Assembly (NCBI GenBank): GCA_030265885.1
Contig: JAJDGX010000006.1
Coordinates: 1 to 43,127 of the forward strand
Length of the DNA stretch: 43,127 nucleotides
Source: Ruminococcaceae bacterium OttesenSCG-928-L11
GTDB taxonomy: Bacteria; Bacillota; Clostridia; Oscillospirales; Ruminococcaceae
Direction: 5' to 3'
Part shown: positions 1 to 43,127 of the stretch, in pieces
Position numbering within the stretch: the first letter of the stretch is position 1
Layout: every line of letters begins with the position of its first letter
Translations under genes and position numbers: made by a program
The notes under the pieces: model-generated
Seen by the model: only the letters and a program-made list of their open reading frames with translations
What the model was told of the DNA's origin: nothing
Database searches by the model: none

Positions 1-835
1 CAAGTAGGCTGTAGCCAGAGTTTTCCGAAAGAGCACGCATTACAATAGCAGGTTGATTTTGCACCGACTCCTCAAATGTTCCAACACCTTTCATGCTGAT
101 CAGTTTCGCAAGCTCCTGCTCCTCCAGAGAGAAAGCTTCGGAGGAGTAAACCACATTTAGATTATTATCCAGCAAATATGTGTTTCGCCTGCTCTCGCCG
201 GAGTAATTGTCAAAAATAGAAGTGAACTCCTTTTCAGAGACAAGAAAGGCAAGCGACGCCTCTGGGATAAGGCTCATGTAGGGGATGGGGTACACAAAGG
301 CGGCGAGGGGAGCATCCTGTTGCATGCTCTGCCCCTCTTTCAGCATCCGCAGCGCTTTGTTGTTCTGGGTAGAATTTAGTGTAGAAAACAGGCCTGACAT
401 CGTCAAGTTAGTATTTGTCCCCACATGTTCTTCAAAATCGATATAGCGATACTTCCCGTCTGCTGAATAAATATCGGTATCTCCCCGGAAATACAGGAGA
501 AGCTGAACATCTTCGGTCATATTATTCACATAACTGTTCAGACGTTGAGAGAGCAACTCGGAAAATGCCTTCTGGCTTTTTTGCTCCCGATACTGATAAA
601 AGCCGGAGTCAACCTCCCGGCTAGAGAAATGGTATGCTATGTTAGACATTGATTCCAGCATATAATCTATCCGATTTAGCGACCGGGATACAGATGCGAA
701 TTGATTGTTTTTGACCTCTGTATTGAGGCTGATTACATTAAAATAGTAAAATAGCATACCGAAAGTAATTACCGAGATAAGTATAATCCCTAAATAAGAG
801 AGAAAATATCGCAGGAACAGACTTTTCTTCTTCAT
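1..835 (-). CDS. Partial membrane sensor / transmembrane AraC-type regulator (N-terminal part)
   Basis: The minus frame is open from an ATG at 835 to the window edge, so it is absent from the ORF track. A GGGAGAAAG ribosome site precedes the ATG. The product starts MKKKSLFLRYFLSYLGIILI, a basic tail followed by one membrane helix (about residues 9-32), then a long extracytoplasmic segment with YPIPYMSLIPEA and a YLLDNNLNVVYSS stretch like dCACHE sensor domains. The same layout occurs in the complete AraC regulator at 20279, whose sensor also has a YPIPMYARNPKA segment. The output domain lies outside the window: an AraC helix-turn-helix is most likely, a YesM-like histidine kinase is possible. 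It is divergent from the sulfatase gene and so is a candidate regulator of it. Confidence 0.7.
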   Translation of the reverse strand, partial: MKKKSLFLRYFLSYLGIILISVITFGMLFYYFNVISLNTEVKNNQFASVSRSLNRIDYMLESMSNIAYHFSSREVDSGFYQYREQKSQKAFSELLSQRLNSYVNNMTEDVQLLLYFRGDTDIYSADGKYRYIDFEEHVGTNTNLTMSGLFSTLNSTQNNKALRMLKEGQSMQQDAPLAAFVYPIPYMSLIPEASLAFLVSEKEFTSIFDNYSGESRRNTYLLDNNLNVVYSSEAFSLEEQELAKLISMKGVGTFEESVQNQPAIVMRALSENSGYSLL

Positions 836-934
836 CTTTCTCCCTCTTCTCTTTGTACGGTCATATTATCTTTAATTAGTATATTCCCGGCTACACCGAA
901 AAGCAAGTTTGACATAGCGGGAAAAAGTGACAAA

Positions 935-963
935 TTGTGCTATGCTACATTAAATGCTATAGT
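935..963 (+). promoter_or_regulatory. Predicted promoter of the sulfatase/sulfotransferase unit
   Basis: TTGTGC and TATAGT are separated by 17 bases, about 120 bases before the sulfatase start. A short inverted repeat, TGCTAC at 943-948 and GTAGCA at 962-967, overlaps the -10 region and could be an operator. The rest of the 836-1081 gap is AT-rich with no other gene. Confidence 0.4.
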
Positions 964-1081
964 AGCAATAGTATATTGGGTAAGGGGGGATGAAAACAAA
1001 TTGTGAAAATTATACAAAAATACATGGTTCGACATTGTTCTTCATTTGAGTAAGCTATTCTAGCTTATAGGAGGTATTCGC

Positions 1082-2503
1082 GTGAGTCAACCAGCAATCA
1101 TCCTAATAACCTGCGATGAGCTGCGCAGAGATGCTATCAGCGCTTACGGCAACTCCGTTGTCCCGACACCCTATATTGATTCCATTGCACAAAATGGAAC
1201 GAGATTTGATCGCTGTTATACTGTAAGTCCATGGTGCTTGCCAGCGCGTTGCTCAATTTTGACAGGAAAATATCCACATCACACGGGTGCCTACAGCAAC
1301 TTCCGCAAGTGTCCGTTGGATGTTGGTATCGACAACATGTTTACTCTGCTTCACAATGCTTCCTATCATACATCTTTGTTTGGCAAATGCCACTTTGCCC
1401 CGGTGCCTTATTCCCAAACGAGGCCGGGCAAGACCCTGCCGTATGATCAATTTCGTGATTACTATGTCCGGCTTGGAATTGACCATCTGCGTCTACAGGA
1501 CGATAAGCAGGTCTCTATTTGGTTTTACGATGATTACAGCAAAGAGCTGGATGCAGCAGGATACTTAAAATCCTATCGGGATTGTAACTGGGATGCAAAA
1601 AACCAATTGGTATATCCGTTTCCCGGGCCATCAAAATGGCATCCTGATGCATGGGTTGGGCAACAGGCAACGGATTACATTAAAAACTGGAACAGGCCAG
1701 ACCCTTTCTTCTCATGGATCTCTTTCAGTGGTCCACATTACCCATTCGATGCTCCGGAAGAATATTTGCAGCGCGCAAGTGACATCGAACTGCCACAACG
1801 TCTTGGCAAAGAAGGTGAATGGTGCGATCCCGGCCGCATTCATTACTGTAATTATCATGGCCCGGGAAATATTGACGGTGCGGGAAAGGCTCCCGAAAAA
1901 GGCTGCAAGAATTATTCGGAAGCCTATTGGGATCGCATGAGACGCAGTTACTATGCGAACATTGCGCTTATTGACGATCAGGTCGGCGAAATTCAGAAAG
2001 CAGCAAAAGCTCGCTTTGGGGACGATTGTCTCATATTCTTTACCGCCGATCACGGTGAGATGCTAGGGGATCACGGCATCTGGGGAAAGCACAACTGCGG
2101 ATACGATCAAGTATGGCGCATTCCCTTGCTGGCACATTTTCCCGGCATGGATTCACCAACAGTTTCTGATGCGATTGTGAACTTAAACGATCTGTTGCCG
2201 ACAATGCTGGAGGTGGCGGGACTCCCTTCAGCTATCTGCGATGGAATCAGTTTGCTGGAGCAGAAAAAGGGCAACGGCTATTCATATACCGTTGCAGAAG
2301 GCGAAGGGTACGCTGCCATTACAGACGGGAGATACAAATATATACATATTCAAAAGGATGGCAAGTTTTTCAGGGAATTTCTTGATTTGCAAAATGACCC
2401 GGATGAATTTTGCAATATCATCGCAGAACCGAGTTGCCAGAGTGAAGTCGCGCGTATGAGTATGCGACTGTTGGAGCATTTTTTTCCGGCGCTTCTTCCT
2501 TAA
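1082..2503 (+). CDS. Cytosolic type I sulfatase (Cys-type, formylglycine-dependent)
   Basis: This 473-residue alkaline-phosphatase-superfamily sulfatase hydrolyses sulfate esters. The signature CLPARCSILTG near residue 51 is the C-x-P-x-R motif whose cysteine is converted to formylglycine; in anaerobes this is done by a radical-SAM maturase (anSME), not seen here. The metal site is visible in ITCDELRRDA near the N-terminus and TADHGEMLGDHG near residue 326. The end, EFLDLQNDPDEFCNI, is the usual C-terminal sulfatase strand. There is no signal peptide, so it should act inside the cell on an imported substrate. The start is a GTG with TAGGAGG seven bases upstream. It is followed on the same strand by an arylsulfotransferase. 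The substrate cannot be told from sequence. Confidence 0.9.
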   Translation: MSQPAIILITCDELRRDAISAYGNSVVPTPYIDSIAQNGTRFDRCYTVSPWCLPARCSILTGKYPHHTGAYSNFRKCPLDVGIDNMFTLLHNASYHTSLFGKCHFAPVPYSQTRPGKTLPYDQFRDYYVRLGIDHLRLQDDKQVSIWFYDDYSKELDAAGYLKSYRDCNWDAKNQLVYPFPGPSKWHPDAWVGQQATDYIKNWNRPDPFFSWISFSGPHYPFDAPEEYLQRASDIELPQRLGKEGEWCDPGRIHYCNYHGPGNIDGAGKAPEKGCKNYSEAYWDRMRRSYYANIALIDDQVGEIQKAAKARFGDDCLIFFTADHGEMLGDHGIWGKHNCGYDQVWRIPLLAHFPGMDSPTVSDAIVNLNDLLPTMLEVAGLPSAICDGISLLEQKKGNGYSYTVAEGEGYAAITDGRYKYIHIQKDGKFFREFLDLQNDPDEFCNIIAEPSCQSEVARMSMRLLEHFFPALLP

Positions 2504-2689
2504 GTATTTTCCCATATTATTGTGGTTCGCCCGACCCAATAAGGCGAAACGCTTATGATGGTATAAGCCAGAACACATTCCAACCGATTATATAAATAGG
2601 AGGGGGTGACGCTAAAATAAGTGCCTCGCGTTCACTGACAAAAGCATCTGATAAACACGATGATATGACAGAGAAAGGGGCTTAAAGTT

Positions 2690-4366
2690 ATGACTAGAAT
2701 CAGCATTTCTCCGCGGCCACCAATTAATCAGGGAATTGACAGCACAAACGAAATGGTATTGGCGCACACACAGACATACAACCGCCTGTTATCTGCAGTG
2801 GATTCTACGCATACTATCCAAGGGGGACCAATCGTTGTGTTGAACCCCTATGGAACAGCGCCGCTTAGCGGAACAATAGGTCTTTGGGCTGAAGATGAGC
2901 GACCAGTTACAGTGGAGATTTACACGCCCAACAGTGGCGTGGTCATCTCTTACCAAGTTCAGCCAACAGTTGGTGCAAATGTGTTGCCGTTGGTAGGTCT
3001 GGCACCGGAAATCGCTAACGAAGTGCATATCATTGATGAGGACAGCGTGTCCTATATCACCACTGTTACAACCGCTGCATTGCCGGCTGTAGACGCAGAC
3101 ATTCCCCCTTCTACAGGAAGAAAAACGGGTTTTCCTATTGTACAGATAACTGTGCCGCTGGTGAATCCACCCCAAAAGACTGATGAGCTTTATTTTATTT
3201 CAATATCCAGACGTTACAATATTGGGGTGGATTATAAAGGAGTTGTACGGTGGTACACTACTTTGGATATTCCATCGTTCAACCTGCTGCGCCTTGCAAA
3301 TGGCACATTCCTATCCACCGGCAATGATTTTGACACGTTTAAACGGCTGTATAACTATGATATGACAGGCCGTGTTTACACTGTTTATATTCTGGATAAC
3401 AATGCCCACCACTCACTTTATGAAATGCCCAATGGTGAAATATTGATGCCTTCAGAATATACCGGACAAACCTCATCAGACGGCTTGTCTATTATTAGCT
3501 TGAGTGATGGATTGGAAACTGCCTATTATGATATACGAGAAGTCATGGACACCAACCGAGTGGCTCGCCCTCAGGAGCCAACTGCCATTGACTGGATTCA
3601 CATTAACCAATCGTTTTACAATGCAACGAATGATCTGTTAATTACATCCGGCCGTCATCAAGCAGTTTGGGGTATGAAAGCAAATGATGGCACACTGGTG
3701 TTCATTCTTGGCAACCGAGAAGGCTGGAGCGCTGATTTTCAACAGTATCTGCTTACTCCAGTCGATGAGACAGGAACTCCGATTTATGATTTCTCACAGC
3801 CAGCTGATGTTGCACGTGCAGATAAGGAGTTCTGGAACTGGGGGCAGCACGCTGTTCTGGAAGTACCAAACAACACACCGGGCATAGTTGAGTTTTTCTT
3901 ATTTGACAACGGAAACTATCGCTCCAGAACTGATGCCGATAGTCTTTTGCCGAATGACAACTGGAGCCGTATTGTACGCTACTTGGTTGATACAAACAAC
4001 ATGACGGTACAAATGTTGTTTGAGTATGGCCGAGTAGAGGTGGCTTCCAGAGGGTATTCGTGTTATGTGAGCAATCAACAGGTGCTTGCAAATGGTAATT
4101 ATTTGGTTAATTTCGGCGGACATATCGTTGATGAAAACGGTCGCAATATAACCGAAAACTTTGGATATAGCGATATCAATGATCCTCTTGCTGGCAGCCA
4201 GGCCATGGGCTTGTTGACGCTGCAGGAAATTGATCCAGCAACAAAGTTGCCCGTTTTTGAGTTGACTAGTACTTCCGGTAAGCTTAAAAACCAAGTGGAT
4301 GATGGCCCTGATTTCCACATAGAATTTTACAGCTTCCGCTCCTTCAAATTTCCAATTATTCAGTAA
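2690..4366 (+). CDS. Arylsulfate sulfotransferase (ASST family)
   Basis: This 558-residue protein moves a sulfo group from a phenolic sulfate ester to another phenol without PAPS. Landmarks of the ASST beta-propeller are DWIHINQSFYN (about 303-313), ITSGRHQAVWGM (about 319-330) and NWGQHAVLEVPNN (about 382-394). These match the DWxHxN, SRHQ and QHA segments that carry the active-site histidines and arginine in the Escherichia coli enzyme. An N-terminal beta-sandwich region precedes them. No signal peptide is visible, unlike the periplasmic enterobacterial enzyme, so the location is uncertain. The ATG follows GAAAGGGG. It lies 186 bases after the sulfatase; that gap holds a strong AGGAGGGGG followed by only a four-codon GTG ORF, perhaps a leader. 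A terminator follows the gene. Confidence 0.88.
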   Translation: MTRISISPRPPINQGIDSTNEMVLAHTQTYNRLLSAVDSTHTIQGGPIVVLNPYGTAPLSGTIGLWAEDERPVTVEIYTPNSGVVISYQVQPTVGANVLPLVGLAPEIANEVHIIDEDSVSYITTVTTAALPAVDADIPPSTGRKTGFPIVQITVPLVNPPQKTDELYFISISRRYNIGVDYKGVVRWYTTLDIPSFNLLRLANGTFLSTGNDFDTFKRLYNYDMTGRVYTVYILDNNAHHSLYEMPNGEILMPSEYTGQTSSDGLSIISLSDGLETAYYDIREVMDTNRVARPQEPTAIDWIHINQSFYNATNDLLITSGRHQAVWGMKANDGTLVFILGNREGWSADFQQYLLTPVDETGTPIYDFSQPADVARADKEFWNWGQHAVLEVPNNTPGIVEFFLFDNGNYRSRTDADSLLPNDNWSRIVRYLVDTNNMTVQMLFEYGRVEVASRGYSCYVSNQQVLANGNYLVNFGGHIVDENGRNITENFGYSDINDPLAGSQAMGLLTLQEIDPATKLPVFELTSTSGKLKNQVDDGPDFHIEFYSFRSFKFPIIQ

Positions 4367-4506
4367 TCCGCACATTGTTTGTTACAATGGGTATCTACAT
4401 TTCGTTGTATAGAAGCTGAGGACGTTGTTTCAACGGAAACCCCAGTATGTGGTAATCAACAATCTTATGCCGTTCAGTGGCAAGGTCGGTAAATAGCTTA
4501 TCGAAT

Positions 4507-4552
4507 AAAAGGTCAGCGCAGCTTCACTGTTGAGACTGCGCTGACCTTTTTG
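4507..4552. terminator. Bidirectional rho-independent terminator
   Basis: AAAAGGTCAGCGCAG (4507-4521) and CTGCGCTGACCTTTT (4536-4550) form a perfect 15-bp stem with a 14-base loop. Runs of A and T on the two sides let it serve both the sulfotransferase unit and the minus-strand ORF at 4581. Confidence 0.9.
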
Positions 4553-4580
4553 TTAAGTACTCTTATGAAAGCACAGTCCA

Positions 4581-4808
4581 TTACCAATCTTCTGGTTCTA
4601 AAAGAGTGTACGCCCTGCTATGCCGTTTTTCATTCATCAGTTTATCTAAGCAGGCCGTTGATTCGCTTGCTAAAATGTCACCCTCGATAAACATCTCCTC
4701 ACATTCCTGCTGCGTAATGCGCAGTAGCTCGGCTACTTGCTGAAGCTGCCGTTCGGCATCAGTAATCGCATTAAACGTTTTCGCATACATCGCTTTATAG
4801 TTTGCCAT
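4581..4808 (-). CDS. Small conserved mobile-element protein, function unknown
   Basis: This is a 75-residue, charged, probably helical protein starting MANYKAMYAKTFNAITDAE and ending LLEPEDW. It has no catalytic motif or membrane helix. Small proteins of this style are frequent next to mobilisation genes in clostridial conjugative elements, but I do not recognise a function. The ribosome site (GGGCGGTG) is moderate. It is bounded downstream by the terminator at 4507 and upstream by about 1 kb of hairpin-rich non-coding DNA. Its regular amino-acid composition and bounded position favour a real gene over a chance frame. Confidence 0.6.
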   Translation of the reverse strand: MANYKAMYAKTFNAITDAERQLQQVAELLRITQQECEEMFIEGDILASESTACLDKLMNEKRHSRAYTLLEPEDW

Positions 4809-4901
4809 AAAACACCGCCCATTTCATTCTTGCTCCGAAGCAAAACGGTTCCGCCGCCGGGCAGCGATACCCGGCGCGGTTCCGTCAGCCCCAACGAAAA
4901 A

Positions 4902-4956
4902 GCGCGCATAAAGGTGCAAAGTCAACGCAAGTTGACAATGTGACCTTTACGCGCGC
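4902..4956. repeat. Long imperfect inverted repeat
   Basis: The left arm GCGCGCATAAAGGTGC at 4902 and right arm ACCTTTACGCGCGC ending at 4956 are complementary, and the inner GTCAAC/GTTGAC also pairs, around a CGCAA-type loop. This makes a roughly 25-bp interrupted stem. It could be a relaxase or recombinase binding site. Confidence 0.7.
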
Positions 4957-4987
4957 GGCAACGTAACACAAGCGGATGCCGTGGCTC

Positions 4988-5016
4988 TTGTGAAAAGAGT
5001 GGGAATCCGTTATAAT
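4988..5016 (+). promoter_or_regulatory. Predicted promoter pointing into non-coding DNA
   Basis: TTGTGA at 4988-4993 and a consensus TATAAT at 5011-5016 are separated by 17 bases. No plus-strand gene follows, only the hairpin series at 5082-5376, so the transcript may be a small RNA. Confidence 0.5.
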
Positions 5017-5081
5017 TATTCTTGTCGCGATAGGCCGGGAGAAAGACCCGGTTGCGTAAAGGTGCTCAGACCACCTTCGCA

Positions 5082-5109
5082 CCTCCATGGTGTTGGCGCA
5101 CCGTGGAGG
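5082..5109. repeat. Stem-loop
   Basis: CCTCCATGGTG and CACCGTGGAGG form an 11-bp stem with one mismatch and a six-base loop. A T-rich run (ATTTTTTTG) follows about 20 bases later, so it could be part of an imperfect terminator. Confidence 0.5.
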
Positions 5110-5190
5110 CTCGCGGCTCCTTCATTTTTTTGTGGAGCTACGATTATTGTAGCATGGAAATAGTGGAAAAGCAAGATTGATGTGACACTT

Positions 5191-5217
5191 AGGTCTGCCC
5201 TGTTTCAGGGCAGACCT
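5191..5217. repeat. Perfect 12-bp stem-loop
   Basis: AGGTCTGCCCTG and CAGGGCAGACCT flank a TTT loop. The same CAGGGCAGAC core appears in the terminator at 37031-37073, near the second transfer module. Confidence 0.75.
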
Positions 5218-5234
5218 CTCACTAACGAAACATT

Positions 5235-5376
5235 TCCAAAGGTACCGAAACGGTACCTTTGGATTTGAAACAGAACAGGTGCAGCCCCGTATCAGGACTG
5301 CATATTCACCGCTCCGAAGCTGATGTAGTGATTCGCTACATCAGGTGCTCCAAAGGTATCGAAACGCTACTTTTGA
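5235..5376. repeat. Duplicated stem-loops separated by a third hairpin
   Basis: TCCAAAGGTACCG-AAA-CGGTACCTTTGGA (5235-5263) is a perfect 13-bp stem. A degenerate copy, TCCAAAGGTATCG-AAA-CGCTACTTTTGA, lies at 5349-5376. Between them CTGATGTAG (5320-5328) pairs with CTACATCAG (5336-5344). Related hairpins in series suggest a protein-binding array or a folded transcript. Confidence 0.7.
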
Positions 5377-5943
5377 TACGCGCCTATCACTACAGATGGG
5401 ATAACAAATCGTTACCCCATATCGCCGAATCGAAAGGTCAGTGTTTATGACCTTTGCCTCAAAACGGTGCTCGATACAGTGCCGTCAGTGACGGGAGTGA
5501 CGGCAAACCGGATATGTCCTAATGGGCGACACTGCCGCCCCTCCTGACCCTCATCGCAAACGAGGACCCACAGCTCTCTAACGGCGGGAGTTTCCAGACT
5601 CGATAGTCCTCCGGTGGTATCCCTACACCACCCCAGGCGTTCGAGGTGCAGAAAGCATATGAAATCCAATGGGTTCAGAGCCCCAAAATCGATTCAAAGT
5701 CGAGGGCTACCCACAGCGCGCCCTGTGTCCGGCCCTGTCGCCCCTGTGTGGGGTTTGGGGAGCAAAGTCGGCCCCGTACCCATCACACCTCAACCGAAGC
5801 CCTGCTGCCCGAATTTGCAGAGGGATTAAAAAGCTGATTGTCATCACACTTTCGGCAAACCACATCAGTTGAAAAGAGTGCAGACCGGCTATAAAGTCAA
5901 GGGAGGAAAAATGATGATTTTCAACGATGTTTCAATATAGTTT

Positions 5944-7134
5944 TCAACAGACTGAAGCAGGGATCATGGGCTGATAAGGTTTGTTGTCGCGTAAGACAGC
6001 AAAGATTACAGAGGTCATCTTTTTGGTGACATGCCCGATGATTTTCATATATTTCATGCCTTCAGCGGCCTTCTTTTCGTAGTAAGCACGAAACATGGGG
6101 TCATGTCGGACAGCAGAGGTCGAGGCCATCCAAAGAGCTCTTCGCAGATAGGGAGAGCCGCGCTTGGACATATGGTTCTTGTAGCCGACAAAATCCCCGG
6201 ATTGCTTTACCGTAGGGTCGACACCGGCGAACGCAGCCAATTTATCCGCAGATTTGAAGCGAGAGATGTCTCCAATCTCAGAAAGTATAACAGCAGCGAG
6301 TGTTGGTCCGATGCCGGTGATGGTTGTGATAGGTGTTTTGAAATCTGCCATAAGTGCGGCGATTTTTTCATCCATGCACTCAATTTGGCTCAAGGTGAAT
6401 TTGATTTGTTTGATGTAATTTTGTATCAGTTCTGCATAGACACCGCATGTATCGGCCACTCCAAAAGTCGCCTTTGCAGTTTCAATGATTTCCACCGCTT
6501 TTGCCTGTCCATAGCGTCCGTTGGTGTATTTGAGCAAGAGATTGGTCAGAGTTGATGTGCGAATTCTGCAAAGCATTTGCGGTGTCGGATAGTGCAGCAG
6601 GATTTCTTTAGACGCTACCCCAAAAGTATCTGTGAAAATGTGGTTGTATTCGGGGAAAACCTGATCAAGCAATGTGATTACTTTACGCTTGATATCAGAT
6701 ACAGAGTCCATCATGAAGCATCTGTTCCGGCAGAGCTCCCGCAGAGCGTGAAGTTTTTCCTGCGGTACTTTGGTCTCAGAAAATCTGCCAAATCGGATCA
6801 CTTCGGCGATGATGAAAGAGTCGCGGGAATCGCTCTTATTCTGTCGTATATAGAGACCCCGTAGGGCGTCAGATTGGATAGGGTTGAGGACATGAACCTG
6901 ATAGCCTTCGTTCTTCAATCGGGTGTAAATTGCCAGCCAGTAGTGACCGGTGGACTCCATTCCAAACACAAGCTGGTTTCTATGTGTGGTGAATTTGCGT
7001 ACTTTATCCAGCAGCTTATTGTATCCAGTGCAAGAGTTTTGGAAACGAAACGCCTTTTGAACAACATTCCCATCGCTGTCCATGATAATTGCTTCATGTG
7101 CGCTCTTGGCAATATCGATCCCGATAATAAACAT
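5944..7134 (-). CDS. IS110-family transposase (DEDD recombinase)
   Basis: This 396-residue protein has the RuvC-like DEDD domain at the N-terminus (FIIGIDIAKSAHEAI, then GMESTGHYWLAIY near residue 59). The C-terminal Transposase_20 domain carries TTITGIGPTLAAVILSEIG, FAGVDPTVKQSGDF and SKRGSPYLRRALW, which holds the candidate catalytic serine. These enzymes cut and rejoin DNA guided by a bridge RNA. Length is normal and the frame intact, so the copy may be active. The ATG has only a weak GGGGT ribosome site, and translation may depend on the upstream left-end transcript. It sits in non-coding DNA between two genes of the older element, so it disrupts nothing obvious. Confidence 0.95.
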   Translation of the reverse strand: MFIIGIDIAKSAHEAIIMDSDGNVVQKAFRFQNSCTGYNKLLDKVRKFTTHRNQLVFGMESTGHYWLAIYTRLKNEGYQVHVLNPIQSDALRGLYIRQNKSDSRDSFIIAEVIRFGRFSETKVPQEKLHALRELCRNRCFMMDSVSDIKRKVITLLDQVFPEYNHIFTDTFGVASKEILLHYPTPQMLCRIRTSTLTNLLLKYTNGRYGQAKAVEIIETAKATFGVADTCGVYAELIQNYIKQIKFTLSQIECMDEKIAALMADFKTPITTITGIGPTLAAVILSEIGDISRFKSADKLAAFAGVDPTVKQSGDFVGYKNHMSKRGSPYLRRALWMASTSAVRHDPMFRAYYEKKAAEGMKYMKIIGHVTKKMTSVIFAVLRDNKPYQPMIPASVC

Positions 7135-7160
7135 AGTAATACCCCATGTTAAAAGAATTT

Positions 7161-7327
7161 ACAGACAGCCCTCACAGTCCTATGGATCATATCCTGCTTC
7201 GATATTAGCGGAAAATCAAGTGATCCCCGCATCCGGCTTATAAATGAAATCCCATAAGATAGAGGTCCCACGCTGCACACAGCGGACTTGGGGCCGCAAG
7301 GAAAAAGAAGGGAACCTCTGTCTGTAT
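7161..7327 (-). ncRNA. Candidate IS110 bridge RNA
   Basis: Transcription from the TATAAT at 7339-7334 (minus) should start near 7327. ACAGACAG (minus, 7325-7318) pairs perfectly with CTGTCTGT (minus, 7168-7161), closing a roughly 165-base domain just before the transposase start. Inside, AGAGGTTCCC pairs with GGGACCTCT around one bulge, and CGCTG/CAGCG forms a smaller hairpin. The segment TTTATAAGCCGGATG closely resembles the predicted right-end/left-end junction (TTTATAGCCGGGCGATG), as expected for a donor-binding loop. Known bridge RNAs are about this length and position. The structure was folded by eye only. Confidence 0.6.
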
Positions 7328-7333
7328 GAGGCT

Positions 7334-7339
7334 ATTATA
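7334..7339 (-). promoter_or_regulatory. Left-end -10 box, completed by a right-end -35 on circularisation
   Basis: The minus strand reads TATAAT here, with no good -35 in the flank. The right end carries TTGACT (minus, 5900-5895). Joining at the shared CCGG gives TTGACT-17 bases-TATAAT. The promoter would therefore be strong only in the excised circle. Confidence 0.6.
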
Positions 7340-7512
7340 TCATCGCCCGGTTTGGACGTTGATAACGATGCTCCCGACGCTGGCTGCTTCAGCGGGGGAA
7401 ACTTTAGAAAAGTTCCCCCCGAACCCCCTTCAAAGCTGTCCTTTGCACGGATAGAAGATATTGGAAGAAATGAGGAGGTTGACCTGATACTATTATATAG
7501 CAGGAAAAAGAA

Positions 7513-7668
7513 GCGGGGTCGGTAGGGCTGCCCCCACTTCGCTCAAACTGCCCCGCGGTGCGGGTCAGGGAACGGTCAGATACAGGGGTCGGATTTGCCG
7601 ACACTAGACTCTCAGCGGGGTCGGAATCTCGAATAATCCCTTTGTCAAGCGGTAAACTGCGGGGTCGC
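7513..7668 (+). repeat. Iteron-like GCGGGGTCGG direct repeats
   Basis: GCGGGGTCGG occurs at 7513-7522 and 7615-7624, with variants CAGGGGTCGG at 7583-7592 and GCGGGGTCGC at 7659-7668. All face the same way and lie just downstream of an HTH gene, so they may be binding sites for a replication or regulatory protein. Confidence 0.5.
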
Positions 7669-7709
7669 TGTGAGAAACGCCGTCAAATATGATTTGGATG
7701 CTGGATAAA

Positions 7710-7739
7710 GGCCTTATGTCGCCAAGGCGCCATAAGGCC
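7710..7739. repeat. Stem-loop
   Basis: GGCCTTATG and CATAAGGCC form a perfect 9-bp stem, with GCC/GGC pairing again inside the loop. No T-run follows on either strand, so it is not an obvious terminator. Confidence 0.6.
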
Positions 7740-7950
7740 GAAAAACACGCGTCCGGCAATGCCGATCGGGATCAAAAGCATGACATAACTTTTTCTCTTC
7801 TGTATAAGATTTTGATGCCAGAAAAGCAGATAGTGGCATCAAAACGCCAATAATCTTGAATGTAGTATTTATACCCATCCCTTTATTGGCTGAAAATACC
7901 CTTACACAGCAGGGGTGTCCACTTGTTGGAGTCCCCTGTATTTGCTCCTG

Positions 7951-7981
7951 CAAAGGGTGTCGCGTTTCGCGACACCCTTTG
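7951..7981. terminator. Strong hairpin after the HTH gene
   Basis: CAAAGGGTGTCGCG (7951-7964) and CGCGACACCCTTTG (7968-7981) form a perfect 14-bp stem with a TTT loop. It lies about 70 bases past the stop of the minus-strand gene at 8049. A clear T-tract is missing, so termination is likely but not certain. Confidence 0.5.
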
Positions 7982-8048
7982 TATCATTTTGGGCATCCCA
8001 GCTCAGCGGTGTGATAGCTCTGTATGCAGTACGGGCACATTTCACCAC

Positions 8049-8804
8049 TCATATAGTTGCCAGCATGATCTCCCGCTGGCGCAAAAACTCGATGAACACT
8101 CGCTTGAGATACTGCCGAAAGTTCTTCACATGACCGAATTTCTTGTCGCGGATTTCATCCAGAAACTCCAAGATTACAAGCTCGTCAACAGTGGCAAGTA
8201 GGCGGTCGGTTTCGGGTTGCCCCTCCTGTTCCAACTCATAAAGATAGCCGAGCAAGCTGTCCACAAAGGTCAGTTTGCTCGGCATTTCTTCCGCAAAATA
8301 TGCATAATCAATCTTTCGCTTCCACTCCATCAGTCGCTCTTCACGGAGGATAGAGGGATGATTATCGTTACTCTGAATCTCGTTATTTGAATCTTGTTTG
8401 AGTGTACCATCTGCATCAGGTAGTGAACACGATGCATCGGGTGGTGTGGGATTTGCACTGCCGGGTGGTGAACCAGATGCATCACTCATGGTGCGGATGA
8501 AGTACAAATTGCTGGTGTTGTCGCCGACACTGTTGAACTGCTCTCGCTTTTCCAGCAAGCCAAGCTCCACCAGTTTCGCGACAGTGGCGATGGCCTTCCG
8601 GCGGGAGCAACCTGCTTTTCTCGCGATGGTTTTATAGGATGGGAAGCAGCTTCCGTCCTCATAATTGGCGTAGGAGCAGAGGATCGCATAGATGGTTTTA
8701 TCGTAAACGGTGAGTTCCTCGTTCATTAAAACTGCGCGGTCAATCATGGTGAATGGTGTCTGGTAGCGGATTTTGCTGCTGATAATTGCCACACCCCTTA
8801 TCAA
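8049..8804 (-). CDS. Helix-turn-helix protein of mobile-element type
   Basis: This protein of about 250 residues has an N-terminal winged helix (HTH_36 style), seen in LTVYDKTIYAILCSYANYED and CFPSYKTIARKAGCSRRKAI. A low-complexity Ser/Pro/Asp linker (about 107-150) and a helical C-terminal region follow. Similar proteins in clostridial plasmids and conjugative elements are annotated as replication or regulatory HTH proteins. The 86-residue protein at 37082 shares the HTH part. The start is uncertain: the ORF opens with TTG at 8804, and GTG at 8792 directly after AAGGGG is an alternative. A terminator-like hairpin sits immediately upstream, leaving no room for a promoter. Confidence 0.7.
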   Translation of the reverse strand: MIRGVAIISSKIRYQTPFTMIDRAVLMNEELTVYDKTIYAILCSYANYEDGSCFPSYKTIARKAGCSRRKAIATVAKLVELGLLEKREQFNSVGDNTSNLYFIRTMSDASGSPPGSANPTPPDASCSLPDADGTLKQDSNNEIQSNDNHPSILREERLMEWKRKIDYAYFAEEMPSKLTFVDSLLGYLYELEQEGQPETDRLLATVDELVILEFLDEIRDKKFGHVKNFRQYLKRVFIEFLRQREIMLATI

Positions 8805-8813
8805 ATGGCGCTG

Positions 8814-8858
8814 AAAAGCCGATATGCTGTCTCGAAAAGAGAAGCGTATCGGCTTTTT
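8814..8858. terminator. Terminator-like hairpin directly before the HTH gene
   Basis: AAAAGCCGATA (8814-8824) and TATCGGCTTTTT (8847-8858) form an 11-bp stem with A and T tails. On the minus strand it ends within about 10 bases of the HTH start, so it is either an attenuator or marks a rearranged junction. Confidence 0.65.
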
Positions 8859-8905
8859 GTTGTTGGCAGCCCGTTTTGATTTGTTGTGGTGCCTTTGTTG
8901 CTTAA

Positions 8906-9649
8906 CGCGAAGAATGGGATTTCACCCTTAGAGGGCTTACCACCCTTGGCACAGACGGGATTGATGGCATCCGCAGGGCGGTCAATGAGCTGGAAGCTGC
9001 CGGGTATATCGTCCGTTTCAGGGAGCGCAATGAGATGGGGCAGCTCAAGGGAACCGAGTATGTCATCCATGAGGAGCCTATATTGGATTCGCCTACGTTG
9101 GAAAAGCCTACACAGGCAAAACCTACGCAGGGTTCGCCTACGTTGGAAAATCCAACGCAATTAAATACTAAAGTATTAAGCCCTAAAGAATTAAATCCTG
9201 ATGTATCAAATATCCATTCAATTCCTTTCCGTTCCGAAGAAGCGGCGGCTCCGCCACCGGAAGCGAAGGGAACCGAAGCGATGCTTTCAGAGTATGAGCT
9301 TTTTCAGGAGATTGTCCGGGAGAACATCAGCTATGACATTCTCTGCCTTGATAAGCATTGCAGCATAGACCAGCTTGATGAGGTGGTAGAGCTGATGGTG
9401 GAAACGATCTGCTCCAAGCGCAAAACTGTTCGTGTTGCCGGGAATGACTTCCCCCATGAGATTGTCAAATCCCGGCTGCTCAAGCTGGACAGTGAGCATA
9501 TTCGCTTTGTGTTCGACTGCCTGCGGGAGAACACCAGCAAGGTGCGCAACATCAAGCAATATCTGCTGGCAACCCTGTTCAACGCACCGACCACCATCGG
9601 CAATTATTACTCATCCCTTGTGAACCACGATATGTACGGCTCCCAGTGA
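8906..9649 (+). pseudogene. N-terminally truncated replication-type HTH protein with DUF6017 C-terminus
   Basis: The track starts this ORF at 9035, but the frame reads coherently from 8906: REEWDFTLRGLTTLGTDGID then IRRAVNELEAAGYIVRFRER. That is the second half of a RepA-like HTH region. A stop at 8903-8905 precedes it and the normal N-terminus is absent. A repeat-rich linker (PTLEKPTQAKPTQ and similar) and a DUF6017-type end, EHIRFVFDCLRENTSKVRNI to NHDMYGSQ, follow. It points away from the HTH gene at 8049; the break between them coincides with the hairpin at 8814. A shorter protein from the ATG at 9035 is possible but has no good ribosome site. It precedes genes in the usual repA-DUF-pcfB-virD4 order. 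Confidence 0.7.
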
Positions 9650-9689
9650 GCCGATTTTTTATGCCTAAGATTGAAAGGAGATAGCCCAA

Positions 9690-10031
9690 ATGAAGCGACC
9701 TTTAGCCTACATCACTGCCCCTTGGGGCGATAACGAGTTTGAGAACACCGAAAATGCCGCCCGGTACTGTCGTGCTGTTTACGATGCCGGTTTTTCCCCG
9801 GTCTGTCCACTGCTGTTTCTGCCCTTGTTCCTCAACACCGCCATTCCGCTGGAGCATAAGGACGGCATCGACATTGCCCGCGATTATCTCCGGCGCGCCC
9901 ATGTGCTTGTGGTCTGCGGCGATACTGTGGATGAGTCGGTGAAAAGCGACATCGCCGTTGCCGAGCGGCTGCGGATTACCGCCACCACCCTTGACGGCAT
10001 CCTGACCGTTAAGGCGCAGGGGCGCAAGTGA
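9690..10031 (+). CDS. DUF4406-like (nucleoside deoxyribosyltransferase-like) protein
   Basis: This 113-residue protein starts KRPLAYITAPWGDNEFENTE and contains HVLVVCGDTVDESVKSDIAV. It has a small Rossmann-type shape: a beta-strand plus Ala-Pro motif at the start, then an acidic active-site-like segment. This is like the DUF4406/DUF7768 proteins that travel with clostridial conjugative elements. The true role is unknown; a nucleotide or NAD-derived ligand would be a guess. The start is firm, with GAAAGGAG before the ATG. It lies 40 bases after the truncated replication protein, in the usual cassette position. Confidence 0.7.
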   Translation: MKRPLAYITAPWGDNEFENTENAARYCRAVYDAGFSPVCPLLFLPLFLNTAIPLEHKDGIDIARDYLRRAHVLVVCGDTVDESVKSDIAVAERLRITATTLDGILTVKAQGRK

Positions 10032-10159
10032 CCCTGCTGAAAGGAGTAAATCAGGGGTCCCCGGCGAAACGCAGTTTCGTTGGGGAGAGGAGGAATACCG
10101 GAATGAATAAGTTTTCGCGTTTGCGCGGAAACGCATGATATGGAGGTTATGACGACGAC

Positions 10160-10642
10160 ATGCAGGAAGATATTGAAAACAAAACTGTTACCCTCGCCAT
10201 CAGCGGCACCAAGCTCACCGGCAGAGTGCTGAAAGCCGCTATCGCCAAATACCTTGCCTATCGCAAGGCTAAGAAGCTGGATAAAGCCCATGCCGATGTG
10301 ACCCCACATGGTAAACAGTCGGTTAAGGAGCTGATTGGCCAGAATCAAGGCGTTTCCAACATCGAGATAAATAACAGCAACATCAAGGATTTTGAACGTG
10401 TTGCCCGAAAATACGGTGTGGATTTCGCCGTGAAAAAGGATAAAAGCGTGACCCCACCCAAGTACCTTGTGTTCTTCAAAGCCAAGGATGCCGATGCGCT
10501 CACTGCTGCCTTTACCGAGTACACCGCCAAGACAGTGAAAAAGGCCAGCCGCCCCTCCGTGCTGCAAAAGCTCCAGAAGTTCAAGGATATGGTCAAAAAC
10601 GCTGTGGTCAATCGTACCAAGCGAAAGGAGCATGAACGATGA
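10160..10642 (+). CDS. pcfB: PcfB-family conjugation protein (DUF3801)
   Basis: This 160-residue basic protein starts MQEDIENKTVTLAISGTKLT and contains GVDFAVKKDKSVTPPKYLVF, a pattern of the PcfB/DUF3801 family. PcfB of plasmid pCF10 is an accessory factor that helps present the relaxosome to the coupling protein. It overlaps the next gene by four bases (ATGA), so the two are translationally coupled, as is normal for pcfB-virD4 pairs. GGAGG lies 13 bases before the ATG. In the 128-base gap upstream, a GAGGAGG precedes a 12-codon ORF (MNKFSRLRGNA plus stop), and CCCCGGCGAAAC/GTTTCGTTGGGG forms a hairpin; the ORF may be a leader peptide. Confidence 0.85.
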   Translation: MQEDIENKTVTLAISGTKLTGRVLKAAIAKYLAYRKAKKLDKAHADVTPHGKQSVKELIGQNQGVSNIEINNSNIKDFERVARKYGVDFAVKKDKSVTPPKYLVFFKAKDADALTAAFTEYTAKTVKKASRPSVLQKLQKFKDMVKNAVVNRTKRKEHER

Positions 10643-11817
10643 AGCAGATAAATATCAAAAAGCTGGTGCTGCCCAATCTGCCCTATGTCCTCATCGCTCT
10701 TTTTGCTACGAAAATCGGTCAGGCATATCGCTTTGCCGCCGGTTCGGATTTCGCGGCAAAGGCTCTGGGCATCACGGACGGTTTCGCTGCTGCGTTTCAA
10801 AGCATAGCACCCAGCCTTCACCCGATGGATTTTCTTGTGGGTGCTATCTGCGGAATTGCCCTTCGGCTTGCGGTATATATCCGTGGCAAGAATGCCAAGA
10901 AATATCGCAAGGATGTGGAGTACGGCAGCGCACGGTGGGGCAATGCAGAGGACATCAAGCCCTATGTCGACCCCAAACCGGAAAATAATATCATCCTCAC
11001 CAAGACTGAGAGCCTTACCATGAACAACCGCCCCAAAAGCCCCAAGACTGCCCGGAATAAGAATGTTTTGATTGTGGGCGGCTCCGGTTCGGGCAAGACC
11101 CGCTTCTGGCTCAAGCCCAATTTAATGCAGTGCCAGTCAAAGGATTTTCCGGTGTCATTTGTAGTCACCGACCCCAAGGGAACCGTGGTTTTGGAATGCG
11201 GTAATATGCTGCGGCGCAATGGCTACAAGATAAAAATCCTCAACACCATCAACTTCAAAAAGTCGATGCGATACAATCCATTCTCCTACATAAAAAGCGA
11301 AAAGGACATTTTGAAGATGGTGACAACGCTCATTGCAAACACTACCGGCAACAGCAAATCTTCCGACGATTTTTGGGTGAAAGCGGAACAGTTGCTCTAC
11401 ACCGCGCTCATCGGCTACATCTACTATGAAGCGCCAGTTGAGGAGCAGAATTTCTCCACCCTCGTTGAGTTTATCAATGCGATGGAGGTTCGAGAGGATG
11501 ATGAGGAGTTCAAAAATCCGATTGACCTGATGTTTGATGAGCTGGAACAGAAGAACCCCCGGCACTTTGCTGTCAGGCAATATAAAAAATATAAATTGGC
11601 GGCAGGCAAAACAGCAAAAAGTATACTTGTGAGCTGCGGCGCACGGCTTGCCCCCTTCGACATTCAGGAGCTGCGCGACCTGACGGAATATGACGAGCTT
11701 GGGCTTGATATGCTGGGTGACGAGAAAACCGCCCTGTTTATTATCATCAGCGAGGTAACCACCATCACAGGAAACCCATTCGACAGAATATCTTACACTT
11801 CGCCGACATGCCTATAA
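10639..11817 (+). pseudogene. VirD4-like coupling protein, truncated by element insertion
   Basis: Type IV coupling proteins are membrane ATPases that pass DNA to the conjugation channel. This copy has two membrane helices (about 9-30 and 58-80), the segment YGSARWGNAEDIKPYV and a Walker A, VGGSGSGKTRFW. Homologous sequence runs to TALFIIIS, about residue 371. After that, EVTTITGNPFDRISYTSPTCL is foreign and ends at a chance stop. About 200 residues with Walker B (DEFANI type) are missing. The break coincides with the proposed left end of the serine-recombinase element (GA at 11752). The ORF end overlaps the opposing recombinase gene. It should be non-functional unless the element excises. 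Confidence 0.88.
11752..11753. other. Proposed left junction of a serine-recombinase element (GA core)
   Basis: The VirD4 reading frame leaves its family consensus just after AGC at 11749-11751, where homologues continue with Asp (GAC). TnpX/TndX-type recombinases join ends at a GA dinucleotide, and GA occurs here. The recombinase stop lies only 40 bases further, as expected for a terminal integrase gene. The other end must lie beyond 43 kb. Confidence 0.5.
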
Positions 11818-13421
11818 AAAACCCTAATATCTCTCATTACAATGCCACTTTCATCTTTGTCAGGCGCGCCGACTTCGATGTGCTCTACCAGTTCCTCCAG
11901 AAGGTTTCGATCAATGTCATCCACATCGCCATATCTCTCGATTTTGTCCATCCACTCAGAAATATCTTGGGTGGATTTTTCTTGCCCCGCTTGATTTTCA
12001 CGAAGGCGGCGCTGTTCTTCTTGGCGCGTGCACCGTTCACGCTCACACTCGCGGAGCAGCATGGTGAGAGTATCGGCAGTGATTGTACCGGCAACCTTAT
12101 CCTCATAGAGTTGCATTTCCTTTTTGTCCAGTTCATTCAGCCTTGCATCAATCTGCTTTATTTGAGCAGCAGTATCAAATGCTGAATCCACGCCATTTAA
12201 TCGGTGCACCAGATCAGAGCGCATTTTCCCCTTGTCGAGGGCGATTTTTCTCGCATGTGTCTGGATATCCTCCAACACAAGCTGCTTGAGAACATCTTGC
12301 TTGATCCGGTGGGTTGAACAGCACGTCCTGCCGCTTGTTGAATAACGGGCGCATTCATAGGTTCGATAGACAGTTTCCGTACCATTTGTGTACGTATGCC
12401 GTATATTGGTGGGTGTCATGGTTCCACCGCAGTCAGCGCATCGGAGAAGTCCACGAAAAAGTGAAGGGGATGGAGGATGCGCGTTCTTCTGTCGGAGCCC
12501 GGCACGCTGATTAATTTCCTGCACTGTGCTCCATGTATCCTTATCTATAATTGGCTCGTGTGCATTTTCCACCCGCACCCATGTTTCCTCCGGCATTTTT
12601 ACCGCTTTTTGAAAGCGATAGGACACACTGCCATATCGAAGCTGCTCCCGGCATCCAATGTATGCCGGATTTTCCAGAATCGCCTTTACCGAGCTGTGTC
12701 CCCAAACCGACCGGGATTTGCGCGGCCATTCCCGCCCATTGTGCTGATATTCGTATAGCAGAGGTGACAGGATTCCCTCAGTGTTCAGGATTCCGGCGAT
12801 TTTCCCATAAGAGGTATTTTGCATTCTCATCTCGAAGATCCGTTTGACCACCACAGACGCGTAATCATCGATCAGAAAATTGTGCTTATCGCCGGGATCG
12901 ACCCGGTAGCCATAAGGGGGACGGCCTGAAACCCGCTTGCCTTCCAGTGCCATGGAGCGATGCGCCGCTTTGATTTTGTTGCTGAGATCCTTCAAATACT
13001 GGTCATTCAGCAGGCTGTAAAAGGGCATCATATCGTTTTCTGTCTGACCGGTATCGATATTGTCTGCCATGGCCACCAGTCTGCAACCAAACATCGGGAG
13101 CATATAATCGGTATACTTGCCTACCTCGATATAATTGCGGCCAAAGCGGCTCATATCCTTGATCAGGATCAAGTTGATTCTTCTGGAGCGAACATCGTCC
13201 ATCATCTCCTGAAAAGCAGGGCGGTCGCAGTTGGAGCCACTCCAGCCATCATCGCAGTAAATCTTCTCGATATGCCAGCCTTGTTTCTGCGCATAATCGG
13301 TCAGCAGCTTCCGCTGATTCTCTACGCTGCCAGATTCTGAACGAAGGATTCCCTGTTCCCTTTGGCGGCGATCCTCTACGCTGACACGGGTATAAATCCC
13401 CGCACTAACCGGCCTGGCCAT
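11793..13421 (-). CDS. Large serine recombinase (second of tandem pair)
   Basis: This 542-residue recombinase has a resolvase domain at the N-terminus (GIYTRVSVEDRRQ, catalytic Ser near residue 14; LILIKDMSRFGRNYIEVGKY near 82-101). A recombinase domain (GRPPYGYRVDP onward), a zinc ribbon (LRCADCGGTMTP with later CCSTH) and a coiled-coil-rich C-terminus follow. Such proteins integrate and excise conjugative transposons. Its start lies inside the end of the upstream recombinase (17-base overlap), so the two are co-translated. Its stop lies about 40 bases from the proposed element end. It may need its partner, since pairs are kept in some elements. All motifs are intact. Confidence 0.95.
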   Translation of the reverse strand: MARPVSAGIYTRVSVEDRRQREQGILRSESGSVENQRKLLTDYAQKQGWHIEKIYCDDGWSGSNCDRPAFQEMMDDVRSRRINLILIKDMSRFGRNYIEVGKYTDYMLPMFGCRLVAMADNIDTGQTENDMMPFYSLLNDQYLKDLSNKIKAAHRSMALEGKRVSGRPPYGYRVDPGDKHNFLIDDYASVVVKRIFEMRMQNTSYGKIAGILNTEGILSPLLYEYQHNGREWPRKSRSVWGHSSVKAILENPAYIGCREQLRYGSVSYRFQKAVKMPEETWVRVENAHEPIIDKDTWSTVQEINQRAGLRQKNAHPPSPSLFRGLLRCADCGGTMTPTNIRHTYTNGTETVYRTYECARYSTSGRTCCSTHRIKQDVLKQLVLEDIQTHARKIALDKGKMRSDLVHRLNGVDSAFDTAAQIKQIDARLNELDKKEMQLYEDKVAGTITADTLTMLLRECERERCTRQEEQRRLRENQAGQEKSTQDISEWMDKIERYGDVDDIDRNLLEELVEHIEVGAPDKDESGIVMRDIRVFYRHVGEV

Positions 13422-15063
13422 AGTCTGCCTCCAGCTTCAGCATTGATAGATCCACATTCTCCACAAAGCGGTAGTAAACTGTGATATTGCAAATCCGTTG
13501 ATTGTTTTCGACGGTGGCCGCGCCAATTTCAATGCGGTCAATCAGCTCCAACAAGGTTTCCGCGTTGAGACTCTCCAGATTTGTATGGCGCTTAATGATG
13601 TTTGCCCACTCGGTGACATTGCTCCAGTCTTGACGGCTTTCGGTGATTTTCTGTTCCAGCAAAGTCGCACGCTCCTTCTTGCCAAGCCGTTCCTGCTCAT
13701 ATTTCTCCATAAGGGAATGGAACACTGTTTCCGGCACGGTGCCTTTCACGCGATCTTCATACAAGCATTGAATCAGCTTGTCCAGTTCCGCCAGGCGAGA
13801 GGTCAAATGTCGTAACTCTTTACGGTGCAGAGCAAGATCACTGGCTTCTATGCTGCTCTTTTGCCGAATGATCTCCCTGATCACAGCCTGCTCATCCAGA
13901 GCCACCAGTACAGCATTGCGGCGGATGTCCTCCAGAACGAGTTGGGTCAGTGCCTTTTCCTGAATAATGTGGGCGGTGCAGGCGCTTTTGCCACTGCGAG
14001 AGTAGCTACCGCACAGAAAGAGGGCGCTGTACTCCACACTGCCATCCTTGCGGATATTCTTTTTGCTTTGATAGCGCATGGTCGAGCCGCAGTCGGCGCA
14101 GTAGAGAAGCCCGGCAAAGCTGTTGACCGATCCGTTGGAAATGGCTTTTGGACGATGCTTGCGGGCATTGATGCGCTGCACCTGATCCCATGTTGCCTGA
14201 TCGATAATGGGTTCATGGGTGTTTTCCACTCGAATCCAATCTTCCGGATCTTTCTTCACAATCTTCTTTGTCTTGAATGAGACCTTGCCCTGTTTCCCCT
14301 GCACCATGTGCCCGATGTAGGCTTCATTCTGCATCAACAGTTTAATGGCTGAGCTGCTCCATAGACCGGTTCCCATGGTGGAGCTGCTTCCGCCGTGCTC
14401 GGCGTACCACGCAGCTCGGGGAGCGATAATCCCGTCCTCATTGAGCGCACATGCGATTGCGTAATAGCCTTTTCCCGCACAGCGCATGGCGAAGATTCGC
14501 CGAACTACCGGGGCAGTCTGATCATCAATAATCAGCTGATGCTTGTCCTGTGGGTTCTTGCGGAAACCATATGGAGCGAAGCTCCCCATGAATTTACCGC
14601 TTTCCGCGCGAGCCTTGAGGATGGTTCTGACTTTTTTGCTGGTGTCCCGAGAATGAAATTCGTTCATCAGGTTTTTATAGGGCATGATATCGTTGTTGTT
14701 GTGGATGGTATCGACCGAATCATTCAAAGCCACGAACCTGCATCCAATGGTAGGAAAGATGTAATCAGTGAACTGACCGACCTCAATGTAATTACGTCCG
14801 AAGCGGCTCAGGTCTTTGCAAATGATCAGATTGATTACACCGTCTTTCGCATCGGCCAGCATCTTCTGAAAACTGGGGCGCTGAAAATTCGTACCTGACC
14901 AGCCGTCATCGACGTAGATCTTGTGGAGCACCCAACCAGTCTGCGCCTCCACATGCTGGGTCAAAATTGCTTTCTGGTTTTCGATGGAGACGCTCTCACC
15001 GGAGCGCTCATCGTCCTTGCTGAGTCGCGCATATATGCCGACACTGTATGCCTTTGGTATCAT
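13405..15063 (-). CDS. Large serine recombinase (first of tandem pair, TnpX-like)
   Basis: This 552-residue protein starts MIPKAYSVGIYARLSKDDER, with the catalytic serine in YARLS near residue 15, and carries IICKDLSRFGRNYIEVGQFT in the resolvase domain. A recombinase domain (FAPYGFRKNPQDK), a zinc ribbon (LLYCADCGSTM with a later CTAH), a coiled coil and a C-terminal strand region follow. It resembles its downstream partner at recognisable but distant identity, so the pair is an old duplication. GGGAGGATAAACAA precedes the ATG. An inverted repeat at 15096-15127 lies just upstream and could be an operator or recombinase site. TnpW is encoded further upstream on the same strand. Confidence 0.95.
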   Translation of the reverse strand: MIPKAYSVGIYARLSKDDERSGESVSIENQKAILTQHVEAQTGWVLHKIYVDDGWSGTNFQRPSFQKMLADAKDGVINLIICKDLSRFGRNYIEVGQFTDYIFPTIGCRFVALNDSVDTIHNNNDIMPYKNLMNEFHSRDTSKKVRTILKARAESGKFMGSFAPYGFRKNPQDKHQLIIDDQTAPVVRRIFAMRCAGKGYYAIACALNEDGIIAPRAAWYAEHGGSSSTMGTGLWSSSAIKLLMQNEAYIGHMVQGKQGKVSFKTKKIVKKDPEDWIRVENTHEPIIDQATWDQVQRINARKHRPKAISNGSVNSFAGLLYCADCGSTMRYQSKKNIRKDGSVEYSALFLCGSYSRSGKSACTAHIIQEKALTQLVLEDIRRNAVLVALDEQAVIREIIRQKSSIEASDLALHRKELRHLTSRLAELDKLIQCLYEDRVKGTVPETVFHSLMEKYEQERLGKKERATLLEQKITESRQDWSNVTEWANIIKRHTNLESLNAETLLELIDRIEIGAATVENNQRICNITVYYRFVENVDLSMLKLEADYGQAG

Positions 15064-15095
15064 TTGTTTATCCTCCCTGATTACCGGCTATACTG

Positions 15096-15127
15096 CGTTG
15101 TGGCGATATGGCTTCCACACCACAACG
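15096..15127. repeat. Inverted repeat upstream of the recombinase pair
   Basis: CGTTGTGG (15096-15103) and CCACAACG (15120-15127) are perfect 8-base arms separated by 16 bases, with partly matching flanks. The position 30-60 bases before the recombinase start suits autoregulation. Confidence 0.6.
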
Positions 15128-15181
15128 ATACTACAAACCGGTGTTATTAGCAAGTGAAAATGGCTTTGTAATCAAGAAAAT

Positions 15182-15358
15182 TTAAGCTGTGGCCTGTGCG
15201 GCCTCCATCTCGGTCAGTGCGTGCTGAACGGCGAGGTGCTCCAACGTTTCCTTGAGGTCTTTTTCGCCCAGATAGACGCTGGTGACACGGTAGAGGGTCT
15301 TGCCGATCCGGGTTTCCCGATAGAAAGTGGCGGGGGTAGTTTTTTTCTTGTCTGTCAT
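15182..15358 (-). CDS. tnpW: TnpW-like transposon protein
   Basis: This 58-residue ORF is below the track cutoff. It starts MTDKKKTTPATFYRETRIGK and continues TLYRVTSVYLGEKDL, matching the small TnpW proteins found beside TnpX-type recombinases, with a lysine-rich start and a short beta-rich R-I-G-K-T-x-Y-R-V core. AGGA (GGAAAGGATGCAT) precedes the ATG. It lies about 120 bases before the first recombinase on the same strand, consistent with an integration module. Its function is unknown; a helper of recombination or regulation is plausible. Confidence 0.75.
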   Translation of the reverse strand: MTDKKKTTPATFYRETRIGKTLYRVTSVYLGEKDLKETLEHLAVQHALTEMEAAQATA

Positions 15359-15387
15359 TATGTATGCATCCTTTCCTGATGAGTTTT

Positions 15388-15487
15388 ATGTTTGATATCA
15401 CAAGAATGTAGCGGAGCTTTTTCAGCTGCTTACCCATGAGAGGTGTAAAGCCACATATGCTCCGCTACACGATCTAACATCAAACAT
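15388..15487. repeat. Nested 100-base inverted repeat before tnpW
   Basis: Outer arms ATGTTTGAT (15388-15396) and ATCAAACAT (15479-15487) enclose inner arms TGTAGCGGAGC (15407-15417) and GCTCCGCTACA (15459-15469). All arms pair perfectly. It could be a structured leader of the tnpW transcript or a protein site. Confidence 0.7.
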
Positions 15488-15616
15488 ATATAAACATGCT
15501 TGTCCGTCGTTTTCGTATATATAAATCGATTGATATTCAACACTATTCCCCTCAATCACGGGCAACCAAAACAGCCGCCATCCGGTTAGATAGCGCCACG
15601 GACTTTCACCCCCCAA

Positions 15617-15832
15617 TCAAGGAGCCTTTACGGGTGTATTTTCATCAATCAGGATCATCGCGATTCCCTCCGCCAAAGAGGGATTATGCAGGAGACCATT
15701 TCTCGCTCGTACCTTTGAAGTCATCGCTTTGACGGCAATAGGTCTGCCGCAGGCAGTCATGGCGTGGTTCCTGTCGCTTTCCGGCTCACCACCGGCTGAA
15801 GGATGAAAAAACTGAAGTGGTTGGATATTCAA
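15617..15832 (-). CDS. Possible small hypothetical protein
   Basis: This 71-residue frame begins with TTG (MNIQPLQFFHPSAGGEPESD) and ends IDENTPVKAP. Codon choice looks natural and the sequence is free of odd composition, but the ribosome site is weak (CCTTTAAAAT) and no domain is recognisable. It lies between the sigma-like gene and tnpW on the same strand. It may be real or a remnant; I cannot assign a role. Confidence 0.3.
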   Translation of the reverse strand: MNIQPLQFFHPSAGGEPESDRNHAMTACGRPIAVKAMTSKVRARNGLLHNPSLAEGIAMILIDENTPVKAP

Positions 15833-15960
15833 TTTTAAAGGTTCAATTGAAAGACCATGAGGTCACCCTCGCAAAAGGTCTTTCACTATACCGAGATTCC
15901 CCCGGTTTTTATGCATATTTTTTGAGGTCTAGAGAGTGAAAATAAAGAAAAATATAGAAA

Positions 15961-15992
15961 TTCAGCGGGATGTACAAATGCATCCCGCTGAA
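15961..15992 (-). terminator. Terminator of the sigma-like gene
   Basis: TTCAGCGGGATG and CATCCCGCTGAA form a perfect 12-bp stem with an 8-base loop, directly after the minus-strand stop. T-rich sequence (ATTTCTATATTTTTC) follows on that strand. Confidence 0.75.
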
Positions 15993-15997
15993 TCAAC

Positions 15998-16438
15998 CTA
16001 TTTGTCAGTAAATGTGCGAAGCACTTTTTGGATTTTCTTGTTGGCGAATTTGAGGTGCCGAGATACTGTGGATTGAGAAATATGTAGTCGTTCTGCAATC
16101 GCATCTTCCTTCATTTCATACCCGATCCGTAGAATATACACTTGCTGTTGACGTGGTGTTAGCTTGTCAAGCACAGCCCTTAGCCGTCTGTGTTGCTTCA
16201 ACCATTCCGCTTCAATCTGGGCCTCATCGGGTGCATCTTTACTGCGCTGAAATTCCAAATAGCGGTTACGAGCGATTTCCGTATGCTCCACCGAGGAAAA
16301 GGGTACGCGTTTGTATTCCATATGCTTGTCCTCCTGGTTTTCGTTTTCCTGTGGACGAAAACGAAGGACAAGTCGGAGAGCGGCAACCCACAGCATATAG
16401 CCGCCAAAATAGCGTATAAATTGACACCGGAGGAGCAT
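15998..16438 (-). CDS. Sigma-70 region 4-like factor of the conjugative element
   Basis: The core MEYKRVPFSSVEHTEIARNR to RTFTDK (107 residues) ends in a sigma region 4 HTH: LTPRQQQVYILRIGYEMKED followed by IAERLHISQSTVSRHLKFA. Such short sigma-like genes sit near the integrase end of many clostridial conjugative elements and probably control element genes. Two in-frame starts have good ribosome sites: ATG at 16438 (GGAGGGG) and ATG at 16321 (AGGAGG). The longer form adds 39 residues with a hydrophobic helix (FIRYFGGYMLWVAALRLVL). The track start at 16561 overlaps a terminator and is unlikely. A hairpin covers the first ribosome site. I list the long form; the short one is equally possible. 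Confidence 0.75.
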   Translation of the reverse strand: MLLRCQFIRYFGGYMLWVAALRLVLRFRPQENENQEDKHMEYKRVPFSSVEHTEIARNRYLEFQRSKDAPDEAQIEAEWLKQHRRLRAVLDKLTPRQQQVYILRIGYEMKEDAIAERLHISQSTVSRHLKFANKKIQKVLRTFTDK

Positions 16439-16455
16439 ATTCGCCCCTCCGGTGT
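16424..16455 (-). promoter_or_regulatory. Hairpin covering the ribosome site of the sigma-like gene
   Basis: On the minus strand ACACCGGAGG (16455-16446) pairs perfectly with CCTCCGGTGT (16433-16424). The Shine-Dalgarno is in the stem and the ATG at 16438 in the 12-base loop. It should block initiation at the long start unless opened. Confidence 0.65.
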
Positions 16456-16523
16456 TGTTTTTCTTCTGTTTTGCTGTTACTATTTGGCTGTAGAGTAGGG
16501 AATAGCCGCTTTTTAGTCGAATA

Positions 16524-16564
16524 AAAAAATGCCGTGCTCTCCCGAAGGAATAGCACGGCATTTT
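16524..16564. terminator. Terminator of the response-regulator gene
   Basis: AAAATGCCGTGCT and AGCACGGCATTTT form a 13-bp stem; on the minus strand seven Ts follow. It separates the regulator at 16708 from the sigma-like gene. Confidence 0.88.
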
Positions 16565-16598
16565 GATTCAGATGTCGAAAGGCTGGAAACCCCGGCAT

Positions 16599-16641
16599 AT
16601 ACAATACTCCATTCCATAATTTTACATATAGAGTATTGTAT
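16599..16641. repeat. Inverted repeat
   Basis: ATACAATACTC (16599-16609) and GAGTATTGTAT (16631-16641) are perfect 11-base arms around a 21-base AT-rich loop. It lies between the regulator stop and its terminator and may be an operator or insertion relic. Confidence 0.6.
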
Positions 16642-16707
16642 CAAGCAAATCCGACAGGTTTCCGTCAGAAGTCCAACAAAAGTACAACAAGCATCGCGTA
16701 ATATCTG

Positions 16708-17448
16708 TTATTTCGAGATAAAATAGTATCCTGCGCCCCATTTCGTCCTGATATATGTCGGTTTATTGGGGTTTGGCTCGATTTTCTTTCGAAGCCGTGA
16801 AATTCGGCTGCTCAGGTCGCTTCTTAAAACGGTAGCTGGCCTCCATACGGATTCATATAATTGGTCTTGCGAAAAAACAATGCTTTCGTGCTGAGCAAAA
16901 AAGTATAGCAGTTTGAACTCCAAAGTAGTCAAATCGATTTTTCTCCCGCACAGCTCAACTGTGAGGCAAGAGGGATCAATGATCAAATCTCCGCATTGCA
17001 TCTTGGCGTTATCCTTGATATGTACAGCTTCCTTCATCTGGCTGATTCCGGGGAGTAGTCTGTGTCGGTCAATAAATGAGTTGAAATAAGCCACTGCTAT
17101 CTCAGGTTTGTAAATAGGGGGGATTAATATATTCATTCCATATCGATAGAGATCGATGATCTCCTCCTGATCCTCAAGCGGGGCTATCACCATAATTTCA
17201 GCTAAAGACATCCGTCGCAGCTTTGTGAGCGCTTTTCGGATCGCACTCTTATCCGCAGTCGCATGCAAGGCAATCACTTCAATGGTATTGCGTTTCCTCA
17301 GAATATACTCACCATCTGAAACATTGTGTACAAGGTGAATTTTCTCACCGGGTATACGTTTTCCTTTTTCCAGAATATCCTTTACTGTTTTCATGTATTG
17401 TAAGTCATAATCAATAAATAGCAGTTCTACGTGTCGATTAACTATAAT
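16708..17448 (-). CDS. OmpR/PhoB-type response regulator with atypical receiver
   Basis: The C-terminal winged helix is clear: CGRKIDLTTLEFKLLYFFAQ, DQLYESVWRP, then SRLRKKIEPNPNKPTYIRTK WGAGYYF. The N-terminal domain looks like a receiver (VELLFIDYDLQYMKTV gives the acidic pocket), but the third strand reads IEVIALHATAD, with His where the phosphorylated Asp should be. It is probably not controlled by normal phosphorylation. No kinase gene is adjacent. The track start (TTG at 17514) lies inside a terminator-like hairpin. The only good ribosome site, AGGAGGG, is seven bases before ATT at 17448, and the next ATG would cut off strand one. An ATT start is therefore proposed. It may control the neighbouring transport operon. 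Confidence 0.75.
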   Translation of the reverse strand: MIVNRHVELLFIDYDLQYMKTVKDILEKGKRIPGEKIHLVHNVSDGEYILRKRNTIEVIALHATADKSAIRKALTKLRRMSLAEIMVIAPLEDQEEIIDLYRYGMNILIPPIYKPEIAVAYFNSFIDRHRLLPGISQMKEAVHIKDNAKMQCGDLIIDPSCLTVELCGRKIDLTTLEFKLLYFFAQHESIVFSQDQLYESVWRPATVLRSDLSSRISRLRKKIEPNPNKPTYIRTKWGAGYYFISK

Positions 17449-17470
17449 GACGGTTCCCTCCTGATGTAAA

Positions 17471-17508
17471 CTAAAAAGACTCCACGCCGCTTTGCCGCAG
17501 TGTGGAGC
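17471..17508 (-). terminator. Leader terminator/attenuator before the response regulator
   Basis: On the minus strand CTCCACACTGC and GCGGCGTGGAG pair (one mismatch, one wobble) around GGCAAA, followed by TCTTTTT. It ends about 20 bases before the proposed ribosome site, so it could attenuate expression. Confidence 0.6.
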
Positions 17509-17609
17509 CACCAATCCAAAGAAACTGTGCAGGTTTGCCGTTAGTTATAATTGAAAACAACGATATTGCATTGATATAGAATATAGATGATCACACACAT
17601 GATAGATGA

Positions 17610-17648
17610 AAAAAAGACGGTTCTGCTCAGTGGACACAGAGCAGAACC
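17610..17648 (-). terminator. Terminator of the first transport operon
   Basis: GGTTCTGCTC and GAGCAGAACC form a perfect 10-bp stem with a 10-base loop; seven Ts follow on the minus strand (GTCTTTTTTTC). It lies about 100 bases past the binding-protein stop. Confidence 0.85.
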
Positions 17649-17750
17649 TCATTATTCTCACCTATGCGATAGTATTACACAAGATTGCATTCTTATAAAT
17701 ACGGAGTGTTAGAATGTATTACAACTTTTGGAGAAACCCCTCTCGCACTT

Positions 17751-19442
17751 CTATCGAATTGCATCAAAGCGCTCAACTGCAGCTGCGTAAATCGTGAGCA
17801 TTTTTTCCAGCCCCATTTTATTTAGACTGTCAACATAGGAATCCCACTCATCAAAAGATTTTGTACCGGTTATAAACTCTGTTCTCGCAGTGTCAATCAG
17901 CTTTTTGATATCAGTTTGAATAGCGATCAGCTCTTCGTTTTCATCAAAGGTAAAGGTGAAACTAGGCCAGTAAGTATCGGTTGCATATTCGAACAATGCA
18001 CGTGCAGAGGCTGCCGGAACCGGCTCGGTCTCGCCGCCGCTGAAGTAGGGGGCCTCCTCCACCAAGGGGTTGTTACCGCCCGTATAAGGCGTATATGAAC
18101 TGACAACCTCATCAAAGGAACGTGAGCCTGTCATTTCCCCTCGTACCTTTTCATTCCAATCATATGTACCGTCGTCAAGAGCTACGAAGGTCTCTCCTTC
18201 AACACCGTAATGATAGAAGAGATTTCCTTCATCCGTCCAGAAATAATCTAACCATTGCAGTGTCTCTTGAGGATATTTATTTGTGCTTGAAATGACAGCC
18301 GCACCGGTGGAGTGGAAATGTGCACGCACTGGAGCCCAGAGCTTGTCGTCATTGGGTCCCTCCAACGCTTCGTCAATGCCTACCCAGTTATCCACCTTAC
18401 CGGAAGGCACGCTCGAAAGGTTCGTAAAGGCAAACATGCCAATCTTATCATCTTCTGCCTTAGTGACCCAATTTGCCTTTGTCATCGTAAACAGTTCTTG
18501 ATCGACCAAACCTTCCATGTAGAGCTTGTTCATATATTGGAGCATCTGCTTGTAACCGTCCGTCGCTGCAATCAGGCGAACAGTATTATTCTCTTCATCC
18601 CAGTCAACCAATTGATTCTGCTGGCCACGGTTGCTGAGGCCGAATGCACCGAGAAATATATCCTGAAAGCCAGCCCAGTCCTGCGTGCAGAAAGGGATTT
18701 CATCGCTGATATCGCCATTACCATTGGCATCTTGCTCTTTGAAAGCCACCAATAAATCATATAGGTCATCTGTCGTCTTTGGCAGTTCTTTGCCAAGGTT
18801 TTTTAGCCAGTTCGTATTGACAAACAGCTTGCGCGATACACGGAGCTCTGCGCCATCATTCACCTGGGGAAACGAATAAATTGAGCCGTCGGGATTCTGC
18901 ACGCTGGCCATGGTATCCTTGTATTTTTGCAGATAGTTCCAGTAATTGGGCGCATAATCCTGAAGCATATTATTTGCAGTCAGATCTAAAAACAACCCTT
19001 GATCACCATAGAGTAACTGATCCGAAGCGGAAATTTTACAGCGAAAAAATACGTCAGGTAAATTCCCACTGGCAAGAGAAGTGGAAATTTTCTCCGAACG
19101 TTCAGAACTGGACACCTCTATCCAGTTCACATGTACGTTTGTCATTTCTTCGTACTTCTGCCAGACGTATATGTCGTTCCATGCCGGCTGATTGTCACTG
19201 CGAGTTACCATTATGTCCAATGTTATTGGATTCTCCAAAACTGGATACAGTGTGTTACTATCGGACACAGGCACTGTGGAAGCCTCGCCTGTGCTTGCCT
19301 GACTTGCGGCGGGGGTGTCGGAAGTCGATAGAGAAGAAGATGCAGCGGAGGAGCCGCCGGAAGGGACAGATGAGCAGCTGCTGAGCGTGCCAATTGCCAA
19401 AGCCGCCGCCAAAATAATTGAAGCTAAAGAATGCATTTTCAT
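17751..19442 (-). CDS. Sugar ABC transporter substrate-binding lipoprotein (LipO/LplA-like)
   Basis: This protein of about 563 residues binds its ligand outside the membrane and delivers it to the two permeases encoded upstream. It starts MKMHSLASIILAAALAIGTL with the lipobox LSSC, then a Ser/Ala-rich linker. Mature-domain features such as DIMVTRSDNQPAWNDIYVWQ and SSTNKYPQETLQWLDYFWTD are typical of the large CUT1 binding proteins partnered with LplB/YtcP permeases. The track start at 19529 runs into the preceding gene; ATG at 19442 has AAGGAGAG nine bases upstream and lies 13 bases after the hydrolase stop. It is last in an operon of two permeases, AraC regulator, hydrolase and this gene. 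The ligand is unknown; an oligosaccharide is likely. Confidence 0.92.
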   Translation of the reverse strand: MKMHSLASIILAAALAIGTLSSCSSVPSGGSSAASSSLSTSDTPAASQASTGEASTVPVSDSNTLYPVLENPITLDIMVTRSDNQPAWNDIYVWQKYEEMTNVHVNWIEVSSSERSEKISTSLASGNLPDVFFRCKISASDQLLYGDQGLFLDLTANNMLQDYAPNYWNYLQKYKDTMASVQNPDGSIYSFPQVNDGAELRVSRKLFVNTNWLKNLGKELPKTTDDLYDLLVAFKEQDANGNGDISDEIPFCTQDWAGFQDIFLGAFGLSNRGQQNQLVDWDEENNTVRLIAATDGYKQMLQYMNKLYMEGLVDQELFTMTKANWVTKAEDDKIGMFAFTNLSSVPSGKVDNWVGIDEALEGPNDDKLWAPVRAHFHSTGAAVISSTNKYPQETLQWLDYFWTDEGNLFYHYGVEGETFVALDDGTYDWNEKVRGEMTGSRSFDEVVSSYTPYTGGNNPLVEEAPYFSGGETEPVPAASARALFEYATDTYWPSFTFTFDENEELIAIQTDIKKLIDTARTEFITGTKSFDEWDSYVDSLNKMGLEKMLTIYAAAVERFDAIR

Positions 19443-19455
19443 TATCAAGCTCTCC

Positions 19456-20289
19456 TTAAATAAATATTTCCATTCCATCGTAAGAAACAAGGAAACCTTC
19501 TTTCTCTGCAATGGGAACAAAGTCGTCATAAACAGCGTGACCGTTGTGGGAAAAATGACTCAGACAGTGTTTTGTTTGAGATGATACAACCCCGAGCTTC
19601 TCAAGACGGTGACGCACATCCAGATTGATTGGCAAGCTCATATGTCGTCCACCGGAATCAGTCTCCACGCCTCCGGTGCAATCATATGAGATCAGATCGA
19701 ACACAATGCCGCAACTAGAGAGATAACTCCAGCTCTCCTCTGGAAATACACCAGTATCATGAGCCAACAGGATGCTTTTCCCATTATGCTGTATCAGATA
19801 CATCACCGGATCGCATTTGGGGTTGTGCTCTGCCTTTAGAGGGGTAATGGTGTAGCCATCTGACTGAAATGTTTGAAACGGAATAATTTCATGAAAGAAT
19901 ACGCGGTTTTGTTCGTCCAAATGATGCTCGGATATGATCGGCCGGATCTTATTCCCGGCAGGTGCTGTCCCATATACCTGAAGAGGACGCTCGCCGTTAA
20001 AATGAGCAATCTTGTGTCGCCGCAACTCAAAATCCTCTGCACGCAGATGGTCGGTATGGTCATGTGTGATCAGGCAGGTTTGAATCTCCCAGAGCTTTAG
20101 TTTGTTTTGAATAATATGGCTGTAGGTATCCGGCCCGAAATCAATAAGTAGTTTATTGTCGATTAGTGCTTGAAACCGTGTCCGGATATTTCTCCCGCCA
20201 AGAGCTGCGCTTCGTGTACAGGTTGGGCAGTCGCAAAAGAAGCCAGGGACACATTCTCCTGCACCGGTGCCAAGGTATTTAAGTCTCAT
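19456..20289 (-). CDS. PhnP-like MBL-fold phosphodiesterase (copy 1)
   Basis: This 277-residue metallo-beta-lactamase-fold hydrolase starts MRLKYLGTGAGECVPGFFCD. The FCDCPTC cluster matches the extra zinc-binding insert of PhnP, the 5-phosphoribosyl 1,2-cyclic phosphate phosphodiesterase. THDHTDHL (about 108-115) is the HxHxDH metal site, with LLAHDTG and LSHFSHNG supplying further ligands. PhnP itself serves phosphonate breakdown, but no phn genes are here. Placement in a sugar transport operon suggests a sugar cyclic phosphate or sugar phosphodiester substrate (inference). The ATG overlaps the end of the AraC gene by 11 bases, implying coupled translation. A second copy, more than half identical by eye, is at 30090. 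Confidence 0.85.
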   Translation of the reverse strand: MRLKYLGTGAGECVPGFFCDCPTCTRSAALGGRNIRTRFQALIDNKLLIDFGPDTYSHIIQNKLKLWEIQTCLITHDHTDHLRAEDFELRRHKIAHFNGERPLQVYGTAPAGNKIRPIISEHHLDEQNRVFFHEIIPFQTFQSDGYTITPLKAEHNPKCDPVMYLIQHNGKSILLAHDTGVFPEESWSYLSSCGIVFDLISYDCTGGVETDSGGRHMSLPINLDVRHRLEKLGVVSSQTKHCLSHFSHNGHAVYDDFVPIAEKEGFLVSYDGMEIFI

Positions 20290-22537
20290 ACTCGCCCACC
20301 TGTTTGCTATTGTTCTTACGGTATGTCATCGGCGTGATACCCTCCTGCTTTTTGAATTTTCGAATAAAATTGCTCTGATCAATATATCCGGTTTGCACCA
20401 GAATGTCTTTCAGAAGCATATCTGTATTGCAAAGCAAATCCTTCACCTGCTCCATTCGCAGATTTTCAACATACTGCATTGGTGTGCACCCCATATGCGT
20501 TTTGAAATATCGGCTCAGGTACGAAGGTGAAATTCCACATGCGGCGGATATGCTTTCCAATGACAACATATTATCGCAAAGTCCCTCGGATATTGTGCTA
20601 CAAATGGTTTCTATCAACTCGCGGCTTCGATCGGCCTGCTTTTCAGCTTTGCTTTCAGCTGTCGCGAGGCACAACCTTTCAATTTGAACAAGAAGCAACC
20701 CTGGTTTTTTTACATTTCGATTGAGTAGGGTGCCAAACAATCGGTTTACCTCGTCACTAAATGCAGGAATATCGATATCATCTCGCAACATTGTGAGGAT
20801 ATCATAAACAATATAGCTTTTGTGCTGTTGTGAAATTGTATTATCGCGAAAGACATTGTGCATCTGAATTAGCATTTGCTGCGTCTTGTCTACATTTCCT
20901 CGTCTAACCGCCTGAAGCAATTGCGTTGTTGTATCTGATATCATAGAGGCTGTTTGCTTCAAATCAATATCTTCATAGCGCATAATGAAGCGATTCCCCT
21001 CCATAATGCAAGAATACAGTGCACGTATCGCCTTTTGAGCTGAAGCTGGAACTTGCGCAAGGCTTTCAACAATATCACCTACGCCGATACTTAGCGCCTG
21101 TTTGTAGCCAAGGGAAGCATCGTTATAAAGTGCAGTAAGCATTGGCTCAATGCTTTGCTGTGAGAGCTGCTCTTTGGTTGAGTTAATCAGGAGGAGCAGA
21201 TGATCCGGATTGGAGCGCAAAAGGAGAACACATTGCATATTGCTGCGATCAAAATAGCTGTTAATAAACTCAGCAAACGCTTCATCCGGTTGATTCGTGT
21301 GGGATGGCAGTGGCAATGCACACGGCAAAAAACTGCCATATTCAAATTGAACTCCATGGGCACTTTGTGCAGCATCAATGCTGTCATCATCATATTGCTC
21401 CGCCAATAGGTTAGAGAAAAACAAGTGTTGATTCATGTTTTGCGCCTGATCAATCAGGGTGTTAAAAGCGTTTGTAAGCAGGAGCTGTTCGTTGGAAATC
21501 GCACCTGTTCCGGTAGTCCCCATCGGCATGCCTGATACCTTCTGTGCAAGTAGGTTGATTGGACGATAACTGATAAGTGCACTTGCTATTACTGCAATGA
21601 TGGCCACAAGAGTAACGCTCAGTAAAAACAATAAGAATGAGCTTTGCTTGCTATTGAGTGCTGCCTGAATTTCATCTGAGCGGATCATGGCAATATAATT
21701 CCATTTATTGTAATCGGAATAGTGATTAAGTAATATATATTTTTCACCGTCAATTTGGATTTCCTTAAGGCCGGTATCGGTGTCTCCTGTATAATTGGCC
21801 AACAACTCGGAGAAGTCATCTCGGACTGTATTGTTATAATGATAGATAGGCGCTCCGGCCAGATCATAAATCACAAGTTCGCCCTTTGTATCCAAAAATA
21901 GGCTTTCTACTGTATTATCCATCGTTTCATCGGATATATAGGATAGCACATAGGCCTTAGGGTTTCGCGCATACATCGGTATAGGGTATACTATCGTCAT
22001 ATACGCATCATTGTTTTGCGTCTGTCTCATTGGCAGAATCTGCCGGTCGGTAATTGTGTGCAGCTGGGCAAAAAAATCCTGTTCATCTGTGTCTTGATAG
22101 CCGACATACGCGTTCCAGAAAGAGCGCGTGCTAATTTCCCCAACAGAGGTTAACAAATGATCCGGCTGGGAAACGCGATGATATACGAGATAGGATATAA
22201 AGTCATTGCCAACAAGAAGTCGCTGCAATGTCTTTGTAAGCGTATAACCATTGTATTGCTTGTCATCCAGTGGGGTAAATGTAAAAGGCATATCATTTTG
22301 GATATGATCAGATATGCTGTTCAGCTCGCGGATACGCGCTGTAATGCTACCCTCAATGGCTTGTAGCTGCTCTAGCTTTGCAATATAGGCATTCTCTTTA
22401 AGCTCGGACACAAACGAAGTAAAGGTAACGGTAAGAACCGAAACCATAAGGCCTATAAAAATAAGAATAACAGGTATTGCAATGGTACGTGCAAATTTGG
22501 TTTTTAAAACATGAGACAAGGAATGCCTTACGCTCAT
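20279..22537 (-). CDS. Transmembrane AraC-family regulator with extracellular sensor
   Basis: The layout is an N-terminal membrane helix (TIAIPVILIFIGLMVSVLTV), an extracytoplasmic dCACHE-like sensor of about 250 residues, a second helix (FLLFLLSVTLVAIIAVIASA), a cytosolic linker region, and a C-terminal double HTH. The HTH reads LESISAACGISPSYLSRYFK, then LLKDILVQTGYIDQSNFIRK and GITPMTYRK. It should sense an external sugar-related signal and switch on the operon that contains it. The track start is TTG at 22579; ATG at 22537 follows AGGATGG at good spacing and keeps the membrane helix, so I prefer it. The gene is between the permease and hydrolase genes, overlapping the latter. Confidence 0.9.
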   Translation of the reverse strand: MSVRHSLSHVLKTKFARTIAIPVILIFIGLMVSVLTVTFTSFVSELKENAYIAKLEQLQAIEGSITARIRELNSISDHIQNDMPFTFTPLDDKQYNGYTLTKTLQRLLVGNDFISYLVYHRVSQPDHLLTSVGEISTRSFWNAYVGYQDTDEQDFFAQLHTITDRQILPMRQTQNNDAYMTIVYPIPMYARNPKAYVLSYISDETMDNTVESLFLDTKGELVIYDLAGAPIYHYNNTVRDDFSELLANYTGDTDTGLKEIQIDGEKYILLNHYSDYNKWNYIAMIRSDEIQAALNSKQSSFLLFLLSVTLVAIIAVIASALISYRPINLLAQKVSGMPMGTTGTGAISNEQLLLTNAFNTLIDQAQNMNQHLFFSNLLAEQYDDDSIDAAQSAHGVQFEYGSFLPCALPLPSHTNQPDEAFAEFINSYFDRSNMQCVLLLRSNPDHLLLLINSTKEQLSQQSIEPMLTALYNDASLGYKQALSIGVGDIVESLAQVPASAQKAIRALYSCIMEGNRFIMRYEDIDLKQTASMISDTTTQLLQAVRRGNVDKTQQMLIQMHNVFRDNTISQQHKSYIVYDILTMLRDDIDIPAFSDEVNRLFGTLLNRNVKKPGLLLVQIERLCLATAESKAEKQADRSRELIETICSTISEGLCDNMLSLESISAACGISPSYLSRYFKTHMGCTPMQYVENLRMEQVKDLLCNTDMLLKDILVQTGYIDQSNFIRKFKKQEGITPMTYRKNNSKQVGEYET

Positions 22538-22585
22538 ACTTACCATCCTGACTGCGAGCGGATGGGGCATGTAGGCCAATGGCTT

Positions 22586-23503
22586 TTAACCTTTTACAGC
22601 CCCAATCATGACGCCCTGCACAAAGTATTTCTGTAGGAGCGGATATAAAATCAGAACAGGCAGACTGGACACCACAATAACTGCGTACTGTATGCTGACA
22701 AAGGCTAGCGATGACTCTGCCATATGCTGCCCGATTCCCGTGTCATCTTGTAGTGCCTGGCTTTCCAACAGCAGTCTGCGCAGCACCAGTTGAAGAGGAA
22801 ATTTGTCCTTTGAAGACATGTACAACAGCGAATCAAAGTACGCGTTCCAGTGGCCGACCGCATAGAATATTACCATGACGGCAATTATGGACTTCGATAG
22901 CGGCAGAACCACCTTAACAAGTGTCTGAATATTGTTGCAGCCGTCAATTTTCGCAGCGCCAAACAAATCCTCGGGAATTGAATTCTGAAAATAGTTCCGC
23001 ATTATAAGCATATTATACACGGAAATAGAGCCTGGTAAAATAAGTGCCAGTGTATTATCCAGCAAATTCAAATCGCGGATAAGCAAATAGTTGGGGATCA
23101 TGCCTGCGCTAAAAAACATGGTAAATGTGATAAACACAGTAATTGTATTATGGCCAAACATCTCCTTGCGGGAAAGCGGATAGGCGCAGCAGGTTGTCAT
23201 CACAAGATTAATAAGGGTACCAAGTACTGCAATAACAACCGTGTTTTTAAATCCGCTGAGCAGATCCTGATTGGTTATAATACTCTGATAGGCGTTAAGG
23301 GTTATCTGCTTGGGCAAAAGCCACACCTCGCCCCTTGTTATGGAAAGCGGGTTGCTAAAGGATGCGCTAACAACATATATCAACGGATACAGTACAAGAA
23401 GGGAGAGCAATACAGCTATAAGAATGATTACGATATCAAACACCATGTCAAACCCGGTCTCGTGGATAAATCCGCCTTTGCGGCGTGCACTAACAGATTT
23501 CAT
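22586..23503 (-). CDS. CUT1 sugar ABC transporter permease (YtcP/AraQ-like)
   Basis: This inner-membrane permease of about 305 residues has six predicted helices and the EAA loop LFGAAKIDGCNNIQTLVKVV, which contacts the ATPase. The end, LLQKYFVQGVMIGAVKG, is the usual tail of this family. The track start at 23569 overlaps the previous permease; the ATG at 23503 has GGAGGGG just before it and follows the upstream stop by 19 bases. It pairs with the LplB-like permease at 23523. No ATPase gene is in the window, so a shared MsmX-type ATPase elsewhere is expected. Confidence 0.93.
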   Translation of the reverse strand: MKSVSARRKGGFIHETGFDMVFDIVIILIAVLLSLLVLYPLIYVVSASFSNPLSITRGEVWLLPKQITLNAYQSIITNQDLLSGFKNTVVIAVLGTLINLVMTTCCAYPLSRKEMFGHNTITVFITFTMFFSAGMIPNYLLIRDLNLLDNTLALILPGSISVYNMLIMRNYFQNSIPEDLFGAAKIDGCNNIQTLVKVVLPLSKSIIAVMVIFYAVGHWNAYFDSLLYMSSKDKFPLQLVLRRLLLESQALQDDTGIGQHMAESSLAFVSIQYAVIVVSSLPVLILYPLLQKYFVQGVMIGAVKG

Positions 23504-23522
23504 TTGATCCCCTCCATCACGC

Positions 23523-24485
23523 CTACCACAGGCTGGTTTCCGTAAGTTTTTTTGAAACCTGATTAACAATTAAGAGCAGCACGATGTTAATTACGGAATT
23601 AAACAGCCCGACGGCCGTGGAATAACTGAATTGCGCACTCTCAATTCCGCTTTTGTAAACATAGGTCGAAATCACCTCGGAGGCACGCACGTTCATAGTG
23701 TTTTGCATGAGATATACTTTTTCAAAGCCAACGCTCATCACTTTGCCGGAGTTCATAATAAGGAGTATTACTGCGGTTGGAATCAGAGCGGGTAGTGTAA
23801 TGCTGCGAATAATCTGCAGGCGATTCGCGCCATCAATTCGGGCCGACTCAATGAGCTGCGGATCAATATTCGATAACGCCGCCAAGTAAATAATTGAGCT
23901 GTAGCCTGAATTTTGCCATATACCGGAGAGAATGTACATTGGGCGAAAATATTCCGGCTTGCCAAAAAAGTAGACTGCTTCCCCGCCACAGGCGGTAATC
24001 AACGCATTGAACACACCGGTATTCGGATTCATCATGGCCTCCATAATGGCGACCAGAATAACCGTTGAGATAAAGTGGGGAGCGTATGTAATTAGTTGTA
24101 GCCCCTTTTTTAAGGATTTGCTGCGAAGCTCGTTCATTATTACTGCTAATAAAATGGGCACAGGAAAGCTGCAGATCAATTGCAACAGGCTCAAGCTCAA
24201 AGTGTTCCACATGATCTCGGAAAAATAAGCATTCTGGAAAAAACGGATAAAATTCCCGAAACCAAAAGCAGATGCCCAGGGACTCCTCCAGTAGCCAAGA
24301 TTAAACTTATAATTCTTAAATGCGATAATTAGTCCTGCCATCGGACGATATTTAAATACTAAAAAATAAGTCACCGGCAGCAAAAGCAACAGATATAAGT
24401 CCCAGTTATTCTTGATAGATTTTTTAATCGCATGCACTTTATTCTCTTTTTCCAGTTTTTTATTGCTTAGCTTGACACCTGTCAT
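23523..24485 (-). CDS. CUT1 sugar ABC transporter permease (LplB-like)
   Basis: This 320-residue permease opens the operon. The N-terminal NNWDLYLLLLLPVTYFLVFK is followed by YRPMAGLIIAFKNYKF, the family hallmark, and the EAA loop is LIESARIDGANRLQIIRSIT. Six helices are predicted. The start is ATG at 24485 after GGTGGGG; the track begins one codon earlier at a TTG. A predicted promoter lies at 24528-24556, so transcription of the five-gene operon (two permeases, AraC, hydrolase, binding protein) should begin here. Confidence 0.93.
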   Translation of the reverse strand: MTGVKLSNKKLEKENKVHAIKKSIKNNWDLYLLLLLPVTYFLVFKYRPMAGLIIAFKNYKFNLGYWRSPWASAFGFGNFIRFFQNAYFSEIMWNTLSLSLLQLICSFPVPILLAVIMNELRSKSLKKGLQLITYAPHFISTVILVAIMEAMMNPNTGVFNALITACGGEAVYFFGKPEYFRPMYILSGIWQNSGYSSIIYLAALSNIDPQLIESARIDGANRLQIIRSITLPALIPTAVILLIMNSGKVMSVGFEKVYLMQNTMNVRASEVISTYVYKSGIESAQFSYSTAVGLFNSVINIVLLLIVNQVSKKLTETSLW

Positions 24486-24527
24486 CAATACCCCACCAAT
24501 CTTAACTAAAATGAAGCGGCAATGGTG

Positions 24528-24556
24528 ATTATTGCTTAAATATCACCACATGTCAA
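24528..24556 (-). promoter_or_regulatory. Predicted promoter of the first transport operon
   Basis: On the minus strand TTGACA (24556-24551) and AATAAT (24533-24528) are separated by 17 bases, about 40 bases before the permease start. The rest of the 24489-24676 gap is AT-rich and without a gene. Confidence 0.5.
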
Positions 24557-24676
24557 TCTATAAACTATTATAATTAGCTATGCAGCTTTCGCAATAGTCA
24601 GAATCTCTTAATTAGGTATTGTTCGTTTTTTGCATATTATAGATGGTTCATGATCTGCACATTTCGCTTTGATAAA

Positions 24677-24711
24677 GCAAAAACGCCAGCTGCATCGGCT
24701 GGCGTTTTTGC
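24677..24711. terminator. Terminator of the large secreted enzyme gene
   Basis: GCAAAAACGCCAGC (24677-24690) and GCTGGCGTTTTTGC (24698-24711) form a perfect 14-bp stem immediately after the minus-strand stop, with A and T tails in both directions. Confidence 0.9.
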
Positions 24712-24718
24712 ACTTGAG

Positions 24719-27700
24719 CTACGCTTCCTCAAAAAACCAAACTGCACCGGGATGCCATCCGCTCTGACTGGTGTGTGCATAGGTAACACGATAAAGTGTT
24801 CCTTCATACATAACAAGATCTCCCTTATTCAGTAAAACACCATATGTCCATTCAAGTATATTGCTCTCATCTTTTTCGGCAATGACTTGCCATATAGCAT
24901 ATGTGGCTTCGGAAGGCCTCCACCCTTCATGGGATTTATGGGCCAAAATGCACTCAAACACCATGTCGTCGCACCTTGCCTGATCGCCGACAGCATAATC
25001 GGTTCCAGTCTGCCACAACTCAACTTCAACCTCTGGGTCGGGTGTAGGTTCAGGCTCTGCTAAATGATTATTGGCAAAGAAAAAATAGTCGAGATTACAG
25101 ACATAGGTTTTGCCGCTATCCGGCACAAAGCGCAGAAGAAGGTTGTGGTTGCCAGTAACGGGTTGATCCAGTGAGCACTCAAATATTTCATATACCGACC
25201 ACCCTGATGGATGAGTTGCGCTTGTCTTGCAAGTGCCTACCAGGCTCGCATTGATATATTCACCGCTCGCATCAGCATCAATGTACAATTCTATGACACC
25301 GCCTGCATTCTCACCCTTAACAGATGCGAAAAACGAAACGTCGCTCGCTCCATCATTTCCAAAATCTATATTGGGGTACCAAGCCCATGTATTAGCCTTT
25401 GTATTTTCTAATGTTTTGGCTTTTACAGATAATACAGGGTCACATTGTATCGCATTTTCTGCTTGGATATTGGAGAACGCATCGACAGGTTCATAATGAG
25501 GCTCGTTTTGAGTAAAAACAAAGTAATCAATATTTGCCACATAGGTCATACCGGCATCGGGAATGAAGCGCAATAACAGACTGTGTCGTCCCAACAAGGT
25601 ATCATCCAAATCTATTGTAAAATTTTGATAATCATTCCAGTTTGAAGGGTTTGTTCCTGCAATTGTACAGTCTGCTACTTTGACGGCATCAACTAAGCTG
25701 CCGTCAGCTCCGGCATCCGTATACACTTCAATTATACCAGATGCTCGGTCGCTGCGTGCTGATGCATAAAAAGTCACTGTGCCTGCACCATGCTCATTGC
25801 CAAAATCAATATTGGGATAAAAAGCCCATGTGTTGCTTCGGGTATCACCGAGATAAGATGCTTTTTTCATGATTTCGGCAGCACATGCAGGTGTATTTTC
25901 AGCTTCTATGATGCTATATGCATCCTTGGTTTCATATCCCGGAACATGCGCTTCGAATATGTACGAGTCAAGATTGCAGGTGTATGTCTTGACAGTGTTA
26001 AATTTCAATATCACATTGTGCCTGCCTGTAACAACCTGATTCAGACTGCATATGAATTCCGAATACACCCCCCAATTATCGGGATCGGTTGCCGTCACAG
26101 TACAGGTTCCAACTTTCGTTGCGAATGACAAGCTTCCTTCTATGGTACCGTCAATATAGATGTCAATGGAGCCTCCCGCATTACTTCCTTTAACAGCCGC
26201 ACGGAATGTCGCACTTTGTGCACCGGCTCCAAAATCCACATTAGAATAGTAGGCCCAAGCTCCGTTTTTTGTATTTCCTATGTTTACGCTTTCTTTAGAG
26301 AGGATCGACCATGCATTTAGATCCTCCGCTTCAATGGTTGCAAAGGCATCTCTGCTTTCGTTGCCAAGTCTGGTCTCATAAACTCCCGGAGTCGCCTGCG
26401 AGGCAGGAAGTATCTCCGATACTCGGGTGGATGCTTCATCCTGTTGATATGCGAATTTGAACAACTGCGAAGAGGTAATGTCCGATTCGGAAATGTCTTT
26501 GTAGCTGGAAACTGAGATGCTGGGCCCATCAAAGCTTGAATTTGTGTTTTTTCGGCTCCAACTATAGGCACTGTTACTTTCATCAAATCGTTTGGCGATG
26601 CGCATACCGCGGCTACGGTTTGCACCCATAGTAAACTCTGCAATAGGATTACCGTCCAAGAAGCCATAAAACTTATCAGTAGTTATAATAATGTCCTGCT
26701 CAGAGAGGGAAGTTCCGTACTCCTGGTTAAAATCAGAAACCTGTGGAGTACCCGAAAAACTTCCTCCATATGTAAACCATACTACGATCGTTTGTCCTGG
26801 CGCAATCCTTCGTTCGGGAAGCTCGATTGCACTTTCCCAAGCTATTGAGCTCACATCGGTAATATTTCCCCACAAGAATGTGTAATCCGCAGTCGAAAAG
26901 CCAGCCGTTCCGACATTGGTTATCTCAAAATACCGATAACCAGTTCTTGCATTAGGGAATATTTCCGAAATAATGGGCTGTGCATCCCCATAATCGTTAT
27001 GTAAAGTTAGCCGATAGGTTGTGCATACGCCCTGCGAATTTTTTGCAAACAGAATCAGTTCATTTTCACCCTGTTCAAGCGTCAATTGAAACGTTGTCTG
27101 CAGCGAATTCTCTAATGTGCCTGAAAGTTCCGCTCCTGCATGCAATTGAGCGGTTACTGATATTCCGGCAGCGTGGTTCACGGTAACAACTGCGTTATCA
27201 GCGGTTCCATTATAAAAATATCCATACTTAAATGCTTCAAAATGGGCGATTTCTTCTTGGTTTACTGATATTCCCGATAAGGTCGGTGGCGCGCCGAGAG
27301 AAAGCTTGGCATAAATACACGAATGATCAGAAATATATGGATTTTCAAGGACGTCGTGCTTATATACACCAACACTACCGTTTGACACAAAAATGTGATC
27401 AATCACCTCTACCGCGCTGCGATTATAGTTCTCGCCATACCCGGCGCAGCTGGGTAATATCGAGTAGTCATCGGTCATATATTTAGAATTAACATAACCG
27501 TTTTTCTCATCGGCAAGGTATGCATAGCCTCTGGACTCTTCTGTGGCATTGGTATCTCCGGTTATAATTACCGGACAGTTGTACTGTCTCGCCAGTTCGT
27601 CTGCCTTGGCGACAAGTTGTCTGGAGCAAAGCTCGTTGATATAATCAGAGCTCTGGTGATCATAATGGAGATTGATATGAATGTAAGAGGGTTGTGCGGT

Positions 27701-28246
27701 CTGTTTTTCCGCTAAGATAGCGTAAGAGAAAACACGCTCATACCGCATTCCAGCATAGAGTATATTGCCGTTTGTATCCTTGATATCTCCATATTTAGAT
27801 TTTACATCGGGCGTTTCTGACAGCCAATAGCCGCCCTCCTGTAAAAGGGTATATTTATCGCTACGATATAGAATAGGTGAATATTCATTGGATCCGCTGC
27901 GCAAATCTATGCCGTTGTCACTGCATTTTCCGGCAATTTCATATGACACACCATCCGGCCATGTGTGTGTAACAACATCGCTTGCAAGATAATCAGCCCA
28001 AATACTTGTTACTTCATTCAGTCCAATAGAATCGGGCCGGTAGTCTTCCAACATATCAATAAACATTTCACCACGAGTGAAGCCATCTGGGTTCGTAGCG
28101 GTTAATGGCTGTGTCGAGGTAGTAAGCACATTAAAACTCATCACTCCAATATCATCTTCAACATAAGTCAACGAAGCGGCACGAGCCTGTACTGCAATCG
28201 TTAGTATCAGAATATGCGCCAGAAGAATGCTTAATACACGTTTCAT
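24719..28246 (-). CDS. Secreted EEP-family phosphodiesterase with CBM6-like and chitin-binding modules
   Basis: The 1175-residue precursor has a signal peptide (MKRVLSILLAHILILTIAVQ, cut after ARA). The endonuclease/exonuclease/phosphatase domain (about 30-320) has the metal and catalytic motifs VMSFNVLTT, IGLNEVT, ITGDTNA, VIDHIFVS and ISDHSCIYAKL. A cadherin-like sandwich (about 325-420) and a lamin-tail-like domain (about 425-600) follow. Three CBM6-like repeats begin DAFATIEAEDLNAW, DAYSIIEAENTPA and DAFSNIQAENAIQ. The end has two CBM5/12-like chitin-binding modules (WQTGTDYAVGDQARCDDMVF; VLLNKGDLVMYEGTLYRVTY). It is probably a surface or released phosphodiesterase or phosphatase acting on a glycan; nuclease action is the alternative. 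ATG at 28246 has AGGTGG upstream; the track begins at GTG four codons earlier. Confidence 0.85.
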   Translation of the reverse strand: MKRVLSILLAHILILTIAVQARAASLTYVEDDIGVMSFNVLTTSTQPLTATNPDGFTRGEMFIDMLEDYRPDSIGLNEVTSIWADYLASDVVTHTWPDGVSYEIAGKCSDNGIDLRSGSNEYSPILYRSDKYTLLQEGGYWLSETPDVKSKYGDIKDTNGNILYAGMRYERVFSYAILAEKQTAQPSYIHINLHYDHQSSDYINELCSRQLVAKADELARQYNCPVIITGDTNATEESRGYAYLADEKNGYVNSKYMTDDYSILPSCAGYGENYNRSAVEVIDHIFVSNGSVGVYKHDVLENPYISDHSCIYAKLSLGAPPTLSGISVNQEEIAHFEAFKYGYFYNGTADNAVVTVNHAAGISVTAQLHAGAELSGTLENSLQTTFQLTLEQGENELILFAKNSQGVCTTYRLTLHNDYGDAQPIISEIFPNARTGYRYFEITNVGTAGFSTADYTFLWGNITDVSSIAWESAIELPERRIAPGQTIVVWFTYGGSFSGTPQVSDFNQEYGTSLSEQDIIITTDKFYGFLDGNPIAEFTMGANRSRGMRIAKRFDESNSAYSWSRKNTNSSFDGPSISVSSYKDISESDITSSQLFKFAYQQDEASTRVSEILPASQATPGVYETRLGNESRDAFATIEAEDLNAWSILSKESVNIGNTKNGAWAYYSNVDFGAGAQSATFRAAVKGSNAGGSIDIYIDGTIEGSLSFATKVGTCTVTATDPDNWGVYSEFICSLNQVVTGRHNVILKFNTVKTYTCNLDSYIFEAHVPGYETKDAYSIIEAENTPACAAEIMKKASYLGDTRSNTWAFYPNIDFGNEHGAGTVTFYASARSDRASGIIEVYTDAGADGSLVDAVKVADCTIAGTNPSNWNDYQNFTIDLDDTLLGRHSLLLRFIPDAGMTYVANIDYFVFTQNEPHYEPVDAFSNIQAENAIQCDPVLSVKAKTLENTKANTWAWYPNIDFGNDGASDVSFFASVKGENAGGVIELYIDADASGEYINASLVGTCKTSATHPSGWSVYEIFECSLDQPVTGNHNLLLRFVPDSGKTYVCNLDYFFFANNHLAEPEPTPDPEVEVELWQTGTDYAVGDQARCDDMVFECILAHKSHEGWRPSEATYAIWQVIAEKDESNILEWTYGVLLNKGDLVMYEGTLYRVTYAHTSQSGWHPGAVWFFEEA

Positions 28247-28370
28247 TACATACGCCACCTTTGTGTTATATTTATATATACTTTTTACTTCATATAAAAT
28301 TATTGTGCAATATGCAAATTGCGTTTTCTGTACAAGTTCGCAGATTACATACGATAATTCAAGATCAATA

Positions 28371-30065
28371 TTAGGTTCTGCCCAGCAGTTCTACACCTGA
28401 TGTCCGCAGTTCCATGAGTTTCTGCTCCGCAGTTTCTGCATTTGTTTCGCGCACAAAAGAGTAAAGCTTTACTTTTGGTTCTGTTCCACTTGGGCGAACA
28501 ATCAGTTTTGCATCACCTTCTAATTGGAGCTCCAGTACATTAGAGGGTGGCAAACAACATGGGTTTTCCGGTGTGGCAGGCATACCTTTTTCATAGTCAA
28601 CCACCTTTAATACACCAAATTTCCCGATTACGGATGGCGGAGACTTTCGCAGCATTGAAATAGCTTTCTCCATCCGTGCTTTTCCCTCTGGAAAGTCCAA
28701 CGATATACTATCCAAGGCATTTCTGTAATAGCCGTATTCCACACACAACTCTTCGAGCATATCGCACAAGTTTTTTCCGTCCTTCTTGTAGTGACGTGCC
28801 ATATCACAGATGAGCAATGCGGCATTCACCGCATCCTTATCTCTCACATGAGTACCCGATAGATAGCCGCAACTCTCTTCGAATCCAAATATATAGGCAT
28901 CTTCTTTTCCCTGCTTTTCCAGAAGCCCAATTTGCTCTCCGATATATTTAAATCCGGTCAGTACCTGATGCACTGTAACCCCATATTTGCGCGCTATGGG
29001 AAATGCCATGTCAGTGGTGACAATAGTCTTTACAACGGCGGCGGCTTTCGGAAGTGAATTGGCTGTGCATTTACTGCGACAGATGTAATCCAACAGCAAT
29101 ATGCCGACCTCATTGCCAGATAAAGGGCGGTACTCTCCGGCACATCGAACGGCAACGCCAACCCGGTCGCAGTCCGGATCTGTCGCTAACAGCAAATCGG
29201 GCTGAAGCTTTCGGCTTAAGGCGAGGCCAACCTCTAAAGCTTCCGTTTCCTCTGGGTTGGGATATGGACAGGTAGGAAAATTGCCATCAGGAAATCCCTG
29301 CTCCGGCACAATATCGAGGCGGACACCGCTTTCCAACAGGACACGCTGCACACAGGTCAGCCCCGCGCCGTTAAGAGGGGTGTACACCACATGGAGTGGA
29401 ATATCGATATCCGGTTCAACTCGCAAGGCCCTGACAGCGGCAAGATATTCCTCGGTAATGGTATCGCTGATCCATTTGATGTCCCCCATCTCGGCCGCTT
29501 TCTCGAAAGCCATTGTAATGACATCGTCGAAGCAATCAATATGGTCTATCCTTTCTTGTACTGCACAAGCAGCTTCCGGTGTAATCTGACATCCATCCGA
29601 CCCGTAAACCTTATATCCATTGTATTTGGCAGGATTGTGACTGGCTGTGATGCAAATTCCAGCATCACAACCAAGCCGGCGCACTGCAAAGGATAGGGCA
29701 GGGGTCGGCATTAATAGTGGATAAAGATGGGTGGTAATCCCATTGGCGGCAAATACGCACGCCGCTTCTCTGGCAAAACACTCAGAATTAATGCGGCTGT
29801 CATAGGCTATCGCAACCGATGGCTTGCGCTTGCAGTTATTCAGCAGATACCCGGCTAACCCTTGGCTTGCTTTTCTGACAGTGAATATGTTCATACGCGC
29901 TGTTCCTGCTCCCAGAATACCTCGCAGGCCTCCGGTGCCAAAGAGCAGCGGTTCTCCAAAGGCTGCCTCAATTTCAGAGACCTGCATCGCTGCCAGCTCC
30001 TGTAGCAATTCAGAACTTTCGCCTGCATGCTGTTTCCACCGTTCCCATATTTCAATAGGTATCAT
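28371..30065 (-). CDS. Phosphohexomutase (phosphoglucomutase/phosphomannomutase family)
   Basis: This 564-residue enzyme interconverts hexose-1- and hexose-6-phosphate. All four loops are present: TASHNP with the phosphoserine, DPDCDR as the metal loop (Cys in place of the usual Gly), GFEESCG for sugar binding, and RPSGTEPKVKLY for phosphate binding. The start GTGGLRG is also typical. Length suits the larger phospho-sugar mutases. The track begins at TTG; ATG at 30065 with GAAGGAGA is better. It directly follows the PhnP-like gene, so it probably takes a sugar-1-phosphate released by this locus into glycolysis. Glucose or mannose preference cannot be read from the sequence. Confidence 0.93.
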   Translation of the reverse strand: MIPIEIWERWKQHAGESSELLQELAAMQVSEIEAAFGEPLLFGTGGLRGILGAGTARMNIFTVRKASQGLAGYLLNNCKRKPSVAIAYDSRINSECFAREAACVFAANGITTHLYPLLMPTPALSFAVRRLGCDAGICITASHNPAKYNGYKVYGSDGCQITPEAACAVQERIDHIDCFDDVITMAFEKAAEMGDIKWISDTITEEYLAAVRALRVEPDIDIPLHVVYTPLNGAGLTCVQRVLLESGVRLDIVPEQGFPDGNFPTCPYPNPEETEALEVGLALSRKLQPDLLLATDPDCDRVGVAVRCAGEYRPLSGNEVGILLLDYICRSKCTANSLPKAAAVVKTIVTTDMAFPIARKYGVTVHQVLTGFKYIGEQIGLLEKQGKEDAYIFGFEESCGYLSGTHVRDKDAVNAALLICDMARHYKKDGKNLCDMLEELCVEYGYYRNALDSISLDFPEGKARMEKAISMLRKSPPSVIGKFGVLKVVDYEKGMPATPENPCCLPPSNVLELQLEGDAKLIVRPSGTEPKVKLYSFVRETNAETAEQKLMELRTSGVELLGRT

Positions 30066-30089
30066 TGTTAATTTCTCCTTCAAGCAGAT

Positions 30090-30920
30090 TTACAGTGATA
30101 TCCGAAGCCCATCGTAAGCAACGACAAAGCCTTCCCTTTGTACAAGAGGTGCAAAGTCATCATAAACTGCTCTCCCATTATGGGAGAAATGGCTCAGGCA
30201 GAAGGTTGTTTTTGTATTTGCAAGGCCATGAGCATATAGCGCATCCCGCATACGGATATTCTCCACAAAGGCCATGTGCTTATAACCCGCCTCCTCGTTA
30301 ATACCGCCGGTGCAATCCAGTGAGACAAAGTCGAAGGGTATCCCAGCATTCTTCAGATATTCCCAGGTTTCCTCCGGAAACCACCCCGTGTCATGGGCAA
30401 GAAGTATTCGCTGATTCTCTGCTTCAATTTGATAAAAAACCGGCTCGCTTTCCGGGTTATGCGCCGCTTTTAAAGGAGTAATCCGATAGCCATCGGACTC
30501 AAATGAGACAAAGGGCTTGATATCATGTAAAAACACACGATTCTGCTCCGAAAGGCGAAATCGATCGACAACTGTACTGATTTGCCTGGCAGATGGTGCA
30601 GTAGCATACACATGTAAGGGCTTCAAATCCCCATGTGCAATTTTTTCGCGGCGCAGTTCAAAATCCTCAGCCCGCAGATGATCCGTGTGATTGTGGGTAA
30701 TAAGACAAGTGGTGATGTTCCACAGCGGCAGCCCTTGATGGATTACATGAAAATAAGTATCGGGGCCAAAATCAAGAAGTAAGGTTTCATCGATGGCGAT
30801 TTGGAAACGAGTGCGGATGTTTCGACCGCCCAGTTCACGGGAGCGCTGACAGGTGTCACAGGTGCAAAACATACCGGGAACACATTCGCCGGCCGCAGTG
30901 CCAAGATAATGAATGTCCAT
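30090..30920 (-). CDS. PhnP-like MBL-fold phosphodiesterase (copy 2)
   Basis: This 276-residue paralogue of the protein at 19456 starts MDIHYLGTAAGECVPGMFCT with the cysteine cluster FCTCDTC, and carries the metal motif THNHTDHL, LLAHDTG and LSHFSHNG. The order GRNIRTRFQ, LLDFGPDTY and AHNPESEPV is shared with copy 1. It is 24 bases before the mutase gene, so its product may feed that enzyme: hydrolysis of a sugar 1,2-cyclic phosphate would give sugar-1-phosphate. This is an inference from PhnP chemistry and context. A hairpin terminator lies just upstream, so it is expressed by read-through or a promoter I did not find. Confidence 0.85.
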   Translation of the reverse strand: MDIHYLGTAAGECVPGMFCTCDTCQRSRELGGRNIRTRFQIAIDETLLLDFGPDTYFHVIHQGLPLWNITTCLITHNHTDHLRAEDFELRREKIAHGDLKPLHVYATAPSARQISTVVDRFRLSEQNRVFLHDIKPFVSFESDGYRITPLKAAHNPESEPVFYQIEAENQRILLAHDTGWFPEETWEYLKNAGIPFDFVSLDCTGGINEEAGYKHMAFVENIRMRDALYAHGLANTKTTFCLSHFSHNGRAVYDDFAPLVQREGFVVAYDGLRISL

Positions 30921-30946
30921 TGAAATCCCCTTTACATTTTATAGTT

Positions 30947-30976
30947 CAAAACCCGGTCAGCTACGACCGGGTTTTG
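30947..30976. terminator. Hairpin between the binding-protein and hydrolase genes
   Basis: CAAAACCCGGTC and GACCGGGTTTTG form a perfect 12-bp stem with a six-base loop. Only four Ts follow on the minus strand, so partial read-through into the hydrolase-mutase pair is likely. Confidence 0.8.
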
Positions 30977-30995
30977 TTGGATTGGGTTGGGTTGG

Positions 30996-32579
30996 CTATC
31001 CCTTGGTTGCTACAAAGGCATCTAACTGGCGCTGATATTCTTCCAGCACAGTATCAAGCCCTGCGGCTTTCATCTTTGCCAAAGCGGCCGGGAAATGCTC
31101 GTCGTAGGACTGCACGCCCAGATAAATTGGCGCAATGGATGCGGAGAATTCGCTGTTCAAATTGGCAAACTCGGTTTCAACAGGAGTCGCATCGAAGAAG
31201 AAGTCGGCGGAAATATGGTTGACTGCATTTTCATCGATCTCATACAACACCGGTAGCTGAAGACTGGGGGTGGAGGCATCGGGAAGGATGAAGTTGACGT
31301 TGCCCATCATCCAATCGGAGATTTGATAGAGCCGCGTATTATTTTCGTCTCGAATGGCTGTACGGGTTTTGCCGTCCACCAGAGTATAGGTCTCATCCTC
31401 AACGCCATAGAGGAAGAGGTTATAGTTATCCTGATCGGTATAAAGCCAGTCGAAGAACTTAACAGCCTCATCCACATGTTTGCTGGTGCTGGAGATGCCG
31501 TTAAAGTTTTTCACATTGATATATCGGATGCTCTGCTTTTCGGGGTGCAGCTTTATGTAGAGCATTTCCTCATCCTTCATGTCCGGATTCTGATTTTTAC
31601 GGATATCGCTGAGGCTTCCGCCGGTGCCGAAATAGACGGCCCAGCTACCCATAGAACGCTGATTGTCAACTTGCTCCTTGGGTACGGAGAGGACATCAGG
31701 GTTGATGAGGCCACGGTTATAGGCATCACGGAACCAGTCGCAGTCCTTTTTAAACTCGTCTGTTTCAATCCAAGATTTCACTTCGCCATCCATGGTGATA
31801 TAGGCGATGGTGTCCTTGACGGCAAAGGGGAAGCTGTCATACTCCCGGTGCAGAACGGTGGTATGTGATGACAGTGGAATGGCTGCCCCTGCGCTGTTAA
31901 ACATCAGATATGGCTTATCCGCGCCTTCCCACTGCTTCATCAGCTGCTCGGTGATATCCAGCAGGTCTGCATTTGTTTCGGGATACTTCAGGTTATATTT
32001 GTCCAGCATATCCTGCCGAAGTGTCATAACGCCCTCGCTGGCCAGCTCACACCACATAACGGGGACACCGTATACGCGCCCATTGATGGTTGCACTGCTC
32101 CATGCTACATCGTCAATGCTTTTCAGCATATTCTGGCCATGCGTCTGTACAGCATCTGTGATATCGGCGAGCCCACCCATAGACTGGTAGCTGGAAAGGG
32201 TGATCCTGTCCTGCATGACATGGAAAATATCAAATTCCTCACCGGTTGTCAGCATCAGATTGATCTTTTGCTGCCACACATCCCATTCGATAAACTGAAT
32301 GTCCAGATTGATATTTTTATCCGCTTCCAGCTTTTCATTTACAATCTCCAGCATTTCATTGAGCATTTTGGGCTCTGAAGGGGGGAGCAGCATTTTCAGA
32401 GTCACCGGGTCAGCGGTGGCGGGAGCAGTCTGTGATGATGAAGCCGCCGTGCTTGATGCCGATGGCGGAGTCGCGTTGGAGGCTTCAGGCGTATTGCTCT
32501 GACCGCCGCTGCATCCACTAAAAGCAGAGAGTACCAGTCCTAATCCGATGATAATAGTAGACAGGGATTTGCGTTTCAT
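30996..32579 (-). CDS. Sugar ABC transporter substrate-binding lipoprotein (second set)
   Basis: This 527-residue lipoprotein starts MKRKSLSTIIIGLGLVLSAF with the lipobox FSGC and a Thr/Ser/Ala linker. The mature part (VTLKMLLPPSEPKMLNEMLE; SSTSKHVDEAVKFFDWLYTD) fits large CUT1 binding proteins. It shares the overall plan of the protein at 17751 but is clearly diverged, so the two sets may bind different ligands. TAGGAGATG precedes the ATG. It is the fourth gene of an operon starting with the DUF1861 gene and is followed by a hairpin terminator. Confidence 0.92.
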   Translation of the reverse strand: MKRKSLSTIIIGLGLVLSAFSGCSGGQSNTPEASNATPPSASSTAASSSQTAPATADPVTLKMLLPPSEPKMLNEMLEIVNEKLEADKNINLDIQFIEWDVWQQKINLMLTTGEEFDIFHVMQDRITLSSYQSMGGLADITDAVQTHGQNMLKSIDDVAWSSATINGRVYGVPVMWCELASEGVMTLRQDMLDKYNLKYPETNADLLDITEQLMKQWEGADKPYLMFNSAGAAIPLSSHTTVLHREYDSFPFAVKDTIAYITMDGEVKSWIETDEFKKDCDWFRDAYNRGLINPDVLSVPKEQVDNQRSMGSWAVYFGTGGSLSDIRKNQNPDMKDEEMLYIKLHPEKQSIRYINVKNFNGISSTSKHVDEAVKFFDWLYTDQDNYNLFLYGVEDETYTLVDGKTRTAIRDENNTRLYQISDWMMGNVNFILPDASTPSLQLPVLYEIDENAVNHISADFFFDATPVETEFANLNSEFSASIAPIYLGVQSYDEHFPAALAKMKAAGLDTVLEEYQRQLDAFVATKG

Positions 32580-32617
32580 AATACATCTCCTAACATAAAA
32601 TATGGTTTTATGCGATC

Positions 32618-33490
32618 CTAACCCTTGACAGAGCCAATGGTCAGGCCGGAAACAAAATATTTTTGCAGGTAGGGATATAGCAACACAATCGGGCCAATGG
32701 TTACAATCGCGGTTGCCATTTTGAGGGTTTCGGTAGGTACCATCTCATCACTTGCGCCCATGGTATCCTGAAGATCACGCATCATCTGCACCTGACTTTT
32801 CAACTGGAGCAGTAGATATTGCAAAGGATAGAGATTTTTATTATCCACCAGCATGATAGCATTCCACCAGTCATTCCAGTAACGCAGCCCATAAAAAAGC
32901 GCCACCGTTGCAATAACCGGCACACACAGCGGTACATAAATTCGCCATGCAATCTGCATATCATTTGCGCCGTCAATGGTCGCGGATTCCCGAAGAGAGT
33001 CTGGAATCCCCTGCATAAAATTCTTGACAAGGAACAGGTTAAAGGGGCTGAACATCAGTGAAGGGATAATTAACGCCAAAAAGTTATTGCGCAGCCCCAG
33101 TCGCACACACATCATATACCACGGAACCATACCGGCATTGAACACCATGGTTATGAAAAAGAACATGGAAATACGCCCGGCGTAGATGTTGTCCTTGAAT
33201 GAAAGCGTATAGGCTGCCGCGCAGGTGATAACGACTGCCAATATTGTCCCGGATAACGTCACGGCGATGGAAACACCGTAGCTTCGGATGATGCTGGAGC
33301 CGGATGCAAAGATCATGCGGTAGGCATGCGCCGACCATTCCAGGGGGAAAAAGCTATAGCCCTGCCGCATAATGGATTCCTCTGTGGAAAGCGACACGAT
33401 GATGGCCAACAGCATGGGAAAGAAGCAGATTACGGAAAAAAGGCCGATAAAAATGTAGATTGCGATTTTATAAGGGCGAAATCGTCTCAC
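32618..33490 (-). CDS. CUT1 sugar ABC transporter permease (YtcP-like, second set)
   Basis: This 290-residue permease has helices such as IAIYIFIGLFSVICFFPMLL, the EAA loop LRESATIDGANDMQIAWRIY and the family tail LLYPYLQKYFVSGLTIGSVKG. GGAGGTGACGG lies before the start. It follows the LplB-like gene by 12 bases and precedes the binding protein by 38 bases, a normal operon spacing. As in the other set, no ATPase is encoded nearby. Confidence 0.93.
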   Translation of the reverse strand: MRRFRPYKIAIYIFIGLFSVICFFPMLLAIIVSLSTEESIMRQGYSFFPLEWSAHAYRMIFASGSSIIRSYGVSIAVTLSGTILAVVITCAAAYTLSFKDNIYAGRISMFFFITMVFNAGMVPWYMMCVRLGLRNNFLALIIPSLMFSPFNLFLVKNFMQGIPDSLRESATIDGANDMQIAWRIYVPLCVPVIATVALFYGLRYWNDWWNAIMLVDNKNLYPLQYLLLQLKSQVQMMRDLQDTMGASDEMVPTETLKMATAIVTIGPIVLLYPYLQKYFVSGLTIGSVKG

Positions 33491-33502
33491 TCCGTCACCT
33501 CC

Positions 33503-34438
33503 TCAATACAGTGCGCCATCAGGGAAAAAGCGGTTGACCAGCTTGTTGGATCCAAACACCATAATAAATCCAATCAGAGACTGGAACAGCCCTACCGCCA
33601 TGGCTTGAGACGGGTTGCCGGTTTGGCGCAGCGCCCGAAATACGTATGTGTCAATAATATCCGTAGTGGGATATAAAACACCGTTGTCCCCGATAATGGC
33701 GTAAAACATACCAAAATCCCCAAACATAATCTTGCCGATGGATAACAGTGTCAAAATGCAGACAGTCGGCATCAGCAGCGGAATCGTAATGCTGCGAATT
33801 TGCTGCCAACGGTTTGCACCGTCAATTTCTGCCGCTTCATACAACGTGGCATCAATGCCGGTAATGGAAGCCAGATAAATGACCGCATCCATACCGGTTC
33901 CCTTCCACACCTTCATAATGACTAAAATACTCGGCCATGCCGATGCTGTGGAATACCAGTTGACTGAGTCCATCCCAGCCATTTTCAGGATCTGGTTGAC
34001 TACACCATACTCGGTGGAAAAAAAGCCATAGAGCATATAGCCAACCACAACCCATGAAATATAATGGGGGAATAACATAAGGGATTGGTTTACCCGCATA
34101 AACAGGCGGCTGCGAACTTCATTGAGCAGAATTGCGACTGTAACAGAGGCAACTGTCGTAAAGAGAATGAACAGTAAATTCAGCTTAAGAGTATTTCCAA
34201 TCACTGTCGCTGCTGCATTGCTCTTGAAAAAAAACTCAAAATTCTTCAAGCCGACAAACTCACTGTTAAAAATTCCGCTGCGATAGTTAAACTTCTGGAA
34301 TGCAATAATTATGTAAGGATAGGTGCAGTAGCCAAACAGAAAGGTATAGGTTATTGCCGGCAGCAAAAGAAGATACCGGTACGGATGCCGCCTGATGTGC
34401 CAAACAAACCCTCGTTTTGCCTTGATTTGCCGGTTCAC
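33503..34438 (-). CDS. CUT1 sugar ABC transporter permease (LplB-like, second set)
   Basis: This 311-residue permease starts MNRQIKAKRGFVWHIRRHPY. The hallmark CTYPYIIIAFQKFNY is followed by the EAA loop LYEAAEIDGANRWQQIRSIT. Six helices are predicted. It lies 12 bases after the DUF1861 gene with AGGAGG (AAGGAGGGATTC) before the ATG, so uptake and the putative phosphorylase are made from one transcript. Confidence 0.93.
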   Translation of the reverse strand: MNRQIKAKRGFVWHIRRHPYRYLLLLPAITYTFLFGYCTYPYIIIAFQKFNYRSGIFNSEFVGLKNFEFFFKSNAAATVIGNTLKLNLLFILFTTVASVTVAILLNEVRSRLFMRVNQSLMLFPHYISWVVVGYMLYGFFSTEYGVVNQILKMAGMDSVNWYSTASAWPSILVIMKVWKGTGMDAVIYLASITGIDATLYEAAEIDGANRWQQIRSITIPLLMPTVCILTLLSIGKIMFGDFGMFYAIIGDNGVLYPTTDIIDTYVFRALRQTGNPSQAMAVGLFQSLIGFIMVFGSNKLVNRFFPDGALY

Positions 34439-34450
34439 GCGAATCCCTCC

Positions 34451-35389
34451 TTAAAGGGTCACAATTGGCCCATGGCCTTTGAATGGATAGTCGATAACAA
34501 TGCGGCCGGATTCTACATCCCCAAGGCCGCTGTACAGGTCACATTTTCCGTCGGGCCGCATTACGATTCCAGCTGTAAACACACAATCCGCCAGTTTGGG
34601 CACCTTACAGGAACCATGGGGATAGCAGGCGCGCGTACCCAGAAGCTTCAGCTCCGATGCCTGATGCTTTGTGCGATCAAAGACATAGGACATATTCATA
34701 TACACCGACAGATCATTTTCCCGGTAAGAAATGTGGCCGACTACGCCGACAGTTCCATCCTCAAGCAAATAAACCTGATTGCAGCCACCCCACTGATTGT
34801 CGCTGAACAAGCCCTGAATAGGCTCAGCTTTTTCAATGACAGCAGGAGATAACTCATCCAGTGTGTTGATTTCTGCATAACCAATAACAGATTCACTGCC
34901 GTACTGTTTGCGTATAGATTCACCTCGCGGACGGGAAAACACACCAATTTTACCGCCCAAGTCAACCAGCCTGATATCCTTCATCCGATCCGGCCCTGTG
35001 GTGAAATAACACAGGTCATCAATGTCGGTTCCCCGGTAGAAATATCCATTAAAGGTGGCCACTTTCCCACATTCTTTGCGGACATGGGTTCCTCCCATTG
35101 TGATTTCATCGCCGATAAAGGCTACATAGGGATCCTCCAGAGGGTAAATCATTGCATCGGGTACGAGCTGCCATGTATCTGTGCCGGTTTTGGCAAAAAG
35201 TCGTACACAGGAGCTAGCCCAGCGTTCCCTTTTTTCGACACGGCCCAATATGTATTCCTTTCCCCGCCAACAAAAGGGGATCGAAGGATTATATACATCG
35301 TAGCCATCGATTCCAGTAAACGTGAGCTTTGCACTCTCGTATACATGCCTTTCGGATTCAAATGCTTTCTTCATATCCGCTAAATCCAT
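34451..35389 (-). CDS. DUF1861/MTP-1 family protein (GT108-like), putative mannoside phosphorylase
   Basis: This 312-residue protein has no signal peptide. FTGIDGYDVYNPSIPFCWRG, YPLEDPYVAFIGDEITMGGT and LPTYPHGS-like CYPHGSCKVPKLADCVFTAG resemble the DUF1861 (MTP-1) five-bladed propeller family. That family is related to GH130 and in Leishmania acts as beta-1,2-mannosyl transferase-phosphorylase (CAZy GT108). The EDP motif corresponds to the conserved acid region of GH130-like enzymes. A phosphorylase would make mannose-1-phosphate, which the mutase at 28371 could use. It is the first gene of the transport operon, with a predicted promoter at 35431-35460. The family assignment is from recognition only; a plain glycosidase-like or binding protein remains possible. 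Confidence 0.7.
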   Translation of the reverse strand: MDLADMKKAFESERHVYESAKLTFTGIDGYDVYNPSIPFCWRGKEYILGRVEKRERWASSCVRLFAKTGTDTWQLVPDAMIYPLEDPYVAFIGDEITMGGTHVRKECGKVATFNGYFYRGTDIDDLCYFTTGPDRMKDIRLVDLGGKIGVFSRPRGESIRKQYGSESVIGYAEINTLDELSPAVIEKAEPIQGLFSDNQWGGCNQVYLLEDGTVGVVGHISYRENDLSVYMNMSYVFDRTKHQASELKLLGTRACYPHGSCKVPKLADCVFTAGIVMRPDGKCDLYSGLGDVESGRIVIDYPFKGHGPIVTL

Positions 35390-35430
35390 TTACACACTTC
35401 CATTCATTGTTCATAATATGTGGTAAATTT

Positions 35431-35460
35431 ATTATATCATTATATTGATATTTATGTCAA
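35431..35460 (-). promoter_or_regulatory. Predicted promoter of the second transport operon
   Basis: On the minus strand consensus TTGACA (35460-35455) and TATAAT (35436-35431) are separated by 18 bases, in a very AT-rich stretch about 40 bases before the DUF1861 start. Confidence 0.65.
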
Positions 35461-35587
35461 TATATTATTTTATTTATATATAAAAAAGAATAGATCAACA
35501 TCTTTTTTGTGTATAAACAGCCAACATCAAGCTTGAGATTTAAAAATTCTGTCCATATCAATACCACTCCTTGCTGAAAATGCGGAC

Positions 35588-35639
35588 AAAAAACCGGCGC
35601 AAAGCCATCCAATTATAGGCTCCGCACCGGTTTTTTTTT
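35588..35639. terminator. Terminator-like hairpin between divergent promoters
   Basis: AAAAAACCGG (35588-35597) pairs with CCGGTTTTTT (35627-35636), with further GC and GCC/GGC pairing inside, and nine Ts follow. It lies between two divergent genes, an unusual place that may isolate them or mark a lost gene. Confidence 0.75.
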
Positions 35640-35676
35640 CTATTTTCTAAGCAAAAATTGGTGTGAGCAACAAATC

Positions 35677-35751
35677 TGGTATGCGGTCATATACCAATTA
35701 GTATACTGGTTTTTCAATTGATTTATTGGTATATATGTGATAACATACCAA
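35677..35751. promoter_or_regulatory. Operator cluster with TTGGTAT/ATACCAA half-sites
   Basis: TGGTAT (35677-35682) faces ATACCA (35691-35696), and TTGGTAT (35726-35732) faces ATACCAA (35745-35751). A further TGGT at 35707-35710 lies between. They sit directly before the GntR/LacI-type gene and are probably its binding sites. Confidence 0.6.
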
Positions 35752-35786
35752 TATATAGATATTACCTCTTATAGGAGTGAAACCAT

Positions 35787-36950
35787 ATGCCCAAGATCCC
35801 TATGTATCAAAAAATATATGAGGATGTGTTGGCAAGCATCCGCACCGGAGAAGCCAGCCCCGGCGACCGAATTGACTCAGAGGACTCTTTGGCGGAGAAG
35901 TATGGCGTAAGCCGCATTACCACAAAGAAGGCTCTGTCCCTTTTGGGCGAGGAAGGCTATATTATTCGTAAGCCCGGCAAAGGCTCCTTTGTGGCGGATT
36001 CCGCAAGTGTTGCTGCTGTCGACAGAAAAGTTAAGGATACTGTACGAAAAAAACTGGGGTTTATCATTGACTACGTGGGTAACAGTTTTGCCCTGAATCT
36101 GTTCAACCAAATCTCTCTTCAGGGAACAGAGACCGGCTATGATATGCTGATTAGTGTCTCTCATGCCTCGCAGGAAGTGGAAATGCGCGCAATAGATGCC
36201 ATGAAGCAAAGCGGTTGTAATGGGATTATTCTGGTGCCAGTTCTTCGTGAATTTTACAATCAGGAAATCATCCGTAGCATCGCCGACCACTATCCAATCC
36301 TGACCATTGACCGTGAATTAGCCGGACTCCCCTCTCCCTGTGTCAGTACAGACCATCGTAAGGCCAGCGCAGAGTTGACGGCGTATTTGATACAGCGCGA
36401 ACACAAGCACATTGCCTTTTTCCATACTCGCCCCAACGTATCAAAAAGCGAGGGGCTTCGTGCCTCAGGCTATCATGACATGATGGTGCAGCATGCACTA
36501 TCAGACACCGCCAGCATCTTTACCCCAACCGTTCATTTTGGTACGCATCTCCTTCCTTTCGCTGCCGGGATCGCTTCGCCGGATTCGGAGGCGCAGCAAA
36601 AAATTGCACAGATTGAGGCGGAGATTTTGACTTTTTTTGATGCTAATCCTCATGTCACAGCTGTAGTATGCTGCACGCATCCAATGGCCTATCTCACCTA
36701 TACCCTCCTGATGCGAATGGGAAAATCCATTCCGGCAGATATCTCCATTGTCTGTTTTGACGAGATGGAGCAAATTCAGCGCACTGTGCACTTCACTCAT
36801 TTTCACCAGAATGAGATTGGGATTGCGCAACATGCGCTTCAACTGATGGGAACCCTTATCAGCGATGGTGTTACCACAGAAAATGCCGCCAATATTTTTG
36901 TGCCCGGAAGTATTGTGGAGGGAAATACTGTGAGAGCAATTTCAGAGTAA
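35787..36950 (+). CDS. GntR-type transcription regulator with LacI-like sugar-binding domain (AraR-like)
   Basis: This 387-residue protein has an N-terminal GntR winged helix (IPMYQKIYEDVLASIRTGEA, SLAEKYGVSRITTKKALSLL, then GYIIRKPGKGSFVA). A periplasmic-binding-protein-type effector domain (KLGFIIDYVGNSFALNLFNQ to ISIVCFDEMEQIQ) follows. AraR of Bacillus has the same architecture. It is divergent from the DUF1861-transport operon and likely represses it and itself, with release by a sugar or sugar phosphate. AGGAG precedes the ATG, and the palindromic sites at 35677-35751 lie upstream. It is the only plus-strand gene of the metabolic block. Confidence 0.92.
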   Translation: MPKIPMYQKIYEDVLASIRTGEASPGDRIDSEDSLAEKYGVSRITTKKALSLLGEEGYIIRKPGKGSFVADSASVAAVDRKVKDTVRKKLGFIIDYVGNSFALNLFNQISLQGTETGYDMLISVSHASQEVEMRAIDAMKQSGCNGIILVPVLREFYNQEIIRSIADHYPILTIDRELAGLPSPCVSTDHRKASAELTAYLIQREHKHIAFFHTRPNVSKSEGLRASGYHDMMVQHALSDTASIFTPTVHFGTHLLPFAAGIASPDSEAQQKIAQIEAEILTFFDANPHVTAVVCCTHPMAYLTYTLLMRMGKSIPADISIVCFDEMEQIQRTVHFTHFHQNEIGIAQHALQLMGTLISDGVTTENAANIFVPGSIVEGNTVRAISE

Positions 36951-37030
36951 AATTTCACTTTTCTGTATTTGAATTTACCGTTGGGGATACTTACCATTCC
37001 CATGCCAATATGTCACTGACCCGATGACAC

Positions 37031-37073
37031 AAACAGGACAGACTACCGCCTTAGCGAAAGTCTGCCCTGTTTT
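37031..37073. terminator. Terminator between the regulator and the transfer module
   Basis: AAACAGGACAGACT (37031-37044) pairs with AGTCTGCCCTGTTT (37059-37073, one G-T wobble). It closes both the plus-strand regulator and the minus-strand HTH gene at 37082. The stem shares its core with the hairpin at 5191. Confidence 0.75.
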
Positions 37074-37081
37074 GAGTAATT

Positions 37082-37342
37082 TTATGGGGCGCACAACTCA
37101 TACAGCGATGAACTGCGCCCACCTCTCTCCCTCCATCGCGCAGAGCGCTTTATAAAGCCTTTCTGCTCCAACTCATCCAGCGCCCGGTAGACGGTGCGCT
37201 TAGACAGGCTCAAGTCCTTAGCGATGGTTCCCACCGCCGGAAAGCAGGAGCCATCCTTGTTGGCGCGATTCTTGAGATACATATATACCGCCACTGCCCG
37301 ATGTGGCAAGTCAGCAGCATAGATGCTGTCAAAAAATCCCAT
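37082..37342 (-). CDS. Small HTH protein of conjugative-element type
   Basis: This 86-residue winged-helix protein reads MGFFDSIYAADLPHRAVAVY, CFPAVGTIAKDLSLSKRTVY and ALDELEQKGFIKR. It resembles the DNA-binding half of the protein at 8049 and of replication-type HTH proteins. GAGGAGGTGATCGC precedes the ATG. It lies 12 bases after the VirD4 stop, so it is the last gene of that operon and may regulate element genes. Confidence 0.75.
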   Translation of the reverse strand: MGFFDSIYAADLPHRAVAVYMYLKNRANKDGSCFPAVGTIAKDLSLSKRTVYRALDELEQKGFIKRSARWRERGGRSSSLYELCAP

Positions 37343-37354
37343 GCGATCACCTCC

Positions 37355-38665
37355 TCAGACACGCACCTTTTTGCTTTTTGTTGGCGGCGGGGCAGGCGCG
37401 GCCACCTCCGGCTGAGGATACCGTTTGCGAATCGCCGCCATCAGCTCGTTACGGTCGGCGTATTCCACCTTGCGATTTGGCCGCTTTGGTACTTCGTAGG
37501 GAGTGTCCAGTTCCACTCCCCACTTAAAATACAAATTCAGCCTGGTTTGCATGGGATGGACACCGGTTTTCATGAGGATAAAATCGCCAAAGGGCAGGGC
37601 CTTTAGTTCATCAGCGGTCTGGAGTGGGCGTTCCATCATCTGGAGGCTGCGACTGGGATCGTTCTTACCCTTGCTGACAGAGCCGGTGGAAACGGTCTGG
37701 GAACCCAAGCTTTTGGAAAGCGTTTCCGCGCTTTTGCTGTTGGGAGCGAAGCCGCCGAACAAGGTGAGTTGGGTATTATCGGTGATTACCTCGCTGCCTT
37801 CTTTGCCGTAGTTTTTATCGAGCTGCGCAAAGGATTGGATTATTGGTACCATGGATATGCGGCGGGAACGCCCTGCCGAAAACATCATCTCAGCGGATTC
37901 TATCTTCGGCAAGGTCCCGAATTCGTCGAGAAACATGACAACACGATTTTGCAGTTTCCCGCCATTTTCATCGGCTACAGCCAGCATCTCACGGTAGATT
38001 TGCTGCACCAGCAGGCTGATGAAGAAGTGACGGGTGTTGTCCTCCTCCGGCATACATAGAAAGATAGCGGATTTCTCCTTACAAAAGATTTCGGTGTCTA
38101 ATGCCGTATCGAAGCAGAGAATAGATTCCAGTTCACTGTCCAAAAAAGCATTGAGCCGGGACATGGCGGTGGAGAGAATGCTCAGCATCGCCTGCTCGCT
38201 GGTGCTAAGGGCGGCACCGGCGAACCAACGCGCCTTGTGCTCCGGCGGCAGCAGCTCCAACAAGATCTGGAATTGGTTCTTGCCCTTGACCTCAGACGGC
38301 GCCAACAAATCCTGTATAATTTTAAACACGGATATGATGTGGCGTTTCTGCGGCGGGCACAGTTCCGCGATCAGCAAAATAGTGGAGGTGAGGATACCTT
38401 CGGCGGCATCATAGAAATATGCATTAGTGCCGCCGCGTTCTCCGCCACCGGAATCAATGATGGTCTTGGCGGTAATCTTGGCGTACTTCTCCGCGCGGGC
38501 CTTGTATGCAACATTGTCAGGATTCTTAGATGCCAGGTCACTGTATCGGTTAACAAGCGCGATCATATTGGAGCCATCTGAACAGGTAGGATTGCGAAGA
38601 TCAATGACGGAAATGTGATAACCATAGTGTTTTTGAGCGATGCCCGCGAAATTTCTGTAGAGGTC
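37355..38665 (-). CDS. VirD4/TraG coupling protein, 3' exon
   Basis: This is the larger part of a coupling protein interrupted by a group II intron. Coding starts at DLYRNFAGIAQKHYGYHISV, directly after the intron; the first 42 residues of the track ORF (MIKPDLKQQW to GGSFLLY) are intron-derived. Walker B is RVVMFLDEFGTLPKIES, and the C-terminal part carries GGFAPNSKSAETLSKSLGSQ. Splicing to the exon at 41299 gives SDTKG-DLYRN in frame, the usual family sequence after Walker A, and about 573 residues. A basic tail (PTKSKKVRV) ends the protein. It differs strongly from the truncated VirD4 at 10639, so the window held two different transfer systems. Confidence 0.88.
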   Translation of the reverse strand, partial: DLYRNFAGIAQKHYGYHISVIDLRNPTCSDGSNMIALVNRYSDLASKNPDNVAYKARAEKYAKITAKTIIDSGGGERGGTNAYFYDAAEGILTSTILLIAELCPPQKRHIISVFKIIQDLLAPSEVKGKNQFQILLELLPPEHKARWFAGAALSTSEQAMLSILSTAMSRLNAFLDSELESILCFDTALDTEIFCKEKSAIFLCMPEEDNTRHFFISLLVQQIYREMLAVADENGGKLQNRVVMFLDEFGTLPKIESAEMMFSAGRSRRISMVPIIQSFAQLDKNYGKEGSEVITDNTQLTLFGGFAPNSKSAETLSKSLGSQTVSTGSVSKGKNDPSRSLQMMERPLQTADELKALPFGDFILMKTGVHPMQTRLNLYFKWGVELDTPYEVPKRPNRKVEYADRNELMAAIRKRYPQPEVAAPAPPPTKSKKVRV

Positions 38666-38726
38666 GTAGAGTAGGAAAGAGCCGCCTTGCCGCATTACTG
38701 CGATAGGTCTGCCCAGCCCCCTCTCA

Positions 38727-38760
38727 GAACCGGACGTACACCTCTCGATGTATCCGGCTC
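38727..38760 (-). ncRNA. Group II intron domain V
   Basis: The 34-base minus-strand element starts GAGCCGGATACATCGAGAGG and ends GTACGTCCGGTTC. It forms the typical GCCGGAT/GTCCGGTT helix with the AGC-triad position and a GAGA tetraloop. Confidence 0.92.
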
Positions 38761-38787
38761 GCCATTGCTGCTTCAAATCAGGTTTAA

Positions 38788-40581
38788 TCAAGGGTGATGG
38801 ATTCTATGATGACAGCCTTTACAGACGGCTAATGTCTTGCGTCTTTTGGCTATCATAATAATCTCCCAATCTTGTTTTCCTTTGAGGTTCTTCACTTTAT
38901 TTACATGGTGTATTTCGAGCGGAACATCAGTTTTCCCACACAGTTCGCAGACTTCGGCAGATAAACGGTCTTCAAAAGTAGTCCGTGTTCCTGCGTAGCC
39001 TGCTCCGAAGTTGATTATCACATCATTAAAGTTGTCAGCGTTTTTACAGTCTTGGTATCTTGCGAACTCACGGCACTTCTGCCCTTTAGTGGTATTGTAT
39101 TGAATTCCCCAGCTACCATTTTTGATATGATATTTAACAAGCATTTTTCTAGTGGTAGATTTATGCTTGCCTGCAAGGGTTTTAAGGCAACTGTATTCCA
39201 TGAGATAAGCGAAATAATCCAGTCGTGCAAAGTTGCTGGCCAGCCCGTAATAATTGCATATACCTCGGAGTTCAGAGTTGTAGGAAGATATGATTTCTAA
39301 ATTCGTACACCTGTAAAGATATTTTCTTGGAGAGGGCTCGATTGTTCCATTTTTAATTTGCCTGATCGCCAATTTGTCGAATAGAAAAGGCATAATTTTA
39401 TCCGCAAATGGTATATTCAGTTCCACTTTTCCATTTAAGGTGCGGGCAAGCGCGCCCCTACCATTTGGTTTCAACTTCTGCTCTCTGCGTACCCGAACAT
39501 CATAGCCCAAGAATCTTGCGTACTGGTTGCTGTGGGTAATCAGCGTTTTTTCATCTGACAATTCCATTTTGAGGGTATGGCTGATAAACTCTGAAAATTG
39601 CTCCTTGATACGTTTGCAATCCGCTTTACTCCCCTTGACGCCTATGATGAAATCATCCGCATACCGAATATATTTCATCACTTTATCCGTTTTGGGAGAA
39701 TAAGGGGTTTTTCGCAGCTTGGATGTTAATATCCTTACTTCCTTTAGAAGTTCGGCTTTCCTTTGCCCACTTGCTGTTTTTAAGAGTTTCTTTGCGTAGT
39801 TTCTCTTACCGGCAACCCTATCGTACTCGACAGAATGAGGCCGGTCTTTGGGTTTGAAATAATCAACAGCCACTTTTGCTGCGAACTTGTCCAGCTCATT
39901 CAGATAAATGTTCGAGAGAATCGGCGAGACAATCCCGCCCTGCGGACAGCCGGAATAGGTGGCATGGTATTTCCAATCTTCCATATATCCAGCTTTCAGG
40001 AACTTCCAAATGAGTTTAATCAGCCGTGCATCCTTAATCTTGGAATTGATGATGTCAACTAAGACGTGGTGGTCGATGTTATCAAAACAACCCTTTATAT
40101 CGCCCTCTATAAACCATGCTGAACCTGTAAATTCCAGTTTTAAGGACTTCAAGGCCGTGTGGCAACTTCTTTTCGGACGAAATCCATGGGAGTGGTTTGA
40201 AAATGTTGGTTCATAAACAGCTTCCAATATCATTCTCAAAACTTCCTGCACAAGTTTATCCGTAAAAGTCGGAATGCCAAGCGGTCTCTTTTTCGTGCTG
40301 TTTCGTTTCTTTTGGATATATTCACGGCGAACAGGCTTTGGCGCATAGGTTTCATCAGCCAATGAATCAATTATCCTGCTGATTTTTTCTACACTGAACC
40401 CATCTGCCGTATCGTCATCCACGCCTTTTGTCGATGCGCCTTTATTTGCGTAGAGATTTTTGTACGCAATGTGATACAAATCAGGTCTTAACATATAGCG
40501 GTAGAGCCTTGTGAAGATTTCCTCTTTGTTATCCCTCGAATTCTCCATGATTCTATCTAAAATCTCGATTGTTGGTTTCAT
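38788..40581 (-). CDS. ltrA: Group II intron-encoded protein: reverse transcriptase, maturase, HNH endonuclease
   Basis: This 597-residue LtrA-type protein has a reverse transcriptase with KKRPLGIPTFTDKLVQEVLR, FIEGDIKGCFDNIDH, GCPQGGIVSPILSNIYLNEL and the catalytic KYIRYADDFIIGV. A maturase X domain follows (YCLKTLAGKHKSTTRKML region), and a C-terminal HNH domain with CELCGKTDVPLEIHHVNKVK and VCKGCHHRIH. All motifs are intact, so splicing and retrohoming should work. ATG at 40581 follows AGGGAGG; the track begins at an upstream TTG. It binds its own intron RNA and allows virD4 to be expressed. Confidence 0.95.
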   Translation of the reverse strand: MKPTIEILDRIMENSRDNKEEIFTRLYRYMLRPDLYHIAYKNLYANKGASTKGVDDDTADGFSVEKISRIIDSLADETYAPKPVRREYIQKKRNSTKKRPLGIPTFTDKLVQEVLRMILEAVYEPTFSNHSHGFRPKRSCHTALKSLKLEFTGSAWFIEGDIKGCFDNIDHHVLVDIINSKIKDARLIKLIWKFLKAGYMEDWKYHATYSGCPQGGIVSPILSNIYLNELDKFAAKVAVDYFKPKDRPHSVEYDRVAGKRNYAKKLLKTASGQRKAELLKEVRILTSKLRKTPYSPKTDKVMKYIRYADDFIIGVKGSKADCKRIKEQFSEFISHTLKMELSDEKTLITHSNQYARFLGYDVRVRREQKLKPNGRGALARTLNGKVELNIPFADKIMPFLFDKLAIRQIKNGTIEPSPRKYLYRCTNLEIISSYNSELRGICNYYGLASNFARLDYFAYLMEYSCLKTLAGKHKSTTRKMLVKYHIKNGSWGIQYNTTKGQKCREFARYQDCKNADNFNDVIINFGAGYAGTRTTFEDRLSAEVCELCGKTDVPLEIHHVNKVKNLKGKQDWEIIMIAKRRKTLAVCKGCHHRIHHP

Positions 40582-41298
40582 TGTGAGGTTTTCCTCCCTA
40601 ATCAAATTCCGATTTTAGAACGCAACAACTGTTCTCCTTCTCCTGTTCTCCCGCATACTTGGTCACCCTTTCAGCGGTAATCGAACCAGCAGCAAACGAA
40701 GTCTGCCTGTGTGCCCACCATTACAGCAGCACCTTGGATACTATGAGAACTCCGTTGCCATATTGGATATTCAGCGTCATCTCTCTTGCCTTTTGAGGGC
40801 TTGAGATTTATCACCCATAAAGGGCATTTCGCATAGCTATAGCGAATTGTACTTGCTATATGCGTTCCAACGTAGGCAATCCCCAGTTAATGTGATGAGT
40901 AGGCAAATGCAGATTGTCGGATATGCTTTCGTTTCGTTAATTCCAGTTCTCTGGCTTGTCATATGAAAGATTGATAACCCATTGCGCAAGGGAGAAACGC
41001 AATGTTATTCATATCAGAGGTTGATACCATTGCCATAATCAGCAATGGGTGCATACACATTCCTCCGCCCGGACACAACGGGGACTTGAAACTCGCATTC
41101 AACATTCTATAGCTCTATCCTCATATCTGCTTAACGTTGTAGCTCAGCCGTGTTCCTGTGTATGGAACAGCTTACCGCTTTCCTGCCATGCTACGGTCCC
41201 GTGTCGGCTTTCGCTTTTCGGTTAGGCAGGTCGTTTCCACCGTTATCTTAGTGGGTAGTGCCTTACTCTACTTCTCATCACACCCTATCTGGGCGCAC

Positions 41299-41706
41299 GC
41301 CCTTGGTGTCGGACGTTATAAATGACATCCCGGAGGCACAGGCGAACTCTAAATTGGGATACAAAAAGTTAGCAGTCTTGCCGACGCCGGCCGCGCCGAT
41401 CATAAGCAGATGCACATCGCCCGTATCCACAAGGGCAGTTGTTTTCTTTCCATGGGTGACGCAGCCCACCACAAGCCCCTGATCTTCCACTGACGGCCGG
41501 TTTTGCCTCTGCCGCCAGAGCTTCGGGGTGTAGGGGATATGGCGGTAGGTGGAGCGGATTTCTTTTGGTGTGGCCCAACGGGCGGTTCCATGTTGTCCGT
41601 CGCCAACAGGTTTGGACTTAATATTCAGCGATGACTGATTGCTGCCAATTGACACAAGAGCCAGTACAATCAGCATGCCGCCGCAGATCAGAATTAGTGG
41701 GAGCAA
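41299..41706 (-). CDS. VirD4/TraG coupling protein, 5' exon
   Basis: The first 136 residues start at TTG (AGGAGG eight bases upstream): LPLILICGGMLIVLALVSIG is the single visible membrane helix. ARWATPKEIRSTY is the family motif before the ATPase, and MIGAAGVGKTANFLYPNLEF is Walker A. The exon ends FITSDTKG at the intron border; the last residues of the track ORF (VRPDRV) are intron sequence. It is preceded by the terminator of the AraC gene, so the virD4 promoter must overlap it or read-through occurs. Together with the exon at 37355 it encodes one coupling protein. Confidence 0.88.
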
Positions 41707-41723
41707 TTGAGCACCTCCTGGTA

Positions 41724-41754
41724 TAAAAAAGAAGCGGCCAGATCACCGCTTCTT
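41724..41754 (-). terminator. Terminator of the AraC/GyrI-like gene
   Basis: AAGAAGCGG (41729-41737) and CCGCTTCTT (41746-41754) pair around an 8-base loop, followed by six Ts on the minus strand. It lies 15 bases past the AraC stop region and just before virD4. Confidence 0.85.
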
Positions 41755-41769
41755 AAATATATTTACTTT

Positions 41770-42639
41770 TTATAGCCGTTTTGATATAGAAATCCAGATT
41801 TCACTTTTGCAATCTTGTTTTGTCAGGTCGGGGCTTTCATGCCATAAGAGTTCAGGGCCACCAGTCAGCTGATATTCCGAGGAGGGCAGCCACTCGGAAT
41901 AGATTCGAGCCCAAGTATCCTGTACAGCGCGGGGAAATGGCCCAACCACCGTAAACACAGCCCAGTCGGTTTCCGCGACCTCCAGCACATCATAACCAGT
42001 GGGCGCGGCCTTTGTGGTTGCCACTGCGATATATTGATCCAGCTCAGTTCCCTCTGCTGAGCGATCCGAGAAATTGGCCGACACGCTGAGCATCCCCCTC
42101 GGCTCAATATTGCACAAGCCTTTTAGCTCTCGAATGGATTCAGGAGTTGGTTTTTGCACCAGATCCGCTGTTTGCTTGTTGACACCTTCAAATTGCAGGG
42201 TAATTTTCTTTTTGAACCCGACAATCCGGAAGTTTTCGTTGTGTACAATCCGATAATCCATTTTGCATCCTCCTGTTATTGTGAGTTGGAATGTCATGGG
42301 CGGGAATGCTTTCAGCATCGCATTTTCCCGCTTCGCCTCAGAGGGAGTAATGCCGTGCATCACCTGGAACGCTTTGCAGAAGGCATCAGCGGACTCATAG
42401 CCAAGCAACATAGCGCAATCAATCACTTTGTCGCCCCGCCGAAGTAAAGCTCCGGCCAAATCCAACTTGCGGCAGCGAATGTATTCGCCCAACGGCATAC
42501 CAGCCAGATAGGAAAACATCCGGCGAAAGTGATATTCGGAGCAACCAGCAATGCGCGACATCGCGCTAAAGTCGATTTCATCAAATAAATTGCTTTCAAG
42601 ATAATCCATTGCGTTATTCATCTGCGCCAGCGGATTCAC
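41770..42639 (-). CDS. AraC-family regulator with GyrI-like effector domain
   Basis: The N-terminal double HTH reads MSRIAGCSEYHFRRMFSYLA and AMLLGYESADAFCKAFQVMH with GITPSEAKR. The C-terminal half (MDYRIVHNENFRIVGFKKKI to SEIWISISKRL) is a GyrI-like small-molecule-binding fold, as in Rob/BmrR-type multidrug sensors. It is soluble, unlike the membrane AraC proteins in this window. The track begins at ATG 42663; GTG at 42639 has GGAGGTGA at ideal spacing and is preferred. Flanked by transfer genes, it is probably an accessory gene picked up by the element; no transporter lies next to it. Confidence 0.9.
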   Translation of the reverse strand: MNPLAQMNNAMDYLESNLFDEIDFSAMSRIAGCSEYHFRRMFSYLAGMPLGEYIRCRKLDLAGALLRRGDKVIDCAMLLGYESADAFCKAFQVMHGITPSEAKRENAMLKAFPPMTFQLTITGGCKMDYRIVHNENFRIVGFKKKITLQFEGVNKQTADLVQKPTPESIRELKGLCNIEPRGMLSVSANFSDRSAEGTELDQYIAVATTKAAPTGYDVLEVAETDWAVFTVVGPFPRAVQDTWARIYSEWLPSSEYQLTGGPELLWHESPDLTKQDCKSEIWISISKRL

Positions 42640-42783
42640 AGCACTCACCTCCATCACCATCACATATAGCCTATCAAAACAGAAGGACCCCTACCCGACA
42701 ATTCAGGTGCGTTTTTAATCGGATTTAATGGATTAAGTATAATCAAAGTATATCGTATAAAAGCATATTACGCAAAGGTATCT

Positions 42784-43127
42784 TTATAATCCCAACCCCA
42801 TATCCATCATCATCGGTTCATGTGATTGCGCAGGCTCCTGTCGGAAACCACGATCATGCAAAAGTTGCGCATTCCAATCCTTACAAACAGGAAGCAGCTG
42901 GGACACGTTTTCGTATCCCAGCTGCTTCAGTTTTTCTGTGATGCGGTCTGTGGCAGCGATCCCGGCTTTGTCATTGTCGAGACACAAAATGGGTATCCGC
43001 AGATGCTTATAGCTTTCCAGCGTATACTGGATGGATTTATCCGACACACCGTTGAGTGTAAGGTAACTATGCTGCTGCCAATCCTGTTTGTGCAGGGAGA
43101 TAAACGAAAGCAGATCAATCGGTGCCT
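42784..43127 (-). CDS. Partial DUF3991/Toprim-domain protein (C-terminal end)
   Basis: The frame stays open to the window edge beyond the track start at 43047, adding APIDLLSFISLHKQDWQQHS before YLTLNGVSDK. The Toprim acids are visible in APIDLLSF and in LCLDNDKAGIAATDRI. Such primase-like proteins are common in conjugative elements of Firmicutes and may act in replication of the transferred strand. The C-terminus (MMMDMGLGL) is short and unremarkable. The N-terminal zinc finger and DUF3991 part must lie beyond the window. The gap at 42640-42783 holds no gene. Confidence 0.82.
   Translation of the reverse strand, partial: APIDLLSFISLHKQDWQQHSYLTLNGVSDKSIQYTLESYKHLRIPILCLDNDKAGIAATDRITEKLKQLGYENVSQLLPVCKDWNAQLLHDRGFRQEPAQSHEPMMMDMGLGL

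What the first reader, a model, noticed from the sequence alone, without database searches (positions are those of the whole stretch)
7161..7350. IS110 bridge RNA with closing stem and a promoter completed by circularisation
The left end encodes a roughly 165-base RNA whose ends pair over 8 bases and start right after a predicted start site. It contains TTTATAAGCCGGATG, close to the expected right-left junction TTTATAGCCGGGCGATG. Joining the ends at the shared CCGG places TTGACT exactly 17 bases from TATAAT. The RNA word GTGCAG also occurs in the flank (GTGCAGACCGG at 5878-5888). These agree with the bridge RNA mechanism known for IS621.
Basis: partly seen in the sequence, partly recalled or inferred. 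Interest (0 to 1): 0.75.

Follow-up and report, generated by a model that had tools for sequence, protein, structure and literature searches.

The report
Jumping gene with RNA address label

Summary
The RNA is real. It lies on the minus strand of an IS110-group element with an intact recombinase (7134-5944, catalytic residues conserved).

The guides fix the ends at CT cores: left 7503-7502, right 5883-5882 (about 1,620 bp). The left target guide matches 12 of 12 bases at the left end. The right target guide GTGCAG and left donor guide AGCCGG match the two sides of the right core. The right donor guide AGCAGG pairs with the left end. Multi-copy relatives show the same kind of edges without using the guides. 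The junction promoter is TTGACT-17-TATAAT, as claimed, but uses the TATAAT at 7497-7492.

Similar boxes sit there in most relatives of four groups, but not in IS621. It may let the element make its bridge RNA while still integrated. That function is inferred. IS110 bridge RNAs are known; this is a variant.

The parts
5882..7503 (-). Whole IS110-group element from the left CT core (7503-7502) to the right CT core (5883-5882), about 1,620 bp counting one core
   Evidence: Four guide matches in register with the CT cores; same kind of edges in multi-copy relatives
5944..7134 (-). IS110 recombinase, 396 aa; D7, E60, D102, D105 and S312 conserved
   Evidence: Pfam PF01548 and PF02371; NF033542; alignment with IS621 and relatives
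7161..7325 (-). Core of the bridge RNA: closing stem P1, target-binding loop, donor-binding loop
   Evidence: Covariation; covariance-model hits in held-out groups and whole genomes
7318..7325 (-). P1 closing stem, 5' strand ACAGACAG (pairs with 7168-7161)
   Evidence: 96% of cells paired, 5 of 6 pairs counted with double changes
7161..7168 (-). P1 closing stem, 3' strand CTGTCTGT
7299..7310 (-). Left target guide CTTCTTTTTCCT
   Evidence: Identical 12 of 12 to 7513-7502; 15/15 LE template unique
7273..7278 (-). Right target guide GTGCAG
   Evidence: Complement of CTGCAC at 5883-5878
7233..7238 (-). Left donor guide AGCCGG
   Evidence: Identical to right end 5890-5885; changes together with the right end in relatives
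7193..7198 (-). Right donor guide AGCAGG
   Evidence: Complement of CCTGCT at 7504-7499; changes together with the left end in relatives
7504..7513 (-). Left half of the target (left flank) CTTCTTTTTC
7502..7503 (-). Left CT core
   Evidence: Register of the left target guide and right donor guide
5882..5883 (-). Right CT core
   Evidence: Register of the left donor guide and right target guide
5878..5881 (-). Right half of the target (right flank) GCAC
5895..5900 (-). -35 box TTGACT of the junction promoter (right end)
7492..7497 (-). -10 box TATAAT of the junction promoter (left end)
   Evidence: 17 bp from TTGACT across the joined ends
7331..7366 (-). Hairpin region before P1, a candidate for the 5' stem-loop of IS621
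   Evidence: Arms pair better within than between elements; arms were chosen by eye, so this is suggestive only
7334..7342 (-).
   Evidence: Similar box in most relatives; promoter function inferred

Best explanation
A complete IS110-group insertion sequence of about 1,620 bp (7503 to 5882, minus strand) that moves by bridge-RNA-guided recombination. Its long left end encodes an RNA with a closing stem, a target-binding loop and a donor-binding loop. The recombinase uses that RNA to recognise the joined ends of its own circle (AGCCGGT-CT-GCTATATAATAG) and a matching target (CTTCTTTTTC-CT-GCAC), and exchanges strands at the shared CT. Shown from sequence: recombinase family and active-site residues, RNA covariation, guide-to-DNA matching in this element and its relatives, the ends, and a TTGACT-17-TATAAT promoter at the junction. 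Inferred: that the RNA is made, binds the protein and guides it. Also inferred, at about 0.5: in this subgroup the RNA can start from an internal extended -10 promoter at 7342-7334, giving an RNA that begins at the closing stem even while the element is integrated.
For: Recombinase domains and active site. RNA covariation: 19 of 27 pairs with double changes in 12 sequences; 24 of 27 in 25 sequences (alignment fitted to the structure). Model R1 finds the RNA upstream of recombinase genes in held-out groups and in 247 genomes gives 7 hits, all in IS110 elements or a remnant. Guide templates 15/15 and 12/12, unique in the window and absent from 0.85 million background positions. Guide swaps across 15 elements: 0 of 20,000 permutations as good for each of the four guides. 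Guide-independent edges from multi-copy relatives. Junction -35/-10 spacing of 17 in 14 of 15 elements. Internal box: 14 of 18 elements with 5/6 or better (shuffle mean 2.7, maximum 7); TG at the extended position in 18 of 20 held-out elements.
Against: No RNA, circle or empty site was observed. The element is single-copy in this assembly and no empty site was found. The single-sequence minimum-energy fold is not the covarying fold (-51.3 against -46.4 kcal/mol) and is not better than shuffles. LDG matches six bases and stops one base short of the core. L047 has no left end that its guide predicts, and L075 has a 20-bp junction spacing. In the further groups the internal box is weak (TACACT, GATAAA).
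Confidence: 0.94

Rival explanations
1. One reading: the ends are at the shared CCGG (about 7350 and 5888) and the circle promoter uses the TATAAT at 7339-7334.
For: CCGG is shared, and the join also gives a 17-bp spacing (sequence).
Against: The guides match at 7513-7499 and 5890-5878 instead. The hairpin sequence left of 7350 is shared in layout by relatives L047 and L075, so it is inside the element. Multi-copy relatives have CT-type edges.
Confidence: 0.02
2. As in IS621, the bridge RNA comes only from the junction promoter; the internal TATAAT is merely the 3' arm of the 5' stem-loop.
For: Relatives show a covarying hairpin whose 3' arm contains the box. IS621 makes its RNA only from the junction in published work (PMC11208160). 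The internal box has no good -35.
Against: The box, often with TG before it, keeps its distance to P1 while the hairpin sequence around it changes freely. In this element about 125 nt of extra sequence separate the junction -10 from the hairpin.
Confidence: 0.4
3. The structured leader only regulates recombinase translation and is not a guide.
For: The RNA ends 26 nt before the start codon, and small RNAs do regulate the ISPpu9 transposase (PMC8450116).
Against: It does not explain why the two loops match each element's own flanks and ends, or why near-identical elements L031 and L046 carry different right guides that each fit their own flank.
Confidence: 0.02

Closest known systems
IS621 and its bridge RNA (PMC11208160, PMC11208158; DNA read here as L107)
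   Same: DEDD recombinase with the conserved serine; RNA in a long left end; target loop then donor loop; left guides read the top strand and right guides its complement; CT core; -35 in the right end and -10 in the left end
   Different: 29% protein identity; closing stem P1 joins the two loops here and is not seen in IS621; internal -10-like box before P1; LDG stops one base before the core; about 125 nt extra between the junction -10 and the hairpin in this element
ISEc21 (IS110 type, PMC11187229)
   Same: Upstream non-coding RNA; bottom-strand match lies 5' of the top-strand match, as here; circle forms a promoter
   Different: Only described in the paper; its record was not in the collections, so no sequence comparison
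IS1111 group (ISEc11, ISPpu9)
   Same: DEDD recombinase; guide RNA from a non-coding end; ISPpu9 small RNAs have their own promoters, a precedent for transcription outside the junction
   Different: IS1111 RNA lies downstream of the gene and the ends carry sub-terminal inverted repeats; neither holds here

Membership tests
IS110 group with bridge RNA | N-terminal DEDD domain and C-terminal domain with conserved serine | tested here: met
IS110 group with bridge RNA | Left end longer than right end, RNA in the left end | tested here: met
   Left end 369 bp, right end 60 bp by the ends found here; RNA at 7325-7161
IS110 group with bridge RNA | Two internal loops whose guides match target and donor on both strands | tested here: met
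IS110 group with bridge RNA | Short shared core, usually CT | tested here: met
   CT at 7503-7502 and 5883-5882
IS110 group with bridge RNA | Promoter across the joined ends | tested here: met
   TTGACT-17-TATAAT by sequence; activity not tested
IS110 group with bridge RNA | 5' stem-loop before the target loop | tested here: inconclusive
   Pairing hairpin at 7366-7331, arms chosen by eye; L012 unclear
IS110 group with bridge RNA | RNA bound by the recombinase and needed for recombination | not testable with these tools
   needs experiment
IS621-type bridge RNA architecture | 5' stem-loop, TBL and DBL without a stem closing the two loops | tested here: not met
   P1 covaries here; IS621 layout from PMC11208158 and L107
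IS1111 group | Guide RNA downstream of the gene; sub-terminal inverted repeats of 7-17 bp | tested here: not met
   RNA is upstream. The only 8-nt inverted match between the ends, TGATTTTC, lies inside the bridge RNA and is not sub-terminal in the left end

The most novel reading that the evidence does not exclude
A broad subgroup of IS110 elements in Clostridia and Coriobacteria carries a built-in extended -10 promoter that starts the bridge RNA at a closing stem. The guide would then be made while the element is integrated and could direct its own excision. In IS621 the described promoter exists only after the circle has formed.
Probability: 0.45. Interest if true: 0.65.

Novelty: new variant of a known kind. 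Interest (0 to 1): 0.42.

Why it matters
Bridge RNAs are programmable DNA-rearrangement guides, and this recombinase is only 29% identical to IS621. The subgroup offers orthologues with a differently built RNA (two loops tied by a closing stem) whose guides can be read off directly. The authors of the IS621 structure state that it is unclear whether excision is mediated by the bridge RNA (PMC11208158); an internal promoter would supply the RNA before excision and makes that testable. The pair L031/L046 is a natural retargeting case: near-identical elements with different right guides, each matching its own site. Novelty is limited: diverse IS110 bridge-RNA structures are already published, and those figures could not be viewed here.

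Tried and rejected
Rfam has no match here at gathering scores. Single-sequence folding is uninformative. RNAalifold on the four closest sequences gives a different pairing for the target loop; set aside because the hand-read P2 helix covaries over 12 and 25 sequences. Plasmid, phage and viral collections hold no close relative. Empty-site searches with both flanks and with the target word found no empty site. The standard promoter scan does not report the internal box, which lacks a -35. ISEc21 could not be fetched. One script was an unused stub.

Full report
What is there. The window carries an IS110-group recombinase gene on the minus strand (7134-5944, 396 aa). It has both IS110 Pfam domains and matches NCBI's IS110 RNA-guided transposase model. 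The DEDD residues (D7, E60, D102, D105) and the serine (S312) are invariant in an alignment with nine relatives including IS621. IS621 and ISCro4 are the solved relatives. No second copy was found in the host assembly, which is 76% complete. Relatives were found mainly in Clostridia and Coriobacteria, with more distant ones in Paenibacillus and other Firmicutes.

The RNA. Upstream of the gene in the close relatives lies a region of similar layout. A 12-sequence alignment, trimmed to the closing stem, was tested with a named structure: closing stem P1, target-loop stem P2 and its tip P3, donor-loop stem P4. Of 27 pairs, 19 show a change on both sides that keeps pairing. 82% of cells pair, against 68% in shuffles and 38-52% when partners are slid; the covariation score is 0.53 against 0.26. 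P3 is the weakest helix (52% of cells). A covariance model from these 12 finds full-length matches directly upstream of recombinase genes in groups not used to build it (about 1e-5 to 1e-21); it does not find IS621. In 247 whole genomes it gives 7 hits: this element and two used in the model (G103, G165), three more beside IS110 genes, and one in an internally deleted IS110 copy. In a 25-sequence alignment 24 of 27 pairs covary, with the caution that this alignment was fitted to the structure. Single-sequence folding alone would not have shown this.

The ends. The RNA says otherwise. The left side of the first loop reads CTTCTTTTTCCT (7310-7299). The same 12 bases occur once more in the window, at 7513-7502, where the sequence goes on as GCTATATAATAG. 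There CCTGCT is the complement of AGCAGG in the second loop. At the other side, AGCCGG-T-CT-GCAC (5890-5878) contains the six bases of the left donor guide and, overlapping the core, the complement of GTGCAG. As templates, 15 of 15 and 12 of 12 positions match. Each full match is unique in both strands of the window, and none of 0.85 million background positions matches as well. This fixes the ends at CT cores 7503-7502 and 5883-5882. Independent of any guide, near-identical copies at different sites in relatives (G260, G124, L015/L016) show edges of the same form, CT on the left followed by a -10-like box and TCT on the right. The hairpin left of 7350 has counterparts in relatives L047 and L075, so 7350 is inside the element.

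Guides and DNA change together. Across 15 elements the donor halves change with their guides: AGCCGG, AGCTGG, AGTTGG, AGTTAA and AGTTAG at the right end; CTGCT, CTACT, CTCGT, CACGT, CTTGT and CTGGT at the left end. Target guides fit their own flanks better than those of other elements: mean 6.8 of 8 against 5.7 on the left and 6.9 against 5.3 on the right. No permutation in 20,000 reaches the observed fit for any of the four guides. The elements are related to each other, so this is not a formal probability, and the donor ends were located with the guides. L031 and L046 are near-identical elements whose right guides differ (TTAGATTG, TAAAAGTG), each matching its own flank, and whose core is CA with a matching right donor guide. 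Their recombinase genes share a frameshift, so whether they still move by themselves is open.

Promoters. With the ends found here, the junction reads TTGACTTTATAGCCGGTCT|GCTATATAATAG, a -35 and a -10 exactly 17 bp apart; 14 of 15 elements have 17 and one has 20. A hexamer with at least 5 of 6 matches to TATAAT at 4-12 nt before P1 occurs in 14 of 18 elements (shuffles: mean 2.7, maximum 7), and TG at the extended -10 position in 18 of 20 held-out elements, where the hexamer itself is often weaker (TACACT, GATAAA). IS621, read here from L107, has no such box before its target loop and no closing stem (read from the sequence); its published layout is TBL at 34-98 and DBL at 110-177 after a 5' stem-loop (PMC11208158). 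I infer, at about even odds, that this subgroup can transcribe its bridge RNA while integrated. The counter-reading, that the box is only part of a stem-loop arm, is not excluded: the hairpin arms pair better within than between elements, though the arms were chosen by eye. ISPpu9, an IS1111-group element, has small RNAs with their own promoters (PMC8450116), so the idea has a precedent in the wider family.

How it works, most likely. The element circularises; the joined ends form a promoter, and the RNA and recombinase are transcribed. The recombinase uses the second loop to hold the circle junction and the first loop to hold the target, and exchanges strands at CT, as shown for IS621 (PMC11208160, PMC11208158). 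Every step beyond the sequence evidence is inferred from that system.

Novelty. The element is a new member of the IS110 group by every sequence feature that could be tested. The covarying closing stem and the internal box set its subgroup apart from IS621, hence 'variant'. Published work already notes diverse bridge-RNA structures in the family (PMC11208160), and I could not view those figures, so priority for the closing stem is uncertain.

Noticed in passing
L031 and L046, near locus position 3000-3046: Two near-identical IS110 elements at different sites share the same frameshift in the recombinase gene (DTFRKYFF against DTFGSTS in L017), and both have a CA core instead of CT; either a mobilised defective element or a programmed frameshift.
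   Followed up: partly
L021, L023, L026 (Coriobacteria): These elements have a 16-20 nt inverted repeat (CGAATATGGGATAAAG) whose left copy covers the internal -10-like box and whose right copy lies downstream of the gene, resembling IS1111 sub-terminal repeats although the RNA is upstream.
   Followed up: partly
L113 1300-1650: Decayed IS110 copy in a genome of the same genus: bridge-RNA region joined directly to the end of the recombinase gene by an internal deletion.
   Followed up: partly
window 10639-15063: A type IV coupling-protein gene (10639-11817, only the first part of the domain) runs into two large serine recombinases on the other strand (11793-15063), as if a recombinase-bearing element sits in the conjugation gene.
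   Followed up: no
window 38666-38762: Group II intron domain match to Rfam RF00029, minus strand.
   Followed up: no
window 7687-7820: A stretch next to the element is repeated at about 82% identity elsewhere in the host genome (C66 and C112).
   Followed up: no
window 1082-4366: Sulfatase gene followed by an arylsulfotransferase gene.
   Followed up: no

Follow-up and report, generated by a model that had tools for sequence, protein, structure and literature searches.

What does a secreted phosphoesterase with five putative carbohydrate-binding modules act upon, and why does its gene lie among sugar-import genes? These questions are raised by eep, a gene of Ruminococcaceae bacterium OttesenSCG-928-L11, whose surroundings we analysed across a stretch of 43,127 nucleotides (GCA_030265885.1, JAJDGX010000006.1:1-43127; hereafter the window). 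A preliminary description of this DNA had reported, at 24719-28246, an EEP-fold enzyme with three CBM6-like repeats, a lamin-tail-like domain and two chitin-binding-like modules, and had considered this architecture rare and aimed at a chitin-bearing surface, not at free DNA. The minus-strand open reading frame spans 24719-28258, its probable start codon being an ATG at 28246 with a ribosome site, AAAGGTGG, closely upstream, and the coordinates first given are therefore correct. Read by eye, the product begins with a typical Sec signal peptide that ends between ARA and AS at about residue 23, followed by the EEP domain, an Ig/cadherin-like stretch (weak), a lamin-tail-like (LTD-like) region, three CBM6 modules and two CBM5/12 modules (Table 1).

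Table 1. Positions in the window of eep, its predicted parts and the neighbouring genes.
Feature	Position	Strand	Evidence
eep: secreted EEP phosphoesterase (predicted), five CBMs, 1175 aa	24719..28246	-	
Sec signal peptide, residues 1-23 (MKR...ARA/AS)	28178..28246	-	by-eye sequence reading
EEP catalytic domain, residues 30-318	27293..28159	-	Pfam, PDB matches, profile, fold, residues
Ig/cadherin-like beta domain, residues 320-422	26981..27289	-	weak profile matches only
Lamin-tail-like region, residues 424-620	26387..26977	-	LTD below cut-off; weak alignment to L240 LTD
CBM6 module 1, residues 630-766	25949..26359	-	Pfam, PDB match
CBM6 module 2, residues 773-915	25502..25930	-	Pfam (3 stretches), repeat reading
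CBM6 module 3, residues 922-1060	25067..25483	-	Pfam (3 stretches), repeat reading
CBM5/12 module 1, residues 1077-1122	24881..25018	-	Pfam; PDB 1ed7, deacetylase tails
CBM5/12 module 2, residues 1131-1170	24737..24856	-	Pfam
GT108 (DUF1861) homologue of beta-1,2-mannoside phosphorylases; opens the run	34451..35389	-	profile, 6q50 match
ABC permease 2a	33503..34438	-	
ABC permease 2b	32618..33490	-	
ABC solute-binding protein 2 (SBP_bac_1 + DUF3502)	30996..32579	-	
PhnP-like MBL-fold hydrolase 2	30090..30920	-	
Phosphohexomutase (PGM/PMM superfamily), adjoins eep	28371..30083	-	
ABC permease 1a	23523..24488	-	
ABC permease 1b	22586..23569	-	
AraC-family regulator, 766 aa	20279..22579	-	
PhnP-like MBL-fold hydrolase 1, 60% identity to MBL2	19456..20289	-	
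ABC solute-binding protein 1	17751..19529	-	
Divergent GntR/LacI-type sugar-responsive regulator, at head of run	35787..36950	+	
Promoter-like site TTGACA-18-TATAAT, 12/12, directly upstream of GT108 gene	35431..35460	-	consensus match

The catalytic domain matches Exo_endo_phos (PF03372) with E 1.1e-8 (35.6 bits against a cut-off of 24.5) and, among PDB sequences, 4c1r and 3mpr (1.5e-13). We aligned it with 55 relatives out of 80 fetched loci, and the profile built from these 56 rows retrieves 3g6s, 4c1r and 3mpr at approximately 1e-80 and 3l1w at 1e-60; nocturnin is the next family (1e-17), while DNase I and exonuclease III appear at 1e-4 to 1e-7 (DNase I at 1.6e-4 to 1.8e-4). The EEP fold assigned earlier is borne out by structure prediction: Foldseek, queried with the domain as modelled by AlphaFold (pLDDT 93.6, pTM 0.92), places 3mpr, 3g6s and 4c1r at the top, the same ranking as that of the profile. 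The entry 4c1r is named 'B. thetaiotaomicron mannosyl-6-phosphatase Bt3783'. All of the near-invariant positions examined (16/16) are conserved in the eep protein, including a full catalytic set (N39, E78, H194, D231, N233, D283, D307 and H308); also present are the subfamily marks E121, W141, S143, P146 and R171, invariant across the 56 rows, the signature E...WLSxTP...R, and S306, which likewise agrees with the subfamily. Given this profile order, fold match and residue conservation, the enzyme looks intact and is placed by sequence and model in the Bt3783 (mannosyl-6-phosphatase) branch, apart from the DNases. Bt3783 (4c1r; also 3mpr and 3g6s), which comes out best in the PDB whether compared by sequence, by profile or by structure, has its fold and invariant residues in common with the eep domain; identity is only about 25%, however, which counts against a mannan-directed reading, and eep differs in adding five CBMs and the LTD-like region and in lying within a clostridial ABC-importer locus.

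Binding modules of both families score above their Pfam gathering cut-offs, in keeping with the three CBM6-like and two chitin-binding-like modules originally described: CBM_6 (PF03422) in three stretches (E 4.8e-37, 127.5 bits) and CBM_5_12 (PF02839) in two (E 1.1e-13, 51.4 bits). PDB sequence matches are 2v4v for CBM6 (1.8e-11) and, for CBM5/12, the tails of chitin-oligosaccharide deacetylases (5.3e-9) and 1ed7; the CBM5/12 pair fits chitin as a putative ligand. The CBM6 family binds many different glycans. Single eep CBM6 modules have matches of about 40% identity in other clostridial proteins, which also counts against a mannan-directed reading. In its favour, the best tandem match to the array in Clostridia is a GH76 alpha-1,6-mannanase with five CBM6 (L099:7389-11378), which has another catalytic domain and 28% identity over the CBM6 array. 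The lamin tail domain (PF00932) falls under its cut-off of 34.3 bits in the eep protein (E 0.007-0.022, 15.6-17.2 bits). In L240, a clostridial EEP protein, the LTD match is likewise under the cut-off (E 1.9e-6), and this stretch aligns weakly to the region of eep residues 424-620, where a lamin-tail-like identity is plausible, and likely if unproven; AlphaFold run without an alignment on residues 316-636 gave pLDDT 35.6. Secreted bacterial nucleases that combine EEP and LTD-like modules are known, and the LTD-like signal (E 0.007-0.02) could thereby be taken to indicate that the protein is exported as a DNase and degrades DNA that is extracellular or bound to walls. We consider such a role highly improbable, given the gap between the DNase I and exonuclease III scores and the 1e-80 of the mannosyl-6-phosphatase group, all of whose W-L-S-x-T-P signature and related residues are conserved; for the EEP domain itself, a DNase identity was rejected on profile ranking (DNase I at about 1e-4).

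The gene lies within 12 collinear minus-strand genes with gaps of no more than 230 bases, ordered as GT108, two permeases, a solute-binding protein, an MBL-fold protein, phosphohexomutase, eep, two permeases, AraC, a second MBL-fold protein and a second solute-binding protein. These surroundings, in which importers, mutase, MBL-fold proteins and GT108 occur in one run, are what is new here. The importer genes downstream of eep, 230 bp away, may constitute a separate transcription unit; an 11/12 sigma-70-like site after eep is a consensus match only, and such sites are overall no more frequent than in shuffled sequence. At the head of the run, the 34451-35389 product scores 371.5 bits with the DUF1861/GT108 profile, matches the Leishmania GT108 structure 6q50 with E 1.5e-101, and retains the catalytic Asp (LEDP) that is mutated in the D94N structure 6q4z; by homology, it is a putative GT108-type beta-1,2-mannoside phosphorylase. 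GT108 enzymes can also synthesise beta-1,2-mannan, which counts against a catabolic reading. The GT108 protein of the window is a close homologue of the Leishmania mannosyltransferase-phosphorylases (MTP family) but is bacterial and lies beside sugar importers, and is therefore likely to be catabolic and not concerned with storage. As phosphorylases, GT108 enzymes act on beta-1,2-mannan and produce alpha-mannose-1-phosphate (PMC8950772).

With a GT108-type phosphorylase, a phosphohexomutase and two ABC importers as neighbours, the likely substrate of the eep product is phosphorylated mannan, and chitin is probably an anchor only. We propose, with moderate confidence, that the locus serves the utilisation of phospho-beta-mannan and that eep provides it with a phosphoesterase, anchored to the wall, for mannan-phosphate cleavage. 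As a secreted, metal-dependent member of the Bt3783 branch of the EEP superfamily, the enzyme would be held on a polysaccharide surface, most likely the fungal wall, by its chitin-type CBM5/12 pair and three CBM6 modules, and would there cut the phosphate ester tying mannose chains to wall mannan. In Candida phosphomannan, a beta-1,2-mannose chain is joined to wall mannan through a phosphodiester (PMC3750861, PMC4112839); the linkage cut could be that of these phosphodiester-linked beta-1,2-mannosides, or of the mannose-6-phosphate remaining after uncapping. Released beta-1,2-mannosides would be taken up through one or both ABC importers and their beta-1,2 links phosphorolysed by GT108 to alpha-mannose-1-phosphate, which the adjoining phosphohexomutase would convert to mannose-6-phosphate for glycolysis, saving ATP. 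The mannosyl-6-phosphatase grouping fits the preliminary description's suggestion of mannosyl phosphate as one substrate to assay; its term phosphodiesterase is best read as putative, the nearest characterised relative bearing a phosphomonoesterase name. The description's view of an enzyme aimed at a chitin-bearing surface, not at free DNA, survives in part: the CBM5/12 modules agree with a fungal-type surface and the profile ranking with a target other than DNA, but the bond attacked is likely to be a mannan phosphate, with chitin probably serving for attachment.

Two other readings concern the choice of phosphate ester and of glycan. The enzyme might be a phosphomonoesterase only, removing the phosphate of mannose-6-phosphate on mannan uncapped by other microbes and so opening the chain to other enzymes; Bt3783, its closest characterised relative, is named as a phosphomonoesterase (mannosyl-6-phosphatase), and GT108 could then use the acid-stable beta-1,2-mannosides, which are linked without phosphate (PMC4112839). 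We judge this rather unlikely. The organism's own genome (76% complete) lacks the GH92 needed for uncapping, and L101, at 41% the nearest of the EEP relatives found, has a phosphohexomutase and a transporter as neighbours, which suggests that the sugar phosphate is retained as product. This relative is a leaderless protein of 293 aa in a Lachnospiraceae genome; an MFS (OPA-looking) transporter gene, the EEP gene and, directly after it, the phosphohexomutase gene are consecutive (L101:5443-9184), possibly forming a cytoplasmic sugar-phosphodiester pathway. Alternatively, the target could be some other phosphorylated glycan or glycolipid, such as a GPI, a phosphoglycan or the protozoan beta-1,2-mannan that is built on a mannose cyclic phosphate. 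The PhnP-like MBL proteins would then act intracellularly and open the phosphate, whether cyclic or terminal. The closeness of the GT108 protein to Leishmania enzymes and the PhnP-like character of both MBL proteins are compatible with such a target, as is a mannose cyclic phosphate primer, which figures in a 2006 title among the references of PMC4264767. It is nevertheless improbable, since chitin-type modules fit fungal walls better and mannogen is intracellular. The PhnP-like MBL family is known for a sugar cyclic phosphodiesterase; consistent neighbours were not found for MBL homologues in 20 other genome stretches, a further point against this reading, and we therefore draw no function for the PhnP-like proteins.

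Searches elsewhere agree with the supposed rarity of the architecture. Across approximately 890 genomes, the full protein gave matches to the EEP domain or the CBMs alone and never to the whole; no relative was found when the single full protein was scanned against genome contigs, and the full protein was in none of the relatives. In plasmid and phage collections, the EEP matches were all distant, and those to CBM5/12 were few and weak. GT108 exceeds its cut-off in 2 of the 149 genomes of the family, that of the window included. No EEP gene occurs in 17 GT108 loci from the class (0/17) or in one from the family (0/1), and no GT108 in 80 EEP loci (0/80). With no second EEP + GT108 locus found, we infer the link in the window from gene order alone, and a conserved kind of phospho-beta-mannan locus, pairing EEP and GT108 in more than one genome, did not emerge from the loci searched.

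Partial resemblances to the window do occur. Window-like permeases (62-63%) and a solute-binding protein (39%) flank GT108 in L091, window-like permeases (42-50%) lie near it in L094, and a mutase is near it in L089 (44%) and L098 (46%). In L089, a GH78-looking protein lies between GT108 and the phosphohexomutase, and bacterial GT108 contexts differ. A mutase is close to EEP in L101, L115 and a syntenic group (L102, L106, L108, L113, L121, L138 and L146), amounting to about three independent arrangements among the 80 EEP loci. In six loci from ruminant-gut Clostridia (L102, L108, L113, L121, L138 and L146), the phosphohexomutase gene is followed by three tandem EEP genes of eep's branch, mostly with MalQ further upstream of the mutase; L104 and L107 have two EEP domains within one protein. 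Eight EEP relatives, of which Chryseobacterium accounts for five, have GH92 no further than 10 kb away; with the EEP-mutase neighbours and the window-like genes near GT108, this counts in favour of the mannan-phosphate role. Because EEP proteins of eep's branch are found in many contexts, and given the lack of a second EEP + GT108 case among these loci, the product might be a broad phosphatase or phosphodiesterase that scavenges phosphate or attacks lipids on chitinous surfaces, unlinked to the mannan genes. We think this quite improbable: the EEP domain belongs to the branch of a mannosyl-6-phosphatase, and eep is one of 12 collinear genes that also encode sugar importers, GT108 and a mutase.

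Genes for conjugation coupling proteins stand on both sides of the run; one flank also carries two large serine recombinases, and the opposite flank a group II intron. Fragments of coupling protein frame the sugar genes at 10639-15063 and 37355-42663; the two recombinases in this frame are 39% identical to each other, and the coupling-protein gene on the right appears to be interrupted by the group II intron reverse transcriptase. An inverted repeat with 26-nt arms and an 8-nt loop (15947-16006) is located between a sigma-like gene and the recombinase genes, and sulfatase and arylsulfotransferase genes occupy the left end of the contig (1082-4366). Direct repeats marking insertion of the run gave only weak matches, probably due to chance. 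From the rarity of GT108 in the family, the absence of the full protein from relatives and the mobile-element flanks, the run is probably acquired cargo on conjugative-element DNA; the binning of a mobile contig in a 76% complete genome can also be wrong. Neither GH76 nor GH92 was found in this genome at that completeness; a complete alpha-mannan pathway of its own was rejected for this reason, and alpha-mannan itself would therefore not be digested.

Two known systems invite comparison. For Thermoanaerobacter Teth514_1788/1789, it has been proposed that beta-1,2-oligomannan is taken up by an ABC importer and phosphorolysed to give Man1P (PMC4264767). This proposal resembles that made here for the window, but the Thermoanaerobacter cluster has GH130 instead, is without an extracellular CBM-bearing phosphoesterase, and was proposed to supply GDP-mannose. 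The MAN-PUL2 locus of B. theta is a Bacteroides PUL whose make-up is unlike that of the window, and the solved EEP chain on its side has no CBM, unlike eep; both loci have a beta-1,2-mannan enzyme, in MAN-PUL2 within a yeast-mannan locus. The MAN-PUL2 beta-1,2-mannosidase BT3780 acts on Candida mannan (PMC4599007). By gene number, Bt3783 should be close to BT3780, and the pairing of an EEP protein with a beta-1,2-mannan enzyme would by analogy have a parallel there.

The eep locus is thus a set of known parts in a new combination. In its most ambitious form, which we advance only tentatively and hold to be doubtful, our proposal is that the eep product is the first wall-anchored mannosyl phosphodiesterase, which releases beta-1,2-oligomannosides from their phosphodiester tether on fungal phosphomannan, and that the mobile locus imports these, as 1-phosphates or free chains, all of which GT108 converts to mannose-1-phosphate with no ATP spent on phosphorylation. 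In Candida, beta-1,2-mannosides linked through a phosphodiester form an immune epitope; we know of no enzyme that takes them off intact. If the proposal is true, a gut bacterium would possess a dedicated, surface-targeted phosphoesterase, importers and a Leishmania-type phosphorylase for the beta-1,2-mannosides of Candida; bacterial GT108 would acquire a testable catabolic role, and the enzyme might be a possible tool to trim fungal phosphomannan.
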